Source: Pseudoruegeria sp. HB172150
GTDB taxonomy: Bacteria; Pseudomonadota; Alphaproteobacteria; Rhodobacterales; Rhodobacteraceae
DNA length: 64,000 nt
NCBI RefSeq assembly: GCF_013184805.1
Contig: NZ_JAATNG010000004.1
Span: 62,001-126,000 of the forward strand
Direction: 5' to 3'
Of this stretch, positions 1 to 64,000 are shown one piece after another; the stretch's first letter is position 1, and every line of letters begins with the position of its first letter. Position numbers and translations under genes: made by a program. The notes under the pieces are model-generated. The model was not told the origin of the DNA and did no database searches. It saw nothing but the letters and a program-made list of their open reading frames with translations.

Positions 1-1
1 G

Positions 2-661
2 TTTCAGACGCTGGCCCGGAGTCACGGCATCGTGCTGTCGGCGCCGGTCTTCCTGGGCGCGGTGCCGGAGGGCACGACCCTGGTGGCGCGCGAAAGCGAG
101 CCGCTGAAGGAAATCCTGCGCGAAATGCTGAAATACTCCACCAACCTGACGGCGGAGGTCGCGGGGCTGACCGCTTCGGAAGCGCGCGGCGTCCATCCCG
201 AGACGCTGATGGAAAGCGCCGGGGAGATGAGCCTGTGGGCGCGGCGTGCATTGGGTGCGCGGCACGCGGCGCTGGTCGACCATTCGGGGCTTGGCGACGC
301 GTCCCGCCTGTCGGCGCGCGACATGGTGCAGGCGCTGCTGGCGGCGCGCAGGAACGGTGTGCTGCCGGGACTGATGAAGGAAATTCCGCTGCGCAACGAC
401 AACGGTGATGTGGTCGCGAACCATCCGGTGAAGGTGCGCGCCAAGACCGGAACGCTGAATTTCGTAAGCGCGCTGGCGGGGTACATATCTACCTCGAGCG
501 GGCGCGAACTGGTCTTCGCCTATTTCAGCGCGGATCTGGAACAGCGAGCCGACGCGCCGGACGAGGAGGAGATCCCGGAAGGCGCGCGCCCATGGAAGAA
601 CCGCTCGCGCAACCTGCAGCAGGCGCTGATCGAGCGCTGGGGGAACGAGTTCGCGGTGTAG
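2..661 (+). CDS. dacB: D-alanyl-D-alanine carboxypeptidase/endopeptidase (PBP4, peptidase S13), 3' part
   Basis: The reading frame is open from base 2, so the N-terminal half, including the SxxK nucleophile motif, lies outside the window. The visible 219 residues hold two of the three penicillin-binding motifs: the SxN-type triad STN near residue 45 and KTGT near residue 150. Both are arranged as in PBP4/DacB. These periplasmic enzymes trim or cleave cross-linked peptidoglycan. The tail after KTG (a long FAYFSADL strand followed by the end near ERWGNEF) is normal for the family. The gene ends at TAG and is followed by a convergent TerB-like gene. The family call is confident; the subfamily is inferred from size and motif order. 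Confidence 0.88.
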   Translation, partial: FQTLARSHGIVLSAPVFLGAVPEGTTLVARESEPLKEILREMLKYSTNLTAEVAGLTASEARGVHPETLMESAGEMSLWARRALGARHAALVDHSGLGDASRLSARDMVQALLAARRNGVLPGLMKEIPLRNDNGDVVANHPVKVRAKTGTLNFVSALAGYISTSSGRELVFAYFSADLEQRADAPDEEEIPEGARPWKNRSRNLQQALIERWGNEFAV

Positions 662-713
662 GGCCGCGATACTGCAACCGGGTCACCAACGCGGACCGGA
701 TGGCTCGGCTGCG

Positions 714-1136
714 TCAGATCTGCAGGTGACGGGCCCGGGCGCCGCGTTCAATGGCGGCGGCGTGCAGTCGGTCGATGCGCAGCTCGTAACGAATCTCGGC
801 CAGGAACTGTAGCTCGCTTTCGCCAAGCAGCCCGTCGGACGCGGCAACGTCGCAGGCCAGTGCATAGGCCGTTTCCCACAGCTTGTCGGGCAGGTTTTCC
901 CGGACGAGGCCGAACAGGGCGTCCAGCCCGTCTTCTTCGCTGAACAGGTCGAATACGGTTTCCGACACGTTCTTCAGCCGGTCCTTGTCGTATTCGGCGA
1001 AGACCGGCAGGTGGTCGAGAATCGATTCGATCGACACCAGCTCCGCTGTGCGGATGTTCTGATCCGACGCGGAGATCGCAATCATCACGGCGACGAGGCA
1101 GTCCTGGGGCGACAGGGTATGTTCGGACTCGGACAC
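714..1136 (-). CDS. TerB-like (tellurite-resistance TerB fold) protein
   Basis: This is a 140-residue acidic, all-helical protein. It carries the pattern of TerB domains: a helical repeat with AVMIAISASD near the start and ALACDVAASDGLLGESE near residue 95, each with an Asp in the turn. TerB-like domains are thought to bind metal and act in stress or membrane-associated complexes; no enzymatic role can be read here. I chose GTG at 1136 because an AAAAGG ribosome-binding site lies 8 bases upstream. The longer open frame to 1292 would run through the divergent lysK promoter and starts with an unconvincing leader. It stands alone between dacB (convergent) and lysK (divergent). Confidence 0.7.
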   Translation of the reverse strand: MSESEHTLSPQDCLVAVMIAISASDQNIRTAELVSIESILDHLPVFAEYDKDRLKNVSETVFDLFSEEDGLDALFGLVRENLPDKLWETAYALACDVAASDGLLGESELQFLAEIRYELRIDRLHAAAIERGARARHLQI

Positions 1137-1257
1137 TGGATAAGCCTTTTGCTGCAGTGCGGATGGCCGTGTAAATATTGACCTAGGCAGGGCGGGGCAA
1201 TAGGGAGTGACGTCCCGGGGACAGAGGGTTTGCCCCGACTTCAGATGAGAGAATGAC

Positions 1258-2838
1258 ATGTCCGATCTGCGCGAAGCCGCAATGACGTCCAAGGCCTGGC
1301 CCTTCGAAGAAGCGCGCCGGGTGTTGAAACGTTATGAAAAGGCGCCGCCGGAGAAGGGACATGTGCTGTTCGAGACCGGATACGGGCCGTCTGGCCTGCC
1401 GCATATCGGGACATTCGGCGAGGTCCTGCGCACCACGATGATCCGGCGCGCGTTCGAGGTGATCTCGGACATTCCGACGCGGCTGATCTGCTTTTCCGAC
1501 GATCTCGACGGGATGCGGAAGGTGCCGGGCAACGTGCCGAACCAGGACATGCTGCGCGAGCATCTGCAGAAGCCGCTGACCTCGGTGCCGGATCCGTTCG
1601 AAGAATTCCCCAGCTTCGGCGACCACAACAACGCTATGCTGCGCCGGTTCCTCGACACTTTCGGCTTCGAGTACGAGTTCTACTCGGCGACCGAGTTCTA
1701 CAGGTCCGGCCAGTTCGACGAGGTGCTGCTGCGCGCCTGCGAACGCTATGACGCCATCATGAAAGTGATGCTGAAGTCGTTGCGCGAGGAGCGGCAGCAG
1801 ACCTATTCGATCTTCCTGCCGATCCACCCGGAGACGGGGCGCGTGCTGTATGTTCCGCTGAAGAACGTGGACGCGGTGCGGGGCGAGATCACCTTTGACG
1901 ACGAGACGGGCCGCGAATGGACGCTGCCGGTCACCGGCGGTCAGGTAAAGCTGCAATGGAAGCCGGATTTCGGCGCGCGCTGGGCGGCGCTGGGCGTTGA
2001 TTTCGAGATGTACGGCAAGGATCATTCGACCAACACGCCGATCTACGACTCGATCTGCGAGATCCTGGGCCAGAAAGCGCCGGAGCACTTCACGTATGAG
2101 CTGTTCCTCGACGACAAGGGGCAGAAGATCTCCAAATCCTCGGGCAACGGCATCTCGATCGACGAGTGGCTGACCTATGCCGCGACCGAGTCGCTGGCCT
2201 ACTTCATGTATCAGAAGCCGAAGACGGCGAAGCGGCTCTATTTCGACGTGATCCCGAAGGCGGTGGACGAATACCACCAGCAGCTGCGCGCCTATGCCGA
2301 TCAGGATGCGGCCCAGAAGCTGGCGAACCCGGTCTACCACATCCACGGCCACAACGTTCCCGCCTCGACCATGATCGTGCCCTTCGCGATGCTCCTGAAC
2401 CTCGCCTCGGTCAGCCATGCCGAGGACAAAGAGACGCTGTGGGGCTTCATCATGCGTTACGCGCCCGAGGCCACGCCCGAAACGCATCCGGATCTGGACG
2501 CGGCGGCGGGGTTCGCGGTGCGCTATTACAACGACTTCGTGAAGCCGACGAAGGTGTTCCGCGAGCCCGACGCGAAGGAGCGCGCCGCGCTGGAGGACCT
2601 GAAGGCGCGGCTGGTGGCCTGGGACGGAGGGCTGGACCCGGAAGAGCTGCAGTCGATGGTCTTCGCCGTCGGCAAGGAGCACGGGTTCGAACCGCTGCGC
2701 GACTGGTTCAAGGCGCTCTACGAGGTGCTGCTGGGCGCCAGCCAGGGGCCGCGCTTCGGAGGGTTCATCGCGCTTTACGGCGTCGACGAGACCATCGCGC
2801 TGATCGGCGCCGGTCTGGAAGGCAAACTCGCCGCCTGA
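1258..2838 (+). CDS. lysK: Lysyl-tRNA synthetase, class I
   Basis: This 526-residue enzyme charges tRNA-Lys in the cytoplasm. It is the class I (Rossmann-fold) form found in archaea and many alphaproteobacteria instead of the usual class II LysS. The HIGH-type signature is HIGT near residue 50, after GPSGLP. The KMSKS loop is KISKS near residue 290, preceded by FLDDKGQ. The catalytic-domain segment with MYGKDHSTN is also typical of this family. The C-terminal third is the helical anticodon-binding region. The length matches the family (about 520-530). It is a single gene that converges on the CHAD gene, with one base between the stop codons. Confidence 0.95.
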
Positions 2839-2839
2839 G

Positions 2840-3724
2840 CTATTGCCGGAGCCGCCACCACGCGGCCCAGCGTTTTGACAGAGCCTTCGGCTTTTCGGCG
2901 TAAAGATGCGCGCCGAGGCCGAGGGCCTTCTTCTCCAGCATCTCCATCTGTTCGGCGGCCGGTCCGGCCAGCGCGTGGCGCGACTGGCCCGGCAGGGACG
3001 GGTCCTGCAGCAGTACCTGAAACACGGCGTAGTTGTGGTGGGTGCCAAGCAGGTCGCCCAGGTCGCCGGCGGCCTTGATGTGTGGCTTCGTCTTGCGCGG
3101 CCACGCCCTGCGCAGCAAACGGGCGTGATGGCCGTGATCCTTCACCCGCTTGCGCCATTCGTGCATGTCCTCTGCATGACCGGTCTCGCGCGCGTGTTTC
3201 ATCGCGTCGCGGCCACGGCGATAGTAATCCTCAAACCCCGCGCGCAGGACGTCGAAGCTGTCCTCCTCAAGCTCCCACCCAAGCGCACGGTCCCGGCATG
3301 CGGCGATTTCCCTGCGGAAATCGGCGAGGCGGTCGGTCAGATCCGGGTCGTGTTCCGCGCGGTGGCGACGGTCGAGCAGCGCCTCGCGCAGCGGCTCCAG
3401 AGCGTGGCGGTCCAGACCGGGGCCGATCGCGTCGGCAAGATGGTCGCAGGTATCCAGCGCCGAGGTCTTGTCGCGGAAGTCCGACAGCAGGCGCGCAGCA
3501 TCGCGGATCGCGGCGTTCTCCTCGGCATAGGCGGGGAAGCTGGGGCGCACCAGCCGGATCAGCCCGCGCAGCTGCTTGCCGCGCTTGCGCATGTCGTGCA
3601 CGCGCACGTGGATATCGCCGTCATGGTCGTCGGCATCCCTCAGCGCGCGGTCGAACTGGTCGACGGCGATCCGGCGCAGCCCGTGCTGGATGGACGACTC
3701 GGACGGTTTGAAGTGGTAGGTCAT
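2840..3724 (-). CDS. CHAD domain-containing protein
   Basis: This 294-residue protein is rich in His, Arg and Asp and has the repeated helical pattern of CHAD (conserved histidine alpha-helical) domains. Near the N-terminus comes HDMRKRGKQLRGLIRL; near residue 190 the second half-repeat reads MHEWRKRVKDHGHH. The H-x(n)-R-K-R-x-K/R signature repeated in two halves is diagnostic. CHAD proteins bind polyphosphate through the basic face and often accompany polyphosphate metabolism; no such gene is adjacent here. I took ATG at 3724 because the N-terminus then reads MTYHFKPSES, whereas the longer frame to 3961 runs into the neighbouring gene. The domain call is strong; the cellular role is unknown. 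Confidence 0.85.
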   Translation of the reverse strand: MTYHFKPSESSIQHGLRRIAVDQFDRALRDADDHDGDIHVRVHDMRKRGKQLRGLIRLVRPSFPAYAEENAAIRDAARLLSDFRDKTSALDTCDHLADAIGPGLDRHALEPLREALLDRRHRAEHDPDLTDRLADFRREIAACRDRALGWELEEDSFDVLRAGFEDYYRRGRDAMKHARETGHAEDMHEWRKRVKDHGHHARLLRRAWPRKTKPHIKAAGDLGDLLGTHHNYAVFQVLLQDPSLPGQSRHALAGPAAEQMEMLEKKALGLGAHLYAEKPKALSKRWAAWWRLRQ

Positions 3725-3824
3725 GCCGTCTTCTAACACTCCGGGAGGGGCGGGCGTTCCAACGCAAAGTGAAACCTTTCGCCGCAGGGCTACGTGTCTA
3801 TCGCAGCGGCATACGGAGGTTGGA

Positions 3825-4226
3825 ATGACACGGATACTGCTGGCGATGGTTCTGGCGTTTGGGCTGGCGGGGCCGGTGATGGCGCAGTCGGACGAAATAC
3901 AGGGGGTGATCGGCGCGCAGCTTGAGGCGTTCCTGGCGGATGATTTCGCGACCGCCTTCACCTATGCCTCGCCGACGATCCGGCAGATCTTTCGCACGCC
4001 CGAGAATTTCGGGTCGATGGTGCGGCAGGGATATCCGATGGTCTGGCGGCCGGCGGAGGTAGATTACCTCGGCCTGGAGGAACGCGACGGGCGCGTGCTG
4101 CAGCGGGTCGAGATCGCCGACGGAAACGGCACGCTGCACGTGCTGGAATACGAAATGGTCGAGACGGCGGAGGGCTGGCAGATCAACGGGGTGCGGATCC
4201 TGCCGGCGCCGGAGATCGGGGTCTAG
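3825..4226 (+). CDS. DUF4864-type secreted protein
   Basis: This 133-residue protein has a clear signal peptide: a hydrophobic stretch of about 15 residues ending in VMAQ. The mature domain resembles the NTF2/SnoaL-like DUF4864 family of alphaproteobacteria: a helix with QLEAFLADDFATAF, then ASPTIRQIF, then strands ending with GWQINGVRI. No catalytic residues stand out. ATG at 3825 follows a good ribosome-binding site (GGAGG, 6 bases upstream). It is a single gene, divergent from the CHAD gene. The function is unknown; probably a small periplasmic protein. Confidence 0.75.
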   Translation: MTRILLAMVLAFGLAGPVMAQSDEIQGVIGAQLEAFLADDFATAFTYASPTIRQIFRTPENFGSMVRQGYPMVWRPAEVDYLGLEERDGRVLQRVEIADGNGTLHVLEYEMVETAEGWQINGVRILPAPEIGV

Positions 4227-4388
4227 GGAATGCCCATACCAGCCGATACCCTGCCGCGCGGCAGGCTCGGGACGTTCGCGGCGAAACTTGCGTCGGGTAT
4301 CCGGTAAGACGCGGTGGGCTGCCCGTTGTGCCGAAAGATGGCGCCACGGACAGCCGGCTGATAGAGATACGCCGATCGGGTCGGATGC

Positions 4389-4937
4389 TTACTTTTTGCC
4401 GCAATCAGACAATGCGGCGTGGTGCGTGTTTCCGCCCAAGTTGTGAGCTCCTTTGTACCAAACAGCGACACCCGCGTTTTCTATTCCGCTATAACCGCTA
4501 GAGTCTGGGTTCCGCTGGTAGTGTTTTCCCCAAGATGTTTCGGATTGCAATCGGCATCCTTCCTTCCAGGGAATTTCCCACACCGCCGCAGTACTTACAT
4601 CGTTAACGCTGGCATTTGCAGAAAGGTCCGTGTTATTATGTTTCTTTATGGTCAAGTCATCACAGAAAAGTATAAGTTGGACCTTTTCGATGGGGGAATC
4701 ATAATCGGTGTTCACGAGCCAAAAATCTACAATTTCGTAACCCGTTTTGTCGTCCAGAGCGTCGCTGACGCTTGTATCTCTGTATTCTATGTAGCCGTCG
4801 ACGTCGTCGTCGCCGTCGTTGCATTTAAAATCCTTGCCATGCCAATCGTCAGCCAAAGCCGGCGCAACGGCGGTGGCGATTGCCGGAATCGCCAGAGCGG
4901 CGATCCGGAGTGCTTTCCTCGGGTCGATCATTGTCAT
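4389..4937 (-). CDS. Secreted orphan protein with four cysteines, AT-richer than its neighbours
   Basis: I do not recognise this 182-residue protein. It has a signal peptide (hydrophobic residues about 10-28, cleavage near PALAD). The mature part is acidic at its start (GDDDVDGY) and contains four Cys (in KCND, FCDD, GCRL and DCGK), enough for two disulfides after export. Trp, Asn and Tyr are frequent. Base composition from about 4400 to 4800 is visibly lower in GC than flanking genes, and codons such as AAT, AAA and TAT are common, which suggests recent acquisition. It stands alone, with about 160 bases before it and about 300 after it holding no clear gene. Confidence 0.6.
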   Translation of the reverse strand: MTMIDPRKALRIAALAIPAIATAVAPALADDWHGKDFKCNDGDDDVDGYIEYRDTSVSDALDDKTGYEIVDFWLVNTDYDSPIEKVQLILFCDDLTIKKHNNTDLSANASVNDVSTAAVWEIPWKEGCRLQSETSWGKHYQRNPDSSGYSGIENAGVAVWYKGAHNLGGNTHHAALSDCGKK

Positions 4938-5232
4938 TCTCCTTTACGCGGGTAGGGGCGCAGGCATCTGCCACGACACTCTCCTATCGCTGCCCGGCAG
5001 CCAAAGCTGGGAGGTCTCCGGTAGAAAGTCTGGATTTTCGTGGAGTTCCCGGTTCAGTCATTCGCAACCGTCGGTTGGGGAAATTCCGGTAATCGTTCTC
5101 TACCGCCACGGGCGGCATAAGGCAGTCGGATTGGGAAATGGTCGTGACGAGTTGGGGGAAACCTGGATCGTAAGTGTCCTTTCCGCACATAGCACGCCTG
5201 GCACATTGGCGGTCGGACAGGCGTCAGGTTTC
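4938..5232. other. Intergenic stretch with no supportable gene
   Basis: About 295 bases lie between the secreted orphan and the PPOX-fold gene. A 68-codon minus-strand frame exists (4984-5190) but lacks a convincing ribosome-binding site and any recognisable pattern, so I did not call it. I see no strong hairpin, tRNA or repeat here. It may be degraded sequence linked to the AT-richer gene next to it. Confidence 0.4.
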
Positions 5233-5739
5233 TTACGAAACGCCGTCGCGAGGGCCGAGATCCCCGGGCGTCAGCCGGTATGCCTTGCCGAAGCCGCCGT
5301 TGAGCAGGGCGGCAACCGGGCGCAGGCGAACGAGGACGAAATCGCCGAAATCAATGTAGAGCGTCGCCTTGGGCTGCTGCTGCAGGTAGAGCGCGCGCAG
5401 GGCGTCGTGATCGGCGCCGGGGCGCGGCACGAATTGGGCGGCACATTGCAGGGTCAGGCGCGGATGAGTCAGGGGATCGCCCTTGTCGCCCGGTTCGCCC
5501 ACCATCAGCGAACAGGCGGTGTTCGCCTGCAGGGCGGTGGTGTGCTGGGACAGTGACGAGATCAGCGTCATCGGATCCCCGGTTTCATCGCGGGCGATGG
5601 CGACGCGGGTCACCATCGGGGCACCGGTAGCCGGGTCGATCACCCCGAGCGCGCCAAAGCTGGCCCCGTCGATCAGGTCACGGCCAAGGCGGCGGGCCTC
5701 GTCGTCGGTGGGGCGGATCGGGTTGATCTTGTCGTTCAT
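5233..5739 (-). CDS. PPOX/HugZ-like FMN-binding split-barrel protein
   Basis: This 168-residue protein has the order of the pyridoxamine 5'-phosphate oxidase-like split barrel. FGALGVIDPATGAPMVTRVAI forms the first strands, LISSLSQHTTALQAN the cofactor-contacting loop with the S-x-L-x-x-H-T signature, and the C-terminal FGDFVLVRLRPVAALLNGGFGKAY is typical of HugZ-type heme/flavin proteins. Members bind FMN or heme and act in oxidative stress or heme use. It lacks the extra C-terminal domain of full-length HugZ. The gene diverges from the universal stress gene, with a candidate FNR-type site between them. The fold call is good; the ligand is uncertain. Confidence 0.75.
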   Translation of the reverse strand: MNDKINPIRPTDDEARRLGRDLIDGASFGALGVIDPATGAPMVTRVAIARDETGDPMTLISSLSQHTTALQANTACSLMVGEPGDKGDPLTHPRLTLQCAAQFVPRPGADHDALRALYLQQQPKATLYIDFGDFVLVRLRPVAALLNGGFGKAYRLTPGDLGPRDGVS

Positions 5740-5791
5740 GGATCGAAGTAAGCGCGGCAGCAGGGGGCGTGCAACAGGTTGACGATTTTAC

Positions 5792-5805
5792 GTGACCTGA
5801 ATCAA
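5792..5805 (+). promoter_or_regulatory. Candidate FNR/FnrL-type site upstream of the universal stress gene
   Basis: The sequence GTGAC-CTGA-ATCAA matches the consensus TTGAY-N4-RTCAA at nine of ten fixed positions. It lies about 57 bases upstream of the stress-protein start codon, a plausible place for activation under low oxygen. Universal stress genes are frequent FnrL targets in Rhodobacter relatives, so the placement makes sense, but binding is inferred. Confidence 0.45.
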
Positions 5806-5862
5806 GGTGTGTAACCCGCTAACCGCATAGACTGTCTGCGGGAAGGGAGATCGGAGGACCTG

Positions 5863-6270
5863 ATGTACAAGCACATACTCATCCCTGTCGCACTGGATCA
5901 CGAGCACACGCCGGAAGAAGCCGTAGGCGTTGCCAAGAGCCTGCTGAGCGAGGGCGGAAAGATCACCGCCCTGCACGTGATGGAACCCTTGCCGGGCTAT
6001 GCGGCGCAATACCTGCCGGCCGAAAGTCACGACACCCGCGTCGCCAATCAGCGCAAGCGGATGCAGGAGGCGTTCGGCGAGGGAACCGAGGTAGAGATGG
6101 CGGTGCTGTCCGGGCAGCCCGGGCGGTCCATCGTGGAATATGCGGCCGAAAAGGGCGTGGACCTGATCGTCATCGCCTCGCACCGTCCGGGTCTGCAGGA
6201 TTATTTCCTGGGCTCGACCGCGGGCCGCGTGGTGCGCCATGCGCAATGCTGCGTTCATGTGCTAAGGTAG
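5863..6270 (+). CDS. Universal stress protein, UspA family
   Basis: A 135-residue single-domain Usp. It starts MYKHILIPVALD, continues with ALHVMEP and VLSGQPGRSIVEYA, and ends VDLIVIASHRPGLQDYFLGSTAGRVVRHAQCCVHVLR-like. The glycine/serine run GSTAGRVVRHA resembles the ATP-binding G-x2-G-x9-(S/T) motif, although the usual final Ser/Thr pair is replaced by Cys-Cys. The ATG follows a GGAGG site. These cytoplasmic proteins help survival under starvation, low oxygen or membrane stress. The candidate FNR-type box upstream suggests oxygen control. The loss of the terminal Ser/Thr leaves nucleotide binding uncertain. Confidence 0.88.
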   Translation: MYKHILIPVALDHEHTPEEAVGVAKSLLSEGGKITALHVMEPLPGYAAQYLPAESHDTRVANQRKRMQEAFGEGTEVEMAVLSGQPGRSIVEYAAEKGVDLIVIASHRPGLQDYFLGSTAGRVVRHAQCCVHVLR

Positions 6271-6325
6271 CCCCGACCAGCCAGCCGGTTCCGACCGGCG
6301 CAGCCAGACAGGGAGGCCAGGCGCG

Positions 6326-6649
6326 ATGGTGACGATTGCGAAAGGGCAGGATCTTCAGACGGTTCTGACGACATTCGACGTGCATCCGGGAACCTGCCAG
6401 GACCTGCTCGACGCACTGACAGAGGCATATGAGAGCTTCATCTCTAAACAGCCCGGCTTTATCTCGGCCGGGCTGCACGTGAACGACGCACAGACCCGGA
6501 TCGCGAATTACAGCCAGTGGGAACGGCGCGAGGATTTCAAGGCGATGCTGCGCAGCGAAGAAATGCGCGAGCGGAACCGGGTCTTCGGCGAGATGGCCAA
6601 AAGCTTCGAACCGGTGATGTACGAGGTCGCGGCGAGTTTCGGCACCTAG
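6326..6649 (+). CDS. ABM-fold (antibiotic biosynthesis monooxygenase-like) protein
   Basis: A 107-residue ferredoxin-like fold protein. The pattern of a first strand (VLTTFDVHPG), a long helix, PGFISAGLHVNDAQTRIANYSQWE, then EDFKAML is the standard ABM signature (F-I-S-x-x-L-H and Y-x-x-W). Members act as small dimeric monooxygenases or heme/quinone-handling proteins; no substrate can be read here. The start follows a GGGAGG site. Its stop codon overlaps the end of the convergent gene at 6646 by a few bases. It could be co-transcribed with the Usp gene 55 bases upstream. Confidence 0.8.
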   Translation: MVTIAKGQDLQTVLTTFDVHPGTCQDLLDALTEAYESFISKQPGFISAGLHVNDAQTRIANYSQWERREDFKAMLRSEEMRERNRVFGEMAKSFEPVMYEVAASFGT

Positions 6650-7329
6650 AACTCCAGCCACGTGCCGAGTTTCATTCCGACATCGCGCTCGCCGGAAATA
6701 CCGATCTGCACGCCGACTTCCACGTGCCGGCCAGGCGCGAGTTCCACCACCAGCGACGGAACGGCGCGCAGGTAGGGGTCGCTGTCGGGGTATTTTCCGG
6801 CCTGCAGCTGCAGCAGAAGCTTGCGCCCCTCCTGCGCGGTGATGCCAAAGGTCACGTCGGCCTTGGTGACGATATCCTGCGAGGAAACGCGGTAATAGGC
6901 GTAGAGATCGGCGGCGATCCAGCCCGGGCCGAGCGGCGTCTCCATCCCCCGCCCGAAGGAGGCGCCGAGATAGGCGATGGGCTCGCTGACATCGCCGTAG
7001 CGGGTGCTGCCGGCGCCGGCGTGGAACGCGTAGCGGTTCCGCGCGTCCTGCGGGCCGATGGCGTAGCTGCCGAAGAGCACCGCCTTGTAATCGCCGCTGT
7101 CGCCATAGCCGGCGTCGAGGCCGAAGGTCAGTCGCGGCGTCCAGCCGCGTTCGACCAGCAACGTCAGGTACCCGGCCGGGTCGAATTCCGGCGTGCGCAA
7201 TGTCTGCGGATCGCCGGTGCCAGCGTAACTGAGTGCTACGAAGGTATTCCCCTCGCCACGCGGCCACGTGCCAGCCGCCGCCTGCCCGGCGGTAAGGCAC
7301 AGAACCAGGAACAGCCTGACGATACCCAT
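6646..7329 (-). CDS. Secreted or outer-membrane beta-barrel-like protein, function unknown
   Basis: A 227-residue protein with a signal peptide (cleavage near QAAAG) and many alternating hydrophobic/polar strands (NTFVALSYAG, LTFGLDAGYG, YKAVLFGSYA, IAADLYAYYR, ending GMKLGTWLEF). The final aromatic Phe and the Gly/Tyr-rich strands look like a small outer-membrane beta barrel. I do not recognise the family. The ATG at 7329 sits 6 bases after a perfect AAGGAGG, so the long upstream extension of the frame is excluded. It is monocistronic, divergent from the hemerythrin gene. Confidence 0.6.
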   Translation of the reverse strand: MGIVRLFLVLCLTAGQAAAGTWPRGEGNTFVALSYAGTGDPQTLRTPEFDPAGYLTLLVERGWTPRLTFGLDAGYGDSGDYKAVLFGSYAIGPQDARNRYAFHAGAGSTRYGDVSEPIAYLGASFGRGMETPLGPGWIAADLYAYYRVSSQDIVTKADVTFGITAQEGRKLLLQLQAGKYPDSDPYLRAVPSLVVELAPGRHVEVGVQIGISGERDVGMKLGTWLEF

Positions 7330-7454
7330 CGCACCTCCTTGGTTAATTCTGCCGAAACCGTGGTTAAGGAACCGTGAATGCCATCGCCGGGTCTTGGCGC
7401 TCCGGTAACCGGGTATTAGGTCAGGGGCTGGGGCAAACTGGCAGGACCACCGGA

Positions 7455-8018
7455 ATGGACAGCTACGACCTGATGCAGCGCGACGGGCTGCCGGAGGCTT
7501 TGCGCGTCCTGCGCGACGCCTATCCGCGCGAGGTCTGGGAAGGGCACGAGAACTTCGGCCAGCTTGTCCGGTTCTGGATGGAGCGGCACATGATGTTCCG
7601 CGAGCTGATCGGCAAGATGGGCGAGGAAGCCGAGGCGTTCCTCGACCGGAAGATGCCGGTGGAGACCTATGCCCCCCACCTGTCGCGCTATGGCGGGTTC
7701 TTCCTGCAGCAGCTGCACGGTCATCACCAGATCGAGGACATGCACTACTTCCCACAGCTCGTCGGGCTGGACAGCCGCATCGACGGCGGGTTCGAGATGC
7801 TGGAGGCCGACCACCAGCCGATCGACGGCCTCCTGCGGCGCTTCGCCGAGGGCGCGAACGGCGTCTTGGGCAAGGCGGAGGATGAAGCAGCGGCCTATGA
7901 GGCGGCCGGGGCCTTCCGGGAGGAACTGAACTCGATGGGCCAGCTGCTGGAGCGGCACCTGACCGACGAGGAAGACCTCGTCGTGCCGGTAATCCTCAAG
8001 TCGGGTTTCGACGGGTAG
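7455..8018 (+). CDS. Hemerythrin HHE domain protein
   Basis: A 187-residue all-helical protein with the His/Glu ligand spacing of hemerythrin-type di-iron domains. It has HGHHQIEDMHYFP near residue 95, EADHQPID near residue 125 and ERHLTDEEDLVVP near the end. Bacterial HHE proteins bind oxygen or NO, or protect iron-sulfur repair systems; no repair gene is adjacent. I placed the start at 7455 because the upstream 27 codons look non-coding and the conserved region begins shortly after. The ribosome-binding site is weak. It is followed 107 bases later by a CBS protein. Confidence 0.8.
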   Translation: MDSYDLMQRDGLPEALRVLRDAYPREVWEGHENFGQLVRFWMERHMMFRELIGKMGEEAEAFLDRKMPVETYAPHLSRYGGFFLQQLHGHHQIEDMHYFPQLVGLDSRIDGGFEMLEADHQPIDGLLRRFAEGANGVLGKAEDEAAAYEAAGAFREELNSMGQLLERHLTDEEDLVVPVILKSGFDG

Positions 8019-8125
8019 GTCATAGGCGCGCGCCCCGCCCTGTGGTACGATGGGGCATTGGATGGGCCCGCCGATAGCGGTTCGGCGCGTCTGGACGGGC
8101 AGTTCCAGACGGGAGGGTCTTACTC

Positions 8126-8569
8126 ATGCACATCAAAGAAATACTCCATCGCAAGGGCCACGAGATCACCAGTGTCGGGCCGGATGAGCCGCTCGAACAT
8201 TGCGCGGCGCACATGAAGCTGAAGCGCATCGGCGCGCTGGTGGTCTGCGGGCCCGACAAGCGGCTGAAGGGCGTGATTTCCGAACGGAACATCGTGAATG
8301 CGCTGGTGGATTACGGCCCGCGCGCGCTGCAGATGAAGGCGATGCAGGCGATGGATACTGATCCGGTCACCTGCAAGCCCGGCGACACCGTCGCGGCGGT
8401 GGCACGGCGGATGACCTCGGCGCGGGTGCGGCACGTGCCGGTCTGCGAGGGCAACGACCTCGTCGGCCTGATCTCCATAGGCGATATCGTCAAGGAGCGG
8501 CTGGAAGAGGTGGAGCTGGAACGCGACACGCTCCGCGACCTCGCGGGTGCGCATCTGTCGGCGGTCTGA
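8126..8569 (+). CDS. CBS domain-pair protein
   Basis: A 147-residue protein made of two CBS motifs (about residues 8-62 and 72-128). The end of each motif is recognisable: LKGVISERNIVNAL and LVGLISIGDIVKERLEE. Stand-alone CBS pairs bind adenine nucleotides or NAD and act as energy or redox sensors. It starts 7 bases after GGGAGGG. It lies downstream of the hemerythrin gene, in the same direction; the two could form a unit. No partner enzyme is fused. Confidence 0.88.
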   Translation: MHIKEILHRKGHEITSVGPDEPLEHCAAHMKLKRIGALVVCGPDKRLKGVISERNIVNALVDYGPRALQMKAMQAMDTDPVTCKPGDTVAAVARRMTSARVRHVPVCEGNDLVGLISIGDIVKERLEEVELERDTLRDLAGAHLSAV

Positions 8570-8594
8570 TCACCGCTTTGGCGACCTGAACGCT

Positions 8595-10562
8595 TTACTC
8601 TGCCGCCACCTCGCGCGGCTCCGCCAGTTCGACGATGTCGAACATGATGCGGGTCAGCTCGAAATCCTTGGGCGTATAGACCTTAGCCACGCCCATGGCG
8701 CGCAGGCGCTGCGCATCCTCGTCGGGTATGATGCCGCCGACGATGACCGGGATGTGGGCAAGCCCGTCCTCGCAAAGGTGATCCAGCAGTGCGCCGATCA
8801 GCGGCAGGTGGCTGCCCGACAGGATCGACAGGCCGATGACATGCGGCTCCTGTTCCCGCGCGGCAGCGGCGATTTCGGCAGGCGTCAGGCGGATGCCGTC
8901 ATAGGTGATCTCCATCCCGCAGTCGCGGGCACGGGCGGCGATCTGCTCGGCGCCGTTGGAATGGCCGTCGAGGCCGGGCTTGGCGACAAGAAAGCTCAGG
9001 CGACGGCCAAGGCGGGCGGAAACCGCGTCGACGGCGCTGCGGATCTCGTCCAGCCCTTCGGTGCGGTTCGACGGCGCTTGGGATACGCCGGTTGGCGCGC
9101 GGTACTGGCCGAACACGGCGCGCACGGCATCCCCCCATTCGCCGGTGGTGGCGCCGGCCTTCGCGGCGGCGATAGAGGGCGGCATCAGGTTGCGGCCCTC
9201 GCGCGCGGCGTCGCTCAGGTCCGCCAGTGCAGCCTTCACGGCGCGGGCATCACGAGTCGCGCGCCAGGCGTCGAGCCGCGCGATCTGATCGGATTCGGCC
9301 TGCGGGTCGGCCACCATGATCGCCTCGGGTCCGGAGGTGAGCGGAGAGGGTTCGCCCGTCTGATAGCGGTTCACGCCGATAACGGTGGTTTCGCCACCCT
9401 CGATCCGGGCGATGCGCGCGGCGTTGGCCTCGACAAGCTGGCGTTTCATGTGCGCGATGGCCTCGACCGCGCCACCCATGGCGTCGATCTGCACCAGTTC
9501 GGCCCGCGCGCCATCCTTCAGCGCCTCGACCTTGGCGGTGACGGCGGGGTTGCCGTCGAACAGATCGCCGTATTCCAGCAGGTCGGTCTCGAATGCCAGG
9601 ATCTGCTGCATCCGCAGCGACCATTGCTGATCCCATGGGCGCGGCAGTCCCAGCGCCTCGTTCCAGGCAGGCAGTTGGACGGCGCGGGCGCGGGCGTTCT
9701 TCGACAGCGTGACGGCCAGCATTTCCAGCAGGATGCGATAGACGTTGTTTTCCGGCTGCTGCTCGGTCAAGCCAAGCGAATTGACCTGCACGCCATAACG
9801 GAAGCGGCGGTATTTCGGGTCCTCGACGCCGTAGCGTTCCAGTGTGACCTCGTCCCACAGCTCGACGAAAGCGCGCATCTTGCACATCTCGGTGACGAAC
9901 CGGATGCCGGCGTTCACGAAGAAGGAAATCCGACCGACCATCGCCGGGAAATCTTCCTCGGACACCTTGCCCTTAAGATCGTCCAGCACCGCGACGGCGG
10001 TGGCGAGCGCGAAGGCCAGTTCCTGTTCCGGCGTCGCGCCGGCCTCCTGCAAATGGTAGGAACAGACGTTCATCGGGTTCCATTTCGGCAGGTGCGCCTG
10101 CGTATAGGCGGCGACGTCTGTGATCATGCGCAGTGACGGCGCGGGCGGGCAGATATAGGTGCCGCGCGACAGGTACTCCTTGATGATGTCGTTCTGAACG
10201 GTGCCCTGAAGCTGCGCGATGTCCGCGCCCTGTTCCTCCGCCACCGCGATGTACAGCGCCAGAAGCCACGGGGCCGTGGCGTTGATCGTCATCGAGGTGT
10301 TCATGCGGTCGAGGGGAATATCGTCGAACAGCGTGCGCATGTCGCCGAGATGCGAAACCGGGACGCCGACCTTGCCGACCTCACCGCGGGCAAGCTCATG
10401 GTCGGAATCGTAACCGGTCTGCGTCGGCAGGTCGAAGGCGACCGACAGACCGGTCTGTCCCTTTTCAAGATTAGAACGGTAAAGCGCGTTGGAGGCCGCG
10501 GCGGTGGAATGGCCCGCATAGGTACGGAACAGCCAGGGGCGGTCTTTCTGATCGGCGGTCAT
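8595..10562 (-). CDS. ecm: Ethylmalonyl-CoA mutase (B12-dependent; formerly meaA)
   Basis: This 655-residue mutase converts (2R)-ethylmalonyl-CoA to methylsuccinyl-CoA in the ethylmalonyl-CoA pathway, which lets cells assimilate acetyl-CoA without isocitrate lyase. The N-terminal TIM barrel begins RPWLFRTYAGHS and contains the CoA-binding PTQTGYDSD. The C-terminal B12 domain carries DGHSNG (the base-off D-x-H-x-x-G motif) near residue 565, followed by GLSILSGSH. The length matches Ecm and is shorter than methylmalonyl-CoA mutase. It runs opposite to ccr, two genes away; both share an upstream 11-mer. Adenosylcobalamin use is a family property. Confidence 0.92.
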   Translation of the reverse strand: MTADQKDRPWLFRTYAGHSTAAASNALYRSNLEKGQTGLSVAFDLPTQTGYDSDHELARGEVGKVGVPVSHLGDMRTLFDDIPLDRMNTSMTINATAPWLLALYIAVAEEQGADIAQLQGTVQNDIIKEYLSRGTYICPPAPSLRMITDVAAYTQAHLPKWNPMNVCSYHLQEAGATPEQELAFALATAVAVLDDLKGKVSEEDFPAMVGRISFFVNAGIRFVTEMCKMRAFVELWDEVTLERYGVEDPKYRRFRYGVQVNSLGLTEQQPENNVYRILLEMLAVTLSKNARARAVQLPAWNEALGLPRPWDQQWSLRMQQILAFETDLLEYGDLFDGNPAVTAKVEALKDGARAELVQIDAMGGAVEAIAHMKRQLVEANAARIARIEGGETTVIGVNRYQTGEPSPLTSGPEAIMVADPQAESDQIARLDAWRATRDARAVKAALADLSDAAREGRNLMPPSIAAAKAGATTGEWGDAVRAVFGQYRAPTGVSQAPSNRTEGLDEIRSAVDAVSARLGRRLSFLVAKPGLDGHSNGAEQIAARARDCGMEITYDGIRLTPAEIAAAAREQEPHVIGLSILSGSHLPLIGALLDHLCEDGLAHIPVIVGGIIPDEDAQRLRAMGVAKVYTPKDFELTRIMFDIVELAEPREVAAE

Positions 10563-10583
10563 GGAGCGGCCTCGCGAATCCGG

Positions 10584-10594
10584 TGCGCAACTTT
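10584..10594 (-). promoter_or_regulatory. 11-mer shared with the ccr promoter (candidate regulator site)
   Basis: Read on the minus strand, 22 bases before the ecm start codon, is AAAGTTGCGCA. The same 11 bases in the same orientation relative to the gene occur upstream of ccr at 12551-12561. A chance match at exactly these two pathway promoters is unlikely. It may be the half-site of a regulator of the ethylmalonyl-CoA pathway. Confidence 0.4.
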
Positions 10595-10674
10595 ATTTCG
10601 TCGCGATACGGATACGCGGAACAATCATGCCCTGTCAATCCGCCGCGCTGCGGCGAAGGCAATGGGCCGCCAGA

Positions 10675-11016
10675 TCAGTTCAGAGTAGGCAACTCGATGC
10701 CGGCAGAACCCTCGAACGGGTCGGGCTCCTGACCCGCGACTTCGCCGGCCGGTTCGGCGGGCGGAAGGATGTCCGTTTCGGCGACCAGTTCTTCGGCGGG
10801 TTGCACGCTGCCATTTTCGTCGAGATTCATCGGGCTGAGCGGCTCGGAGACAAGGCCGGCCGACACGATTTCCGTATCTTCGGAAGTCTGCGGGACGAGG
10901 GCCACGGATTCGAGCGTGACCGAAATGACCTCCTCGCCCGGCTGCACCTCCTGCGCCAGCGCAGGCGCGGCGATCAGGGCGGCAGACAGGGCGGACAGCA
11001 AGCGGGCAGCAGACAT
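10675..11016 (-). CDS. Secreted small acidic protein, function unknown
   Basis: A 113-residue protein with a standard signal peptide (AARLLSALSAALIAAPALAQ) followed by an acidic, Pro/Glu-rich, low-complexity mature part without Cys. I do not recognise a family. ATG at 11016 has AAAGGAA at good spacing; the longer frame adds an Arg-rich leader without merit. It lies upstream of ecm on the same strand, with about 110 bases between, and diverges from the acyltransferase gene. It could be a periplasmic protein of marine Rhodobacterales. Confidence 0.55.
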   Translation of the reverse strand: MSAARLLSALSAALIAAPALAQEVQPGEEVISVTLESVALVPQTSEDTEIVSAGLVSEPLSPMNLDENGSVQPAEELVAETDILPPAEPAGEVAGQEPDPFEGSAGIELPTLN

Positions 11017-11123
11017 GAATCGATTCCTTTTTCGTAAAACAGGATTCATCCTGTCATATCCGGCACTTTCCGCAAAGCTGTCCGAAAGTTTGACCGGCGC
11101 GTGCTTTCCTGCCAATTCAAAGC

Positions 11124-12521
11124 ATGTTTCGTACCGTCGAGTTACCGCTCTGGCTTCTTGTTCTGATCCTGCTGTTCGCGGCGGTCACTTTCCTGAGCCA
11201 TTTCCTGTTCCCCTCGGTGCGCTGGTTCTTCCGGCGGCGGATGGAGCGTGCGGTGGCGGAACTGAACAAGCGGCTGCAGCGGCCCATCGAACCGTTCAAG
11301 CTGGCGCGGCGGCACGACACGATTCAGCGCATCGTCTATGATCGCAGCGTCCTGGAAGCGGTGACCGAGCACGCGCGGGAAGAGGGCGTGCCCGAGACTG
11401 TGGCGCTGGAACGGGCGCGGCGCTATGCGCGGGAAATCGTGCCGTCATTCTCGGCGATGCTGTATTTCAGCTTTGCGACGCGGGCCGCGCGGTGGCTGAG
11501 CGAGAAGCTTTACACCGTGCGCGTGGACGAGGAGAGCGGGCAGGCGATCCGGGAGATCGACCCGGAAGCAACGGTGATCTTCGTCATGAACCACCGCTCG
11601 AATATGGATTACGTGCTGGTGACCTACCTGACGGCGGAACGTTCGGCGCTCAGCTACGCGGTGGGCGAATGGGCGCGGGTCTGGCCGCTGTCGTGGCTGA
11701 TCCGTTCCATCGGCGGCTACTTCATCCGGCGCAAATCGCGCAACGCGCTCTATCGCCGGGTGCTGGCGCGCTACGTGCAGATGGCGACGGATGGCGGCGT
11801 GACGCAGGGCATGTTCCCCGAGGGCGGGCTGTCGCTGGACGGGCGCATGGCGCAACCCAAGCTCGGCCTGCTGAGCTACATCCTGGCGGAGTTCAATCCG
11901 GAAGAGGGGCGCGACGTGGTCTTCGTGCCGGTGGCGCTGAACTACGACAGGGTGATCGAGGATCGGGTACTGACCGAAGCAGCGGCAAGCGGCGAACGGC
12001 GGTTCCGCGCCTCGGTCCTGCAGTCGATCTGGTTCCCGATCCGCTATGCCTGGCGGCGCTGGCGGAAAAAGGCGGTGCGATTCGGCCAGGCCGGTGTGCG
12101 TTTCGGCGAGCCGATGTCGCTGCGCGCCTATTCCGAGGATCACGTCCATGTGGAGGTGAAGGGCGTCGCGCGGGAGCTTCTGGCGCGGGTGCAGGCGGCA
12201 ATCCCCGTGCTTCCCGTGCCACTGATCGCGTGGCTGGTACTGCGGGCCGGCGGCGCGGTCTCCCGCGCGGAACTGGAGCGGCAGGTGGCCGGCATCCAGC
12301 AGCACCGCCAATCCTCGCTGATGGGGCAGGACGCGGCGGCCATTGTCGACACCGGTATCGCCGGCCTGACCACGCGCCGCGTGCTGGTCGAGGGGCCGGA
12401 GGGCGTGTCGCTGGCACCCGGACAGGACGCGCTGGCGGCCTATTACGCCAACTCGGTTGCCCACCATTTCAAGGCAGAGCCCCCTGAAATCCCAGCGAAA
12501 GAAAATTTCGCTACGACATAA
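11124..12521 (+). CDS. PlsB-like glycerol-3-phosphate / 1-acylglycerol-phosphate acyltransferase
   Basis: A 465-residue membrane-anchored acyltransferase. The first 30 residues form a transmembrane helix. Near residue 155 comes NHRSNMDY, the H-x4-D catalytic motif of the PlsB/PlsC superfamily. Block II is around GGYFIRRK and block III is FPEGGLS near residue 235, as in PlsB-type enzymes. The C-terminal 150 residues have no obvious extra domain. The protein is much shorter than E. coli PlsB (about 800), so it belongs to the compact alphaproteobacterial group. PlsY is encoded elsewhere in this window (25557-26150), so the organism has more than one first-step acyltransferase candidate. Confidence 0.8.
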   Translation: MFRTVELPLWLLVLILLFAAVTFLSHFLFPSVRWFFRRRMERAVAELNKRLQRPIEPFKLARRHDTIQRIVYDRSVLEAVTEHAREEGVPETVALERARRYAREIVPSFSAMLYFSFATRAARWLSEKLYTVRVDEESGQAIREIDPEATVIFVMNHRSNMDYVLVTYLTAERSALSYAVGEWARVWPLSWLIRSIGGYFIRRKSRNALYRRVLARYVQMATDGGVTQGMFPEGGLSLDGRMAQPKLGLLSYILAEFNPEEGRDVVFVPVALNYDRVIEDRVLTEAAASGERRFRASVLQSIWFPIRYAWRRWRKKAVRFGQAGVRFGEPMSLRAYSEDHVHVEVKGVARELLARVQAAIPVLPVPLIAWLVLRAGGAVSRAELERQVAGIQQHRQSSLMGQDAAAIVDTGIAGLTTRRVLVEGPEGVSLAPGQDALAAYYANSVAHHFKAEPPEIPAKENFATT

Positions 12522-12546
12522 AATTACAAAAAACTTAAATTCAGCA

Positions 12547-12561
12547 TTGCAAAGTTGCGCA
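12547..12561 (+). promoter_or_regulatory. Candidate regulator site upstream of ccr
   Basis: TTGCAAAGTTGCGCA lies 67 bases before the ccr start, in an AT-rich stretch. It contains TTGCAAA, like the TTTGCAAA half-sites I recall for ScfR/RamB-type acyl-CoA-responsive regulators, followed directly by the TTGCGCA that also precedes ecm. Confidence 0.4.
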
Positions 12562-12627
12562 GCCAATTTTATCTCATGGGCTGCCCGCCTCGCGATTCTG
12601 CGGCGCGGCACCACGTGAGGAGATCGC

Positions 12628-13923
12628 ATGATGGCCCTGGACCAGAGCCCGGCAACCGCCGGCTACAGCGCGCCCGAGAAGGACCTCTACGAGATCGGGG
12701 AAATCCCGCCGATGGGATACGTGCCGCCGAAGATGTACGCCTGGGCGATCCGCCGCGAGCGGCATGGAGAGCCCGACAAGTCGATGCAGGTCGAGGTGGT
12801 GGACACGCCGGTGCTCGACAGCCACGAGGTGCTGGTCCTGGTGATGGCCGCGGGCGTCAACTACAACGGCGTCTGGGCCGGCCTCGGCGTTCCGATCTCC
12901 CCCTTCGACGTCCACAGGGCCGAGTATCACATCGCCGGATCCGACGCGTCCGGCATCGTCTGGGCCGTCGGCGACAAGGTGAAGCGGTGGAAGGTCGGCG
13001 ACGAAGTCGTCATCCACTGCAACCAGGATGACGGCGACGACGAGGAGTGCAACGGCGGCGACCCGATGTTCTCGCCCTCACAGCGGATCTGGGGCTACGA
13101 GACCCCCGACGGCTCCTTCGCGCAGTTCACCCGCGTGCAGGCGCAGCAGCTCATGCCGCGCCCGAAGCACCTGACGTGGGAGGAGTCGGCCTGTTACACG
13201 CTGACCCTCGCCACCGCCTACCGGATGCTCTTCGGCCACCATCCGCACGAGCTGAAGCCTGGTCAGAACGTCCTTGTCTGGGGCGCGTCCGGGGGGCTCG
13301 GCAGCTTCGCCATCCAGCTGATCAACACCGCGGGCGGCAACGCCATCGGCGTGATCAGCGAAGAGGACAAGCGCGACTTCGTCATGTCGCTGGGCGCCAA
13401 GGGCGTCATCAACCGCAAGGATTTCAGTTGCTGGGGGCAGCTGCCCACGGTGAACACCGACGCCTACAAGGACTGGTTCGCCGAGGTGCGCCGCTTCGGC
13501 AAGGCGATCTGGGAGATCACCGGCAAGGGCGTGAACGTCGACATGGTGTTCGAGCATCCCGGCGAGGCGACGTTCCCGGTGTCGACCTTCGTGGTCAAGA
13601 AGGGCGGCATGGTCGTGATCTGCGCCGGCACCACCGGCTATAACCTGACGATGGACGCGCGCTATGTCTGGATGCACCAGAAGCGCATTCAGGGCTCGCA
13701 TTTCGCGCATCTGAAGCAGGCGGCGGCCGCGAACAAGCTGATGGTGGAGCGGCGGCTCGATCCCTGCATGTCAGAGGTGTTTCCCTGGGCCGAAATCCCC
13801 GCGGCCCACGTCAAGATGCGCCGCAACGAGCACAAGCCGGGCAACATGGCGGTGCTGGTGCAGGCGCCGAAGACCGGGCTTCGTACGCTGGAGGATGTGC
13901 TGGAGGCGGGTCTGTACCGCTAG
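12628..13923 (+). CDS. ccr: Crotonyl-CoA carboxylase/reductase
   Basis: This 431-residue NADPH-dependent enzyme makes (2S)-ethylmalonyl-CoA from crotonyl-CoA and CO2, the defining step of the ethylmalonyl-CoA pathway. It is a medium-chain reductase: N-terminal GroES-like domain (VLVLVMAAGVNYNGVWAGLG), Rossmann domain with VLVWGASGGLGSFAIQL near residue 215, and the typical long insert with CNGGDP. The length equals known Ccr. The start ATG follows GTGAGGAG. A strong GC-hairpin with an A/T-rich tail follows the gene. With ecm 2 kb away, the locus fits the arrangement I recall in Rhodobacter. Confidence 0.95.
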   Translation: MMALDQSPATAGYSAPEKDLYEIGEIPPMGYVPPKMYAWAIRRERHGEPDKSMQVEVVDTPVLDSHEVLVLVMAAGVNYNGVWAGLGVPISPFDVHRAEYHIAGSDASGIVWAVGDKVKRWKVGDEVVIHCNQDDGDDEECNGGDPMFSPSQRIWGYETPDGSFAQFTRVQAQQLMPRPKHLTWEESACYTLTLATAYRMLFGHHPHELKPGQNVLVWGASGGLGSFAIQLINTAGGNAIGVISEEDKRDFVMSLGAKGVINRKDFSCWGQLPTVNTDAYKDWFAEVRRFGKAIWEITGKGVNVDMVFEHPGEATFPVSTFVVKKGGMVVICAGTTGYNLTMDARYVWMHQKRIQGSHFAHLKQAAAANKLMVERRLDPCMSEVFPWAEIPAAHVKMRRNEHKPGNMAVLVQAPKTGLRTLEDVLEAGLYR

Positions 13924-13945
13924 AGTTTAACGAGTGAGGCGAGTG

Positions 13946-13970
13946 GCCGGCGCGGACGTTCTGCGCCGGC
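13946..13970 (+). terminator. Rho-independent terminator of ccr
   Basis: A perfect 8-bp stem (GCCGGCGC with GCGCCGGC) encloses a 9-base loop, 22 bases after the ccr stop, followed by TAAATTCTTC. Confidence 0.6.
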
Positions 13971-14025
13971 TAAATTCTTCATAATTTACGAAAATCCGCT
14001 TTCTCAAACGCTTGTTAACCATCGC

Positions 14026-14043
14026 CTCCCCATTTTCGGGGAG
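14026..14043 (+). promoter_or_regulatory. Small inverted repeat upstream of the quorum-sensing locus
   Basis: CTCCCC and GGGGAG flank a 6-base loop. It lies 86 bases before the 61-aa gene and could be an operator or an mRNA hairpin; no regulator can be named. Confidence 0.3.
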
Positions 14044-14072
14044 TACCAAAACGCGAATGGAACGGCGTATCC

Positions 14073-14084
14073 GTACCCGGGTAC
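14073..14084 (+). promoter_or_regulatory. Perfect 12-bp palindrome, candidate lux-type operator
   Basis: GTACCCGGGTAC is fully self-complementary and lies 45 bases before the start of the first gene of the LuxR operon. Its place and symmetry suit a dimeric regulator, possibly LuxR itself. It does not match the classical CTG-N10-CAG lux box. Confidence 0.4.
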
Positions 14085-14128
14085 ACTTGTCTTAAGCTCC
14101 CGTTAACCTTTCCTGTGGAGAGTTTGCG

Positions 14129-14314
14129 ATGGCAAATGACTGGATACTCGACGTGATCGCGGACCTGAAAGCCTTTGCCAATGAGAATGGGCTGAGCAGA
14201 ACGGCCGATCAGCTGGACGATGTGTCGCTGATCGCCGCCGTCGAGATCGCGTCGGAGAAGAGGGGGCAGCCGGGCACGGCGCGGGATGAGAGGACGCCTG
14301 GATTCGTTTATTGA
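14129..14314 (+). CDS. Small protein upstream of luxR, function unknown
   Basis: A 61-residue protein starting MANDWILDVIADLKAFANEN after a GTGGAGAG site. The first 45 residues form amphipathic helices (LDVIADLKAFANENGL, ADQLDDVSLIAAVEIA); the tail is basic and lacks order. Its last 29 bases overlap the start of luxR in another frame, so translation of the two is probably coupled. I recall no function for it; position alone ties it to quorum sensing. Good codon bias and a strong ribosome-binding site support that it is real. Confidence 0.65.
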   Translation: MANDWILDVIADLKAFANENGLSRTADQLDDVSLIAAVEIASEKRGQPGTARDERTPGFVY

Positions 14315-14999
14315 GGTCATCCAGGGGGCGCAGACCCTCGATGAGCTGCAGGGACATATCAAGGGGCTTCGCGCGCTGTTCGATGTCGAGCATGTCACCT
14401 ATCACTCGGTGAACAGCACCGGTGAGCAATACGCCGTCACCAGTTATTCGATGGACTGGTCTGACCAGTATTTCGGCGAGGATTACGCGCGGATCGATCC
14501 GGTCGTGCAGGGGTGTTTTCGCCGGTTCCACCCGGTGGACTGGCGGCGGCTGGACTGGTCAGGCAAGGCCGCGCGCGATTTCATGGGAGAGGCACGGTCT
14601 GCCGGGGTCGGAAACCAGGGCTTCTCGGTTCCGATTCGGGGACCGTCGGGACAGTTCGCCCTGTTTACGATTTCCGATGCGCGCGCGGATACGGCCTGGG
14701 AACGGTACACCGACGAGCATACGACAGACCTGATCCTGGCGGCGCATTTCGTGAACCAGAAGGCGCTCGAGATCGAGCGCGGATCGGACGAGGCGCGGCT
14801 ACAGAATCTCAGCCCCCGAGAGATCGACGTCTGCACCCTGCTGGCCATGGGATACAGCCGCGCGCAGGCGGCCGACCTGTTGTCGATCAGCGAGCATACG
14901 CTGCGGGTCTATGTCGAAAGCGCCCGCTTCAAGCTGGGCGCGACGAACACGATCCACGCCATCGCCAAGGCTCTGATGATGGGGCTGCTGGTGGTCTGA
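14286..14999 (+). CDS. luxR: LuxR-family quorum-sensing transcription factor
   Basis: A 237-residue regulator with an N-terminal autoinducer-binding domain and a C-terminal GerE-type helix-turn-helix. In the sensor domain the conserved W-x3-Y-x8-DP pattern appears as WSDQYFGEDYARIDP near residue 60; W and D/P of this set contact acyl-homoserine lactone. The HTH begins LSPREIDVCTLLAMGYSRAQAADLL near residue 180. It is followed 84 bases later by luxI and preceded by a small gene it overlaps. It most likely binds an AHL made by the neighbour and controls the pair. The signal is unknown. Confidence 0.9.
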   Translation: MRGRLDSFIEVIQGAQTLDELQGHIKGLRALFDVEHVTYHSVNSTGEQYAVTSYSMDWSDQYFGEDYARIDPVVQGCFRRFHPVDWRRLDWSGKAARDFMGEARSAGVGNQGFSVPIRGPSGQFALFTISDARADTAWERYTDEHTTDLILAAHFVNQKALEIERGSDEARLQNLSPREIDVCTLLAMGYSRAQAADLLSISEHTLRVYVESARFKLGATNTIHAIAKALMMGLLVV

Positions 15000-15019
15000 G
15001 CAGGTGGAGCGCGCGCCGG

Positions 15020-15036
15020 GTTAAGCGCGGCTTAAC
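15020..15036 (+). promoter_or_regulatory. 17-bp palindrome containing a CtrA-type box, upstream of luxI
   Basis: GTTAAGC-GCG-GCTTAAC is a perfect 7-bp dyad and contains TTAA-N7-TTAA-C, the classical CtrA site. It lies 47 bases upstream of the luxI start codon. It could be a CtrA site, a LuxR operator or both. Confidence 0.5.
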
Positions 15037-15083
15037 GGCGCCGGACCAGCCTTTTTCGCGGACTTCCTGCGAAGAGGCGAAAC

Positions 15084-15716
15084 ATGCTCCGGTACATTTA
15101 TGCCGAGGATCTGAAACGGTATCCGGCCCTTGACGAAACGATGTTCAGCCACCGCGCGGCACAGTTCCGCGACCGGCTGGGCTGGGATGTGGCGGTAGAC
15201 GGCAAGGGCCACGAGCGGGACGGCTATGACGCGATGAACCCGCTTTACGCGGTCTGGGAACGCGCCGACGGCAGCCATGGCGGCTCGATGCGGTTCCTGC
15301 CGACGGTGGCGGAGACGATGGTGAACGACCATTTCGCGCATCTTGCCGGTGCCGAGATCCGGCATCCGCTGATCTGGGAATGCACCCGGTTCTGCCTTGC
15401 ACCGGATGCCCAGCCGCGCACGGCGGCGCTGCTGATGCTGGCGGCGCTCGAGGTGGGCCTGCGGTTTCACCTGACCGACCTGGTCGGCGTGTTCGACGCG
15501 CGGATGGTGCGGGTCTACCGGCGCCTGGGCTGGGAGCCGACTGTGCTGGGCCGCGATGGCGCGGGCCGCGAGTCGATCAGCGTCGGGCTCTGGACCTGCA
15601 CGGAAAACGTTCGGCCGGTCCTGCTCGACCGCGCGGGCGTCACGGCGGCACAGGCGGACGGCTGGTTCGACGCGTCCTTCGGCGCGATACGCCCGGGTCT
15701 TTCGGCAACCGGCTAA
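15084..15716 (+). CDS. luxI: Acyl-homoserine lactone synthase, LuxI family
   Basis: A 210-residue synthase that makes an AHL from S-adenosylmethionine and an acyl carrier. Conserved positions are visible: F-x4-AQFRDRLGWDV (Arg, Phe, Trp around residues 20-36), a D-x-x-D/Y region with YDAMNPLYAVW, then GSMRFLPT (the S-x-R-x-L-P-T motif) near residue 72, and WECTRFCL near 103. The ATG follows GAAGAGG. It is downstream of luxR in the same direction with its own promoter-like palindrome. The chain length of the product cannot be told; the fairly long C-terminus suits the Rhodobacterales family. Confidence 0.92.
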   Translation: MLRYIYAEDLKRYPALDETMFSHRAAQFRDRLGWDVAVDGKGHERDGYDAMNPLYAVWERADGSHGGSMRFLPTVAETMVNDHFAHLAGAEIRHPLIWECTRFCLAPDAQPRTAALLMLAALEVGLRFHLTDLVGVFDARMVRVYRRLGWEPTVLGRDGAGRESISVGLWTCTENVRPVLLDRAGVTAAQADGWFDASFGAIRPGLSATG

Positions 15717-15802
15717 GCCGTACGCCGCCGCGCAGGTCAGGATCGCCATGTGCCCGGGCGGCGCGTCTGCCGGTCGCGATCAGCGCGTCCCGCGCCCGGC
15801 TC

Positions 15803-15892
15803 GGGTATTTCCGGCCAGAAGACCTCCCGGAAATCCGGTCTCCTTCTTCTGGTTGGAAATATCCCCGCCGGAGGCCGAAAGTTCTTTCGGCC
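15803..15892. repeat. Paired palindromic (REP-like) structure between luxI and the helicase
   Basis: A long imperfect inverted repeat (15803-15821 with 15846-15866: GGG-TATTTCC-GGCCAGAAG against GGGATATTTCC-AACCAGAAG) encloses a small CCGGAAATCCGG palindrome. It is followed at once by a perfect 9-bp stem (15873-15881 with 15884-15892). No T-run follows. Such composite structures look like intergenic palindromic elements rather than a simple terminator. Confidence 0.5.
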
Positions 15893-15954
15893 CGCCGTCG
15901 CCACAGGCGCGAATTGCAGTTCAATCGCCCAGCCGCCTGACATAGTGTCGGCGC

Positions 15955-17487
15955 ATGGCGCTGCCCGCATTGCAATTCTCCGAGGATCAGGCCGAGGCCT
16001 ATGACAGCGTCACCGAGATGCTGCGCGGCGCCGGCGTGGATCTTGTCGAGAGCACGCTGACGCCGATGGCCGAAGGCCGGCAAAGCGTGATGGCGGTCGT
16101 CGGCAAGGCCGGTTCGGGAAAGACGATGCTGCTGTCGCAGCTGACCGACGCGCTGGAGACGGCGGGGGTCGAGATCGTCTCGGGCGACTGGGAAGGGCGG
16201 CGTCGCAAGGACAGGCGGACGCTGGCGGTCCTCGCGCCGACCAACAAGGCGGCAAGCGTCCTGCGGACCCGCGGCGTTCCGGCGACGACGATCCACCGGA
16301 TCCTCTACACCCCGGTCTATGACCCCGAATACGAGAAGATCGCGGAATGGCTCGCCGGGAACGGCGACCGCCCGGTGATCGAGGAACTGACCGACGCGGC
16401 GCTGGACCGGGCGCGCGACAGCTACGCGCTGCACAAGTCGATCCCGGCGGCGCTTGCCGCGGCGGGGCTGCGCGGGTCGGATTTCATCCAGGGCTGGAAG
16501 CGCCGCGACGATCCGCTCGACATCGGCTTCGTCGACGAGGCGTCGATGTTGGACGACCGGCTCTACGAGGACCTGCAGGAGATCTTTCCGACGCTCCTGC
16601 TGTTCGGCGACCCGGCACAGCTGGCCCCCGTCGGCCAGTCCGGCGAGATGGTGTTCGACCGGTTCGAGGGCAAGCGCAGGCTGGAGCTGCACCGCATCCA
16701 CCGGCAGGCCGATGACAGCCCGATCCTCGATCTCGCGCACGCCCTGTCCGACGACAACCTGCGCTTCGAGGATTTCGAGCGGCTGATCGAGGACGCCGCG
16801 AAAAAGGACGACCGCGTCGTCGTGGCACAGCGGGTCGAGGCCAGCCTGATGGCGCGCTCGCCGGTGCTGGTCTGGCGCAACAAGACGCGGGTACGCCTGA
16901 TCACCGCCTTCCGCGGCGCCTATCACGCTCCGCCCGACGAATTGCTGCCGGGCGAACCCCTGATCTGCGACGGCATCGAACTGCCGCTGAAGCACCGCAA
17001 GAAACGCATCGACCTCGAGGCGCGCGGCTTGATCAAGGGCGCGCAGGTGATCTTCCTCGGCGCGGGCCGCAAACCCGGCTTCTCGCGCCTGCACGTGATC
17101 GGCGCGGAGGACCCGCGCATTTCCGCCGCCTCGATCATCAAGATCGAGATGCCGGACGAGGAAGAGCCGTTCATCGCCTCCGCCGCGCGGATGGGCGCGG
17201 CCTTCCTGCACGGCGCGGCGGTGACCATCCACAAGGCGCAAGGCAGCCAGTGGCCCGAGGTGCAGGTCTTCGCGCCCGACATCTGGGCCGCGGCGCAGTC
17301 GGGTCGCATCGAGGCCGGAATCCCGCTGTGGAAGCGGCTGGCCTATGTCGCGATCACCCGCGCGCAGGAGCGTCTGTACTGGGTCACGCGTTACCGGCTG
17401 GGGCGGCCGACCGAACCGCTCTCGACCGACGATCTTCCGGCGCCCGCGGCGCCACTGGAATTACAGGGAGAAGGGGAGGAAACATGA
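15955..17487 (+). CDS. RecD-like ATP-dependent DNA helicase (SF1B)
   Basis: A 510-residue helicase with the SF1 motifs of the RecD/Dda group. Walker A is GKAGSGKT near residue 50, motif Ia APTNKAAS near 92, motif II VDEAS near 190, motif III GDPAQLAPV near 220, and the C-terminal UvrD-C2 part has AVTIHKAQGSQW (motif V) near 425 and YVAITRAQERL (motif VI) near 465. It lacks RecB/RecC partners and the N-terminal RecD extension, so it is a stand-alone helicase, likely for DNA repair or replication. Its stop overlaps the start of the SDR gene (ATGA). Confidence 0.88.
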   Translation: MALPALQFSEDQAEAYDSVTEMLRGAGVDLVESTLTPMAEGRQSVMAVVGKAGSGKTMLLSQLTDALETAGVEIVSGDWEGRRRKDRRTLAVLAPTNKAASVLRTRGVPATTIHRILYTPVYDPEYEKIAEWLAGNGDRPVIEELTDAALDRARDSYALHKSIPAALAAAGLRGSDFIQGWKRRDDPLDIGFVDEASMLDDRLYEDLQEIFPTLLLFGDPAQLAPVGQSGEMVFDRFEGKRRLELHRIHRQADDSPILDLAHALSDDNLRFEDFERLIEDAAKKDDRVVVAQRVEASLMARSPVLVWRNKTRVRLITAFRGAYHAPPDELLPGEPLICDGIELPLKHRKKRIDLEARGLIKGAQVIFLGAGRKPGFSRLHVIGAEDPRISAASIIKIEMPDEEEPFIASAARMGAAFLHGAAVTIHKAQGSQWPEVQVFAPDIWAAAQSGRIEAGIPLWKRLAYVAITRAQERLYWVTRYRLGRPTEPLSTDDLPAPAAPLELQGEGEET

Positions 17488-18215
17488 GCGGAACGATCAT
17501 CATCACCGGGGCGAGTTCGGGTATCGGCCGGGCCACGGCGGAGGCATTCCTCGAGGCCGGCTGGGTCGTCGGCGCGCTGGCGCGGCGGGCCGAGGCGCTG
17601 GACGAGCTGGCGACGAAATACGACCACGTCGTTCCGCTGCCGGCCGACGTGTCAGACCCCGACGCGGTGGAAAAGGCGGTGGCGCGTTTCGCCGAGACGG
17701 CGGGGCGGCTCGACGTCCTGTTCAACAACGCCGGCATGTTCGGCGTGGCCGAGTACATCGACGAGGTGCCGCTCGACGTCTGGAACAAGGTCGTCAACGT
17801 GAACCTGCACGGCATGTTCCTGATGGCGCGCGCCGCCTTCGGTCAGATGCGCGGGCAAAGCCCGCGCGGCGGCCGGATCATCAACAACGGCTCGATCTCG
17901 GCCCATGTGCCGCGCGAAAAGTCGGTGGCCTACACGATGACCAAGCACGCCGTGACCGGGCTGACCAAGGCGCTCAGCCTCGACGGCCGGGATATCGATA
18001 TCGCCTGCGGCCAGATCGACATCGGCAATGCGCGCACGCCGATGGTCGAGGCGCAGATCGAACGGGCACATGCGGCAGGCAAGGAGCCGGACCCGTCGAT
18101 GGACGTGAAACACGTGGTCGATGCGGTAAAGTACATGGCCGACCTGCCGCTGGAGGCCAACGTGCAGTTCATGACGGTGATGGCACGGCAGATGCCCTAT
18201 ATCGGGCGCGGCTAA
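17484..18215 (+). CDS. Short-chain dehydrogenase/reductase
   Basis: A 243-residue SDR with the cofactor motif TGASSGIG at residue 8, NNAG near 78, a Ser near 133 (NGSIS) and the active-site YTMTK near 146. The Arg-rich ALARRAEAL after the second strand suggests NADP(H). The start follows a GGGAGGA site and overlaps the helicase stop by four bases, so the two are translationally coupled. The substrate cannot be told; the helicase partner gives no metabolic clue. Confidence 0.9.
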   Translation: MSGTIIITGASSGIGRATAEAFLEAGWVVGALARRAEALDELATKYDHVVPLPADVSDPDAVEKAVARFAETAGRLDVLFNNAGMFGVAEYIDEVPLDVWNKVVNVNLHGMFLMARAAFGQMRGQSPRGGRIINNGSISAHVPREKSVAYTMTKHAVTGLTKALSLDGRDIDIACGQIDIGNARTPMVEAQIERAHAAGKEPDPSMDVKHVVDAVKYMADLPLEANVQFMTVMARQMPYIGRG

Positions 18216-18244
18216 AGCGTTTCGATTTCAATCCGAAGCAGGGC

Positions 18245-18268
18245 GCACCACGCGGCGTCGCGTGGTGC
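18245..18268 (+). terminator. GC-rich hairpin after the SDR gene
   Basis: GCACCACGCG and CGCGTGGTGC form a perfect 10-bp stem with a 4-base loop between two converging genes. A T-run is lacking, so it may act with Rho or stop transcription from both sides. Confidence 0.45.
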
Positions 18269-18294
18269 TGATCAGCTTGGCGACGCCCTAAGGC

Positions 18295-18663
18295 TCAGCC
18301 CCGCCGGAACACCGGTGCGCCGCCTTCGGCGGTTTCGGCGGGCTGGTTCATGCGCTCGATATAGGCGCGCAGTTCCTCGGCTTCCTGCCGGGCGTCGCGC
18401 AGGCCCTCCATCGCGGCGCGCAACTCCGCCTCCGTCTGATGCAGGTTGTTGGTCAGCTGCGACTCGCGTTTCTGATAGTAGTCCACCGCCTGGTCGCGCT
18501 GTTCCTCGGCGTCGTGCAGCTGCTGGGCCATGCTGTCCAGCTCGTTCATGTCGCTGCCCTTGACGCGGACAAAGCGGTGCACCAGCCAGTGGCCGAACCA
18601 GCCCAGGACGAAGGCCACGAACAGGATCACCGCCGTCAGGGCTATGAACTCGGTTCTATTCAT
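18295..18663 (-). CDS. Membrane-anchored coiled-coil protein
   Basis: A 122-residue protein with one N-terminal transmembrane helix (residues about 7-28, FIALTAVILFVAFVLGWFGHW), then a short basic linker and a helical coiled coil of about 60 residues rich in Gln, Glu and Arg. The C-terminus is disordered. The start ATG overlaps the stop of the OmpA gene by four bases (ATGA), so the pair is co-translated. A role in envelope organisation together with the OmpA protein is plausible from context; the family is not recognised. Confidence 0.65.
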   Translation of the reverse strand: MNRTEFIALTAVILFVAFVLGWFGHWLVHRFVRVKGSDMNELDSMAQQLHDAEEQRDQAVDYYQKRESQLTNNLHQTEAELRAAMEGLRDARQEAEELRAYIERMNQPAETAEGGAPVFRRG

Positions 18664-20645
18664 TCGCTGCTCTCCGTCTCGCCTTCGCCGGCGTCGTCAT
18701 CCCCGTCGCCGGACCCGGCGCTATCTTCGTCTTCGGCCGCAGCCTCGTCTTCGCCGCTTTCGCCTTCCGCCGCAACCTCGGGACCGTCGACCTCTTCGGC
18801 GGCCGCATCATCGTCACCTTCGCGCAAACGAAGCGTAAACTCGATGCGGCGGTTGGCCTCGCGGCCTTCCTCGGTATCGTTGTCGGCAATCGGGTTCTCT
18901 TCGCCATAGCCCTTGGCGGTCAGGTTGGCCACAAGAACCCGCCGCGCCATCAGCGCCTCAAGCACCGCTTCGGCGCGGCGCTGGGACAGGCCAAGGTTCA
19001 TCGACTCGCGGCCCTGGCTGTCGGTGTAGCCGGCGATTTCCATCGGCACCGCGGTGCAGTCTTTCATCACGTCGGCGATGCGCTCGATCGTGCCGCGCGT
19101 GCCGCTGTCGATATCGGCGGAGCCGGGCTCGAAGGAGATCTTGCGCTCGGCCAGAATTGCCTGAATCGCGGCGACGCATTCCTCGGGCGTCGGCAACGTT
19201 TCAACCTCTTCGACGACCTCGTGGTAGACGACCTTGATGTTGAAGTTTTCGGCACTGCCAAGATGGGCGGAGAGGATGCGCGAGATCTCGGCCTTGGCGT
19301 CGGGATCGCTGGTGTCGCCGCGGATCTCGATGAAATCGGGCTGTACGACGAGGACGCCGTTGGACAGGTTCGACAGTGCTTCGAGCCCGGAAAAGACGCG
19401 GCCGGCCCAGCCGGCGGGCAGACCCTCGACAACGCGTGTCGCTGCGTCGACCTCGGCAGAGGAAAAGCGGGCACGGGCAAAGCCGTTGACGGCATCGCGC
19501 TGGCGTTCGTCGGCCATCCGGCCACGCAACTGCAGCAGTCCTTCGGGCGACAGGGTGGCGACGAATTCCGGTGCGGCGTCTGGTGCCTCGGCGCCGGAGC
19601 CGTCGATCTTGACCGGTTCGGGCAGGACCGCGTGCAGTGAAAAGACATCCGGCAGCGCCGCCTCCAGTTCGCCGACGATGCGGTCGAACTTGGATTGCGG
19701 AGTGTTCTCGGGAGCGACGAAGGTGACGTCGGCATCGGAAAAGGTGATCGAGCCGCCGCCAAGACGGGACAGTGCCGAAATGCCCTCGGTCACGGCATCG
19801 GGCCAGCGCGGGCTGGGCACGCCGAGACCCAGCGTGCAGCCGGCGGTGCCCTGAAGCCCGGCTTCGGCCGCGGCGGCGAGGATCCGGGCGCGGCCGTCCT
19901 CGGTATCCGCCGAGCAGGCGTCGAAGCGTCCGCCGCTTTCGTCCAGCAGAAAGCGCAGCGTGAAGGGGGTTATGACCGGGCGCGGCGCGCTGATGTCGAG
20001 CACGACCTCGATCCCATCGGGCTGTTCGCTCTTGAGGCTCGCCATCAGCTTGCGCCGCTGCTCTGCGCTGTCGGAGATCGCCGTAACCTCGACTTCGCCC
20101 GGAGAGACGGAGATCTTGGAGCGGGGCAGCTGTGCCAGTGCATCAAGCGCGAAATCAAGCGCGGGGGCCCAGCCGCCGGGCACCGGGTAATCGGCGGATT
20201 CAAGAAGATCCGCGACCTCGCCGCTGCCGGCAATCCCCTCGAGGATCCCGGTCAGTTCCTCGCGGTCGAGGGCCAGCGGCACCAACCCTATAAGCGACAC
20301 GCCCTCGTCATTGCGCAGGATCTCGATGGAGAAATCGGGCGGGGCGACGACCTTGCCCTCCTTGACGTCCATCTCGTCGATGACGCGTGTGGCGTCGACC
20401 ACGGTGCCGGCGAGCGTCAGAGCCCGGAAGCGCGTGGCCTCATTGGGAGCGGTGCCGGTCAGGTGTACCTGCAGGCCGTCGACATCGACCGAGACCCAGT
20501 CGATCTGTTCTTCAAGGAACAGCGTGTCGATCTCGCGTTCCGACGTCTTCTCGATGCGTCCGACCATCAGGGCGGCGGCACCCACCGCCGCGAACGCGGC
20601 TACCAGAAAGGCCGCGACGGCGGGAATTGCGGATAGGATGCGCAT
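18660..20645 (-). CDS. OmpA-family peptidoglycan-binding envelope protein with BON-like repeats and acidic tail
   Basis: A 661-residue exported protein. An N-terminal signal anchor (residues 8-28) is followed by repeated alpha/beta units that look like BON domains (DGLQVHLTGTAPNEATRFRA-type, DFSIEILRNDEGVSLIG, FVATLSPEGLLQLRGRM). A C-terminal OmpA domain lies near residues 495-605, with GYTDSQGRESMNLGLSQRRAEAV and the NRRIEF end that binds peptidoglycan. The last 50 residues are a low-complexity acidic tail of Asp, Glu, Ala and Gly. It resembles Rhodobacterales OmpA proteins of unknown partner. The 122-aa coiled-coil protein follows in the same operon. Confidence 0.8.
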   Translation of the reverse strand: MRILSAIPAVAAFLVAAFAAVGAAALMVGRIEKTSEREIDTLFLEEQIDWVSVDVDGLQVHLTGTAPNEATRFRALTLAGTVVDATRVIDEMDVKEGKVVAPPDFSIEILRNDEGVSLIGLVPLALDREELTGILEGIAGSGEVADLLESADYPVPGGWAPALDFALDALAQLPRSKISVSPGEVEVTAISDSAEQRRKLMASLKSEQPDGIEVVLDISAPRPVITPFTLRFLLDESGGRFDACSADTEDGRARILAAAAEAGLQGTAGCTLGLGVPSPRWPDAVTEGISALSRLGGGSITFSDADVTFVAPENTPQSKFDRIVGELEAALPDVFSLHAVLPEPVKIDGSGAEAPDAAPEFVATLSPEGLLQLRGRMADERQRDAVNGFARARFSSAEVDAATRVVEGLPAGWAGRVFSGLEALSNLSNGVLVVQPDFIEIRGDTSDPDAKAEISRILSAHLGSAENFNIKVVYHEVVEEVETLPTPEECVAAIQAILAERKISFEPGSADIDSGTRGTIERIADVMKDCTAVPMEIAGYTDSQGRESMNLGLSQRRAEAVLEALMARRVLVANLTAKGYGEENPIADNDTEEGREANRRIEFTLRLREGDDDAAAEEVDGPEVAAEGESGEDEAAAEDEDSAGSGDGDDDAGEGETESSE

Positions 20646-20713
20646 GGCAACGTTGGGATTTTCCGTGCAAACAGTCTGGCGGACGTCTTAGGGGGTTGGG
20701 CGGAGAGCTGCAA

Positions 20714-21676
20714 TCAAACGAACTGTGAGATGGCAAGAAACAGCGCAGGGATCAGCCCGGCGTCGCGGTTCGAGCGGAACAGCATCAGGCAGAGATCCGG
20801 ATTGTCGATATCCAGCCGTCGCATCTGCCACGCCATGTGCCAGCCCATCGCCCAGACGCCGCAGAGCCCGAGGACCAGGACCAGCAGGTTGCTCGACTGC
20901 GGCACCAGCGCGGCGATCACACCGATACCGATCAGCAGCAGCGTCGCCATCATGAAATACTGCAGGTATTGCGCAGTGCGGTCGCCGAACAGCCGTGCGG
21001 TGGACTTCACCCCGATCAGCGCGTCGTCTTCCTTGTCCTGATGCGCGTAGATCGTGTCGTAAAAGACCGTCCAGGCAATGCCGCCGAGGTAAAGCGGGAT
21101 CGTCGCCCAGTGGAACGTGCCAGTCACCGCCACCCAGCCCAGCAGCGCACCCCAGTTGAACGCGAGGCCAAGGAAGATCTGCGGCCACCACGTGAATCGC
21201 TTGGCGAAGGGGTAGATGCACACCAGCCCCAACGACGCGATGCCGAATACGATGGCGAGCGGCGGGAATGTCAGCAGGATCGCGAAGGCAAGCAGCGCCT
21301 GAACGCACATCCACACCGCTGCCTGTTTCGCCGTGACCTGCCCCGACGGGATCGGCCGCGAGGCCGTCCGGGCAACGCGCCCGTCGAAATCGCGGTCGGT
21401 TATATCGTTCCAGGTACAGCCAGCCCCGCGCATCAGCCACGCCCCAAGCGCGCAGCCCAGCATCACCCAGCCCTCGTGCCAGCCGAAGCTGCCCTGCCAC
21501 AGCGCCGCCAGCAGCGCCGACCACCAGCAGGGTATCAGCAAAAGCCATGTCCCGATCGGCCGGTCCGCCCGCGACAGCCGCAGATACGGACGCGTCGCCG
21601 CCGGCGCCAGCCGGTCCACCCAGTTGTCGTCCACCGCATCCGCGACGCGACCGTTCGTCTCTGGCACTTCCTTCAC
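20714..21676 (-). CDS. ubiA: 4-hydroxybenzoate polyprenyltransferase
   Basis: A 320-residue, multi-pass inner-membrane protein that prenylates 4-hydroxybenzoate in ubiquinone synthesis. The first Asp-rich motif is NDITDRDFDGRVARTASRPIPSG near residue 95, the second is DTIYAHQDKEDD near 220; both coordinate Mg-prenyl diphosphate. Seven to nine membrane segments follow. The start I chose is GTG at 21676, giving VKEVPETNGR; no ATG lies at a fitting place before the conserved part, and the upstream extension would overlap rsmE. It diverges from rsmE; their start codons are only 21 bases apart, so the promoters overlap. Confidence 0.9.
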   Translation of the reverse strand: MKEVPETNGRVADAVDDNWVDRLAPAATRPYLRLSRADRPIGTWLLLIPCWWSALLAALWQGSFGWHEGWVMLGCALGAWLMRGAGCTWNDITDRDFDGRVARTASRPIPSGQVTAKQAAVWMCVQALLAFAILLTFPPLAIVFGIASLGLVCIYPFAKRFTWWPQIFLGLAFNWGALLGWVAVTGTFHWATIPLYLGGIAWTVFYDTIYAHQDKEDDALIGVKSTARLFGDRTAQYLQYFMMATLLLIGIGVIAALVPQSSNLLVLVLGLCGVWAMGWHMAWQMRRLDIDNPDLCLMLFRSNRDAGLIPALFLAISQFV

Positions 21677-21697
21677 GGTACAAATATCCTGTGGCCC

Positions 21698-22408
21698 ATG
21701 ATCAGGCTCTTTGTAGATCACCCGCTTGCGCCCGAACACCCTGTCCCGATCTTTCGGGACCAGGCCCATTACCTCAACATCGTGATGCGGATGGAGGACG
21801 GCGCCAGGCTGCTGATCTTCAACGGCCGCGACGGCGAGTTCGAAGCAACAATAGAAGAAATCGGCCGCCGCGACGGCACGCTCCGCGTGATCCGCCAGAC
21901 CCGGCCGTTGCAGATGCCGCCCGACCTGTGGCTGTTGTTCGCGCCGATCAAGAAACAGCGCACCGATTTCATCGTCGAGAAGGCCACCGAATTGGGCGTG
22001 GCGCGGATCCTGCCGGTGCAGACGGAGTTCACGAATTCCGAGAGAATTCGCAAGGATAGGTTGCAGGCCCACGCCATGGAAGCGGCCGAGCAATGCGGCG
22101 GCACATATGTGCCCGAGGTCGAGGACCTGCAGAAGCTCGACCACCTGCTGGACGAGTGGCCCGAGGACCGGAACCTGCTGTTCTGCGACGAGTCGCTTCT
22201 GGGCGCGGCCGACCCGCTGGAAGGCGAGCCCGGCAAATGGGCGATCCTGATCGGGCCCGAGGGCGGCTTTTCGGACACCGAGCGCGCGCGGTTGCGCGAC
22301 CTGCCTTTCGCCAGGCCGGTCAGCCTGGGCCCCCGCATCCTGCGCGCCGACACGGCGGCGGTTGCGGCAATCACGCTCTGGCAGTCGCGGCTCGGCGATT
22401 GGGCCTGA
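21698..22408 (+). CDS. rsmE: 16S rRNA m3U1498 methyltransferase
   Basis: A 236-residue SPOUT-class methyltransferase that N3-methylates U1498 of 16S rRNA in the 30S subunit. The N-terminal PUA-like part contains HYLNIVMRM; the knotted C-terminal domain shows KATELGV near residue 100, LIGPEGGFSDTE near 180 and LGPRILRADTAA near 210, the SAM-binding loops. The length matches RsmE. It is divergent from ubiA, a neighbourhood I recall in related alphaproteobacteria. Confidence 0.92.
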   Translation: MIRLFVDHPLAPEHPVPIFRDQAHYLNIVMRMEDGARLLIFNGRDGEFEATIEEIGRRDGTLRVIRQTRPLQMPPDLWLLFAPIKKQRTDFIVEKATELGVARILPVQTEFTNSERIRKDRLQAHAMEAAEQCGGTYVPEVEDLQKLDHLLDEWPEDRNLLFCDESLLGAADPLEGEPGKWAILIGPEGGFSDTERARLRDLPFARPVSLGPRILRADTAAVAAITLWQSRLGDWA

Positions 22409-22584
22409 GACTCAACATCCATCAGTAGAATTGTTCTGACTGTGGAAACGGCGCAGTTGATCCGTTATTATTAAAGCCGGATCGTGTCCAACTTTGTTTT
22501 ACAAACCCGGGGAGGCCATAAATCGGTCCCGATTGATCGGAAAGAAACCGGGGCCCGACGACGGCAATTGAAGGCAAAGTCGAG

Positions 22585-23100
22585 ATGAGTTTTATCCGCC
22601 CGGCAGCGAAGCAGGCCATTTGGCGATGGCGCGAGGTTCTCCTCGGCCTCGGTCTGGCCTGCCTCGGCATGTACTGGGCGGTGTCGCAGCAGGGGCTGAT
22701 GGCGGCCGTGGGGACCGGTCTGGTGATCCTCGGCGCGCTGTTCCTCTTCGCCGGGTTTCAGCGCACGCGATTCAGGGTCGGCACCGGCGGCCCCGGGGTG
22801 GTCCAGGTCGACGAGCGCGAGATCACCTATTTCGGGCCGTTCGAAGGCGGCACGATCTCGACCGACGCGCTGGTGCGGGTAGAGCTCGACCCCGCCGCCA
22901 AACCGCATGCGGTCTGGGTGCTGACCGATGCCTCCGGAATTACACTGTCGATCCCGACGCAGGCGGAAAACGCCGAGGCGCTGTTCGACGTCTTCGCCTC
23001 GCTGGACGGGATCCGGACCGAGAACATGCTGGCGAAGTTGCGCGAGCGGCCGCATGAGAAGGTCAATATCTGGTCACAGCCGGAACGCCGCCTGCATTGA
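22585..23100 (+). CDS. Small membrane protein, function unknown
   Basis: A 171-residue protein with two N-terminal hydrophobic helices (residues about 17-35 and 38-55), followed by a soluble part of about 110 residues with strands (GVVQVDEREITYFGPFEGGTIS, VRVELDP, AVWVLTD) that resemble a small PH-like beta domain facing the cytoplasm. It is a conserved-looking gene without a name I recognise. It lies before gshA on the same strand, 65 bases upstream, and may be co-transcribed with it. Confidence 0.6.
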   Translation: MSFIRPAAKQAIWRWREVLLGLGLACLGMYWAVSQQGLMAAVGTGLVILGALFLFAGFQRTRFRVGTGGPGVVQVDEREITYFGPFEGGTISTDALVRVELDPAAKPHAVWVLTDASGITLSIPTQAENAEALFDVFASLDGIRTENMLAKLRERPHEKVNIWSQPERRLH

Positions 23101-23165
23101 CTTCGCGGTGAAAAGCCCCCAGTTCTGCGCTTCGATGCGAAGTCAGATCCGGGAGCCCGCGCCAC

Positions 23166-24536
23166 ATGTCCATCCCTCAATCCGGCGGCGGCCCGATCGA
23201 ACGTCACGAACAGCTCGCAGAGTATCTCGAAGCCGGCTGCAAGCCCAAAGACGACTGGCGCATCGGGACAGAGCACGAGAAATTCGGCTACTGCAAGGAC
23301 ACGCTGAATCCCCTGCCCTATGAAGGCGAGAGGTCGATTCTGGCGGTTCTGGAAGGGCTGCGCGACCGCTACGGCTGGGACGAACTGCGCGAGGGCGGGC
23401 ACCTGATCGGCCTGACAAAGGACGGCGCCAATGTCAGCCTGGAACCGGGCGGGGCACTGGAACTGTCGGGCGCGCCGCTGGAAACGATCCACCAGACCTG
23501 CGACGAGGTGAACGAACATCTGGCCGAGGTGAAGAGCATCGCCGACGAGATAGGCGTGGGGTTCATCGGGCTGGGCGCGGCGCCGGAATGGATGCACGAG
23601 CAGATGCCGCTGATGCCCAAGGGGCGGTACAAGCTGATGGACGCCTACATGCAGAAGGTGGGCAGCACCGGCACCACGATGATGCGGCGGACCTGCACGG
23701 TGCAGGTGAACCTCGACTTCGGGTCAGAGGCCGACATGGTGCAGAAGATGCGCGTGGCTCTGGCGCTGCAGCCGGTGGCGACCGCACTGTTCGCCAATTC
23801 GCCGTTCTTCGAGGGCAAGCCGAACGGCATGAAAAGCTATCGGTCCTGGGTGTGGCGGCATCTCGACAAGGACCGCACCGGCATGCTGCCCTTCGTTTTC
23901 GAGGACGGGTTCGGCTTCGAGTCCTGGGTCGACTACGCGCTCGATGTGCCGATGTACTTCGTTTATCGCGACGGGAAATACATCGACGCGCTGGGCCAGT
24001 CGTTCCGCGATTTCATGAAGGGCAAGCTGCCGGCGCTGCCGGGCGAAACGCCGACACTGTCGGACTGGGCCGATCACCTGACCACGATCTTCCCCGAAGC
24101 GCGGGTGAAGAAGTTCATCGAAATGCGCGGCGCCGATGGCGGACCGTGGCGGCGGCTGTGCGCGCTGCCGGCGCTGTGGGTCGGGTTGCTCTATGACCAG
24201 GGCGCGCAGGACGCGGCCTGGGACCTGGTGAAGGGCTGGGATGCCGAGACGCGCGAAGCGTGGCGGGTCGGCGCCTCGGAACAGGCACTTCAGGCCGAGG
24301 TGGGCGGCCGCAAGATGCAGGACCTCGCCCGCGAGGTGCTGGATATCGCGCGGTCCGGCCTGAAGGCGCGGGCGCGTCCGGGCCTTGGCGGCATGGTGCA
24401 GGACGAGCGGCATTTCCTCCACGCGCTCGAGGACAGCATCGAAAGCGGCAAGGTGCCGGCCGACGAGTTGCTGGACAAGTACCACGGCGAGTGGGACGGC
24501 GATCTCAGCCGCATCTACGCCGAATACAGCTACTGA
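23166..24536 (+). CDS. gshA: Glutamate--cysteine ligase (proteobacterial/plant-type GCS2)
   Basis: A 456-residue enzyme that joins Glu and Cys with ATP, the first step of glutathione synthesis. The family marks are WRIGTEHEKFGY near residue 38, the GANVSLEPGGALELSG block near 82, MPKGRYKLMDAYM near 150 and MRRTCTVQVNLDFGSE near 178. The length equals alphaproteobacterial GshA and plant GCL, and differs from E. coli GshA. A possible weak hairpin follows it. It starts after GCGCCAC without a clear ribosome-binding site. Confidence 0.94.
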   Translation: MSIPQSGGGPIERHEQLAEYLEAGCKPKDDWRIGTEHEKFGYCKDTLNPLPYEGERSILAVLEGLRDRYGWDELREGGHLIGLTKDGANVSLEPGGALELSGAPLETIHQTCDEVNEHLAEVKSIADEIGVGFIGLGAAPEWMHEQMPLMPKGRYKLMDAYMQKVGSTGTTMMRRTCTVQVNLDFGSEADMVQKMRVALALQPVATALFANSPFFEGKPNGMKSYRSWVWRHLDKDRTGMLPFVFEDGFGFESWVDYALDVPMYFVYRDGKYIDALGQSFRDFMKGKLPALPGETPTLSDWADHLTTIFPEARVKKFIEMRGADGGPWRRLCALPALWVGLLYDQGAQDAAWDLVKGWDAETREAWRVGASEQALQAEVGGRKMQDLAREVLDIARSGLKARARPGLGGMVQDERHFLHALEDSIESGKVPADELLDKYHGEWDGDLSRIYAEYSY

Positions 24537-24539
24537 CAC

Positions 24540-24556
24540 GCCCGGTTCTTCCGGGC
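24540..24556 (+). terminator. Short hairpin after gshA
   Basis: GCCCGG and CCGGGC enclose a 5-base loop directly after the gshA stop. The stem is only six base pairs and the tail is not T-rich, so it is a weak candidate. Confidence 0.3.
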
Positions 24557-24660
24557 CGTTACCTTAGTTTCATGCAGGTCTTTTTGCTGAGCGTGATACA
24601 ACTTTTGCGTGCTATTAGGGTGGTGGCGTAAAGGTGGTCACCTTTTGGGAGGATTTTTGG

Positions 24661-25146
24661 ATGACTCCGCGGTTTCTCTTGCCTTGCCTGTTCCTCGCGC
24701 CGCTCGCCGTTCAGGCAGAGCAGCTTGAAATGTCCTACGAGGCGGTGATGCACACCGCCGAGGTGCAGACTATCGAGATCCTTGACGACCCGGCGCACCA
24801 TGTCGGCATCGCGAAGTTCCGCGGCATCGCGCTGTTCGAGGCCGAAAAGCCCATCGTGCACCGCTACGAGGGCTGGTTCGATCTTGTCGACGGCTCCGGC
24901 GCCTTTCATGGCCACGCGCTGTGGGACTTCGGCGACGGGTCCGAGATCCGGGCGGCCTATGAGGGGCATGCCGAAGCCACCAGCGACGGCGGCGTGACGG
25001 TGTCGGCGGAGATCCACGATTTCTCCGGCACGGGCCGGTTCGAAGGCGCGACCGGCGAGGGCAGCTTTGCCGGAGAGCGTATCGACACGCTCGAGGCGGG
25101 TGGCGGCACCTACATCACCGGCGTACTGAACCTGACGACGCCCTGA
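24661..25146 (+). CDS. Secreted protein with immunoglobulin-like strands, function unknown
   Basis: A 161-residue protein with a signal peptide (RFLLPCLFLAPLAVQAEQ). The rest is beta-rich with repeated Gly/Glu strands (WFDLVDGSGAFHGHALWDFGDGS, GSFAGERIDTLEAGGG) and no Cys after the leader. The pattern recalls small periplasmic or DUF3224-like allene-oxide-cyclase barrels, but I cannot assign it. ATG at 24661 follows GGGAGGA. It is monocistronic and converges on the MORN-type gene; a repeated 56-bp element lies between them. Confidence 0.55.
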   Translation: MTPRFLLPCLFLAPLAVQAEQLEMSYEAVMHTAEVQTIEILDDPAHHVGIAKFRGIALFEAEKPIVHRYEGWFDLVDGSGAFHGHALWDFGDGSEIRAAYEGHAEATSDGGVTVSAEIHDFSGTGRFEGATGEGSFAGERIDTLEAGGGTYITGVLNLTTP

Positions 25147-25238
25147 AAACAGGTGTGTTCCCGGGCGAAGGCGGTCATGTGACAATAGCCATGAACGGGA
25201 CCGACCGGCGGGCGTCTGCCGGAGCGTCCCCACCATAG

Positions 25239-25294
25239 GTTAGCGCTAACACGCCTGAAATCAATGGCTTGACCCCCCGTCCCCATGGGGACGC
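25239..25294 (+). repeat. 56-bp dispersed repeat, copy 1
   Basis: It begins with the palindrome GTTAGCGCTAAC, continues through CTTGACCCCCCG and ends with the palindrome CGTCCCCATGGGGACG plus C. A second copy lies in opposite orientation at 37218-37273; I count 53 of 56 identical bases. It sits between two converging genes. Confidence 0.75.
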
Positions 25295-25315
25295 CTTGTC
25301 TGTGGGGGGCTTTCC

Positions 25316-25537
25316 CTATCCCTTCGGCTTCATTTTGGTGACCTTGTAGGGCATCCCGTCCCGGTCATAGGTGGTCCATTCCCCCACCTGCGCGCCCATA
25401 TCGAAGGACCCAGACCGCATGATGGTCCCGTCCTTTCGATAGAACTCGAAGGGCCCATGCTCCTTGCCGTCCTTGCGATGCCCCTTGACCCAGAGCGATC
25501 CATCCTTGTGAAGCTTCTCGAAGGGTCCGTCCGTCAT
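25316..25537 (-). CDS. MORN-type repeat small protein
   Basis: A 73-residue protein containing three MORN-like repeats (GPFEKLHKDGSLWVKGHRKDG, GPFEFYRKDGTIMRSGSF, GEWTTYDRDGMPYKVT), each with the pattern G-x-(F/W)-x-x-(Y/F)-(R/D)-(D/K)-G. Similar short YwqK-like proteins occur widely and have no known enzymatic role. Its stop lies next to the 56-bp repeat. Base composition is normal. It lies 19 bases downstream of plsY and may be in the same transcript. Confidence 0.7.
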   Translation of the reverse strand: MTDGPFEKLHKDGSLWVKGHRKDGKEHGPFEFYRKDGTIMRSGSFDMGAQVGEWTTYDRDGMPYKVTKMKPKG

Positions 25538-25556
25538 GGTTTCCTCCCTGCCGACG

Positions 25557-26150
25557 TCAGCTCTTCTGCCCGATCCGCGGCTCCGTCCCCGCCCTCAGCC
25601 GGGCAATGTTCTCCGAATGCCGGAAGATCACCAGCCCGCTCATCAACGCGATCACCACCGCCCCATGCCAGTGATAGAAGATCAGCGCCCAGACCGGCGC
25701 CAGCACCGCCGCCATCAGCCCCGACAGCGAAGAGATCCGGAAGATCAGCGCCACCACCAGCCACGTGGCGCAGGACAACAGCCCCACCGGCCAGCTGAGC
25801 GCGATGAGGGTGCCGAGGAAGGTCGCCACCGCCTTGCCGCCCTTGAAGCCCAGGAAGACCGGCCAGATATGCCCGGCCATCGCGAAGAGCCCGGCAACCC
25901 CCGCCGCATCCTCCCCTACCAGCCACCGCGCCAGCAGCACCGCCGCCGCCCCCTTGCCCGCGTCGCCGATCAGGGTGATCAGCGCCGCCGCCTTGTTGCC
26001 GGTCCGAAGCACATTGGTCGCGCCGATATTCCCCGAGCCGATGCTGCGCAGATCGCCCAGCCCGAAAAGCTTCGCCGTCAGCCAGCCGAAGGAAACGGAG
26101 CCGAGCAGGTAGGCGAGAATGGCGGTCAGGATCAGGGGCAGCATGGGCAT
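25557..26150 (-). CDS. plsY: Acyl-phosphate:glycerol-3-phosphate acyltransferase PlsY
   Basis: A 197-residue multi-pass membrane enzyme that transfers an acyl group from acyl-phosphate to glycerol-3-phosphate in phospholipid synthesis. Signature motifs are DLRSIGSGNIGATNVLRTG near residue 35 and GHIWPVFLGFKGGKAVAT near 95, with the third motif HSEN near the end. Five hydrophobic segments are visible. Its soluble partner PlsX is not in the window. The MORN-type gene follows 19 bases downstream. Confidence 0.94.
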   Translation of the reverse strand: MPMLPLILTAILAYLLGSVSFGWLTAKLFGLGDLRSIGSGNIGATNVLRTGNKAAALITLIGDAGKGAAAVLLARWLVGEDAAGVAGLFAMAGHIWPVFLGFKGGKAVATFLGTLIALSWPVGLLSCATWLVVALIFRISSLSGLMAAVLAPVWALIFYHWHGAVVIALMSGLVIFRHSENIARLRAGTEPRIGQKS

Positions 26151-26210
26151 CGGCCGATCTGTTTCAGGTCGTGCCCATCCTGTCGGGAAACGCGGCCGGG
26201 CGGAAGCCCT

Positions 26211-26861
26211 CTACTCCACCCGGTCGATCAGTTCCAGAACCGACGGGCCGAGACCCTCGACGATCACCTTCACCCCTTCCGCGTTGGGATGCAGGTGATC
26301 CGCCTGCAAATAGGCCTCAATATTGCTGCCCTGCGCCTTCTCCAGCAGCGGTGCCAGGAAGTCCGGCCCATGGAGCGCGCCATATTCCTCGACGAGGTCC
26401 GGGTAGATGGCGTTGAACTCGGTCTGGTAGTCGGCCCCGTAATTGGCCGGAGCGGCGATCCCGATCACCAGAACTTCGACGCCGGCCTCCTGCGCGGCGC
26501 TGAGGATGCCGTCGAGATTGCCCCGCGCGACGGAGGGATCTATGCCGCGCAGCATGTCGTTGGCGCCGAGTGCCAGGACCATCGCGTCGACGTCGTCCGC
26601 CAGGACCCAGCCGATGCGGGAAAGGCCGCCCTGCGTGGTATCACCGGAGACGCCGGCATTGCGCAGTTCCACGTCGGCGCCGTGGCCAGTCAGCCATGCC
26701 TGTAGCTGTGGTACGAAGCCGTTCTCGGGAGGCAGACCGTAGCCCGCGGTCAGGCTGTCACCGAGCGCCGCGATGACCACCGGCTCCGCCGCGGCCGGGC
26801 CGGCAAGCAGCACGAGCGCGAGACCGAGGTTGCGAACCTCTCGTCCGGCCCCATATGCCAT
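26211..26861 (-). CDS. tesA: GDSL arylesterase / lysophospholipase TesA
   Basis: A 216-residue periplasmic SGNH hydrolase. After the signal peptide (LGLALVLLAGPAAA) comes ALGDSLTAGYGL (nucleophile Ser in GDSL, block I), then GVSGDTTQGG (block II Gly), ALGANDMLRG (block III Asn) and DHLHPNAEG (catalytic Asp and His). The family hydrolyses thioesters, arylesters and lysophospholipids. The ATG at 26861 has no good ribosome-binding site and the divergent ABC gene starts 28 bases away. The divergent ATPase-permease pair next to it repeats the tesA-ybbA-ybbP neighbourhood of E. coli. Confidence 0.92.
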   Translation of the reverse strand: MAYGAGREVRNLGLALVLLAGPAAAEPVVIAALGDSLTAGYGLPPENGFVPQLQAWLTGHGADVELRNAGVSGDTTQGGLSRIGWVLADDVDAMVLALGANDMLRGIDPSVARGNLDGILSAAQEAGVEVLVIGIAAPANYGADYQTEFNAIYPDLVEEYGALHGPDFLAPLLEKAQGSNIEAYLQADHLHPNAEGVKVIVEGLGPSVLELIDRVE

Positions 26862-26889
26862 GGAACTGAATCGCCGCAGGAGCTTGCCA

Positions 26890-27582
26890 ATGAAGGACCC
26901 CGTCGTCGCGCTCTCGGACGCCCGCCTGTCACTGGCGGGGAATGCGGGGCGGGTGGATATCCTGAAGGGCATCACGCTACAGGTCTCGCGCGGCGAGACG
27001 TTGGGACTGGTTGGGCCTTCGGGCAGCGGCAAGAGCTCCCTCCTTATGCTGATGGGCGGGCTGGAGCGGGCCACCGGCGGCAAGGTCGAGGTTCTGGGCC
27101 ACGACCTGACCGCGATGGGAGAAGACGCGCTCGCCCGGTTCAGGCGTAATCATATGGGTGTGGTTTTCCAATCCTTCCACCTGATTCCGACGATGACCGC
27201 GCTGGAGAATGTCGCGACGCCGCTGGAACTGGCGGGCGTGACGGATGCGTTCGAGCGGGCGGAGGCGGAACTGGAGGCGATGGGGTTGGGGCATCGCGCC
27301 GGCCACTACCCCTCGCAGATGTCGGGGGGCGAGCAGCAGCGGGTAGCTTTGGCACGGGCCGCCGCGCCGCGGCCCGATATCTTGCTGGCGGATGAACCGA
27401 CAGGGAACCTCGACGGCACCACGGGCGCCACGATCATGGATCTGCTGTTCGGGCTACGCGACCGGCACGGCGCGACGCTGATCCTGGTGACACATGCGCC
27501 GGAATTGGCGGCGCGCTGTGACCGGGTGATCGAGCTGGTCGACGGGGAGCTGGCGGAGCCGCAGAAGGCGGCCGCCGAATGA
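26890..27582 (+). CDS. ybbA: ABC transporter ATPase, YbbA/LolD-like
   Basis: A 230-residue cytoplasmic ATPase of the MacB/LolD class. Walker A is GPSGSGKSS near residue 40, the Q-loop is VFQSFHLIP near 90, the signature is MSGGEQQRVALARA near 143, and Walker B is ILLADEPTGNLDG near 165, followed by LVTHAPEL. The ATG follows AGGAG. Its stop overlaps the permease start (ATGA), so the pair is translated together. With tesA divergent, it is the YbbA-type exporter of unknown substrate, possibly lipids. Confidence 0.9.
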   Translation: MKDPVVALSDARLSLAGNAGRVDILKGITLQVSRGETLGLVGPSGSGKSSLLMLMGGLERATGGKVEVLGHDLTAMGEDALARFRRNHMGVVFQSFHLIPTMTALENVATPLELAGVTDAFERAEAELEAMGLGHRAGHYPSQMSGGEQQRVALARAAAPRPDILLADEPTGNLDGTTGATIMDLLFGLRDRHGATLILVTHAPELAARCDRVIELVDGELAEPQKAAAE

Positions 27583-30113
27583 GTTTCCGCAATGCCGCCC
27601 GCATCGCCCGGCGCGAGTTGCGCGGCGGGCTGGCGGGGTTTCGGGTGTTTCTGGCCTGTCTGACGCTGGGCGTGGCGGCGATTGCCGCCGTGGGCTCGGT
27701 GCGGGAATCGGTGGAGCAGGGGCTGGCGCGGGATGCGGCGGTGATCCTTGGCGGCGATGCGGAGATCGAGCTGACCTATCGCTTCGCGACCGAGGCGGAG
27801 CGGGCCTGGATGGAGGAGATCTCGGACGAGGTGTCCGAGACGGTGGATTTCCGGTCGATGGTCGTGGTGCCGGCTGAGGGCGGAGACGAGCGCGGGCTGA
27901 CGCAGGTACGCGGGGTGGACGGGGCCTATCCCTTGTACGGCGCCGTTGGTCTGGCGCCGGTGATGCCTTTGGAGACCGCGTTCGACGGGAAGGAAGGTTT
28001 GCCCGGCGCGGTTATGGACCCGGTGCTAACGGCGCGGCTGGGGATCGAGCCGGGCGACGTGTTTCGCCTGGGCACGCGGGATTTCGTGCTGATGGCCGAA
28101 CTGGTGCGCGAGCCGGACAATGCGGCGGGCGGCTTCACGCTGGGGCCTCGGACGCTGGTGCGGCTGGCGGATCTGGAGGGGACCGGGCTGATCCAGCCGG
28201 GTACCTTGTACGAGACGGACTACCGGCTGCGGCTGCCCGATGGGGCGGATGTGGTTGCGCTGGAGGTGCATGCGGACTCGGCGCTGGAGGGTGCTGGGCA
28301 GCGCTGGCGCGATACGCGGAACGCGGCGCCGGGGACGGCGGAATTCGTCGATCGGCTGGCGAGTTTTCTTGTGATTGTCGGATTGGCGGGGCTGGCCGTG
28401 GGCGGCGTCGGCGTGTCTGCGGCGGTGCGATCCTATCTGGAGCGCAAGACATCCGTCATCGCGACGCTGAAGACACTGGGCGCGGAGACGGGGACGATCT
28501 TTCTGGCCTACGCGTTCCAGATTGGTGGGCTGACCTTGCTCGGGCTGGTACTCGGGCTGGCGTTAGGCGCGGCCCTGCCGCTGGTGCTGCGGCCGCTGAT
28601 CGAGGCGCAGCTGCCGATCCCGGCGGTGTTCGGGGTGCATGTCGAGCCTCTGGCGGAGGCCGCACTTTACGGTGCTCTGGCGGCGGCGTTGTTCACTTTA
28701 TGGCCGCTGGCGCGGACCGAGCAGGTGCGGGCAGCGGCGCTCTACCGCGACGGGGCGCAGGGCGGCGCGGTGTGGCCGCGCTGGCCGTACATCGTGGCGA
28801 CGGGTGCCTTGCTGGCGGCGTTGGTGGCGGCGGCGGCGGAACTGTCGGGGCTGGAGCGGCTGACACTGTGGTCGGCGGCGGGTATTTTCGGTGCGTTCCT
28901 GACCCTGCTGGGCGTGGCCTGGCTGACGCGGCAAATGTCGCGGCGGCTGGCACGGTCACAGGCGGTGCGGGGGAGGAGCGCCTTGCGGATGGCGCTTGGG
29001 TCCGCTGGCGGGCCCGGGAGCGAGGCGGCGTCGGTTGTGCTGTCGCTGGGGCTAGGGCTGACGGTGCTGGCCGCGGTGGGGCAGATCGATTCCAACCTGC
29101 GCGGCGCGATTGCGCGGGATCTGCCCGATGTCGCGCCGAGTTATTTCGTAGTTGATATCCAGACCGATCAGCTGGACGGATTTCTTGAGAAGGCGAATGG
29201 CGATCCGGGGGTGACGCGGGTTCAGACGGCGCCGATGCTTCGTGGGGTAATTACCCAGATCAACGGGCGGCCCGCCGCCGAGGTTGCGGGGGATCACTGG
29301 GTCATCCAGGGCGACCGGGGCATCACTTATTCCGCCGCGCCGCCGCCGGGGACGGAGATCACAGCGGGCGAATGGTGGCCGGAGGATTACGACGGCCCGC
29401 CGCTGGTCAGCTTCGCCGCGGATGAGGCGGCGGAAATGGGGCTGTCGCTGGGCGACGAGATCACCATCAACGTGCTGGGACGGGACATTACCGCCGAGAT
29501 CACCAGCTTCCGGAACGTGGATTTCTCGAATGCCGGGATGGGGTTCATCCTGTCGATGAACCCCGCCGCTCTGCAGGGCGCGCCGCATAGTCACATCGCG
29601 ACGATTTACGCCGACGAGGAGGCCGAGGCGCGGCTGCTGCGAGAGATCGGCGGCGCGTGGCCGAACATCACCATGATCAGCGTGCGGAACGCCATCGGTC
29701 GGGCGGCGGAGATCCTTGCGGGGATCGCCGCGGCAACGACATATGGCGCGCTGGCGACGCTGGTGACGGGGTTCATCGTGCTGATCGGCGCTGCGGCGGC
29801 GGGAGAGCGTGCGCGCACCTACGAGGCGGCGGTGCTGAAGACGCTGGGGGCGACGCGCGGATCGGTTCTGGCGAATTTCGCGATCCGCAGCGCGGTGTTC
29901 GGTCTGGCGGCGGGACTGGTGGCGATCCTGGCGGGCGGCTTGGCCGGCTGGGCGGTGACGTGGTTCGTGATGGACACAGAATACGCGTTCGAACCGGTTT
30001 CTGCGGTGGCCATCGTGGCGGGGGGTGTCGTGATCACATTGCTCGCCGGGCTGGCCTTTGCATGGCGGCCGCTGGCGGCGCGACCGGCACGGGTGCTGCG
30101 CGCGCGGGAATAA
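27579..30113 (+). CDS. ybbP: FtsX-like ABC permease, YbbP family
   Basis: An 844-residue membrane protein with the ten-segment arrangement of YbbP: one N-terminal helix, a periplasmic domain, a first FtsX core near residues 250-390 (with VGGVGVSAAVRSYLERKTSVIATLKTLGAE-type coupling loop), a middle group of helices, a second periplasmic domain and a second FtsX core near 700-840. It partners the ATPase upstream. YbbAP-TesA is thought to move or process lipid molecules from the inner membrane. No frameshift is visible. Confidence 0.9.
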   Translation: MSFRNAARIARRELRGGLAGFRVFLACLTLGVAAIAAVGSVRESVEQGLARDAAVILGGDAEIELTYRFATEAERAWMEEISDEVSETVDFRSMVVVPAEGGDERGLTQVRGVDGAYPLYGAVGLAPVMPLETAFDGKEGLPGAVMDPVLTARLGIEPGDVFRLGTRDFVLMAELVREPDNAAGGFTLGPRTLVRLADLEGTGLIQPGTLYETDYRLRLPDGADVVALEVHADSALEGAGQRWRDTRNAAPGTAEFVDRLASFLVIVGLAGLAVGGVGVSAAVRSYLERKTSVIATLKTLGAETGTIFLAYAFQIGGLTLLGLVLGLALGAALPLVLRPLIEAQLPIPAVFGVHVEPLAEAALYGALAAALFTLWPLARTEQVRAAALYRDGAQGGAVWPRWPYIVATGALLAALVAAAAELSGLERLTLWSAAGIFGAFLTLLGVAWLTRQMSRRLARSQAVRGRSALRMALGSAGGPGSEAASVVLSLGLGLTVLAAVGQIDSNLRGAIARDLPDVAPSYFVVDIQTDQLDGFLEKANGDPGVTRVQTAPMLRGVITQINGRPAAEVAGDHWVIQGDRGITYSAAPPPGTEITAGEWWPEDYDGPPLVSFAADEAAEMGLSLGDEITINVLGRDITAEITSFRNVDFSNAGMGFILSMNPAALQGAPHSHIATIYADEEAEARLLREIGGAWPNITMISVRNAIGRAAEILAGIAAATTYGALATLVTGFIVLIGAAAAGERARTYEAAVLKTLGATRGSVLANFAIRSAVFGLAAGLVAILAGGLAGWAVTWFVMDTEYAFEPVSAVAIVAGGVVITLLAGLAFAWRPLAARPARVLRARE

Positions 30114-30120
30114 GGCGCGG

Positions 30121-31041
30121 TCAGCCCAGCCAGATCGGGTTCGACCAGGCGCGGCGGCCGGCGGCGTCGATCACCGAGACGCGGATCCAGGGCGAGGCGC
30201 TGAACTTGTCGAGGTCCATTTCCGAGCGCGTCATCGAAAGGCCATGTGTCGCCTTGGCGAGGCAGCCGCGGCCCTGCACGATCATCGAGACGATGGCGGA
30301 ACTTTCGACGACGATCTTGTCGTCTTCGATGACGATGTTGCGCAGATCCGGGCCCTGGCTGGAATAGAAGGTCCCGGCCTTCAGCGCAGCAAGCAGCGCG
30401 TCGGGATCGTTTTCTTCTGCCTTCACCATCACCCAGCCGCCGAAATGGTCGGGCTCGGTGAAATGGGCGTCGTCGGTGGCGATCAGGTTCAGTTCCCGCC
30501 CCTCGGTCAGCATCAGGTCCAGTGTGTGAAATCCGTCGGGACGGTCGGCGCCCATTGCGCAGCCGTGGTTGTAGGTCTCGACCGCATGGGCGGCCTCCAG
30601 CGACAGCGCATCGTTCAGGGTCAGGCCGGACCATTGCGGGTGGGCGACGGCGACATAGGCCCCGGCAGCGGCGGCGCGGGCGGCGAGCTGAGGGCCGGTT
30701 TCCTGATCATCGGTGGCGAAGAATTCCTGCGTTTTCGGCGGTTCAAAATCAGCCGGCAGTCCGACTGCGAGGATGTGCCAGAGATCGCCATTCTCCTGCG
30801 CACCGGAATGCAGTTCGGCGCCGAGAATGGTGGTGTAGCCGGGGGTGCGGAAGCCTGTGGTTTCGGCAATGGGAAAGCCGTAACGACCGAGGAAGTGATC
30901 GGTCAGCGACATGAAGTCATAGCCTTCGTCGCGGTAGCGGCGGCAGACCTCGGCCGGTTCAAGTGCGCCGTCGGACAGTGTCGAATGGGTGTGAAGGTTG
31001 CCGCGAAAAAAGCGCCCCGGTGCGGTGAAGAAATCGGTCAT
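30121..31041 (-). CDS. PHP-domain metal-dependent phosphoesterase-like protein
   Basis: A 306-residue protein. The N-terminus shows the PHP motif I NLHTHSTLSDG near residue 15, with further His/Asp at SLTDH near 45, GAELHSG near 75, a His in VAHPQWSG near 132 and DDAHF near 190. These ligate three metal ions in the family. The C-terminal 70 residues may form a small beta domain. Members hydrolyse phosphate esters or nucleotides. The gene converges on ybbP and lies downstream of the purine permease, separated by a terminator. Confidence 0.8.
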   Translation of the reverse strand: MTDFFTAPGRFFRGNLHTHSTLSDGALEPAEVCRRYRDEGYDFMSLTDHFLGRYGFPIAETTGFRTPGYTTILGAELHSGAQENGDLWHILAVGLPADFEPPKTQEFFATDDQETGPQLAARAAAAGAYVAVAHPQWSGLTLNDALSLEAAHAVETYNHGCAMGADRPDGFHTLDLMLTEGRELNLIATDDAHFTEPDHFGGWVMVKAEENDPDALLAALKAGTFYSSQGPDLRNIVIEDDKIVVESSAIVSMIVQGRGCLAKATHGLSMTRSEMDLDKFSASPWIRVSVIDAAGRRAWSNPIWLG

Positions 31042-31110
31042 TTCGGCCCCTTGCAGTCGATGTGCTCCGGGCTGTTACACAGACAGCTTTACAGGGCCGT
31101 GACAAGAGGC

Positions 31111-31130
31111 GGCGGGCCGCTTGGCCCGCC
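31111..31130 (-). terminator. Terminator of the purine permease gene
   Basis: GGCGGGCC and GGCCCGCC form a perfect 8-bp stem with loop GCTT, 10 bases after the permease stop on the minus strand. The tail (TCTTGTCACGG) is partly T-rich. Confidence 0.55.
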
Positions 31131-31140
31131 GAGATGGTGC

Positions 31141-32556
31141 TTATTCCGCCGGGCCGTGACCAGCGAGGCCGCCCGAGATTTCCTCGGTGGATTCCTCGGA
31201 CAGCGGTGTCGGCAGCAAGAGGTTCAGCACGATTGCGATCAGAGCCGCTGGCAAGATGCCGGAAACCAGCAGGACCTTGAGCCAGTCGGGCAGGTATTGT
31301 ACCGCTTCCGGTTCCAGCTGAAGGCCAAGACCGACAGACAGAGCCACGGCAAAGATCACCATGTTGCGCTTGTCCCAATTCACGTCGGATAGCATCGACA
31401 CGCCGGAAGCGACAACCATGCCGAACATCACGATGACGCCGCCGCCGAGAACCTCGATCGGCACGGTCCGGATGACGCCGCCGATCTTGGGCACCAGACC
31501 GCAGATGATCAGGAAGATCGCGCCAAAGGTCACCACGTGACGGCTCATCACGCCGGTCATGGCGATCAGGCCGACATTCTGGCTGAACGAGGTGTTGGGC
31601 AGGCCGCCGAAGATGCCGGCAATGGCTGTCCCGGTACCGTCGGCGAAGGTCGCTCCCTGGATTTCCTTGTCGGTCGCCTCGCGCCCGGCGCCGCCTTTCA
31701 CGATGCCCGAGACGTCGCCGACGGTTTCCACCGCCGAGACGAAGGCCATCAGGCAGAAGCCGATGACGGCGGCGAGCGAGAACTCGAAGCCGTATTTGAA
31801 TGGAACCGGCAGGGCGAATGCGGCGGCGTTGTTCCAGGAACTGGCGATGGAACTGACCGGCAGCATGCCGACGATGATGGCGTAGATGTAACCGGCGATC
31901 AGGCCGATCAGGACGGCGGAAACGCTGAGCATTCCCTTGGCGAAGAACTTGAAGCCGAGGGTGACGAAGATCACGATCAGAGCTGCGGACCAGTTCAGCA
32001 GCGAACCATATTCCTCGGTTCCCTTGGCCGGGACGCCGCCCGCCGCGTATTGGATGCCGACCTGCACCAGCGCGAGGCCGATCATGGTTACGACGAGGCC
32101 GGTGACCAGTGGTGGCAGCGCGAAGCGGATCTTGCCGATGAAAAAGCCGATGCAGGCATGGAACAGGCCACCGATCAGTACCCCACCGAACAGCGCGGCA
32201 AGGGCGTCGACGCCCTTGCCCGCGACGAGCGGAATCATGATCGGGATGAAGGCAAAGGACGTGCCCTGTACGATCGGGAGCGCCGCGCCGATGGGGCCGA
32301 CAGTGATCGTCTGCAGCAGCGTCGCCAGACCGGCGAAGAGCATCGACATCTGGATGAGGTAAAGCAGTTCCGGGAAGTCCGGCGAGTTCGAGCCGAAGCC
32401 GAAGCCGGCCGCGCCCGCGACGATGATCGCCGGAGTCACGTTGGCGATGAACATCGCCATCACGTGCTGGATGCCCAGCGGAATCGCCTGCCAGATCGGC
32501 GGCGTATAGTTCGGATCTTTCAGTTGCTCGGGAGTCCCGATGCTTGTGTCAGTCAT
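31141..32556 (-). CDS. NCS2-family purine (urate/xanthine) permease
   Basis: A 471-residue inner-membrane transporter of the nucleobase:cation symporter-2 family, with about 14 hydrophobic segments. Signature regions are the N-terminal GIQHVMAMFIANVTPAIIV, the SFAFIPIMIPL region near residue 105, and the motif with AGIFGGLPNTSFSQNVGLIAMTGV near 325, where the Q/N and following G-x-S positions select purines. It is encoded next to the urate-to-ureide genes, so uric acid or xanthine is the likely substrate. The start is the ATG at 32556, giving MTDTSIG, after GAGGGACAGG. Confidence 0.9.
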   Translation of the reverse strand: MTDTSIGTPEQLKDPNYTPPIWQAIPLGIQHVMAMFIANVTPAIIVAGAAGFGFGSNSPDFPELLYLIQMSMLFAGLATLLQTITVGPIGAALPIVQGTSFAFIPIMIPLVAGKGVDALAALFGGVLIGGLFHACIGFFIGKIRFALPPLVTGLVVTMIGLALVQVGIQYAAGGVPAKGTEEYGSLLNWSAALIVIFVTLGFKFFAKGMLSVSAVLIGLIAGYIYAIIVGMLPVSSIASSWNNAAAFALPVPFKYGFEFSLAAVIGFCLMAFVSAVETVGDVSGIVKGGAGREATDKEIQGATFADGTGTAIAGIFGGLPNTSFSQNVGLIAMTGVMSRHVVTFGAIFLIICGLVPKIGGVIRTVPIEVLGGGVIVMFGMVVASGVSMLSDVNWDKRNMVIFAVALSVGLGLQLEPEAVQYLPDWLKVLLVSGILPAALIAIVLNLLLPTPLSEESTEEISGGLAGHGPAE

Positions 32557-32603
32557 AGCCCCTGTCCCTCTGTGACTCGGAAAACGCCCTGAAATTGGAC
32601 GCT

Positions 32604-33089
32604 TCACACAGATGTTACACGGTATGGCTGTTCAAACCAAAACTCCTGAAGATTGGGCGTGTCGCCAATTCTGTCGATCACACCGAACAATCCATTTCCT
32701 GCCAAAGGCGTGAGCACTCCGTGCCAAGTATTGCGCAGAAAGTTCACACCCTGCCCGGGTGCGGTGAGGAAGGTACGGGGTATGCCGGGCTGGCCGCCTT
32801 CGTCGGGGGCGGTGATGACGAGGAACGGCTCACGGTCCAGCGGCAGGAAGGCCTGGCTGCCTTCGGGGTGTCGTTCGACCATTGCGAGCTCGAGGGGCAG
32901 GCTGCGCAGCTCTGCCTTGAAGACCGAAATTCCGGCGCGGCCGCCGGGGCCGAAATCGAGCCGCGCGCGGTCGTGGTATCGGCCGCAGAGGCCCTGATTG
33001 ATGATCTTGTCCGGATCGCCGGCGGCCTCCAGCACATCGCCGAAGGGGGCGAAGGCGTCGGCCGTCAGCGGCTCGGTTCGGAGGATCAC
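32604..33089 (-). CDS. allA: Ureidoglycolate lyase
   Basis: A 161-residue cupin-fold enzyme that splits ureidoglycolate into glyoxylate and urea, the last step of the ureide branch. The family pattern is visible: LTADAFAPFGDVLEAAG at the start, HPEGSQAFLPLD near residue 75, and NTWHGVLTPL near 122 with metal/ligand residues. The start is GTG at 33089, which overlaps the stop of the previous gene (GTGA). It ends 48 bases before the permease start, so the four genes probably form one transcript. Confidence 0.9.
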   Translation of the reverse strand: MILRTEPLTADAFAPFGDVLEAAGDPDKIINQGLCGRYHDRARLDFGPGGRAGISVFKAELRSLPLELAMVERHPEGSQAFLPLDREPFLVITAPDEGGQPGIPRTFLTAPGQGVNFLRNTWHGVLTPLAGNGLFGVIDRIGDTPNLQEFWFEQPYRVTSV

Positions 33090-33907
33090 GTCAGCGGTCC
33101 CAGCGACGGATGCCTGTTCACGTCCTTGTAGAGCAGGTAGCGGAACGGTTCGGTCCCGGTGGCGATGCAGGCCTGCGGGCAGAAGGCGCGGAGCCACATG
33201 AAATCGCCGGGCCCGACCTCTACCCAGTCCTGGTTCAGCAGGTAGCGGGCGGTGCCCTGCAGGACGAAGAGGCCGTGTTCCATCACGTGGGTCTCGGCGA
33301 AGGGGATGCGACCGCCGGGCTGGAAGGTGACGATGTTGACGTGAAAGTCGTAGGCGAGATCCAGCGGGTCGAGAAAACGCTGCGTGCCCCAGGCATCGCC
33401 GCATTCGGGCATCGGCACGACCGGGACCCTGCTTTCATGGGTGATCATAGGTTCGGGGACGGTCAGCCCCTGGGCGTGAACGTAGCGTTTGCGGATCCAA
33501 TGAAAACCGCAGGGTTCGTCGTAGATGTTCCACAGCTCCCACGGCGCGGCGGGCGGCAGATAGACATAGGAGCCTGGCTCCAATTCGTGATGCTCGGCGC
33601 CGAGCGTCAGACGGGCCCTGCCCTTGGCGACGAAGAGCACGGCCTGTGCGTCGCGGTCGGGTTCGGGATCGGAGCTCCCGCCGCCGGGGTAAATCTCGAC
33701 GGCATATTGCGCGAAGGTTTCGGCAAAGCCGGTCATCGGCCGGGCGAAGATCCAGGCACGGTGGCTGTGCCAGGTGGGCAGGAAGGACGTTACGATATCG
33801 CGGTGGGTAACCGCCGGCAGGACTGCGTAGGCGGTGGTAAAGACCGCCGCGCCATCGGCATTGACTGACTGGTCCGGCAGACCGCCGGACGGAAAGGCGT
33901 AGTTCAC
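33086..33907 (-). CDS. allE: (S)-ureidoglycine aminohydrolase, bicupin
   Basis: A 273-residue double cupin. It carries the first cupin around EIYPGGGSSDPEPDRDAQAVLFVAKGRARLTLG and the second around FQPGGRIPFAETHVMEHGLFVLQGTARYLL, with His/Glu metal ligands (E-x-H-x5-H) in the second half. The reaction converts (S)-ureidoglycine to ureidoglycolate and ammonia. Both ends overlap neighbours by GTGA: it starts at GTG 33907 inside the stop of the puuE-uraD fusion and ends in the start of allA. The enzyme supplying its substrate, allantoate amidohydrolase, is not in the window. Confidence 0.9.
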   Translation of the reverse strand: MNYAFPSGGLPDQSVNADGAAVFTTAYAVLPAVTHRDIVTSFLPTWHSHRAWIFARPMTGFAETFAQYAVEIYPGGGSSDPEPDRDAQAVLFVAKGRARLTLGAEHHELEPGSYVYLPPAAPWELWNIYDEPCGFHWIRKRYVHAQGLTVPEPMITHESRVPVVPMPECGDAWGTQRFLDPLDLAYDFHVNIVTFQPGGRIPFAETHVMEHGLFVLQGTARYLLNQDWVEVGPGDFMWLRAFCPQACIATGTEPFRYLLYKDVNRHPSLGPLT

Positions 33908-35316
33908 GCCAGTAGCTCCTTAAGCCGCAGTTCCGCGATGCGTTCCACCTGACGGCAGGCCTCGGCGAATTCCGTGGCCCGGTCGTTGCCGATCCGGCGC
34001 TCGAAGGCGGCCAGGATGCCCGGCTTGTCATGGTCTCGCACGGCGATGATGAACGGAAAACCGTGCTTGTCCGTATACTCGGTATTGAGCCGCGTAAAGG
34101 TCTCGCGCTCTTGATCTGTCAGAGCGTCGAGCCCGGCACTGGCCTGTTCCCCGGTGCTTTCCGCGGTGAGCTGCTTTGCGGCCGCGAGCTTTCCGGCGAG
34201 GTCCGGGTGCGCGGTGAGGACGCCAAGGCGTTCGTTCTCAGAGGCGCTGCGGAACATGCGGCAGAGAGCACTGTGGACCCCCGTGGCGGTGTCATGGGCG
34301 GGACCGAGTTCGAGGTTCCAGGCGCGCTCCGCGATCCAGGGCGAATGCTCGAAAACGCCGCCGTAGAGTTCGACGAAGCGGTCCTTCGTCATCTGCGATG
34401 GGCGTTCGACGCGTTTGGCCGGGTGATGTTCGGCCCAGTGATGGGCGATCTCGATGCGGCGCGGGGTCCAGACGCCGTCGAACCCCTGGATGTAATCGAG
34501 AAACTGCTTCAGGCCCGCGATTTTTCCGGGGCGGCCGATCAGCCGGCAGTGCAGGCCGACGGACATCATCTTGGGGCTGTCCGAGCCTTCGGCATAAAGC
34601 ATGTCGAAAGCGTCCTTGAGGTATTGGTAGAAATCCTGCCCAGTCACCCAGCCGGGCGACACGGCAAAGCGCATGTCGTTGGCTTCCAGTGTGTAGGGAA
34701 TGATCAACTGGTCGCGGTCGCCGACCTCCAGCCAGTAGGGCAGGTCGTCGTCATAGGTGTCGGAGATGTAATCGAAGCCGCCCTCCTCGGCCACAAGGCG
34801 GACGGTGTTGGCAGAGCAGCGCCCGGTGTACCAGCCGCGGGGACGTTCGCCGACCACCTCGGTATGTAGGCGGATTGCCTCGGCGATCGCCGCTCGTTCC
34901 TCGTTTTCCGGCATGTCCTTGTGCTCGACCCATTTCAGGCCGTGGCTGGCGATCTCCCAGCCGGCCTCTTTCATCGCTTTCACCTGTTCGGGAGCGCGGG
35001 CGAGTGCTGTGGCGACGCCGTAGATGGTCAGCGGGATGCCCATGCCGGTGAACAGCCGGTGCAACCGCCAGAACCCGGCGCGGGCGCCGTATTCGTAGAT
35101 CGATTCCATGTTCCAGTGGCGCTGGCCCGGCCACATGGCGGCACCGGCGATGTCGGACAGGAAGGCTTCGGAGGCGGCGTCGCCGTGCAGGATGTTGTTC
35201 TCTCCCCCCTCTTCGTAGTTGAGGACGAACTGGACCGCGACCCTGGCGCCGCCCGGCCAGTTCGCCTGCGGCGGGTTGGGGCCGTAGCCGATCATGTTTC
35301 TGGGATAGCGCTGCAC
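33904..35316 (-). CDS. puuE-uraD: Fused allantoinase (PuuE type) and OHCU decarboxylase (UraD)
   Basis: A 470-residue bifunctional protein. Residues 1-300 are a polysaccharide-deacetylase-like allantoinase: MIGYGPNPPQANWPGGARVAV, LNYEEGGE, YGVATAL, and the long substrate region with GLHCRLIGRPG. Residues about 305-470 are UraD: MTKDRFVELYGGVFEHSPWIAERAW at the start and FPFIIAVRDHDKPGILAAFERR near 415, ending in a helical tail. Together they decarboxylate OHCU and hydrolyse S-allantoin. GTG at 35316 is chosen because AGGAG lies 8 bases upstream. Fusions of this order are known in Rhodobacterales relatives. Confidence 0.92.
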   Translation of the reverse strand: MQRYPRNMIGYGPNPPQANWPGGARVAVQFVLNYEEGGENNILHGDAASEAFLSDIAGAAMWPGQRHWNMESIYEYGARAGFWRLHRLFTGMGIPLTIYGVATALARAPEQVKAMKEAGWEIASHGLKWVEHKDMPENEERAAIAEAIRLHTEVVGERPRGWYTGRCSANTVRLVAEEGGFDYISDTYDDDLPYWLEVGDRDQLIIPYTLEANDMRFAVSPGWVTGQDFYQYLKDAFDMLYAEGSDSPKMMSVGLHCRLIGRPGKIAGLKQFLDYIQGFDGVWTPRRIEIAHHWAEHHPAKRVERPSQMTKDRFVELYGGVFEHSPWIAERAWNLELGPAHDTATGVHSALCRMFRSASENERLGVLTAHPDLAGKLAAAKQLTAESTGEQASAGLDALTDQERETFTRLNTEYTDKHGFPFIIAVRDHDKPGILAAFERRIGNDRATEFAEACRQVERIAELRLKELLA

Positions 35317-35469
35317 GGGCCGGTCTCCTGCACCTGCGATTTCGGGGCCGGCCTTAGAAAGGCGGATTAGCGGAGAAAGCGCAAGCGTGGCGGATGCACG
35401 TGGGGACTTGTCCTTTTGCCGCGGCTTCGCGCAGGTTGCGAGGAGACCGGGCGCGAGATGGAGGCGGAG

Positions 35470-35823
35470 ATGGGCTATCTGACGACACATGTACTGGACA
35501 CGGCGAAGGGTGTGCCCGCGGAAGGGTTGAAAATCCTTCTTTATCGCGTGTCGGGGAACAGCCACCGCAAGCTGGTCGAGATGATCACCAATGCCGACGG
35601 CCGCACCGACGCGCCGATCCTGCCGGAGGGCAAGTTCCAGCCGGGGAGTTACGAGCTGATCTTCTTCGCGGGTGATTACCTGCGGGCATCGGGACAGGCG
35701 GGGGAGGAGCCGCTGTTCCTTGACCAGGTGCCGATCCGTTTCGGGATGAGTGACCCGGACGCGCATTACCACGTGCCGCTGTTGCTGTCGCCATACGGGT
35801 ATTCGACCTATCGGGGCAGCTAG
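35470..35823 (+). CDS. uraH: 5-hydroxyisourate hydrolase
   Basis: A 117-residue transthyretin-like enzyme that opens 5-hydroxyisourate to OHCU. The family signatures are present: [17 protein letters not shown] at the start, a central [11 protein letters not shown] (Arg), [21 protein letters not shown] at the end, with His, Arg, His and the C-terminal YRGS box that separates the hydrolase from transthyretin. ATG at 35470 follows GGAGG at five bases; an alternative start is 12 bases upstream. It lies before puuD on the same strand. Confidence 0.94.
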
Positions 35824-35977
35824 GTCCGGCTGGAACCGGCAAAACTGGTCAAAGATTGTTCAATGCCGGATTTCTGTGCGAATCCGGTTCGAACGGGCGT
35901 TGCATTGGCCCGCGCTTTCCGGAGGATAGGACGGCAGGCGCCCCGGTGCAGAGGGCGCGGAACCGAAGGGACTGGCG

Positions 35978-37210
35978 ATGTACGATTATGCCGTGCTGGG
36001 CGAATGGCTGGAATTCGCGGTGCGCTGGACGCATGTGATCACGGCAATCGCGTGGATCGGGTCGTCGTTCTATTTCATCGCCCTGGACCTTGGGCTGCGG
36101 CGGGACAGGGACCTTGGCCTTGCGGATGGCGAGGAATGGCAGGTCCATGGCGGCGGATTCTATCACATCCAGAAATTCCTGGTCGCGCCCGAGGCGATGC
36201 CGGAGCACCTGACATGGTTCAAGTGGGAGAGCTATTCGACCTGGCTCTCCGGCGCGGCGATGCTGATCCTTGTCTACTGGATGGGGGCGGAGCTGTACCT
36301 GATCGACGCCGAGAAGGCGGATCTGGCGGTCTGGCAGGGCGTCCTGATCTCCGCCGCTTCGCTGACGGTGGGCTGGCTGATCTATGACTTCCTGTGCAAG
36401 TCGGGGCTGGGGGAGCGGCCGACGCTGCTGATGGTGCTGCTGTTCGTGCTGCTGGTGGCGATGGGGTGGGGCTACAACCAGATCTTCACCGGGCGGGCGA
36501 TGATGCTGCATCTGGGTGCGTTCACGGCGACGATCATGACGGCGAACGTGTTCTTCATCATCATCCCGAACCAGCGGATCGTGGTGGACGATCTGAAGGC
36601 GGGGCGGAAGCCGGACGCAAAGTACGGGAAGATCGCGAAGCTGCGGTCGACGCATAACAATTACCTGACGCTGCCGGTGATCTTTCTGATGCTGTCGAAC
36701 CATTACCCGCTGGCTTTTGCGACCCAGTACAACTGGATCATCGCGGCGCTGGTGTTTCTGATGGGGGTGTCGATCCGGCATTATTTCAACTCGCTCCACG
36801 CCCGGAAGGGGAACCCGCACTGGACGTGGATCGTGACGGCGCTGCTGTTCGTGGCGATCGCTTGGCTGTCGGTGGCACCGATGTATCAGCTGTCGGACGA
36901 GGAAGAGGAGGAGGCGGCGCTGCATGGGGCTGCGGCGCGGTTCGCGGCGGCGGAGGGGTTCGACGAGGTCTATGACATCGTGATGGGGCGCTGCTCGATG
37001 TGCCATAATGCCGAGCCGTTCTATGATGGGATCCACTGGCCGCCGAAGGGGGTGCGGTTCGAGACGGTCCAGCAGGTGGCCGGGCAGGCGCGGCTGATCT
37101 ACGTGCAATCGGGGCTGAGCCATGCGATGCCGCCGGCGAATGTGTCCTTCATGGAGCCGGAGGAGCGGGCGAAGATCGTTGAGTGGTACAGGGGTGCCGC
37201 AGGCGGGTGA
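35978..37210 (+). CDS. puuD: Membrane-bound urate hydroxylase (PuuD) with C-terminal cytochrome c
   Basis: A 410-residue membrane protein. It has eight or nine transmembrane helices in its first 310 residues, starting WTHVITAIAWIGSSFYFIALD, and a C-terminal periplasmic cytochrome c domain with the heme motif CSMCH near residue 345 and an axial Met in LSHAMPP near 387. PuuD oxidises urate to 5-hydroxyisourate and passes electrons to the respiratory chain instead of oxygen, as XRE-type uricase does. It fits with uraH upstream. One copy of the 56-bp repeat begins 7 bases after its stop. Confidence 0.94.
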   Translation: MYDYAVLGEWLEFAVRWTHVITAIAWIGSSFYFIALDLGLRRDRDLGLADGEEWQVHGGGFYHIQKFLVAPEAMPEHLTWFKWESYSTWLSGAAMLILVYWMGAELYLIDAEKADLAVWQGVLISAASLTVGWLIYDFLCKSGLGERPTLLMVLLFVLLVAMGWGYNQIFTGRAMMLHLGAFTATIMTANVFFIIIPNQRIVVDDLKAGRKPDAKYGKIAKLRSTHNNYLTLPVIFLMLSNHYPLAFATQYNWIIAALVFLMGVSIRHYFNSLHARKGNPHWTWIVTALLFVAIAWLSVAPMYQLSDEEEEEAALHGAAARFAAAEGFDEVYDIVMGRCSMCHNAEPFYDGIHWPPKGVRFETVQQVAGQARLIYVQSGLSHAMPPANVSFMEPEERAKIVEWYRGAAGG

Positions 37211-37217
37211 ATTGGAA

Positions 37218-37273
37218 GCGTCCCCATGGGGACGGGGGGTCAAGTCATTGATTTCAGGCATGTTAGCGCAAAC
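37218..37273 (-). repeat. 56-bp dispersed repeat, copy 2 (inverted)
   Basis: On the minus strand this matches copy 1 (25239-25294) in 53 of 56 positions; the first palindrome is degenerate here (GTTTGCGCTAAC). It follows puuD directly, so the CGTCCCCATGGGGACG hairpin may end that transcript. About 190 further bases before minC hold no gene I can support. Confidence 0.75.
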
Positions 37274-37465
37274 GTCGAGGTGAGGACACCGGTCGGAAAC
37301 ACCTTGCCGCGACGCCCGAGTCCGCAGCGGGTTCCTGCCCAATATCGCTGTCAACGCCATTTCCGGGGTTGATCCGGAGCCGCAATCCAATACGCAGGTA
37401 GGCCAAACAAGAAACCGGCGCGGGGTGAGTCGCGACCGGTCACGAGAGCAGGAGCACAGTTCACC

Positions 37466-38221
37466 GTGCAACAACGCGCAACCGAACGCCGGGGCGGTCG
37501 GTCCCTGGTGGCGCCACGGTCCTTTCAGGTCCGGGGGCGGTTCCTGACCGCGATCGCGCTGCGGCTGGAAAACGAGACGCCGGACGAGGCGTTCTTCGAT
37601 GCGCTCGATTCCCATGTGCAGCTTACGCCCAAGTTCTTCTACGAGGCGCCGCTGGTGGTGGATTTCGAGAAGGTGCCGGGGCTGGTCGACGAGGCGGCGC
37701 TGCGCGACCTGATCGGAGAGCTACGCAAGCGAAAGCTGATGGTCTTTGCCGCGCAGAACGCCAATGCGGCGCAACGCGAGGTGGCGCTGGCCATGGGGCT
37801 GGTCGCCATCGGCGGCGGGCGCGAGGCGCCGCTGCCGAGCGAGAAATCAGACCGCGGGCGTCGTGTCGACGCGCCAGGCAAGGCGCCGAAGACGGAAAAT
37901 CTGGTCATCACCGAACCGGTGCGGTCGGGGCAGATGATCGTGGCGGAGCGCGGCGATCTGACGGTGATCGGGTCGGTCGCCTCGGGCGCGGAACTGGTGG
38001 CCGCGGGCAGCATCCATGTCTACGGCACGCTGCGCGGCCGGGCGATGGCGGGCGTGCACGGCGACGAGACGGCGCGGATCTTCTGCCAGAAGCTTGATGC
38101 CGAACTGGTGGCCATCGCCGGGTTGTACCGGACCAACGAGAACATAGAGGACGCGCACCGGAACGCCCGGGTGCAGGTGTTCCTCGACAAGGAAAGACTG
38201 CGGATGGAGACGCTCGGATGA
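37466..38221 (+). CDS. minC: Septum site-determining protein MinC
   Basis: A 251-residue cell-division inhibitor that blocks FtsZ polymerisation away from mid-cell. The N-terminal domain (about 1-110) contains FQVRGRFLTAIALRLE; a variable basic linker follows; the C-terminal beta-helix domain has GQMIVAERGDLTVIGSVASGAELVAAGSIHVYGTLRGRAMAG, the standard MinC signature. The start is GTG, with AGGAG rather far (11 bases) upstream. It overlaps minD by four bases (ATGA). The order minC-minD-minE is the usual one. Confidence 0.94.
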   Translation: MQQRATERRGGRSLVAPRSFQVRGRFLTAIALRLENETPDEAFFDALDSHVQLTPKFFYEAPLVVDFEKVPGLVDEAALRDLIGELRKRKLMVFAAQNANAAQREVALAMGLVAIGGGREAPLPSEKSDRGRRVDAPGKAPKTENLVITEPVRSGQMIVAERGDLTVIGSVASGAELVAAGSIHVYGTLRGRAMAGVHGDETARIFCQKLDAELVAIAGLYRTNENIEDAHRNARVQVFLDKERLRMETLG

Positions 38222-39063
38222 CGCAAACCAACGACAACGCGCCGATGGGGCGGATCATCGTGATCACCTCGGGCAAGGGCGGCGTGGGCAAGACCACCTC
38301 TGCCGCCGCGATCTCGGCCGGGCTGGCCAAGCAGGGCTACAAGACCGTCGTGATCGACTTTGACGTGGGTCTGCGAAACCTCGACATGATCATGGGCTGC
38401 GAACGCCGGGTCGTGTTCGACTTCATCAACGTGATCCAGGGCGACGCCAAGCTGAAGCAGGCGCTGATCAAAGACAAGCGGCTGGAGAACCTTGCGGTGC
38501 TGCCGACGTCGCAGACGCGGGACAAGGACGCGCTGACGCGGGAAGGCGTCGAGGCGGTCCTGAACGAGCTGAAGCAGGATTACGATTACATCGTCTGCGA
38601 CAGCCCGGCGGGGATCGAGCGCGGCGCGCATCTGGCGATGTATTTCGCCGACGAGGCGGTCGTGGTGACGAACCCCGAAGTATCCTCTGTTCGCGACAGC
38701 GACCGGGTACTGGGCCTGTTGAGCAGCAAAACCAAGCGGGCGGAGACCGAAGGCGCCGAGCCGATCAAGGCGCAGGTCCTGCTGACCCGGCACGATCAGG
38801 GCCGGATCGACAAGGGCGAGATGATGACCGTCGAGGACGTGCTGGAGATCCTTGCCGTGCCGCTTCTGGGGATCATCCCGGAAAGCCAGGCGGTGCTGCG
38901 CGCATCGAATACCGGCACGCCGGTGACGCTGGACGATCCGTCGGCGGCCGGCCGTGCCTATGAGGACGCGGTGGCGCGCCTGACCGGGGAAGATGTCGAG
39001 ATGCGGGTCGCGAGCGACCGGCGCCCCGGCCTGCTGCAGCGGATGTTCGGGCGGACGGCATGA
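38218..39063 (+). CDS. minD: Septum site-determining ATPase MinD
   Basis: A 281-residue ParA-type ATPase. The deviant Walker A is SGKGGVGKTT near residue 18, switch I covers FDVGLRNLDMIMG, and Walker B-like YIVCDSPAGIERGA lies near 125. The C-terminal amphipathic helix (RPGLLQRMFGRTA) binds the membrane. MinD recruits MinC and oscillates under MinE control. Start and stop overlap both neighbours (ATGA), so the operon is tightly coupled. Confidence 0.96.
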   Translation: MTQTNDNAPMGRIIVITSGKGGVGKTTSAAAISAGLAKQGYKTVVIDFDVGLRNLDMIMGCERRVVFDFINVIQGDAKLKQALIKDKRLENLAVLPTSQTRDKDALTREGVEAVLNELKQDYDYIVCDSPAGIERGAHLAMYFADEAVVVTNPEVSSVRDSDRVLGLLSSKTKRAETEGAEPIKAQVLLTRHDQGRIDKGEMMTVEDVLEILAVPLLGIIPESQAVLRASNTGTPVTLDDPSAAGRAYEDAVARLTGEDVEMRVASDRRPGLLQRMFGRTA

Positions 39064-39335
39064 GCCTGTTTGGTTTCAGCCTAAAGCCCCGCCGCCCGAA
39101 ATCGGCGCAGACGGCCAAGGACCGGTTGCAGATCCTGCTGGCGCATGAGCGCGGCGCGGGGACTGCGACGCCGGACTACCTGCCGGCGCTGCAGCGCGAC
39201 ATCATCGAGGCGATCCGGCGACACGTGAAGATCGAGCCGGACGACATCGATATCCGCATGGAGCGCGGCGAAGAGGTGTCGAGCCTTGAGATCAACATCG
39301 AGGTACCGGACGCGAGCCCCCGGGCGCGCGCCTAG
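39060..39335 (+). CDS. minE: Cell division topological specificity factor MinE
   Basis: A 91-residue partner of MinD. The N-terminal membrane-targeting part MSLFGFSLKPRR is followed by the MinD-activating helix AKDRLQILLAHERG and by the dimerisation strands with DIIEAIRRHVKI and SLEINIEV. Its stop is followed by 20 bases and a convergent methyltransferase gene. Confidence 0.95.
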   Translation: MSLFGFSLKPRRPKSAQTAKDRLQILLAHERGAGTATPDYLPALQRDIIEAIRRHVKIEPDDIDIRMERGEEVSSLEINIEVPDASPRARA

Positions 39336-39355
39336 CCGGTTCACGAGAGCGCCGC

Positions 39356-40135
39356 TTAGCCTGGTCGACGCGCGATGAGCGCCGAGTGACGGTGCAGTGA
39401 CGTCCACGGGCCCGGCCCGAACGGTTCCAGAGCCGACCGGAGCGCGGCCTTCATCTCTGCGCTGCGGGCGCCAAGCCGCGCCTCTGTCGTACCGGAGCGT
39501 GACAGGAAGAAGGCGAGGAGGCGCGGGAAATCCCATGTCTCGGTTTCATGGACCGCGATCTGGCGCAGGTCCGAGAATGCCGAGGCGGACAGCACCTCTT
39601 CATGCGGCTGCCAGTCGTCGGATACGCGGAATTCGTCGTACTCGTCGCGCTGGGCAAACCCCCGGCCGACCTCGTTCGCGGCCGCAAGCCAGCGGGTGGC
39701 CGGCCCCTTGACCGGGCTGTCGCCCAGGAGTGCGATGGCGCCGCCGGGCGCCAGCAGTCGATCGAGGTCGCGGAGGGTCTGCGGCCGATCCATCCAGTGG
39801 AACGAGCGGCCCATGGTGACGAGTTGCAGGGGTGTTTCGAGCTGGTCGAGGGTTTCGGACGAACCGACCGCGAATTTCGCGTTGGGCGCAGCGTCCGCCG
39901 TAGCGGCCGCGATCATGTTCGGGCTGGGGTCGAAGCCGATCACCTTTGCCGCGAAGGGCGCGATGGCATTCGCGATGAAGCCCGGCCCGCAGCCGAGATC
40001 GAGCACGGTCTGGCCGGCCGTTCCGGTGTCTTCGGCAAGCCAGCGGATCAGGGCGGGCGCATAGCGCACGCGCCCGGTGATGTAGTTGTCGACGGTCGTA
40101 TCGAAGCGCTCGGGCTTCAGTTCCACGGTGTCCAT
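39356..40135 (-). CDS. Class I SAM-dependent methyltransferase
   Basis: A 259-residue Rossmann-fold methyltransferase. Motif I is VLDLGCGPGFIANAI near residue 45, motif post-I FDPSPNMI near 70, and motif II/III lie around LQLVTMGRSFHWM and LLAPGGAIALLG. It resembles UbiE/biotin-type small-molecule methyltransferases but the substrate is unknown. I placed the start at 40135, after AAAGGA, because the longer frame runs through the divergent promoter. Confidence 0.85.
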   Translation of the reverse strand: MDTVELKPERFDTTVDNYITGRVRYAPALIRWLAEDTGTAGQTVLDLGCGPGFIANAIAPFAAKVIGFDPSPNMIAAATADAAPNAKFAVGSSETLDQLETPLQLVTMGRSFHWMDRPQTLRDLDRLLAPGGAIALLGDSPVKGPATRWLAAANEVGRGFAQRDEYDEFRVSDDWQPHEEVLSASAFSDLRQIAVHETETWDFPRLLAFFLSRSGTTEARLGARSAEMKAALRSALEPFGPGPWTSLHRHSALIARRPG

Positions 40136-40356
40136 TGCCTGTCCTTTCGGGGTCACCGCTTCTGTGCCACCGGGCTGTGACAGGCGTGCGACCGTTGCGG
40201 CCCCGGGTGACGTGATTCTGGCCGGAATGACCGCCGGATTCCAGGGCGTGGGTCGGATCCGGTCTTTGACGGTGCTCGCATCCGGCGTAGCATCACGGGC
40301 AAGGTTCGAGCGCTTTTCTCGTTCCGATTGTGACATGGATTGGCAGGAGGTTTCCC

Positions 40357-40806
40357 ATGCGCGTTTATTTCAGACATGTCTTCATTCCGGTTGCCCTTGG
40401 TGCCGCCCTTGGCGGCGCCGCCCTTGCACAGGACAGCGACGAGGAGCTGGAGGCTGTGCGGACCAAGGTGGCCGAGGCGGTGGAGGCGATACAGGCCTAT
40501 TCGGCCTCGCAGCGGGAGCAGGCGCTGGAAGACGCGCGGGAGGCTCTGGAGGAGCTGGACGAGGCGCTGACAGAGCGGCAGGAGGAGATGCGCGAGAACT
40601 GGGCCGAGATGAGCGAGGCGGCGCAGATAAAGGCTGGCGAGAAGCTTGCGGAGCTGAACACGCGGCGGATCGAGCTGGCCGAGCAGATGGGTGTGCTTCA
40701 GGCGGGCGCGGACAGCGCGTGGGGCGAGCTGAAGACCGGCTTTGCCTCTGCGTGGGACAAGATGTCGGACGCGATCGACGAAAGCGGCGTGATGGAGTCC
40801 GAGTAG
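40357..40806 (+). CDS. Secreted coiled-coil protein, function unknown
   Basis: A 149-residue protein with a signal peptide (VFIPVALGAALGGAALAQ) and a long helical, Glu/Ala/Gln-rich coiled coil. No Cys and no Trp-rich part outside the C-terminus. It is likely a periplasmic structural or envelope-stress protein. ATG at 40357 follows AGGAGG. A strong bidirectional hairpin separates it from the converging decarboxylase gene. Confidence 0.6.
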   Translation: MRVYFRHVFIPVALGAALGGAALAQDSDEELEAVRTKVAEAVEAIQAYSASQREQALEDAREALEELDEALTERQEEMRENWAEMSEAAQIKAGEKLAELNTRRIELAEQMGVLQAGADSAWGELKTGFASAWDKMSDAIDESGVMESE

Positions 40807-40816
40807 GGTGGGACGG

Positions 40817-40838
40817 GCGGGGCGCTGATGCGCCCCGC
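40817..40838. terminator. Bidirectional terminator
   Basis: GCGGGGCGC and GCGCCCCGC form a perfect 9-bp stem with loop TGAT between two converging genes. Neither flank has a long T-run. Confidence 0.55.
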
Positions 40839-40846
40839 GTCTTGCG

Positions 40847-41911
40847 TCAGATCTTGAAGAGGCGCCGCGCGTTGTCTTCGAAGAACGCCTTCTTGGCCTC
40901 GTCGGTGATGCTCATCGCGTCGAGCGCGCCGACTTCTTCAGGGACGAACTGCCACGGGTAGTCCATGGCGTACATCATCCGGTCCTCGCCGATGACGTCC
41001 ATCACGTACTTGATCGGCGGCTCCCAGCCCACGCCCGAGGAGGTGTAGTAGAAGTTGTCGATCAGGTAGTCCCAGGCGCGGCGCTTGAGCGGCTTCACGT
41101 TGGGGTGGCGGCCGGTCGAGGAGATGCGGCCGTGCATGAAGTCGATGCGGTAGAGCCAGTAGGGCAGCGCCTCGCCGCAATGGCCGAGGATGATCTGCAG
41201 CCTGGGGAAGCGGTCGAACAGGCCGGCGACCATCAGGCGCAGGGCGTGCAGGCCGGTTTCGCAGGCGAAGCCGTAGACCGCCGCGTCGAGCGCGCGGTTC
41301 AGGAACGGCTCGATCATCTGCGGCGAGGGCGTGTTGGGGTGGAGGTAGATGGGAACGTCCAGCGCTTCGGCGGCCTCGAAGACGGACCAGTATTTTTCGT
41401 CGTCGAGATAGGTGCCGAGAGTGTGTGAGTTCAGGATACCGCCCTTGAGGCCGAGCTTGGTCACGCCGCGCTCCAGCTCCTTGGCGGAGTTTTCGGGGTC
41501 GAGCGGCGAGAAGGCGGCGAGGCCGGCGTAGCGGTCGGGGTATTTCGCGATGCCCTCGGCGAGCTGGTCGTTGGCGCTGACCGCGAGCGAGGCGGCGGTG
41601 GCCGGATCGAAGAGCTGAACGCCGGGGGAGGAGAGTGACAGGACGGCGATGTCGATGCCGGAATTGTCCATGTCGGCGATGCGCCCCTCGCCAAGCGACT
41701 GGATGCGGCGGCGGTGGTTCTGCGCCAGTTCGCTGTCGCCCGCGAAGAAGCCCCAGAGCTGGTTGAAGCCCGGCTCGTTGATGTTCTTTTCGCGGATTTC
41801 CTTGAGGTAGAGCTCCATCATGTCCGGGGGCAGCCATGCTTCCTCGGTCGCGATCCGCTTGTAGGGCGGGTTCGGATTCCGGGGGGGCATGGCGGGGTAG
41901 CGTTCGCTCAT
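40847..41911 (-). CDS. Amidohydrolase-fold decarboxylase, LigW / gamma-resorcylate-like
   Basis: A 354-residue metal-dependent decarboxylase of the ACMSD/LigW group. It has RIATEEAW (Glu in place of the usual HxH) near residue 22, IADMDNSGID near 78, YLHPNTPSPQM near 195, ILGHCGEALPYWLYRIDFMHG near 243 and MYAMDYPWQ near 315, where the His and Asp ligands lie. From memory these blocks look closest to 5-carboxyvanillate decarboxylase. The likely substrate is a hydroxylated aromatic or related acid. It overlaps the TRAP permease gene by four bases, so import and decarboxylation are coupled. Confidence 0.82.
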   Translation of the reverse strand: MSERYPAMPPRNPNPPYKRIATEEAWLPPDMMELYLKEIREKNINEPGFNQLWGFFAGDSELAQNHRRRIQSLGEGRIADMDNSGIDIAVLSLSSPGVQLFDPATAASLAVSANDQLAEGIAKYPDRYAGLAAFSPLDPENSAKELERGVTKLGLKGGILNSHTLGTYLDDEKYWSVFEAAEALDVPIYLHPNTPSPQMIEPFLNRALDAAVYGFACETGLHALRLMVAGLFDRFPRLQIILGHCGEALPYWLYRIDFMHGRISSTGRHPNVKPLKRRAWDYLIDNFYYTSSGVGWEPPIKYVMDVIGEDRMMYAMDYPWQFVPEEVGALDAMSITDEAKKAFFEDNARRLFKI

Positions 41912-43788
41912 GAAGTTCGCTCCTTGGCTGTTGGGATCGCAGGCGCGACGAAGCGCGTCAGAAGGTAGGCGGCAGGCACGGAGGCCAGCGCGAGGATGAT
42001 GGCCGGGACGCTGCCGGGAGCGAGCACGGCGGTGCTGGCGCCGACGATCAGCGAGAAGGCCAGAGCCCCCCAGCGCATCGCACCGCCGCCGAATGCGCGC
42101 TTGTTGGCGAGGATTTCCGCCAGCACGTGGCCCGAGGCGGCGATGGTCAGGCAGGAGACGGCAATCTCCAGCCAGGTCCCCTGCATCAGCAACGCCGGAT
42201 TGAAGGCGAAGACGAAGGGCAGGAGATAGGCGACAATGGCGAGGCGAACGCCGGTGACGCCTGTCTGCCACATGTTCGACTGCGCGATAGAGGCAGCGGA
42301 ATAGCTGGCGACGGCGACGGGCGGCGTCAGCATCGACAGCAGGCCGAAGTAGAAGATGAACAGATGCGCCGACATCATCGGGATGCCGTGGCGGACCAGT
42401 GCCGGGGCGAGCAGGACGGAGACGATCACGTAGACGCCGGTGGTCGGCATGCCGACACCGAGAATGATGGCGATGGCGGCAGTTGCGACGAGCAGCGCGG
42501 TGACACCGCCGAGCGCCGCGATCTTGCCGAGCGCGAGGGTCAGGGCGAAGCCTAGGCCGGTGACATTGATCGTGCCGATGACGATACCGGCGATGGCGCA
42601 GACCAGAAGGATCGGGATCAGCGTGGCGCCGGCGCCCTTCAGGATGAAGGGAATGACGGCGATCACCTCTCGCAGGTTCCGCAGGTTGCGGACGACGTGC
42701 AGCGCATAGGCGGCACCGGCCGAATAGAGCGCGGACTTGCCGGGGGAATAGCCGAGGAAGAACAGGAACCAGATCAGCACGCCGAGGGGGGCGAGAAGCG
42801 GCCAGCTTTTCAGCAGGGCGTCACGCAGCGAGGGAAGTTCTTCGCGGGCGACGCCCTCGATCCCCTGCGCGGCGGCAAAACGGTCCACCTGGCGGTAGAG
42901 CAGGTAGTAATAGAAGACGGCGGGCAGCAGGGCGGCGCCGACGACCTCGGTATAGGGTACCTGAAGGAATTCGGCGATGACGAAGGCGGTGGCGCCCATG
43001 ACGGGCGGCGCGATCTGGCCGCCATTGCTGGCCACCGCCTCGATGGCGGCCGCGTAGCGCGGCGGGAAGCCGGTGCGCTTCATCATCGGAATGGTGACGA
43101 CGCCGGTGGACATGACGTTGGCGACGGTCGAACCCGACAGGGTGCCGAACAGTGACGAGGCGATGATTGCCACCTTGGCCGGGCCGCCACGGCGATGGCC
43201 CATCGTGGCCATGGCAAGGTCGGTCAGGATACCGCTGCCGCCCACGGCGTTCAGGGTCGCGCCGAAGACGATGAAGCCGAGGATCTGCGTCGCACCGACA
43301 TTCATCACCAGGCCGGGAATGCCGTTGGTGTCGTTGTAGATGTAGAGAATGTAGCGGTTCGGGGCCATGTAGGCGGCCTCGAAGATGCCCGGCGCCAGCC
43401 AGCCGATGAAGCCGTAGGCGAGGAAGATCAGCCCCAGCACCGCCAGCACGTTGCCGCATTGGCGGCGGGTCGCCTCTATCACGCCGGCGATGCCGATGAT
43501 CGCCGGGATCCATTTTTCCGGCCCGCGGTTAAGTGCGTCGAGCAGCCAGGCTTCGTAGTTCCAAGAGAGCCAGAACCACGAAGCCATCGCCGCGAGGCCG
43601 AGCGCCCAGTCGAGTACGACCAGGCGCCCGCGCAGCGGTTCGGTCAAAAGCCCCGCAAGCGTCGCGAGTCCGATCATCACCCCCAGGTATTGTTCGGTGA
43701 TGAAGACAAGGTCGAACCAGCCCGGTGCGTCGAGCATCCAGAGGATGCCCAGCACCGGAAGGCTCGCGGAAAGGAACGCGCGCGTCAT
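41908..43788 (-). CDS. Fused DctQ-DctM TRAP transporter permease (TAXI type)
   Basis: A 626-residue membrane protein that joins the small four-helix (Q) and the large twelve-helix (M) subunits. The first about 130 residues hold four helices; the rest shows the DctM signatures GTLSGSTVANVMSTGVVTIPMMKRTGFPPRYAAAIEAVASNGGQIAPPVMGA near residues 215-265 and GMPTTGVYVIV near 450. It partners the TAXI-type binding protein upstream and uses a sodium or proton gradient. The fused form is typical of TAXI systems. Confidence 0.92.
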   Translation of the reverse strand: MTRAFLSASLPVLGILWMLDAPGWFDLVFITEQYLGVMIGLATLAGLLTEPLRGRLVVLDWALGLAAMASWFWLSWNYEAWLLDALNRGPEKWIPAIIGIAGVIEATRRQCGNVLAVLGLIFLAYGFIGWLAPGIFEAAYMAPNRYILYIYNDTNGIPGLVMNVGATQILGFIVFGATLNAVGGSGILTDLAMATMGHRRGGPAKVAIIASSLFGTLSGSTVANVMSTGVVTIPMMKRTGFPPRYAAAIEAVASNGGQIAPPVMGATAFVIAEFLQVPYTEVVGAALLPAVFYYYLLYRQVDRFAAAQGIEGVAREELPSLRDALLKSWPLLAPLGVLIWFLFFLGYSPGKSALYSAGAAYALHVVRNLRNLREVIAVIPFILKGAGATLIPILLVCAIAGIVIGTINVTGLGFALTLALGKIAALGGVTALLVATAAIAIILGVGMPTTGVYVIVSVLLAPALVRHGIPMMSAHLFIFYFGLLSMLTPPVAVASYSAASIAQSNMWQTGVTGVRLAIVAYLLPFVFAFNPALLMQGTWLEIAVSCLTIAASGHVLAEILANKRAFGGGAMRWGALAFSLIVGASTAVLAPGSVPAIILALASVPAAYLLTRFVAPAIPTAKERTS

Positions 43789-43815
43789 CGGGATCTCGGG
43801 GCCTGTGGTCAGTGT

Positions 43816-44817
43816 TTATTCGGACAGGGATGCGTCATGCATATCGTTGTCCTCGCTCCACATGCCCTTGTCCTTGTAGAACGCGACCGCGGCCGGGTGG
43901 AACGGAACCGTGTTGGACGGGTTCGCGAAGGCTTCGCGGTCGCCGCCACGGATCGGCGGATAGTCTTCCTGCAGCGCCGGGAACGCTTCGTAGAGCGCTT
44001 CCAGGATCGAGGTCGCTTCCTCGTCCGACAATTTGGCGGAGGTGGTCAGGAAGACGTCGTATGCGACGGTCGTGAAGGGTTCGGTCACCTCGGGCAGGTT
44101 CGGCGCCGGGTTGACCGTGACCAGATAGGTGCCGGGATAGACGCCGTCGATGTATTCGGTCGTCGCACTGTCGCCGGTGATCGAGAGATAACGGATGCCG
44201 CCGGGGATCGTGGCGTGTGCCTGCTGGGTCAGCGGGATTCCGATAGCGATGCCGGTGGCGTCGAGGTTGCCTTCGGTCAGGCCCTCCATGCCCGGGCCGA
44301 GGCCGGAAACGGTGACATTGTCGACCTGGTCGAGCTCGATGCCGCCGGCCTTGAGGATCGCCTGGTTCACCAGACCCACGGATTTCAGCGCCGAGAAATC
44401 GGTGACCACACGCTTGCCGGCGAGATCGGAGACCTCGTGCAGGTCGTCATTGGCACGGGTGACCATCGAGACGCGGAGCGGCCAGAGGCGGGCGAGCATG
44501 CGCAGGTCGGTCTGCGGGTCGGTGCCGTAGTCGCCGCGATAGATCGCGCCGGTGTCGAGGCTGGAGTTGATGCCGACGGTGGCTTCCCCGGCCGCGACGA
44601 GCGGCAGGTAGACGGTGGAACCGGCGTAGGGCTGTACGGTGACCTGACGCTGCAGCGCTTCCTGCAGTGCGGCCGCCATGCCGCCGCCGACGGAGTAGTA
44701 GAGCGAGCCCTGCGGGTTGGTCGCGATGGTGACGCGGCCCTGGGCCGAGGCGCCGGTGGCGGCGGTTACGGACAGCAGCGCGGCCGCCGCGAGAGCGGCG
44801 AGCTTTCTGGTATTCAT
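43816..44817 (-). CDS. TAXI-family TRAP solute-binding protein
   Basis: A 333-residue periplasmic binding protein. A signal peptide (LAALAAAALLSVTAATGASAQ) is followed by VTIATNPQGSLYYSVGGGMAAALQ, the TAXI signature, and EATVGINSS. The ligand is not known; TAXI systems carry glutamate, C4-dicarboxylates or aromatic acids. The ATG at 44817 follows GGGAGGA. It is the first gene of the TRAP operon, with a LysR-type regulator divergent from it. Confidence 0.9.
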   Translation of the reverse strand: MNTRKLAALAAAALLSVTAATGASAQGRVTIATNPQGSLYYSVGGGMAAALQEALQRQVTVQPYAGSTVYLPLVAAGEATVGINSSLDTGAIYRGDYGTDPQTDLRMLARLWPLRVSMVTRANDDLHEVSDLAGKRVVTDFSALKSVGLVNQAILKAGGIELDQVDNVTVSGLGPGMEGLTEGNLDATGIAIGIPLTQQAHATIPGGIRYLSITGDSATTEYIDGVYPGTYLVTVNPAPNLPEVTEPFTTVAYDVFLTTSAKLSDEEATSILEALYEAFPALQEDYPPIRGGDREAFANPSNTVPFHPAAVAFYKDKGMWSEDNDMHDASLSE

Positions 44818-44912
44818 CTGATTTCCTCCCATTCGTCGGGCGCCGCTAGCGGGCGCCATGGCGAGACGTTAGCGCGAATTGTATGCATGAATAAATCGAA
44901 TTCTTTTGAGGT

Positions 44913-44935
44913 ATTCATGAAGTTATTATATGAAT
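44913..44935. promoter_or_regulatory. LysR-type operator between the TRAP operon and its regulator
   Basis: ATTCAT-N11-ATGAAT is a perfect 6-bp dyad with the T-N11-A core of LysR-family sites. It lies in a strongly AT-rich gap of about 120 bases. It covers the first possible ATG of the regulator, which favours the later start at 44942. Confidence 0.55.
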
Positions 44936-44941
44936 GGTGCC

Positions 44942-45841
44942 ATGTCCCTGTCTCGCCTGACCCTGAAGCAGCTGCACGCGATCTCTGCCGTATACAGAAC
45001 CGGCAAGGTTTCCGCGGCCGCTGAACAGTTGTTCATCACGCAATCCGCCGTGTCCGTGCTGATCCGGCAGGCGGAAGAGGCGCTGGGCCTGACGCTGTTC
45101 GACCGGACCACGCGGTCGCTGGTGCCGACGGCGGCGACGGAGCAATCCATCGGGGTGATCGAGCGGATTCTCGGGGACGTGGATTCATTGAGCCTGACCA
45201 TGGGCGAGTTGCGCGACCTGCGGCACGGTATGGTGCGGCTGACGGCGACGCCGGCGACGGGGCAGGCGATCCTGCCGCAGACGGTGAAGCGGTTTCGCGA
45301 GGCCTATCCGGGGATCGGGCTGGTGCTGGACGATTGTGCGCCGAACCAGTTCCTGCCGAACATCCGGCAGGAGCGGGCCGAGTTCGGGGTCGGCATGCCG
45401 CCGGCGGATCATGGCGAGTTCGACTGGGAGGTGCTGCACCACGATCCGCTGTACCTGATCTGCCCGCGCGACAACGCCTTTGCTGGGCGGGAGGCGGTGG
45501 CCTGGGGCGAGCTGAGCGACGTGCCGCTGCTGCTGTCGCGGCAGGATTACGGGGTGCGCGATCTGGTGGAGGAAACGCTGTTGCAGATCGGCATCCGGGC
45601 GCGGCTGGGGTCGGAGATCGGGTTCCTGAGCAGCGCGTTCTGGATGACGTCCGCCGGGATCGGGCTGTGCATCCTGCCGAAGCGGCTGACGGAGGCGTTC
45701 ATCATCGACAGCCTCGTCATGATACCGCTGGTGGAGCCGCTGGTGACGCGGCCCATCGCGATCGTGACGCGGAAGGGCCGGTCGCTGTCGCCGTCCTGCG
45801 AGAGTTTTGTCGACATGCTGGTCGCGGATCAGGGTGAGTAG
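44942..45841 (+). CDS. LysR-family regulator of the TRAP/decarboxylase operon
   Basis: A 299-residue LTTR. The helix-turn-helix reads LTLKQLHAISAVYRTGKVSAAAEQLFITQSAVSVLIRQAEEALG near residues 5-45, and the effector domain follows from about residue 90. The divergent place next to the TRAP binding protein suggests it activates that operon with an aromatic or carboxylate effector. I chose ATG at 44942 instead of 44930 because the latter lies inside the operator dyad and the family begins near MSLSRLTLKQL. Confidence 0.9.
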   Translation: MSLSRLTLKQLHAISAVYRTGKVSAAAEQLFITQSAVSVLIRQAEEALGLTLFDRTTRSLVPTAATEQSIGVIERILGDVDSLSLTMGELRDLRHGMVRLTATPATGQAILPQTVKRFREAYPGIGLVLDDCAPNQFLPNIRQERAEFGVGMPPADHGEFDWEVLHHDPLYLICPRDNAFAGREAVAWGELSDVPLLLSRQDYGVRDLVEETLLQIGIRARLGSEIGFLSSAFWMTSAGIGLCILPKRLTEAFIIDSLVMIPLVEPLVTRPIAIVTRKGRSLSPSCESFVDMLVADQGE

Positions 45842-45846
45842 CGGCG

Positions 45847-46023
45847 TCAGAAGATCCCTGTGAGTTGCTGTCGCAGGCTGGCCGCGTGCCGCTGGCGATG
45901 ACGGCGTCCGATGCCGAACAAGCCGTGCGCGGCGGCGCTGCGGACATTTCGACATTCGTTGAGATAATGACCGGTGTCGATCGAGCCGTCGCGGCGGCGG
46001 CGGATGTCGCTGTCGTGGGGCAT
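45847..46023 (-). CDS. Small 58-residue basic protein downstream of the globin gene
   Basis: Translating the minus strand from ATG 46023 gives MPHDSDIRRRRDGSIDTGHY and then a basic, His/Arg-rich part (SAAAHGLFGIGRRHRQRH), ending near LTGIF. A GGAGAG site lies 5 bases before the start. The pattern RRxDGSIDTxxY recalls short conserved proteins of Rhodobacterales, but the function is unknown. It lies 49 bases after the globin stop, in the same direction, and may be co-transcribed. Confidence 0.6.
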   Translation of the reverse strand: MPHDSDIRRRRDGSIDTGHYLNECRNVRSAAAHGLFGIGRRHRQRHAASLRQQLTGIF

Positions 46024-46072
46024 GGTGCTCTCCGTTGATTGGGCCTCCCGGCCGGGACCGGGAGGGGGTGTG

Positions 46073-46495
46073 TCAGGCGGCTTCCGCGGAGGCGGCGCCG
46101 ATCAGCATGTTTTCGACGATGAAGCCGTATGCGCGGGTCCATGCCTCGCGGGTGTCCGGGGTCCAGTCGGGGCCGAGGCCGTTCTCCAGCGTCCAGAGCA
46201 GGGCGAGACCGACCTTGTCGTAGGCGCCGACATCGGCGCCGTAGCCGGCATGGGTTTCGCCCAGCTTGCGCAGGATCGGGACCAGCGTTGCCGGGTCGTC
46301 GAGATTGGCGACGGCGGCGCCGAGGGTCTGGGCGAGGCGCACATGCTGTGCGGCCATGTCGGTGCTTGCGAAATGCTCGCGAAGCTCCGGCGCGATGTCG
46401 AAGAGGCGCTGGTAGAAGCTGCTGACGGCGGTTTCGGCGATGGGCTCGACCCTCGCCCAGCTGTCGCGGATCAGGCAAATATCTTGCGGTGTCAT
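46073..46495 (-). CDS. Bacterial globin (single-domain, myoglobin-like fold)
   Basis: A 140-residue heme protein. It begins LIRDSWARVEPIAETAVSSFYQRLFDIAPELREHF, includes the CD-corner Phe and a distal Gln (AAQHVRLAQTL), then the proximal His in KLGETHAGYGA near residue 90, and ends with the H-helix YGFIVENMLIGA. Such globins bind oxygen or NO. It is too short for a flavohemoglobin and carries no reductase. GGGAGG lies 6 bases before the start. Small genes flank it on both sides. Confidence 0.88.
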   Translation of the reverse strand: MTPQDICLIRDSWARVEPIAETAVSSFYQRLFDIAPELREHFASTDMAAQHVRLAQTLGAAVANLDDPATLVPILRKLGETHAGYGADVGAYDKVGLALLWTLENGLGPDWTPDTREAWTRAYGFIVENMLIGAASAEAA

Positions 46496-46511
46496 GTGGT
46501 GTCCTCCCTGT

Positions 46512-46649
46512 TCAGGTGCGGTTGGCGTTGCGGTGGCGGGCGCCCTGATGCGGTGGCGGATCGGTCGGCCGTGCGCCGACGCGGCGGTTCGGGGTGGAAA
46601 ATGGAGCGAGGCCCAGAGCCTCGCGCAGAAGAATGCGTTCGATGAACAT
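46512..46649 (-). CDS. Possible 45-residue leader or small gene before the globin
   Basis: Translation from ATG 46649 gives MFIERILLREALGLAPFST, followed by a Pro/Arg-rich tail. A GAGAGGAC site lies upstream, and the stop is 16 bases before the globin start. No family is recognised; it could be a leader peptide or chance. It is included because the ribosome-binding site and spacing are good. Confidence 0.35.
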   Translation of the reverse strand: MFIERILLREALGLAPFSTPNRRVGARPTDPPPHQGARHRNANRT

Positions 46650-46816
46650 GACGTGTCCTCTCGGCCGGTCGCCGGCGGGCGGGACCGTTCTGGATTGATT
46701 GCTTTTCCTGGGTTTCGGGATGTCCCGACCGGCCAATTGCCGGATGTGCCGGGTTTACGGCATCCAATCATTCTAATAAAATGAATAGTATCGAATGAAT
46801 CGTTCGAAATTGAAGA

Positions 46817-47677
46817 ATGGATATCCGTGATCTCGAAACCTTCCTGGCCGTCGTCAACGAAGGAGGCATCACGCGCGCGTCGGAAAAGCTGGGGCGCGTG
46901 CAGTCCAGCATCACCGCGCGGGTAAAGCAGCTGGAAGCGGAGCTGGGCCAGCCGCTGTTCATTCGCGAGGGGCGGGGGATGCATGTCGCGCCCGCGGGCA
47001 AGACGCTGATGCGTTACGCCGAGCGGCTGCTGGCGCTGGCCGACGAGGCCCGCGGCGCGGTGCAGTCGCCGGGGCTGGCCGGGCCGTTCCGGCTGGGCGC
47101 GATGGAGAGTACGGCGGCGGTGCGGCTGCCGCCGGTGATCACCGAACTGCACCGGCTGTATCCCGAGATCGACCTGACCCTGACGACGGGTAACCCGGTT
47201 CAGCTGAGCCAGGCGATCCTGCAGGACGAGATTGACGCCGCCTTTTTCGCCGGGCCGCTGGCGGATACGCGGCTGGCCGGGGAGCCGGCCTTCGAAGAGC
47301 CGCTGGTGCTGATCGGGCCAGCGGACGGCGCGGATATTTCCGCCGTCACGCCGCCGAGCGAGCCGATCATCGTGTTCGAGAACGGATGCCCGCATCGCCG
47401 CCAGCTGGAAGGCTGGTTCGCGGCGACCGGGGTTCTGCCGCGGAAGGTGATCGAACTGGGATCCTATCACGCCATGTTCGGCACGGTCGTGGCCGGGATG
47501 GGTCTGGCGCTGATGCCGGAGAGCGTGCTGGCGGCGTTTCCGGACAGGTCCGGCATCAAGGTGCACCGGCTGGACGGGCTGACCGCGTCGCTGACGACCT
47601 ACCTTGTCTGGCGGCGGGGCGGGGAAACCCCGGCGCTGCGGCGGCTGTCGGAGCTGATCGCCGCGCGGCGCGGGTGA
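46817..47677 (+). CDS. LysR-family transcriptional regulator
   Basis: A 286-residue LTTR. The DNA-binding domain reads MDIRDLETFLAVVNEGGITRASEKLGRVQSSITARVKQLEAELG, followed by the effector domain from residue about 85. It is close to the CysB/NodD-like short forms without special features. It diverges from the globin/small-gene group (gap of about 170 bases with an AT-rich stretch with repeats of GAATGAAT), so it may control them. It also ends 7 bases from the end of a converging ABC permease gene. Confidence 0.88.
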   Translation: MDIRDLETFLAVVNEGGITRASEKLGRVQSSITARVKQLEAELGQPLFIREGRGMHVAPAGKTLMRYAERLLALADEARGAVQSPGLAGPFRLGAMESTAAVRLPPVITELHRLYPEIDLTLTTGNPVQLSQAILQDEIDAAFFAGPLADTRLAGEPAFEEPLVLIGPADGADISAVTPPSEPIIVFENGCPHRRQLEGWFAATGVLPRKVIELGSYHAMFGTVVAGMGLALMPESVLAAFPDRSGIKVHRLDGLTASLTTYLVWRRGGETPALRRLSELIAARRG

Positions 47678-47684
47678 GCGCGGA

Positions 47685-48584
47685 TCAGCGGGTCAAGTCG
47701 GACCGGCGCTGGCGGTTCTCGAACCACGAGAAGAACCGCGACAGGGCGAAGCAGAGGACGAAGTAGAACAGCGCGACGGTGATGTATGTCTCGAACCGGC
47801 GGTTGGAGGACACCGCGATTTCGGTGCCGACGAAGGTGAGTTCCGTTACCGAGATCAGCGAGACGATCGAGCTGTCCTTGACCAGCATGATGAACTGGTT
47901 CGCCAGCGGCGGCGTCACGGCGCGCAGGGCCTGCGGGAAGACGACCAGCCGGAATATCTGGAAAGGCCGCAGCCCGAGGCTTTCGGCCGCCTCTATCTGG
48001 GCGCGGGGGACGGATTCAATACCGGTGCGGACGATGACGGCGATATAGGCCGCCTCGAACATCGCGAGGCTGATGACGCCGGCGATGAAATTTTCCAGCC
48101 GTTGCGGTGATCCGGCAAGGAAGCCGACCACGTTTTCGCCGCTGGGGCCGAGATTTCGGGCCCAGGCGTCGATTCCGAGGAGCGGAATGATCTGCGACGA
48201 AACGAAGAAGTAGAAGACGAACAGGAAGACCAGCGGCGGCACGTTCCGGATCAGCCCGACATAGGCGGTGCTGGTGAGCCGTGGCAGCAGCCGTTGCCTG
48301 CTGGCGAGGATGCCAAGGACGAGGCCAAGCGTGCTGGCGATCAGCATGGCCCAGACCGACAGGCGGATCGTGGTCAGCAGCCCTTCGAGCAGAAGGTTCG
48401 GCTCCCAGCGGCCGGTTTCGGCGTTCGGGCGGACGAGGGCGCGGGGCAGGTAGGACCAGTCCCACTTGTAGACCAGCACGTCCGACACCCGGTGCGAGAT
48501 GTAGAAGACAAAGGCCAGCACGGCACCGATGATCAGCAGATCGAGGATGCCGAAGCGGGTCTTGCGGTCTGGATCCGGGTACAT
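47685..48584 (-). CDS. Polar amino-acid ABC permease (HisM/GltK family), system 1
   Basis: A 299-residue membrane protein with five or six helices. The N-terminal half has a long extra periplasmic segment; the permease core shows GLIRNVPPLVFLFVFYFFV near residue 110, and the ATPase-contacting EAA loop ESLGLRPFQIFRLVVFPQALR near 205. It is the last gene of the unit permease - binding protein - permease, which has no ATPase. A GC hairpin lies between it and the binding-protein gene. Confidence 0.9.
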   Translation of the reverse strand: MYPDPDRKTRFGILDLLIIGAVLAFVFYISHRVSDVLVYKWDWSYLPRALVRPNAETGRWEPNLLLEGLLTTIRLSVWAMLIASTLGLVLGILASRQRLLPRLTSTAYVGLIRNVPPLVFLFVFYFFVSSQIIPLLGIDAWARNLGPSGENVVGFLAGSPQRLENFIAGVISLAMFEAAYIAVIVRTGIESVPRAQIEAAESLGLRPFQIFRLVVFPQALRAVTPPLANQFIMLVKDSSIVSLISVTELTFVGTEIAVSSNRRFETYITVALFYFVLCFALSRFFSWFENRQRRSDLTR

Positions 48585-48607
48585 GCCGTGCCTTGTCCGG
48601 GTTGGGG

Positions 48608-48630
48608 GACGGGGCGCGAGACGCCCCGTC
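48608..48630 (-). terminator. Intercistronic hairpin after the binding-protein gene
   Basis: GACGGGGCG and CGCCCCGTC form a perfect 9-bp stem with loop CGAGA between the binding-protein stop and the next permease. It may be partial termination or mRNA protection to give more binding protein than permease. Confidence 0.5.
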
Positions 48631-48638
48631 CGGCGGCC

Positions 48639-49472
48639 TTACTCGGGGACCTGATCGGCCCAGGGGCGGCCGTCGAACCAGAAGCTGTGACGCTCCTGCA
48701 GCCAGCCGTCATTGGTGCGGTACCGGATCCAGTTGTTGAAGAAGTTCAGCGCGTCCGGGTCGCCCTTGCGCACGGCGAAGGCGGAATCGGCCGGCGAAAT
48801 CAACTCGTCGGTCGGGGAATATACGACTTCGGGGTTGTCATAGATCGTGAAGGCCGGAAGCGGCTGTGACGACAGCATGACCTCGGCATTGCCGTTCAGG
48901 ACTTCCTGCACGGTCTGGGCCTGGTCGTCGAACAGGCGCAGGGTCGCTTTCGGGAAGTGCACCTTGATGTAGTCGCAGGGCGTCGCGCCGCGGCGGCAGG
49001 AGAAGGTGACGTCGGTCGAATTGTAGTCGTCGGGCCAGACCATGCCTTCTGTCAGCTCGATATGCGACATGACTCCGAAGGAGGATTTCGCGTAGGGCTC
49101 GGTGAAGTTGACGGTCAGGTTGCGCTGCATGGTGATCGACATGCCGCCGATGATGACGTCGAAGTTGCCGGCGATCAGCGCTGGGATGATGCCGTCCCAC
49201 GCGGTGGGAATGAATTCGACTTCGACGCCCATGTCCTCGGCCAGTTTCTTGGCGACGTCGATCTCGAAGCCGATGAGGTCGCCGTCCTTGTCGCGCATCG
49301 CCCAGGGCACGAAGGTGGCCATGCCGACCTTCAGCGCGCCGCGGCGCTTGATGGTCTCGATCACGCTGTCCTGCGCGATGGCCTGTTGCGTGTCCTGCGC
49401 CTGCACGCGCTGGGCGCCGACGACGCTCAGCGCCGCGGCGGCGGCGAGGATCATGTTTCTGAGGTATTTCAT
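48639..49472 (-). CDS. Periplasmic amino-acid-binding protein (SBP family 3), system 1
   Basis: A 277-residue SBP. A signal peptide (MILAAAAALSVVGAQRVQAQ) precedes the family 3 signature RGALKVGMATFVPWAMRDKDGDLIGFEIDVAKKLAEDMGVEVEFI. Two Cys (SCRRGATPCDY near residue 155) may form a disulfide. Ligand type is unclear; a polar amino acid or a similar nitrogen compound is likely. It is the middle gene of the operon. Confidence 0.9.
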   Translation of the reverse strand: MKYLRNMILAAAAALSVVGAQRVQAQDTQQAIAQDSVIETIKRRGALKVGMATFVPWAMRDKDGDLIGFEIDVAKKLAEDMGVEVEFIPTAWDGIIPALIAGNFDVIIGGMSITMQRNLTVNFTEPYAKSSFGVMSHIELTEGMVWPDDYNSTDVTFSCRRGATPCDYIKVHFPKATLRLFDDQAQTVQEVLNGNAEVMLSSQPLPAFTIYDNPEVVYSPTDELISPADSAFAVRKGDPDALNFFNNWIRYRTNDGWLQERHSFWFDGRPWADQVPE

Positions 49473-49509
49473 CTGGTGTCTCCTGTTGGGTTCGTTCTGT
49501 TTTTTGGTG

Positions 49510-50358
49510 TCAGTTGCGCCACGACCGGCGCACGCGCCGTTCCATCCAGGAAGCGACGGCGGAGAGGCTGATCGTCAGGACGAGGTACATCGCCGCGACG
49601 GTCAGCCAGACCTCGAATGTCATGAAGGTGTCGGCGATCACGTTCCGGCCCTCGTTGGTCAGGTCGAAGACCGCGATGGTCGAGACGATGGCGGACGCCT
49701 TCACGAGATTGACGAGTGAGGAGGTAAGCGGCGGCAGCATCAGGGGGACGGCCTGGGGCAGCACGACCTTCTGGTAGGTCGCGCGCGCGCCGAGACCGAG
49801 GGAGGAGGCCGCCTCCCACTGCGGTTTCGGCACCGACAGGATGCCGCCGCGGATGATTTCCGAGATGAAGGATGCCTCGAAGAAGGCGAGGCAGAGGACG
49901 CCGGTCCAGAACCGTTCGATCCCGAGGATCGGGGAGAGGACGAAATAGAACAGGTACATCTGCACCAGAAGCGGCGTGTTGCGGATCGCTTCGAGATAGA
50001 TGGTGGAGAGCCAGCGGCCGGAGAACGAGCGCGACAGGCGCAGCAGCGCGACCGTGAGGCCGATGGTGAAGGCAAGGATGGCGGCCCAGAGGGTGACCTG
50101 CAGGGTGACGATCAGGCCGCGCACCAGCGGACCCCAGATCAGTTCACCGTCGATGACGCGGTAGAAATACTGCGGGATGCGATACCATTGCCAATTGTAG
50201 TGCATCGCATCGGCACCGCGCAGGACGCCCCAGAGGATGACCGCCGCGCCGAAGAGAAAGACCGCCCAGTCCGACAGGTTGCGGCGCCTGAGGTGCAGGC
50301 GCGCCTTCGTTTCATAGAGCGCAAGGGCGCTGTCCCTGTCAGTGCCGATCTCGGTCAT
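49510..50358 (-). CDS. Polar amino-acid ABC permease, system 1 (first gene)
   Basis: A 282-residue membrane protein. Signature parts are EAIRNTPLLVQMYLFYFVL near residue 130 and the EAA loop AASSLGLGARATYQKVVLPQAVP near 205. The start at 50358 follows GGGGATG. It is the promoter-proximal gene of the unit and faces the regulator gene across 373 bases that hold a shared palindromic motif. The ATPase is missing here and might be supplied by the system 2 ATPase at 59815. Confidence 0.9.
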   Translation of the reverse strand: MTEIGTDRDSALALYETKARLHLRRRNLSDWAVFLFGAAVILWGVLRGADAMHYNWQWYRIPQYFYRVIDGELIWGPLVRGLIVTLQVTLWAAILAFTIGLTVALLRLSRSFSGRWLSTIYLEAIRNTPLLVQMYLFYFVLSPILGIERFWTGVLCLAFFEASFISEIIRGGILSVPKPQWEAASSLGLGARATYQKVVLPQAVPLMLPPLTSSLVNLVKASAIVSTIAVFDLTNEGRNVIADTFMTFEVWLTVAAMYLVLTISLSAVASWMERRVRRSWRN

Positions 50359-50731
50359 GGCATCCCCGACTTTCTGGCTCTTGGATAGGCCCGGCCGAAT
50401 CCGTTTCCCAGAGGAAGGCACAAATTCTCCTGTAGAGAAATTAATTTCCTCTCAGGATGCATCTTTTTTATGCGTTTCGCCCCTTCAACGGTGCCGGGCG
50501 AAAGGGTGGAAGGGTATCAGGCGCTGGGCGGCGGGTCGGTCTGGTTGTTATGAGGGACGGGTAACCAGGAATTTCGTATCCGTTTCGGAATGAACATTTC
50601 AGATACCCACTGCGGCGCGGCCACGGTGATTTGCCCGGATGCGAGGCAAAAGCGCATGGCTGTCATATCACGGAATGCCGTTCGCCGACGTGACCTTGTA
50701 TTTGCCCCGCCGATCGGTACTGACCTTTGAG
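50359..50731. promoter_or_regulatory. Divergent promoter region between ABC system 1 and the XRE-cupin regulator
   Basis: No gene can be supported in these 373 bases. The stretch 50420-50470 is AT-rich and contains a candidate operator; it should hold the promoters of the ABC unit and the regulator. Confidence 0.4.
50423..50450. promoter_or_regulatory. Candidate operator site B of the XRE-cupin regulon
   Basis: AATTCTCC-TGTA-GAGAAATT forms an imperfect dyad, followed by AATTTCCT. It matches site A (51353-51380) at about 19 of 28 positions by my hand alignment. Confidence 0.45.
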
Positions 50732-51352
50732 ATGCAGATAACGGACAATTCAGACATGCACGAAGACGCCCCGGCCAATACGCAGAAGCACAGCCTCGAC
50801 ATGCTGGTCGGGCTCGCGGTGCGCAACGCGCGCGCCCAGGCCGGGATGACCCTTGCCGAGCTTTCCGCGAAATCCGGGATCTCAACCCCGATGATCTCTA
50901 AGATCGAGCGCGGTCAGGTTTCCGCGTCGCTGAGTACGCTGAACGCCCTTGCGAGCGCGATGAACGTGCCGATCATCAATTTCTTCGCCGAAACGGTCGA
51001 GATCAACGAGGTCACGCTGGTCAAGGCCGGCGAAGGGGTCACGGTGCGACGGGCCGGGTCGACCTATGGCCACAGCTACAAGCAGCTTGGCCACGTTTCC
51101 AACGACAGTCAGGATCTGGAGAGCTACCTGATAACGCTGGAAGCGCCGGTGACCGGTACGCCGATCTTTCAGCATTCCGGCGTGGAACTGATGCATTTCA
51201 TCGAGGGCGAACTGTCCTACCGCATCGGCGACGAGGTCTACGACCTGACTGCCGGGGACACATTGTCCTTTGATGCAAGCGTTCCGCACGGACCGGTGCA
51301 TATCAATTCAGCACGCGCCCGGTTTCTGACGGTAATTTCCCGGCCGAGATAG
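50732..51352 (+). CDS. XRE-family transcriptional regulator with cupin domain
   Basis: A 206-residue regulator. The helix-turn-helix is around residues 24-78 (VRNARAQAGMTLAELSAKSGISTPMISKIERGQVSASLSTLNALA). The C-terminal cupin (about 130-200) has HSGVELMHFIEGELSYRIG and SVPHGPVH, with metal or effector contacts possible. Such XRE-cupin proteins (PuuR, SutR type) respond to small catabolic metabolites. It diverges from ABC system 1 and precedes the oxidation operon. Two starts are possible (50732, 50756), both with weak ribosome-binding sites. Confidence 0.88.
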   Translation: MQITDNSDMHEDAPANTQKHSLDMLVGLAVRNARAQAGMTLAELSAKSGISTPMISKIERGQVSASLSTLNALASAMNVPIINFFAETVEINEVTLVKAGEGVTVRRAGSTYGHSYKQLGHVSNDSQDLESYLITLEAPVTGTPIFQHSGVELMHFIEGELSYRIGDEVYDLTAGDTLSFDASVPHGPVHINSARARFLTVISRPR

Positions 51353-51380
51353 AATTTTCCCTTGAGGATAAAAATTTCCT
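51353..51380. promoter_or_regulatory. Candidate operator site A of the XRE-cupin regulon
   Basis: AATTTTCC-CTTGA-GGATAAAAATT is an imperfect dyad placed just after the regulator stop and 39 bases before the start of the oxidation operon. Its type recurs at sites B and C. Confidence 0.5.
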
Positions 51381-51418
51381 GACGGTATATGCGAGGAGAC
51401 ACGACGGAGGATCTCCTC

Positions 51419-52390
51419 ATGGCCGCACCCGTTCTGACACCGATCACACAGGCTCTGAATGACGGTGCCCTGACACGCAAAGAGCTGAAGGCGCTGATGC
51501 GTCGGTCTGACTGGCCGGCGGCGCGCCGGCTGGTGATATGGATCGCGGCGCTGTTGGTGACCGGCTCGATGATCTGGCTGAGCATGGGCACGTGGCTGGT
51601 CTGGCCGGCAATGTTCGTGCACGGGATCCTGATGGTGCACCATTTCTCGCTGCAGCACGAATGCGTCCACTATACCCCGTTCAAGACGCGATGGCTGAAC
51701 GACGTGGCCGGAAATATCTGCGGCTTCATCATCGCGCTGCCGCACCAGTATTTCCGCTATGAGCATTGCGATCACCACACCCACACGCAGCTGAAGGGGT
51801 ATGACCCGGAACTGATCGAGCTTCCGATCTCTGTGTGGAAATACCTGTGGTACATCTCTTCGGTTCCGTACTGGTGGGCGAAGATCAAGGAGTTCTCGCG
51901 CCACATCGCCGGGCACATGTCGGAGGGCGACAAGGTGTTCGTGCCGAAAGAGGCGTATCAGGCGGTGTTCTGGGAGGCGCGGATCATGGCCGGGCTTTAC
52001 GCCGCGATCCTGATCTTCTGCATCGCGACGGGGTGGTGGGCGCCGCTGTGGTACTGGTGGCTGCCGGTGCTGCTGGGCGAACCGGTGATGCGCTGGATCC
52101 GCCTGACCGAGCATGTGGGCCGCCCGAACGTGCGCGACATGCGGGAGAACACGCGCACCAACCTGATTTCCGCGCCGCTCGCCTTTCTGAGCTGGAACAT
52201 GAACTATCATGCGGAGCACCACTATGCCGCGTCGGTGCCGTTCCATGCGCTGCCCAAGCTGCACGAGAAGCTTGACGGCTACGTCTATGTCGAGCCGCGC
52301 GGATATCTGGGCGCACATATCGACATCATCTCGCAACTGATCGGCCGCAAGCCGCGCAGCGACATGCAGGGCGAGAGCGCCAAGGCATGA
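51419..52390 (+). CDS. Membrane di-iron hydroxylase, fatty-acid-desaturase/MocD-like
   Basis: A 323-residue membrane protein with histidine boxes of the desaturase/alkane-hydroxylase superfamily: HHFSLQHECVH near residue 75, HCDHHTHTQ near 117 and NYHAEHHYAASVPFH near 262. Four to six hydrophobic segments are visible. Membrane di-iron enzymes oxidise lipids, rings or methyl groups. The next gene encodes a MocE-like Rieske ferredoxin, so the pair resembles the rhizopine MocD/MocE, which remove an O-methyl group. GGAGG lies 8 bases before the ATG. Confidence 0.85.
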   Translation: MAAPVLTPITQALNDGALTRKELKALMRRSDWPAARRLVIWIAALLVTGSMIWLSMGTWLVWPAMFVHGILMVHHFSLQHECVHYTPFKTRWLNDVAGNICGFIIALPHQYFRYEHCDHHTHTQLKGYDPELIELPISVWKYLWYISSVPYWWAKIKEFSRHIAGHMSEGDKVFVPKEAYQAVFWEARIMAGLYAAILIFCIATGWWAPLWYWWLPVLLGEPVMRWIRLTEHVGRPNVRDMRENTRTNLISAPLAFLSWNMNYHAEHHYAASVPFHALPKLHEKLDGYVYVEPRGYLGAHIDIISQLIGRKPRSDMQGESAKA

Positions 52391-52713
52391 ATGCGCAGGG
52401 CCGGCAGAAGACCTGGCAGGACCTGATCGCGGTGGCGGATCTGGAACAGGGCGACGCCACGCCGGTCATGCTGGGACGCCGGGAACTGGCGGTCTTCGAT
52501 ACGGTCGACGGCATCTTCGTCAGCCTCGCGCGCTGTACCCACGGGGCGGCAAACCTGTGCGACGGCTATTTCGATGGCAGGCATATCGAGTGCCCGCTGC
52601 ATCAGGGCCTGTTCGACGCCCGTACCGGCCAGCCCAAGGCGGCGCCGGCGCGGGTGCCGCTAAGGATGGTCGAGTCGCGCGTCGTCGACGGACGCGTTCA
52701 GGTTTTGCTTTAG
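52387..52713 (+). CDS. Rieske [2Fe-2S] ferredoxin, MocE-like
   Basis: A 108-residue Rieske ferredoxin. The cluster ligands are in CTHGAANL near residue 50 and CPLHQG near 70 (C-x-H and C-x2-H). The length is that of free ferredoxins rather than of oxygenases. It overlaps the hydroxylase stop (ATGA) and should pass electrons to that enzyme; the flavin reductase (MocF-type) is not in the window. Confidence 0.92.
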   Translation: MNAQGRQKTWQDLIAVADLEQGDATPVMLGRRELAVFDTVDGIFVSLARCTHGAANLCDGYFDGRHIECPLHQGLFDARTGQPKAAPARVPLRMVESRVVDGRVQVLL

Positions 52714-52725
52714 GAGACGAGTGCC

Positions 52726-53310
52726 ATGTCCGCCTGGATCCGGATGATCCCCGATGAAGAGGCCGACCCGGCCCTGAAGGACGTGCTGGACCTTGCCCGC
52801 ACGCCGCACGGAACCGTCGACAATGTGATGCGGGTGCATTCGCTGCGGCCGAACACGATGAAGGGCCATGTGATCCTGTACCGCGCGGCGCTGCACGACG
52901 AGGCGAACACGATCCCGATGTGGCTGCAGGAGACGATCAGCTCTTACGTGTCGATCCTGAACAACTGCCCCTATTCACTGGCCAATCACTGGAAGAACGC
53001 GCGCCACCTGATCGGCGACGAGGAGCGCGCCGACGAGATCGGCGCGGCGCTGCAGGACGGGACGCCCGAGACGGTGTTCGAGGGGGCGGAGCTGGCGCTG
53101 ATGCGCTATGCGGAGCAGCTGACCTGCAAGCCGGGGAAGATGCGGAAGGCGGATGTGGACGCGCTGCGCGAGGCGGGGCTGGACGATGGCCAGATCCTCG
53201 AGGCGAACCAGATCATCGGGTATTTCAACTACGTGAACCGGCTGCTGAACGGGCTGGGCGTCACCACGGACGGCGATGTCGTGGGCTATTATGCCGAGGC
53301 CGAGGAATGA
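52726..53310 (+). CDS. AhpD-like / carboxymuconolactone decarboxylase-family protein
   Basis: A 194-residue protein of the peroxidase-related branch of the CMD/AhpD family. The core helices include TISSYVSILNNCPYSLANHWKNA (one Cys and the downstream His of the AhpD relay; the second Cys of CxxC is missing). The call rests on this pattern and the length. A role in handling peroxides or in a ring or lactone step is possible. It is third in the oxidation operon and overlaps the next gene by four bases (ATGA). Confidence 0.75.
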   Translation: MSAWIRMIPDEEADPALKDVLDLARTPHGTVDNVMRVHSLRPNTMKGHVILYRAALHDEANTIPMWLQETISSYVSILNNCPYSLANHWKNARHLIGDEERADEIGAALQDGTPETVFEGAELALMRYAEQLTCKPGKMRKADVDALREAGLDDGQILEANQIIGYFNYVNRLLNGLGVTTDGDVVGYYAEAEE

Positions 53311-54335
53311 CGGCGGCCCCGCTGTTCCAGGCGCCGGATTTCTCTGCCACGCGGATCCAGCCGGAGATCGACCTGGCTGCGCCGGGCAAGCGCAGCGGGC
53401 ATCTGGGGCTTCTGTGGTCGGACAATGCCAATCCGCTGGGCGTCTACCGGATTCCGGCGATGTGCATTGTCGGCGGGCCGGGGCCGACCGTGCTGCTGCT
53501 GGCCGGTGTGCACGGGGATGAATACGAGGGGCCGGTGGCGCTGACCCGGATGTATCAGGAGCTGGCGCCGGAAAAGGTTGCCGGGCGGCTGATCTTCCTG
53601 CCGATGCTGAACGGGCCCGCCTGCCAGGCGGGGACCCGGGTTTCGCCGCTGGACGGCGGCAACCTGAACCGCGCCTTTCCCGGCGATCCGGAGGGGCCGC
53701 CGACCCAGCAGATCGCGCATATGGTGTCGGCCTGCCTGCTGCCCGTGGCGGATGCGGTGATCGATCTGCATTCCGGCGGGCAGGCATCGTGGTTCGTGCC
53801 CTGCGCGCTGGCGGCGCGGGGGCGGGACGGGGCGCTGGACCCGGACAACATCAAGATGGCGCGCGCCTTCGGGACCGAGGTGGTCTGGGTGCTGGGCGCA
53901 GCGAACGACAGCCGGTCGGTGAACGGCGCGGCGACGGCGGCGGGCGTGCCCTGCATCGCGGCAGAGCTGGGCGGCGGCGGCGCGGTGGGCATCGACCCGC
54001 TGGACGCGGCCGAGACCGGCCTGTGCCGCACGCTGATCGAACTTGGCGTGGTGGAGGGCGAGCGGATCGCCCTGCCCGAGCCGCGGCTGGTCGAGCTGGC
54101 GCGGCCCGGGCATCGCGTGACCGCGCCGGAGACCGGGCTTTACCAGCCCGCGAAACAGGCCGGCGAGTCGGTGGGCGAGGGCGAGTGCCTGGGCTGGATC
54201 CTGTCGCCCGAGCGGCCGGAGGCGCCGCCGGTCGAGATCCTCGCCCGGACCTCGGGGCTTGTCCTTGCGGAGACGCGCCGCGCCAGGGTCGTGCCCGGAA
54301 GTTTCCTTGCATTCATCGCGTCGGACGTGGGCTGA
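53307..54335 (+). CDS. Aspartoacylase/succinylglutamate desuccinylase-family deacylase
   Basis: A 342-residue M14-like zinc deacylase. Zinc ligands are in GVHGDEYEGP near residue 70 (H-x2-E) and IDLHSGG near 155 (His); the catalytic Glu is likely in AAELGGGGAVG near 215. Members remove acyl groups from amino acids, for example in ectoine or N-acyl-aspartate breakdown. The N-acyl substrate is unknown. It overlaps the preceding CMD-like gene by ATGA. Confidence 0.85.
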   Translation: MTAAPLFQAPDFSATRIQPEIDLAAPGKRSGHLGLLWSDNANPLGVYRIPAMCIVGGPGPTVLLLAGVHGDEYEGPVALTRMYQELAPEKVAGRLIFLPMLNGPACQAGTRVSPLDGGNLNRAFPGDPEGPPTQQIAHMVSACLLPVADAVIDLHSGGQASWFVPCALAARGRDGALDPDNIKMARAFGTEVVWVLGAANDSRSVNGAATAAGVPCIAAELGGGGAVGIDPLDAAETGLCRTLIELGVVEGERIALPEPRLVELARPGHRVTAPETGLYQPAKQAGESVGEGECLGWILSPERPEAPPVEILARTSGLVLAETRRARVVPGSFLAFIASDVG

Positions 54336-54365
54336 CCCCGCCCGCCCACAGAAGGAGTAGAGCAG

Positions 54366-55331
54366 ATGAACTATGCCACCGCCCGCAAGACCGACGCCGA
54401 TGAGATACCGGTCATCGACATCACGGCGCTTCGCGACGGATCGGACCCGATGACGGTTGCCAAGGCGCTGCATGCGGCGTCGAAGGGGTTGGGTTTCATC
54501 TATGTTCGAGGCCACGGCATTCCGGATGCGGTGATCGACGGGGCGCGGGCCGCGGCTTACGAATTCTTCCATGCCGATCCGGACCTGAAGGAGAGCGTGC
54601 GCGTGTCGTCCAGCCATCGCGGCTGGCTGGGGCAGGGCGGCGCGAAGATGCAGGACGACGCCAAGGCCGACCTGAAGGAAAGCTTCATCTGGGGGTTCCA
54701 GGATGCGGACGGAGTGACGCCGGACGATCACCCGCTGCGCGGCGGCAACCGGTGGCCGGCGTTTCAGCCGGGTCTGGAAGAGGCCGCGATGGCCTATTTC
54801 ACCCATGCCCACGAGGTGGCGCATCACCTGATGCGCGGCTTTGCGATGGGGCTGGACCTGCCGGAGGATTTCTTTCTGAAGAGCGCCGACAAGCCGCTGT
54901 CACGCTGCTCCTTCGTCTATTACCCGCCGCAGGATGCCTCGCTGGGCGAGGATCAGTTCGGCGTCGGGCCGCATACGGATTTCGGCGTGCTGACCGTGCT
55001 GTGCCAGGACGATGTGGGCGGCCTGCAGGTCGAGGATGTGAACGGCGAGTGGATCGAGGCGCCTCCGATCGCGGGCACGCTGCTGGTCAATGTCGCCGAT
55101 CTGCTGGCGCGGTGGACGGACGGGGAATACAAGTCCACGCCGCACCGGGTGGTGAACGCGTCGGGACGCGAGCGGATGTCGCTGGTTCTGGCCTTCGATC
55201 CCAACCCGGAAACCATGATCGACGCCAGCGAGGTCTTCGGCGACGGGTATCGGCCGGCCAACGAGCCGATCACCTGCGGGGATTACCTGATATGGCGCTT
55301 CGGCAAGGCGTTCGCCTACCGGAAGGCGTGA
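54366..55331 (+). CDS. 2-oxoglutarate/Fe(II) oxygenase, isopenicillin-N-synthase family
   Basis: A 321-residue jelly-roll oxygenase. The N-terminal DIOX_N part has IPVIDITALRDG and GFIYVRGHGIPD; the iron site H-x-D...H is in GPHTDFGVLTVL near residue 200 and TPHRVVNASGRERMSLVLAFDPN near 255, with the R-x-S that binds 2-oxoglutarate. Such enzymes hydroxylate, demethylate or desaturate small molecules. It follows the deacylase by 30 bases with an AGGAG site. Confidence 0.9.
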   Translation: MNYATARKTDADEIPVIDITALRDGSDPMTVAKALHAASKGLGFIYVRGHGIPDAVIDGARAAAYEFFHADPDLKESVRVSSSHRGWLGQGGAKMQDDAKADLKESFIWGFQDADGVTPDDHPLRGGNRWPAFQPGLEEAAMAYFTHAHEVAHHLMRGFAMGLDLPEDFFLKSADKPLSRCSFVYYPPQDASLGEDQFGVGPHTDFGVLTVLCQDDVGGLQVEDVNGEWIEAPPIAGTLLVNVADLLARWTDGEYKSTPHRVVNASGRERMSLVLAFDPNPETMIDASEVFGDGYRPANEPITCGDYLIWRFGKAFAYRKA

Positions 55332-55334
55332 TGC

Positions 55335-56402
55335 ATGTTCGGTGAATCCGGGTCAGACGCCAAGCTGCTGTCGGAAGCAGCGCGCAACCTGCTGTTCGAT
55401 TGCGCCGGGCTGAGTGCCGGGGACGAGGTCGTGATCTGCCACGAGGCGGCGGAGCACGGGTGGTACGATTTCGAAGCGGCCGAGAGCGTTGCGACCGAAG
55501 CGGAGGCGTTGGGTCTGCGGGTACGCAGGTGCGAGGCGTTGCCGCCGGACCGGGAGCAGCCGGCGGAGGTGGCGGAGCTGCTGACCTCGCCGGGCAACAT
55601 CATCTTTTTCGCGCGTATCGGCGATCAGGGGCGGTTCGACGGGCTGGCGAAAGGGCGGCGGGTGATGGTCTATGCACGGAACGCCAACGATCTTGCGTCC
55701 GAGTTCGGACGTGTCCCGCATCAGGCAATGCTGGGCCTGAAGAAGGCCGTGGACGAAGTTCTGTTCACGGCCCGGACCATCGAGATCACCTGCCCGAACG
55801 GCACACGCGTTACAGGCCGTGCGCCCGTCGCCAGCGACACCGGCGAGACGCCCGCCGACGTCACCACGCGGCGGTTTCCGCTGGGCGTGCCTGCACCGGT
55901 GCCCGCGAACGGGTTCAGCGGACGCGTGGCGCTGACCGGCGCGCTGACGCCCACCGGGAACCGGTGTTACGAGCCTGCCGTGCTGCCGCTGGAACATCCC
56001 GTGTTCGGGCTGGTGGAGAATGGTCGGATTGCCGGGTTCGAGGGTGATGCCGCCGAAATCGTGCGGATCAGGGCGCATTACCAGGCGGTTGCGGATGCAT
56101 TCGGGATCGAGCCGTTCGTGGTCCATAGCTGGCATGCGGGGATTCATCCCGGCTGCCGCTATTTCGACGCCACCGGGCAGGACCTCGACTATTGGTCGAA
56201 CACGGTCTTTTCCAGTCCGCGCCTGCTGCATTTTCATACCTGCGGCACGTCGGCGCCGGGGGAGATCAGCTGGAACCTTCCTGATGCGACCGTTCTGGTC
56301 GACGGTGTAGCGCTTTGGGACAAGGGCCGGTTGATGCCGCAGGCGTTTCCGGCGCTTTCCGAGAGCCTGTCGAAGGCACCGTCGCTGGCACGGCTCTTCT
56401 GA
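55335..56402 (+). CDS. Distant M29-aminopeptidase / 2,5-dihydroxypyridine-dioxygenase-like protein
   Basis: A 355-residue protein I cannot assign with confidence. It has the alpha/beta pattern of M29-type proteins: N-terminal ARNLLFDCAGLSAGDEVVICHEAA, central FSGRVALTGALTPTGNR, and C-terminal FVVHSWHAGIHPG and LLHFHTCGTSAPGEISWNLPDATVLVDG. From memory these blocks recall both leucyl aminopeptidase M29 and NicX-type ring-cleaving dioxygenases. The His-x-Asp pair I remember from NicX is not seen here, so the activity is open. It is the last gene of the oxidation operon, 3 bases after the oxygenase. Confidence 0.5.
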   Translation: MFGESGSDAKLLSEAARNLLFDCAGLSAGDEVVICHEAAEHGWYDFEAAESVATEAEALGLRVRRCEALPPDREQPAEVAELLTSPGNIIFFARIGDQGRFDGLAKGRRVMVYARNANDLASEFGRVPHQAMLGLKKAVDEVLFTARTIEITCPNGTRVTGRAPVASDTGETPADVTTRRFPLGVPAPVPANGFSGRVALTGALTPTGNRCYEPAVLPLEHPVFGLVENGRIAGFEGDAAEIVRIRAHYQAVADAFGIEPFVVHSWHAGIHPGCRYFDATGQDLDYWSNTVFSSPRLLHFHTCGTSAPGEISWNLPDATVLVDGVALWDKGRLMPQAFPALSESLSKAPSLARLF

Positions 56403-56406
56403 CGCT

Positions 56407-57780
56407 TCAGAGGTCGAAGATCTTTCCCGGATTCATGATGCCGGCCGGATCGAGCGCTCGCTTGACCGCCCGCATCGCCGGCAGCGTGTCCGGATGCTCG
56501 GCCCGAAGGTAGCGCTTTTTTCCCATCCCGATGCCATGCTCGCCGCTGCAGGTTCCGCCAAGCTCCAGTGACAGCGCGACCATCCGGTCGTGGATTTCGG
56601 TGGCCGCCTGCAGTTCCCCGGGCTGTGCGGGATCGCAGAGAAACATGGCGTGGAAATTGCCGTCGCCGACATGGCCGCAGATATGCGCGTCGAGCCCCGC
56701 CGCGTCGATCCAGGCACGGGTCCGGTCGATCGCCTCGGCGAGTTTCGAGATCGGCACGCAGAGGTCGGTGGACAGGGTTTCGCATCCCGGATTTGACCGG
56801 CGCGAGGCATGCACCGCGCCATGGCGCATCCGCCAGAGCGCGGCGGCCTCTCCGGGCAGGTCGCAGGGCTTTTCGGCTACGGCACCGTTCGCGCGGGCGA
56901 CTTCGGCGAGAACCGCGATCTCTTCGGTGACGGCGGCGTCGGTACCGGCGATCTCGATCAGCAGCGATGGCGCTATGGGCAGATCGAGGTCGGATTCCGC
57001 AAGGCAGGCAGCCATCTGCGCCGTGTCCATAAGCTCGATGCGGGTCGGTTGCGCCCCACATTGCAGCGCCTCGATCACGGTTGTGACCGCGCTGGCGATG
57101 TCGGGAAAGCTGACCTGATAGGAGCGGCTGATTTCCGGGCGCGGCTGCAGCCGAAGGGTCAGGGCGGTGATTACCGCGAGCGTGCCTTCGGACCCGACCA
57201 GAAGATGCGTCAGGTCGTAGCCCGCGGCGCTTTTCCGGGCGCGGTTTCCGGTGCGGAGGATCGAGCCGTCCGGCAGCACCGCCTCGACCGACAGCACCGC
57301 GTCCCGCATCGTGCCGTAGCGGATGGTCGTGGTACCGGAGGCACGGGTCGAGGCCATGCCGCCGAGCGTCGCGTTGGCGCCGGGATCTACCGGGAAGAAC
57401 AGGCCGGTATCGCGCAGGTGGTCGTTCAGGGCCTCGCGGGTGACGCCGGCCTGCACCTCGGCGATCATGTCGCCGGGAGACACGTCGAGGATCGCGGCCA
57501 TGCGGGTCATGTCGAGGGCGATGCCGCCCTCGACGGCGAGCACCTGCCCCTCGACCGAGCTGCCCGCGCCGAAGGGGATGACCGGGCAGCGCGCCCCGGC
57601 GCAGCGGGGGAGCAGTTCGGCGATTTCCTGTGCCGTCTCCGGCCAGAGAACGGCATCGGGCAGGGCCGGCGGGAAATGCCCGGATTCGTCGCGGCCATGC
57701 AGTTCGCGCACCGATGTGCCGGTGCCGAACCGCGCGCCGAAGCGGGTCTGGCACCAGCCGAATAGCTCTTCGCGGGTCAT
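56407..57780 (-). CDS. FAD-linked 2-hydroxyacid dehydrogenase (GlcD / D-lactate dehydrogenase type)
   Basis: A 457-residue flavoprotein of the PCMH/VAO family. The FAD-binding part has CPVIPFGAGSSVEGQVLA near residue 66 and GLFFPVDPGANATLGGM near 125; the C-terminal domain ends with TCSGEHGIGMGKKRYL near 415. It oxidises D-2-hydroxy acids and gives electrons to quinone or cytochrome c. It is the third gene of the binding-protein operon, 4 bases after the aminotransferase. Confidence 0.88.
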   Translation of the reverse strand: MTREELFGWCQTRFGARFGTGTSVRELHGRDESGHFPPALPDAVLWPETAQEIAELLPRCAGARCPVIPFGAGSSVEGQVLAVEGGIALDMTRMAAILDVSPGDMIAEVQAGVTREALNDHLRDTGLFFPVDPGANATLGGMASTRASGTTTIRYGTMRDAVLSVEAVLPDGSILRTGNRARKSAAGYDLTHLLVGSEGTLAVITALTLRLQPRPEISRSYQVSFPDIASAVTTVIEALQCGAQPTRIELMDTAQMAACLAESDLDLPIAPSLLIEIAGTDAAVTEEIAVLAEVARANGAVAEKPCDLPGEAAALWRMRHGAVHASRRSNPGCETLSTDLCVPISKLAEAIDRTRAWIDAAGLDAHICGHVGDGNFHAMFLCDPAQPGELQAATEIHDRMVALSLELGGTCSGEHGIGMGKKRYLRAEHPDTLPAMRAVKRALDPAGIMNPGKIFDL

Positions 57781-57784
57781 CGGG

Positions 57785-58891
57785 TCAGGTCAGCGCGTCC
57801 AGCACCAGATCCATCTGCGCATCGGTGCCGATGCTGATCCGGATGCAGGGCTCGTCCCCGTGAACGCGCGACGGGCGGATGAGCAGGCCCCTGGCGATCA
57901 GCGCCGCGACGGCGTCGTCATAGCTCATCGGCGCGCCCTCGCTTCGCAGCAGGAAGAAATTGCCGGCTGGCTCCGGGACGCGCCAGCCGGCTGCGCGCAA
58001 CGCCGTCACCACCCGGCTACGGGTCGCGCGGATGGTAGCCACGCTGGCGCGCATGGTGTCGCCGTCTTCCAGCGCCGCGATGCCGCCGGCGATGCCGGGC
58101 ACGGACAGCGGGAAGGTCGGGCGGATCTTGAGGAGGGCTTCCATGATGGGTGGCGCGCCGATGCACCAGCCGATGCGCAGGCCGGCGAGGCCGAAGGCTT
58201 TGGAGAACGTGCGCTGGACGACGACGTTTTCCTTTTCCGCCGCCAGCCGCAGGCCGGTGTCGCCGATGTCGCTGAACTCGGCATAGGCCTCGTCCAGCAC
58301 CAGCAGCGCGTCGGGGGGCACGACTTTGTAGAGCTCGCGCACGACTTCGGGCGGGGTCATGACGCCGGTCGGGTTGCCGGGATTGTCGAGATAGACCATG
58401 CGCGTGCGCGGTGTGATCGCGCGGGCGAGCGCGGCGGGGTCGACGGCGAAGTCGTTTTCCTTGTGGCGCGGCACCTCGACGGGGACGGATCCCTGCCCGA
58501 TGGCGTAGGTGCGGAATTTCGGGAAGGAGTCGGTGAAATAGAGGCCCTCCTCTCCACGCCCGAGATAGGCGCGCATCAGGAAGGGCAGCAGCGAATCCGA
58601 GCCGGTGGAGGTGACGATCCGGTCGGCAGGAAGGTTCCAGAATTTCGCCAGCGCGTCGCCCAGGGCGGTGGCGTTGCTTTCGGGGTAAAGGTGGATGTCG
58701 TCCACCGCGTCGCGGATCGCTTTCTTGACCTTTTCGCCGGGGCCGTAGGGGTTCTCGTTCGAGGACAGCTTGATGGGGTTTTCCACCCCATCGGCCTGCG
58801 ATGCGCCCTGAATGTAGGGCGGGACATCCATGATGCCCGCGACCGGAACCGGGCGTGCCGGTTCCGGACGGAGATCGTCTGCGGGGCTCAC
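57785..58891 (-). CDS. HisC-type PLP aminotransferase
   Basis: A 368-residue class I/II aminotransferase. It contains LSSNENPYGP near residue 40, the PLP pocket YLDNPGNPTG near 175, DEAYAEF near 207, and the Lys in QRTFSKAFGLAGLRIGW near 238. It resembles histidinol-phosphate aminotransferase but lies far from his genes, so a catabolic amine or amino-acid substrate is likely. GTG at 58891 overlaps the binding-protein stop (GTGA) and gives translational coupling; ATG 58833 is an alternative. Confidence 0.85.
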   Translation of the reverse strand: MSPADDLRPEPARPVPVAGIMDVPPYIQGASQADGVENPIKLSSNENPYGPGEKVKKAIRDAVDDIHLYPESNATALGDALAKFWNLPADRIVTSTGSDSLLPFLMRAYLGRGEEGLYFTDSFPKFRTYAIGQGSVPVEVPRHKENDFAVDPAALARAITPRTRMVYLDNPGNPTGVMTPPEVVRELYKVVPPDALLVLDEAYAEFSDIGDTGLRLAAEKENVVVQRTFSKAFGLAGLRIGWCIGAPPIMEALLKIRPTFPLSVPGIAGGIAALEDGDTMRASVATIRATRSRVVTALRAAGWRVPEPAGNFFLLRSEGAPMSYDDAVAALIARGLLIRPSRVHGDEPCIRISIGTDAQMDLVLDALT

Positions 58892-59658
58892 AGCTTCCAC
58901 TTCGCTTTCAGGTCTTCGAAGAAGCCGCGGCGTTTCTTCAGTTCGATCCAGGTGTTGATGTAGTTGATCCAGACCTGATCGTCCTGGGCCATCAGCATGG
59001 CGATCTGCGACGGCTGGCGCGGATCGGTGTTGGGGACGCGCACGACGGGGAAGTTTTCCATCAGTGTGGAGCCCTCGATGTTCGAGGTCACGAAGACGTC
59101 GGCACGGCCGGACAGAACTTCCTGATAGCCGCGGGCGGGTGCTTCGATGACGGTGATCTCGGCTTCGGGGAACCACTGCTTGACCAGCGGCTCGAAGGAG
59201 GTACCGAGCGTCGTGGCGACCTTCACGCCGGACTTGTTGATCGAGTCCCAGCCGTCGAAGTCCGCTTCCTTGTCCTCGGTGGTGAAGGGGTACATCACCG
59301 CTTCGAGATAGACGTTGGAGAAGGCGGCCACCTTCATCCGGGCCGGCAGGATCGAGGCGGAGCCTGTCAGGTTGTAGTTTCCGGCGACGACGCCGTTGAC
59401 CAGCGTCTTCCAGTCGGTCGGGACGAATTCGACCTCGACGCCGAGATCGCTGGCCAGTTCGTTCATCACGTCGATGTCGAATCCCTTGTAGGAATTCGTC
59501 GCCGGGTCGCGCACGCTCATCGGGTTCCAGTCGCCCGTGGTGCCGACCTTCAGCACGCCGGAATCGAGTATTTCGTTCAGCGCCGATTGCGCGCTGACGG
59601 GTCCGACGAGCCCGAGGAGGACCGCGGCGGAAATCAAAACTGCATATAATTTGCGCAT
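58888..59658 (-). CDS. Periplasmic amino-acid-binding protein (SBP family 3), system 2
   Basis: A 256-residue SBP with signal peptide (LYAVLISAAVLLGLVGPVSAQ) and the family start SGVLKVGTTGDWNPMSVRDPATNSYKGFDIDVMNELASDLGVEVEFV. Its ligand cannot be named. It is the first gene of the minus-strand operon with the aminotransferase and the FAD dehydrogenase, and diverges from its ATPase and permease. The ATG at 59658 follows AGAGGAAG. Confidence 0.9.
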   Translation of the reverse strand: MRKLYAVLISAAVLLGLVGPVSAQSALNEILDSGVLKVGTTGDWNPMSVRDPATNSYKGFDIDVMNELASDLGVEVEFVPTDWKTLVNGVVAGNYNLTGSASILPARMKVAAFSNVYLEAVMYPFTTEDKEADFDGWDSINKSGVKVATTLGTSFEPLVKQWFPEAEITVIEAPARGYQEVLSGRADVFVTSNIEGSTLMENFPVVRVPNTDPRQPSQIAMLMAQDDQVWINYINTWIELKKRRGFFEDLKAKWKL

Positions 59659-59758
59659 TTCGTTTCTTCCTCTCTGTTGAAGAGCCTGGAGCACCCGAAT
59701 TGCCGGTCTGGCGTGACTTCCGAGGCGGTATGGGATTGATCAAACGGCCTAGCCCCGT

Positions 59759-59784
59759 AAATTCCAAGGAAAAAATTCTACTGA
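59759..59784. promoter_or_regulatory. Candidate operator site C of the XRE-cupin regulon
   Basis: AAATTCC-AA-GGAAAAAATT is an imperfect dyad in the divergent promoter between the binding protein (59658, minus) and the ATPase (59815, plus). It shares GGA-A5-ATT and a following CTGA with site A. Confidence 0.45.
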
Positions 59785-59814
59785 CAGTTAAAATCGGGAA
59801 CAGGGTGCCAGCCA

Positions 59815-60555
59815 ATGCAGCAAGCTGCGATAGAATTAGTCGGCGTGAATAAGTGGTTCGACAGCTTCCACGTGCTGAAGGACATCGACCTGACGGTCGC
59901 GCCGGGGGAAAAGATCGTGGTTTGCGGTCCGTCGGGGTCTGGAAAGTCGACGATGGTGCGCTGCATCAACCGGCTGGAGCGGCATCAGTCCGGGACCATT
60001 CGGATCGACGGCATCGAGCTGGAGGGCGAGGGGCGCAACGTGCGCACCGCACTGGCCGAGATCGGCATGGTGTTCCAGCAGTTCAACCTGTTTCCGCACC
60101 TGTCGGTTCTGGAAAACCTGATGCTCGGCCCGCTGAAGGTGCGCGGCAAGTCGCGGGCGGAGGCGGAGCAGATCGCGCGCCGCTACCTCGATCGCGTTCA
60201 TATTCCCGAGCAGGCAGACAAGTATCCCGGCCAGCTGTCCGGGGGGCAGCAGCAGCGGGTCGCCATAGCGCGGTCGCTATGCATGGAGCCGCGGATCATG
60301 CTGTTCGACGAGCCGACCTCGGCGCTGGACCCCGAGATGATCTCGGAGGTGCTGGATGTCATGGTGGAGCTTGCCGCCGAGGGGATGACGATGATCGTCG
60401 TCACCCACGAGATGGGCTTTGCCCGGAAGGTGGCGGACCGGATGATATTCATGGACCGCGGCGAGATCGTGGAGAGCAACCCGCCCGGCCCGTTCTTCAG
60501 CGCCCCGGAATCCGAGCGCTGCCGCGCCTTCCTCGACCGCATCCTGCAACACTGA
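59815..60555 (+). CDS. Polar amino-acid ABC ATPase, system 2
   Basis: A 246-residue GltL/GlnQ-type ATPase. Walker A is GPSGSGKST near residue 40, the Q-loop [19 protein letters not shown] near 85, the signature [15 protein letters not shown] near 140, Walker [15 protein letters not shown] near 160 and VVTHEMGFA near 195. It is the only ATPase of the family in this region and may serve both transport systems. The start codon has only a weak ribosome-binding site. Confidence 0.92.
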
Positions 60556-60562
60556 GATCCTC

Positions 60563-61321
60563 ATGAAACGCTTCCTTGTCGCCGCCGGCCTGCTGCTTTT
60601 GCTGTCTGGCTGTTCCTCTTCCACGGCCTGGGGCTGGTACGTGATCGATCCCAGCACCGAACGTGGCCGCATCAACCTGCAGTTCCTGATCAGCGGTTTC
60701 GGCAACACGATTCTGCTGTCGGTCATCGCCGCGGTGATGTCGATGTTCCTCGGCCTGATCGTGGCGCTGCCGGGATTGTCGGATCAGCGGGGCTGGCGCT
60801 GGGCGAACCGGGTCTACGTGGAATTCATCCGCGCGATCCCGCTGCTGCCGATGCTGTTCTGGGTGTTCTATGGGCTGCCCGTGGTGCTGAAATCGATGGG
60901 CATCAAGGTGTCCATCGATCCGTTCTGGGGCGCGATCATCACGCTGGCGCTGGCGGACAGCGCCTTTACCGCCGAGATCTACCGCGCCGGCATCCAGTCC
61001 ATTGCGCGCGGTCAGCGCGAGGCGGCGCAGACTATCGGGCTGAACCGGGCGCAGACCATGCGTTACGTGATCCTGCCGCAGGCGATCCGGCGGATCCTGC
61101 CGCCGCTGGCGAACCAGTTCATCTATATCGTGAAGATGTCCGCCTTTGCCTCTGTCATCGGGATGCAGGAACTGACGCGGCGCGCCAATGAACTGGTGGT
61201 GACGGAATACCGGCCGCTGGAGATCTACACCTTCCTGATCCTCGAATACCTTGTGCTGGTGCTGGTGATCAGCCAGGCGGTGCGCTGGCTGGAAAACCGG
61301 ATGCGGGTGGACGAGCGGTAG
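60563..61321 (+). CDS. Polar amino-acid ABC permease, system 2, with lipobox-like N-terminus
   Basis: A 252-residue HisM/GlnP-type permease. The core shows EFIRAIPLLPMLFWVFYGLP near residue 90 and the EAA loop AAQTIGLNRAQTMRYVILPQAIR near 155. Oddly, its N-terminus (FLVAAGLLLLLSGCSSS) looks like a lipoprotein signal with the lipobox LSGC. Whether it is cleaved is unknown. It follows the ATPase by 7 bases. Confidence 0.9.
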   Translation: MKRFLVAAGLLLLLSGCSSSTAWGWYVIDPSTERGRINLQFLISGFGNTILLSVIAAVMSMFLGLIVALPGLSDQRGWRWANRVYVEFIRAIPLLPMLFWVFYGLPVVLKSMGIKVSIDPFWGAIITLALADSAFTAEIYRAGIQSIARGQREAAQTIGLNRAQTMRYVILPQAIRRILPPLANQFIYIVKMSAFASVIGMQELTRRANELVVTEYRPLEIYTFLILEYLVLVLVISQAVRWLENRMRVDER

Positions 61322-61328
61322 TCGTCGC

Positions 61329-63620
61329 CTAAGCGCTTTCGGGTAACTGCGGGTGGCCTGTCGGCGGCGGCGCATCGGGACAGGCGGAGATTTCGACCCG
61401 CACGAGCTGCCCGGCGCAGCCCTGCGTCAGGCTGGAAGACGGGATATCGGGCGTCAGCGCGTTCGGGTTGCCGTTCACGCAGACTGTGCCGATGCCGGGG
61501 ATCTCTGCCGGCGAGTACCATGCGCCGGTCGAAAGCTGCGCCACGCCGGGGCGGATATCCTCTGACAGGCGGACCCCGGCAAGGCAGGCGCCGTGGGGCG
61601 AGCGAAGGAGCGCCGTGTCGCCATCCTGCAGGCCGCGCGACGCGGCATCCTGCGGATGCATGCGAACTGTCTCGCGCCCGCCGGTCTTGCCCTCCTGGCT
61701 GTAGGGGCCGAAATCGAGCTGGCTGTGCAGCCTGCGGGCCGGCTGGTTGGCGACGAGGACGATGGGGCAGGCTTTGTCTTCGGCCACCGGCGGCAGCCAT
61801 GTGGGATGGCCCTTGCAGTCGGACAGGTTGAAACCCGCCAGCGTCTGCGAAGTGATCTCTATTTTTCCGCTGGGCGTTGTCAGCGGGTTCGCCTGTGGAT
61901 CGGCGCGAAAGCGCATCAGAAAGTCCGGGCTGTCGGACAGGGGCAACGCGATTTCGCCACCATCCATCAGGGCGTCGAACTCCGGCGCGGGAAGGTCCGC
62001 CTTTGCCAGCGCGTGGCGTGTGCGCTCGTAGAGACAGCTGAGCCAGCCGCACGCGTCGCGGCCCTCGGTGTAATCGTCTTCGCGGCCCAGGGCCCGGGCG
62101 AGGCGTGCGAAGATCTCGTAATCGTCCAGGGCTTCGCCCGGCGGTGCCGCCAGTGCCCGCATCGGGACAAGGTTCGGATCGTTGGCCCCCGCACCGATAT
62201 CGTCGCGTTCCAGCGTCACGGTGGCAGGCAGAACGATGTCCGCGTGATGCGCCGTTGCGGTGGCCACCGAGTCGTTGACGACAACCGTGTCGGGCCGCGC
62301 GAAGGCGCGCGCCAGCCGCGAGAGATCCTGATGGTGGTGGAACGGGTTGCCGCCGGCCCAGTAGACCAGCCGGATATCGGGATAGGTCCGGGTTTCCCCG
62401 TCAAAGGAATAGGAATCGCCCGGGGACAGCAGCATGTCGGCGATCCGCGCGACCGGGATGAAATCCGACACTCGGTTGCGGCCCTGCGGAAGCGTCGGCA
62501 GCGGCACCGCGAGCGGCGGTTTGCCGACATTGCCGATGGAGCCGAGCCCGAAGGTCACGCCGCCGCCGGGCAGCCCGATGTATCCCAGCATCGCGGCCAG
62601 CGTGATGCCCATCCAGATCGGCTGTTCGCCGTGGCGGGACCGCTGCAGCGAATAGCTGAGGGTGATCATGGTGCGCGTCGCCGCCATCCGCTCGGCCAGC
62701 TTGGTGATCGTGTCCACCGGGATGCCGCAGATTTCCGCCGCCCACGCGGGGGTCTTCGGAATGCCGTCTGAGTGTCCGAGGAGGTATTGTTCGAATTCCG
62801 GGTAGCCGGTGGTGTAGCGGTCGAGGAAGTCGCGATCGTGCAGGCCCCTGTCGACGAGGTGATAGGCGAGGCCCAGCATAAGCGCGGTGTCGGTGCCGGG
62901 GGCCACCGGCAGCCATTCGGCATCTGCTTCGACAGGCAGGTCGTCTCGAATGGGCGAGGCCAAGACGAATCCCGCACCGCGCTCCGCCGCGCGGGCGATG
63001 GCGCCGCGGGCGACGTGGCGGCTGTTGCCGCCGCCGGAGATGGCGGCGTTGCGCACCGGGAGACCGCCGAAGCAGACGACGAGGCCGGACTGTTCGGCCA
63101 GCCCCGCCCAGCTGTCCATGCTGCGCGTAAAATGATGCAATGCCCCGATGATATGCGGCAGCAGGACCTCGGCGGCGCCGTTGGAATAGGTGGTGCGCGA
63201 GGCGACGTAGCCGCCCATCACGGTATTCATGAAGCGGTGGACATGCCCCTGCGCGTGGTGAAATCGCCCGGCGCTGGACCAGCCGTAGGACCCTGCGAAG
63301 ATCGCTTTCGGCCCGTGGCGGTCGCCGATGCGGCGCAGCTCGTCCGACAGCAGCCGGATCGCCTCGGGCCAGTCGACCGGCACGAAAACGTCACGGCCGC
63401 GCCGGTCGTCGGGACCGGGGCCGTCCTCCAGCCAGCCGCGGCGGATCATCGGGCGGGTCAGGCGGGCAGGATGCGACAGCACGTTGGCGAAGTTGTCGAT
63501 GATCCGAGAGGGGTCGGGATCGTCTGGGCTATGGCGCAACTCGACCGTTCCGCCGGATAGGCGGGCGGAGAAGGAACCCCAATGCGAGGAATGCGGGAGG
63601 AATCTTTGCGGTGCGGTCAC
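61329..63620 (-). CDS. bisC: Molybdopterin oxidoreductase, biotin-sulfoxide-reductase (BisC/TorA) family
   Basis: A 763-residue molybdoenzyme of the DMSO-reductase family. It begins HSSHWGSFSARL and has the expected Ser ligand in TTYSNGAAEVLLPH near residue 150. Further blocks are SYGWSSAGRFHHAQ, LVYWAGGNPFHHHQDLSRL near 420 and the C-terminal LRSPHGACLAGVR. It has no Tat signal and no iron-sulfur Cys cluster at its start, so it is likely the cytoplasmic BisC type, reducing S- or N-oxides such as biotin or methionine sulfoxide. GTG at 63620 follows GGAAAGAG. It converges on the ABC permease. Confidence 0.88.
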   Translation of the reverse strand: MTAPQRFLPHSSHWGSFSARLSGGTVELRHSPDDPDPSRIIDNFANVLSHPARLTRPMIRRGWLEDGPGPDDRRGRDVFVPVDWPEAIRLLSDELRRIGDRHGPKAIFAGSYGWSSAGRFHHAQGHVHRFMNTVMGGYVASRTTYSNGAAEVLLPHIIGALHHFTRSMDSWAGLAEQSGLVVCFGGLPVRNAAISGGGNSRHVARGAIARAAERGAGFVLASPIRDDLPVEADAEWLPVAPGTDTALMLGLAYHLVDRGLHDRDFLDRYTTGYPEFEQYLLGHSDGIPKTPAWAAEICGIPVDTITKLAERMAATRTMITLSYSLQRSRHGEQPIWMGITLAAMLGYIGLPGGGVTFGLGSIGNVGKPPLAVPLPTLPQGRNRVSDFIPVARIADMLLSPGDSYSFDGETRTYPDIRLVYWAGGNPFHHHQDLSRLARAFARPDTVVVNDSVATATAHHADIVLPATVTLERDDIGAGANDPNLVPMRALAAPPGEALDDYEIFARLARALGREDDYTEGRDACGWLSCLYERTRHALAKADLPAPEFDALMDGGEIALPLSDSPDFLMRFRADPQANPLTTPSGKIEITSQTLAGFNLSDCKGHPTWLPPVAEDKACPIVLVANQPARRLHSQLDFGPYSQEGKTGGRETVRMHPQDAASRGLQDGDTALLRSPHGACLAGVRLSEDIRPGVAQLSTGAWYSPAEIPGIGTVCVNGNPNALTPDIPSSSLTQGCAGQLVRVEISACPDAPPPTGHPQLPESA

Positions 63621-63848
63621 TGTGCTCTTTCCGATATGCCGACCCGCGCCAGGGGACAGAGGGCGGAACGACCTTTCCACATTGTGCCGCGCCGCGCGGG
63701 CGGATGCCAGCGGATGAGCGTGGGATGTTCTGGTTTCTCTGCGGCCCGCAAAGGACTTGCGCGCGAGTGATTAATTCAACGCCGCCAATGCGTTCCCTTC
63801 GCGCCCGCCGGAACGAGATCGGGATTGTAAATCAGGCTGAAACCGCCG
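63621..63848. other. Intergenic stretch between bisC and the tRNA
   Basis: About 230 bases without a supportable gene; the frames present are shadows with no ribosome-binding site. The bisC promoter should lie here. Confidence 0.4.
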
Positions 63849-63876
63849 CTCCCGGAAGGCTTGCCTGCCCCGGGAG
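63849..63876 (-). terminator. Hairpin after the tRNA-Thr gene
   Basis: CTCCCGG and CCGGGAG form a 7-bp stem with the inner stem AGGC/GCCT, just past the tRNA 3' end on the minus strand. A short GTTTC follows. Confidence 0.5.
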
Positions 63877-63879
63877 GGC

Positions 63880-63955
63880 TGGTGCCGGTGATAGGACTCG
63901 AACCTACGACCCCATCATTACGAATGACGTGCTCTACCAGCTGAGCTACACCGGC
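63880..63955 (-). tRNA. tRNA-Thr (anticodon CGT)
   Basis: On the minus strand the 76 bases fold as a full tRNA. The acceptor stem is GCCGGTG/CACCGGC with discriminator A and an encoded CCA; the D arm is GCTC-AGCTGGTA-GAGC; the anticodon stem CGTCA/TGATG carries the loop TTCGTAA with anticodon CGT (codon ACG); the T arm has GTTCGAGTC. No intron or odd base is seen. Confidence 0.95.
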
Positions 63956-64000
63956 CATTGGCGGGCCGTTTAGCACCCGCCGTGGCCAGAGGGTAGCCCC

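Follow-up and report, generated by a model that had tools for sequence, protein, structure and literature searches.

The locus described here, found in a 64,000-nucleotide stretch of DNA from Pseudoruegeria sp. HB172150 (called the window below), is interpreted as a regulated island of catabolic genes whose substrate would be an N-methylated N-heteroaromatic zwitterion, in all likelihood one of the imidazole or histidine type, a reading to which we assign a probability of about 0.5. In the reaction sequence that we infer, two SBP3-type ABC systems would bring the compound into the cell, where non-haem iron oxygenases, i.e., a 2OG enzyme and the MocD/MocE pair (in relatives, a Rieske oxygenase related to DdmC and NdmA), would hydroxylate or demethylate the ring. 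A metalloenzyme of the NicX fold type, the M29-like protein, would then open the oxygenated ring, probably to an N-formyl or N-acyl product, which an amidohydrolase would split (DoeB-like here, creatininase-like with GST elsewhere). Leftover N-methyl groups may be removed by a sarcosine-oxidase-like complex where one is present, and carbon and nitrogen would pass into histidine/glutamate catabolism, near glutamate. The XRE-cupin protein would work through a shared operator.

All genes named in a preliminary description of this DNA were recovered at about the same coordinates (Table 1). The import and oxidative attack proposed there are supported. The NicX-like fold, the split by oxygenase partner, the hut linkage, the ligands of the binding-protein relatives and the sox-like neighbours are new. 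Of the two uptake sets described earlier, the two SBP_bac_3 proteins stand, together with BPD permeases and an ATPase: transporter 1 has two permeases and no ATPase, and transporter 2 has a single permease and the one ATPase present in the locus. The regulator carries HTH_3 and Cupin_2 domains, and its true start probably lies downstream of the start of the open reading frame.

Table 1. Features of the locus (window positions; a point marks features without strand).
Feature	Position	Strand	Basis
perm1, ABC permease of transporter 1	47685..48584	-	PF00528; recurs with SBP1 in relatives
SBP1, SBP_bac_3 (SBP3-type) binding protein	48639..49472	-	domain match; 9e2b relative
perm2, ABC permease of transporter 1	49510..50421	-	PF00528
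Operator-like inverted repeat, 5' of perm2	50428..50457	.	motif and repeat search
XRE-cupin regulator	50639..51352	+	PF01381, PF07883; in 14/40 relatives
Operator-like site ahead of MocD	51351..51389	.	motif match
MocD-like membrane hydroxylase (FA_desaturase)	51389..52390	+	PF00487; conservation; start possibly 51419
Rieske ferredoxin (MocE-like), presumed electron donor	52387..52713	+	PF00355
AhpD/CMD-like peroxidase-related protein	52726..53310	+	TIGR01926, 93.1 vs cut-off 81.8
AstE/AspA-type deacylase (DoeB-like)	53307..54335	+	PF24827; TIGR02994 under cut-off
IPNS-like 2OG-Fe(II) oxygenase	54366..55331	+	PF03171/PF14226
M29-like protein, NicX fold type	55335..56402	+	structure model; invariant His-rich residues
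GlcD/D-lactate-dehydrogenase-like FAD oxidoreductase (accessory)	56407..57780	-	PF01565/PF02913
HisC-like aminotransferase (accessory)	about 57785..58843, start approximate	-	PF00155; TIGR01141, 267.0 bits vs cut-off 276.55
SBP2, SBP_bac_3 (SBP3-type) binding protein	58888..59694	-	domain match; 5kkw relative
Operator-like site, divergent SBP2/ATPase promoter region	59757..59792	.	motif match
ABC ATPase	59815..60555	+	PF00005
perm3, ABC permease of transporter 2	60563..61321	+	PF00528

The label "M29-like", carried over from the preliminary description, does not agree with what was found for this protein. It matched no Pfam family, none of 28 family members matched a Pfam peptidase family at E up to 5, a profile of the same members gave zero matches to PDB sequences at E up to 10, and the single sequence gave nothing useful against PDB sequences; against the genome contigs, a single 28% partial match was seen. 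When the structure model (pLDDT 88.1) was compared with known structures using Foldseek, NicX occupied ranks 1−3 (E 8.4e-15 to 7e-14, TM 0.61−0.63, rmsd 6.3−6.4, identity 12−13%), with 7cn3 as the top match (E 8.4e-15), and M29 peptidases ranked below (E 5.3e-10 and weaker). An M29 peptidase was dropped as the first-choice identity on this fold ranking and the missing Pfam peptidase match. NicX (2,5-dihydroxypyridine 5,6-dioxygenase of the nicotinate pathway) is described in PMC7910607 as an Fe(II) dioxygenase that cuts the C5-C6 bond of the pyridine ring, giving N-formylmaleamate. Its Fe ligands are His265, Ser302, His318 and Asp320. The M29-like protein was aligned with 27 of 29 relatives; L030 was omitted, as was L012, which has a stop codon in frame. 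H264, H267, H271, H299, H301, C303 and E310 are invariant, and the histidines sit in the stretches HSWHAGIHPG and HFHTCG; the HxD ligand pair of NicX would correspond to HxH, and a counterpart of the Ser ligand was not located. Both genes are found among oxidative genes, but no other nicotinate-pathway gene was recognised among the genes scanned in the region. A ring-opening-type metalloenzyme is a better reading of this protein than a peptidase.

Among 295 same-family genomes, a full-length M29-like protein is encoded in 36 besides that of the window, at 42 places, 40 of which were used as loci (L032−L071). Second copies in G233 and G200 were left out (that of G200 was read later, in L123), and weak or partial matches in G065, G082, G128 and G281 were kept out of the full-length count. 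The recurrent neighbours in these 40 loci are the Rieske oxygenase c2 (31), a GcvA-type LysR regulator (22), AhpD (18), MocE (15), MocD, XRE-cupin and SBP2 (14 each), SBP1 (13), a creatininase-like protein (11) and soxA (10), each seen in 0/24 control regions; these counts ignore kinship among genomes, and the families (hut included) were chosen for their recurrence in the same loci, from which the reference proteins were also taken. Co-occurrence, suggested earlier as a check, holds for the core: close MocD orthologs are encoded in 22 of 294 other genomes, and 18 of these 22 also have a full-length M29-like protein, vs 18 of the remaining 272. No M29-like match was found in 4/22 close-MocD genomes (G136, G090, G224 and G209) and 2/5 close-IPNS genomes (G036 and G083), i.e., the protein is not indispensable to MocD or IPNS carriers. 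M29-like, MocD and IPNS are all absent from the only other sampled genome of the genus.

The regulon proposed in the preliminary description survives as a recurring gene set with a common operator type, but this set is modular and does not form a single fixed unit. SBP1 tends to accompany MocD/MocE, and SBP2 accompanies the creatininase-like protein and a GST (GST20), both missing from the window locus, which also lacks c2 and sox genes; in the whole genome, no creatininase-like match is better than 42% over 140 aa, and the best sox homologs (46% and 42%) lie elsewhere. Among the loci read, both binding proteins are found in one region only in the window and L058; in G279 they are found in two regions that overlap (L088 and L042). 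A compact version, ATPase-permease-AhpD-IPNS-XRE-M29 with a divergent SBP2-creatininase pair (L148, L149 and L151), is present in other alphaproteobacterial families. The idea that the M29-like protein is confined to one family, which came from a search of 397 further genomes of the phylum with 3 matches, all in the same family, was overturned when the SBP2 search revealed these operons.

The M29-like protein is closely coupled to an oxygenase. A c2 or IPNS-like oxygenase is encoded in all 36 other genomes with a full-length M29-like protein, and the two were found together in none of the 67 loci kept for pair tests, with IPNS in 11 and c2 in 43 (82 loci, less those below 9,000 bases or without M29, c2, IPNS and MocD). 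The M29-like tree, obtained by a quick method, divides by oxygenase partner, with 2 partner changes vs a mean of 6.6 after shuffling (0/500 as low); in this tree, L067, L070 and L147 are unlabelled for oxygenase, L080 is represented by a 22% fragment, the c2 label of five rows comes from a gene at another place in the genome, and G215 was labelled IPNS although it also has c2 elsewhere. Rieske oxygenase c2 was not found in the window's genome, and the IPNS-like enzyme (DIOX_N and 2OG-FeII_Oxy domains, HxD at 203−205 and H260 present) occupies the place held by c2 in relatives. Solved relatives of one c2 representative include DdmC (dicamba O-demethylase) and NdmA (methylxanthine N1-demethylase).

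MocD and MocE function in rhizopine catabolism, and the window locus resembles that system in the order of a gene for an FA-desaturase-type hydroxylase, with His clusters near-invariant among relatives, and a Rieske ferredoxin gene. It differs in the partners, which are the M29-like protein, the oxygenase and amino-acid-type transporters, and in the MocE score, which is under the NCBIfam TIGR02377 cut-off (61.1 vs 136.15 bits). The AhpD-like protein has one near-invariant cysteine, Cys81, and no CxxC pair.

An operator motif was derived from a set of 15 relatives that excluded both the window and its closest relative, and matches were ranked by score within the window. As proposed earlier for a shared operator type, this relatives-only motif picks three intergenic regions of the locus. 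With an 18-mer, the best match is at 59761, followed by the overlapping 59760 and by 51351; with a 22-mer, 51351 and 51368 rank first and second and 59757 and 50424 fifth and sixth, the third and fourth being elsewhere in the window (12517 and 4634). The repeat upstream of perm2 consists of 15+15 nucleotides with 73% complementarity. The XRE-cupin protein presumably pairs with these candidate sites. In the same genome, no strong match was found at the hut operon, and the search at the sox loci gave nothing useful.

A connection to histidine utilisation is seen in other genomes. Pathway genes adjoin hut genes in 11 of them (hutH or hutU in ten, hutC alone in one) vs 0/24 control regions, i.e., in 6/40 M29-like loci, 2/11 MocD/IPNS loci and L120, L122 and L151; individual hut genes each fall short of significance (best p 0.086). 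Of eight linked genomes that were searched, six have no close hutH besides the linked one. This linkage is not visible from the window itself: the region has no hut gene and the organism's own hut operon is on another contig. The soxA- and soxB-like proteins (one each, from L046) score under the curated cut-offs (1129.4 vs 1164 and 492.6 vs 529.45 bits), which makes an N-methyl substrate other than sarcosine plausible.

The nearest solved relative of SBP2 is SAR11_1068 (5kkw, E 1.3e-71), a cyclohexadienyl-dehydratase-lineage binding protein from another organism with N-methylpiperidinium sulfobetaine bound, which we take to be the same protein as Pu1068. For Pelagibacter Pu1068, no natural ligand is identified in PMC7683729. 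The nearest solved relative of SBP1, 9e2b (48% identity), has L-tryptophan bound. That this ligand is tryptophan and not histidine is a point against the imidazole/histidine reading. The earlier guess of a "betaine-like or methylated N-heterocycle" agrees with the presence of demethylase-type neighbours, with the sulfobetaine and tryptophan seen in the relatives of the binding proteins and with the NicX-type fold. Across the class, the SBP2 regions examined number 19, five weaker genomes and a second copy having been set aside. M29-like is present in 4 of the 19 and IPNS in 6, and roughly half contain SBP2 without an oxygenase, M29-like or creatininase-like gene. In L158 and L161, both small genomes, SBP2 orthologs adjoin soxB/D/A, which is not so in L159, and no oxygenase or M29-like gene is found near SBP2 in L158.

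The DoeB-like deacylase and the SBP3 transporters recall ectoine degradation (DoeB, EhuB), but the scores are far from those of that system (SBP1 58.6 vs 190.9 for EhuB; DoeB 199.9 vs the NCBIfam TIGR02994 cut-off of 402.7 bits), and an M24-type ectoine hydrolase was not found among the proteins scanned. Substitution of the deacylase for the creatininase-like protein is not supported; the two never occur together, yet p is 0.094. The transamination and acid-oxidation steps proposed earlier did not hold up: a GlcD-like ortholog adjoins the gene set in 1/40 relatives (L032), the HisC-like label reached threshold in 3/40 and also in 1/24 control regions, and the two genes recur jointly in one relative only. 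This rarity rules them out as essential steps, and they look like local additions.

The main rival is that the core encodes a homarine- or trigonelline-type pathway, i.e., for an N-methylpyridinium carboxylate, which we consider rather unlikely. Oxygenation and a NicX-type cut beside the ring nitrogen would give an N-formyl-N-methyl product, a product that such chemistry would indeed yield, and isomerisation and deformylation would lead to N-methylglutamate, which the sarcosine-oxidase-like complex would demethylate in the role of an N-methylglutamate dehydrogenase, as the room left by the sox scores for another N-methyl substrate would allow. The ligand of 5kkw and the SBP2-sox adjacency in L158 and L161 (not L159) also favour this route, but it does not predict the hutH/hutU linkage in ten genomes, the relative of SBP1 carries tryptophan and the L158 SBP2 stands apart from any oxygenase or M29-like gene. 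A homarine operon reportedly comprises five enzyme genes and a regulator; if it is the present one, the core is already known. Literature on such an operon was not found among the matches listed, and those for methylhistidine, ergothioneine catabolism and MocD held nothing useful for the cluster.

It is quite unlikely that the units, i.e., two amino-acid transporters, the MocD/MocE hydroxylase and the M29/oxygenase pair, are independent neighbours gathered by chance or regulation. The SBP1/MocDE and SBP2/creatininase/GST modules are separable, their binding proteins rarely share a region and many SBP2 regions lack the remaining genes; against this, each of the two modules is accompanied, in different genomes, by c2, M29, AhpD, sox and XRE genes and is linked to hut, and the operator type is common. 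In another reading, which we regard as improbable, the M29-like protein would be a hydrolase or peptidase, and the compound degraded would be an N-acylated or dipeptide amino acid, e.g., N-acetyl- or beta-alanyl-histidine. The deacylase gene (7/82 loci), dipeptide-type ABC genes in related M29b loci and the second-best fold matches speak for it, but 0/28 members have a Pfam peptidase match, the invariant residues are His-rich and the protein is tightly coupled to an oxygenase.

Methylated nitrogen compounds make up a large share of what marine bacteria take up from plankton and animals, and to our knowledge many of the routes by which they are degraded have yet to be assigned. For the catabolic island proposed here, a wider possibility, put forward tentatively, is a new pathway in several alphaproteobacterial families by which an N-methylated imidazole, or a heteroaromatic zwitterion related to it, would be opened and demethylated. 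Its NicX-fold dioxygenase, with a His-rich site and no Pfam family, would form a new class and receive its substrate from one or the other of two unrelated oxygenases, in which case the same compounds may be the missing ligand of SAR11_1068-type proteins. The cluster provides a defined gene set and an uncharacterised enzyme family with a ring-opening hypothesis, a clean example of one oxygenase type replacing another, and a concrete candidate ligand class for the orphan SAR11 binding protein.

The locus is, in our judgment, a real, conserved catabolic system with an uncharacterised enzyme family at its centre, while its substrate is putative. Every gene named in the preliminary description is present in this part of the 5.06-Mb genome (G000; the window is contig C16, 62001-126000). 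Transporter 1 consists of a binding protein (SBP1) and two permeases (perm1 and perm2) without an ATPase, and transporter 2 combines a second binding protein (SBP2) with one permease (perm3) and the only ATPase of the locus. The four units had also been proposed to share one operator type, a claim that is borne out as a lead. SBP2/ATPase promoter regions from 15 relatives, with neither the window nor its closest relative among them, yielded a motif that matches three candidate sites in the locus (see table), although with a 22-base version of the motif two positions elsewhere in the window, 12517 and 4634, outscore the SBP2/ATPase site and that upstream of perm2. The region upstream of perm2 also holds an inverted repeat (15+15, 73% complementary).

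Candidate operator sites in the locus and features flanking it (window positions)
Feature	Position	Strand	Remark
Candidate operator site, SBP2/ATPase region	59757-59792		motif match
Candidate operator site, gap before MocD	51351-51389		motif match
Candidate operator site, upstream of perm2	50424-50457		motif match, lower-ranking
LysR-type regulator	44930-45841	+	left of locus
Globin-family gene (PF00042)	46076-46498	-	immediately left of locus
LysR-type regulator	46817-47677	+	left of locus; weak matches only (23-29%) in M29 neighbourhoods
Molybdopterin oxidoreductase	61329-63680	-	convergent with perm3; no counterpart seen next to the gene set in the nearest relative (L032)
tRNA-Thr(CGT)	63880-63955	-	2.6 kb right of locus

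At E ≤1e-3 the M29-like protein (M29) is found in 41 of 295 genomes of the same family, including that of the window, and is full length in 37. Its gene resides on 12 named plasmid records, i.e., from Leisingera (five), Ruegeria (four), Paracoccus, Alisedimentitalea and a "Rhodobacteraceae bacterium" (one each). The window's host is probably a bacterium of Rhodobacteraceae type. The neighbourhoods of 40 M29 loci from 36 other genomes were compared with 24 control regions of 14-20 kb, of which 20 lie elsewhere in the study genomes (18 in M29 genomes) and four on the window's contig, two of the latter making up the window's first 40 kb. Eleven families recur beside M29, namely the Rieske oxygenase c2 (31 of the 40 loci), a GcvA-type LysR regulator (22), AhpD (18), the ferredoxin MocE (15), the hydroxylase MocD (14), the XRE-cupin regulator (14), SBP2 (14), SBP1 (13), a creatininase-like gene (11), soxA (10) and soxB (9), and each is absent from all 24 controls; this comparison is favoured in that families beyond the window's own were picked for their recurrence in M29 loci, and the P values for association are too small because the genomes are related. 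DoeB-like genes (at the threshold used) and genes for the IPNS-like 2OG-Fe(II) oxygenase (IPNS) were each found in two of the 40 loci, GlcD in one, and HisC-like genes in three as well as in one control. Close MocD orthologs (at least 58% identity) occur in 22 of 294 other genomes, and full-length M29 is present in 18 of these 22 compared with 18 of the remaining 272. Four genomes with a close MocD (G136, G090, G224 and G209) and two of five with a close IPNS (G036 and G083) are without any M29 match. On contig C1 of the window's own genome (L097, 7413-13000), a further pair of sox-like genes has a distant MocD homolog (33%) as its neighbour.

None of 28 aligned M29-like members reaches a Pfam cut-off, and the sole Pfam match of the window's protein is DUF3830 (E 0.026). 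Its predicted model (pLDDT 88.1, pTM 0.88) is structurally closest to the pyridine-ring-opening dioxygenase NicX (7cn3, E 8.4e-15, 12% identity), followed by M29 aminopeptidases. According to the published account, NicX cleaves the 2,5-dihydroxypyridine ring between C5 and C6 and binds Fe(II) through His265, Ser302, His318 and Asp320 (PMC7910607). Residues H264, H267, H271, H299, H301 and C303 are invariant in the M29-like alignment; should the final two His residues be equivalent to His318-x-Asp320, a His would replace the carboxylate ligand.

All 36 other M29 genomes have c2 beside M29, c2 elsewhere or IPNS. In the window's genome c2 is missing, the best match covering 48 residues at E 2.2e-4, and among 67 loci with at least one of M29, c2, IPNS and MocD, IPNS (11 loci) and c2 (43 loci) never share a locus. 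Four of the five other close-IPNS genomes are without c2, while one (G215) has both. In a tree of 48 M29 proteins the 7 IPNS-partnered and 38 c2-partnered rows are split by two changes of partner, compared with a mean of 6.6 after shuffling and with so few in none of 500 shuffles; the window groups with L032 and, at an SH-aLRT of 98%, with M29 proteins of other families of the Alphaproteobacteria. Most simply, the substrate of M29 would be made by the oxygenase.

The same 67 loci point to modules, where the creatininase-like gene is accompanied by SBP2 in 19 of 20 cases, GST20 by the creatininase-like gene in 12 of 12 and MocD by SBP1 in 14 of 24. Both binding proteins occur in one region in the window and L058. 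In the nearest relative, L032, the genes for SBP2, ATPase, permease, HisC, GlcD, M29, IPNS, AhpD, MocE, MocD and the regulator are found together at 63-91% identity; SBP1 and DoeB are absent from L032, and a second place in that genome (L119) holds SBP1, c2, a HisC-like gene and a DoeB-like gene. The window thus joins parts that are kept apart in this relative.

Across the phylum, a search of 397 other genomes found M29 in three, each belonging to the window's family, and SBP2 was found in 25 of 376 genomes of the class. Among 19 SBP2 regions examined, M29 is present in four (L147, L148, L149 and L151), IPNS in six and the creatininase-like gene in eight; L149 has a compact arrangement, ATPase-permease-AhpD-IPNS-XRE-M29, from which SBP2 and the creatininase-like gene diverge. 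Because M29, IPNS and the creatininase-like gene are all missing from about half of the 19 regions, the presence of SBP2 is not in itself a sign of the pathway. Another subfamily of M29-like proteins, with about 30% identity (L062-L065, L075), sits with AhpD and a Rieske oxygenase, partly also with sox-like genes, GST and a dipeptide-type ABC transporter, and in some cases MttB-like genes are near.

Several lines of evidence bear on the substrate. Histidine-utilisation (hut) genes accompany pathway genes in six of the 40 M29 loci (L036, L045, L048, L055, L058 with hutC only, and L062; P = 2.8e-7 as estimated from genome size, each locus taken as 28 kb in 4.2 Mb, a value that ignores relatedness and the fact that hut was noticed first), in two of 11 MocD/IPNS loci (L083, L088) and in none of the 24 controls. 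With loci read later (L120, L122, L125, L146, L151) the linkage extends to 11 genomes, L083/L125 and L120/L146 each representing one. The hutI, hutF, hutG, hutH and hutC labels follow NCBIfam cut-offs for one representative each, and that of hutU its position and start sequence. The search for hutH copies covered eight of the linked genomes, all except G014, G294 and G932. Six of them have no close hutH apart from the linked one; a second copy at 44% is present in G040, and in G270 the gene lies elsewhere. The nearest solved relative of SBP1 has L-tryptophan bound, and that of SBP2, SAR11_1068, which we take to be the same protein as Pelagibacter Pu1068, has a sulfobetaine bound. For Pu1068 no natural ligand had been identified as of 2020 (PMC7683729). 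In two small alphaproteobacterial genomes (1.2-1.3 Mb; L158 4284-10934, L161 4048-10800) soxB/soxD/soxA-like genes are directly followed by an SBP2 ortholog and a permease, an adjacency that offers a hint as to what SAR11_1068-type proteins bind; in another small genome (L159) SBP2 and permease are present with no sox genes within the stretch read. Two of the recurrent sarcosine-oxidase-like genes were scanned and both fall under curated cut-offs. The solved relatives of c2 include the demethylases DdmC and NdmA.

Together, the hut linkage, the binding-protein relatives, the sarcosine-oxidase-like genes and the c2 relatives point to an N-methylated heteroaromatic zwitterion, with the hut genes speaking for one of imidazole or histidine type. 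NicX chemistry and the piperidinium sulfobetaine would fit a substrate of the homarine type just as well.

The matches listed in the open-licence literature include no pathway described as having these genes together, which is weak evidence of absence. A described homarine operon comprises five enzymes and a regulator. If its genes are those described here, the core of the system would already be known and only the window's variant would be new, i.e., the IPNS type with MocD/MocE, DoeB, HisC, GlcD and two transporters.
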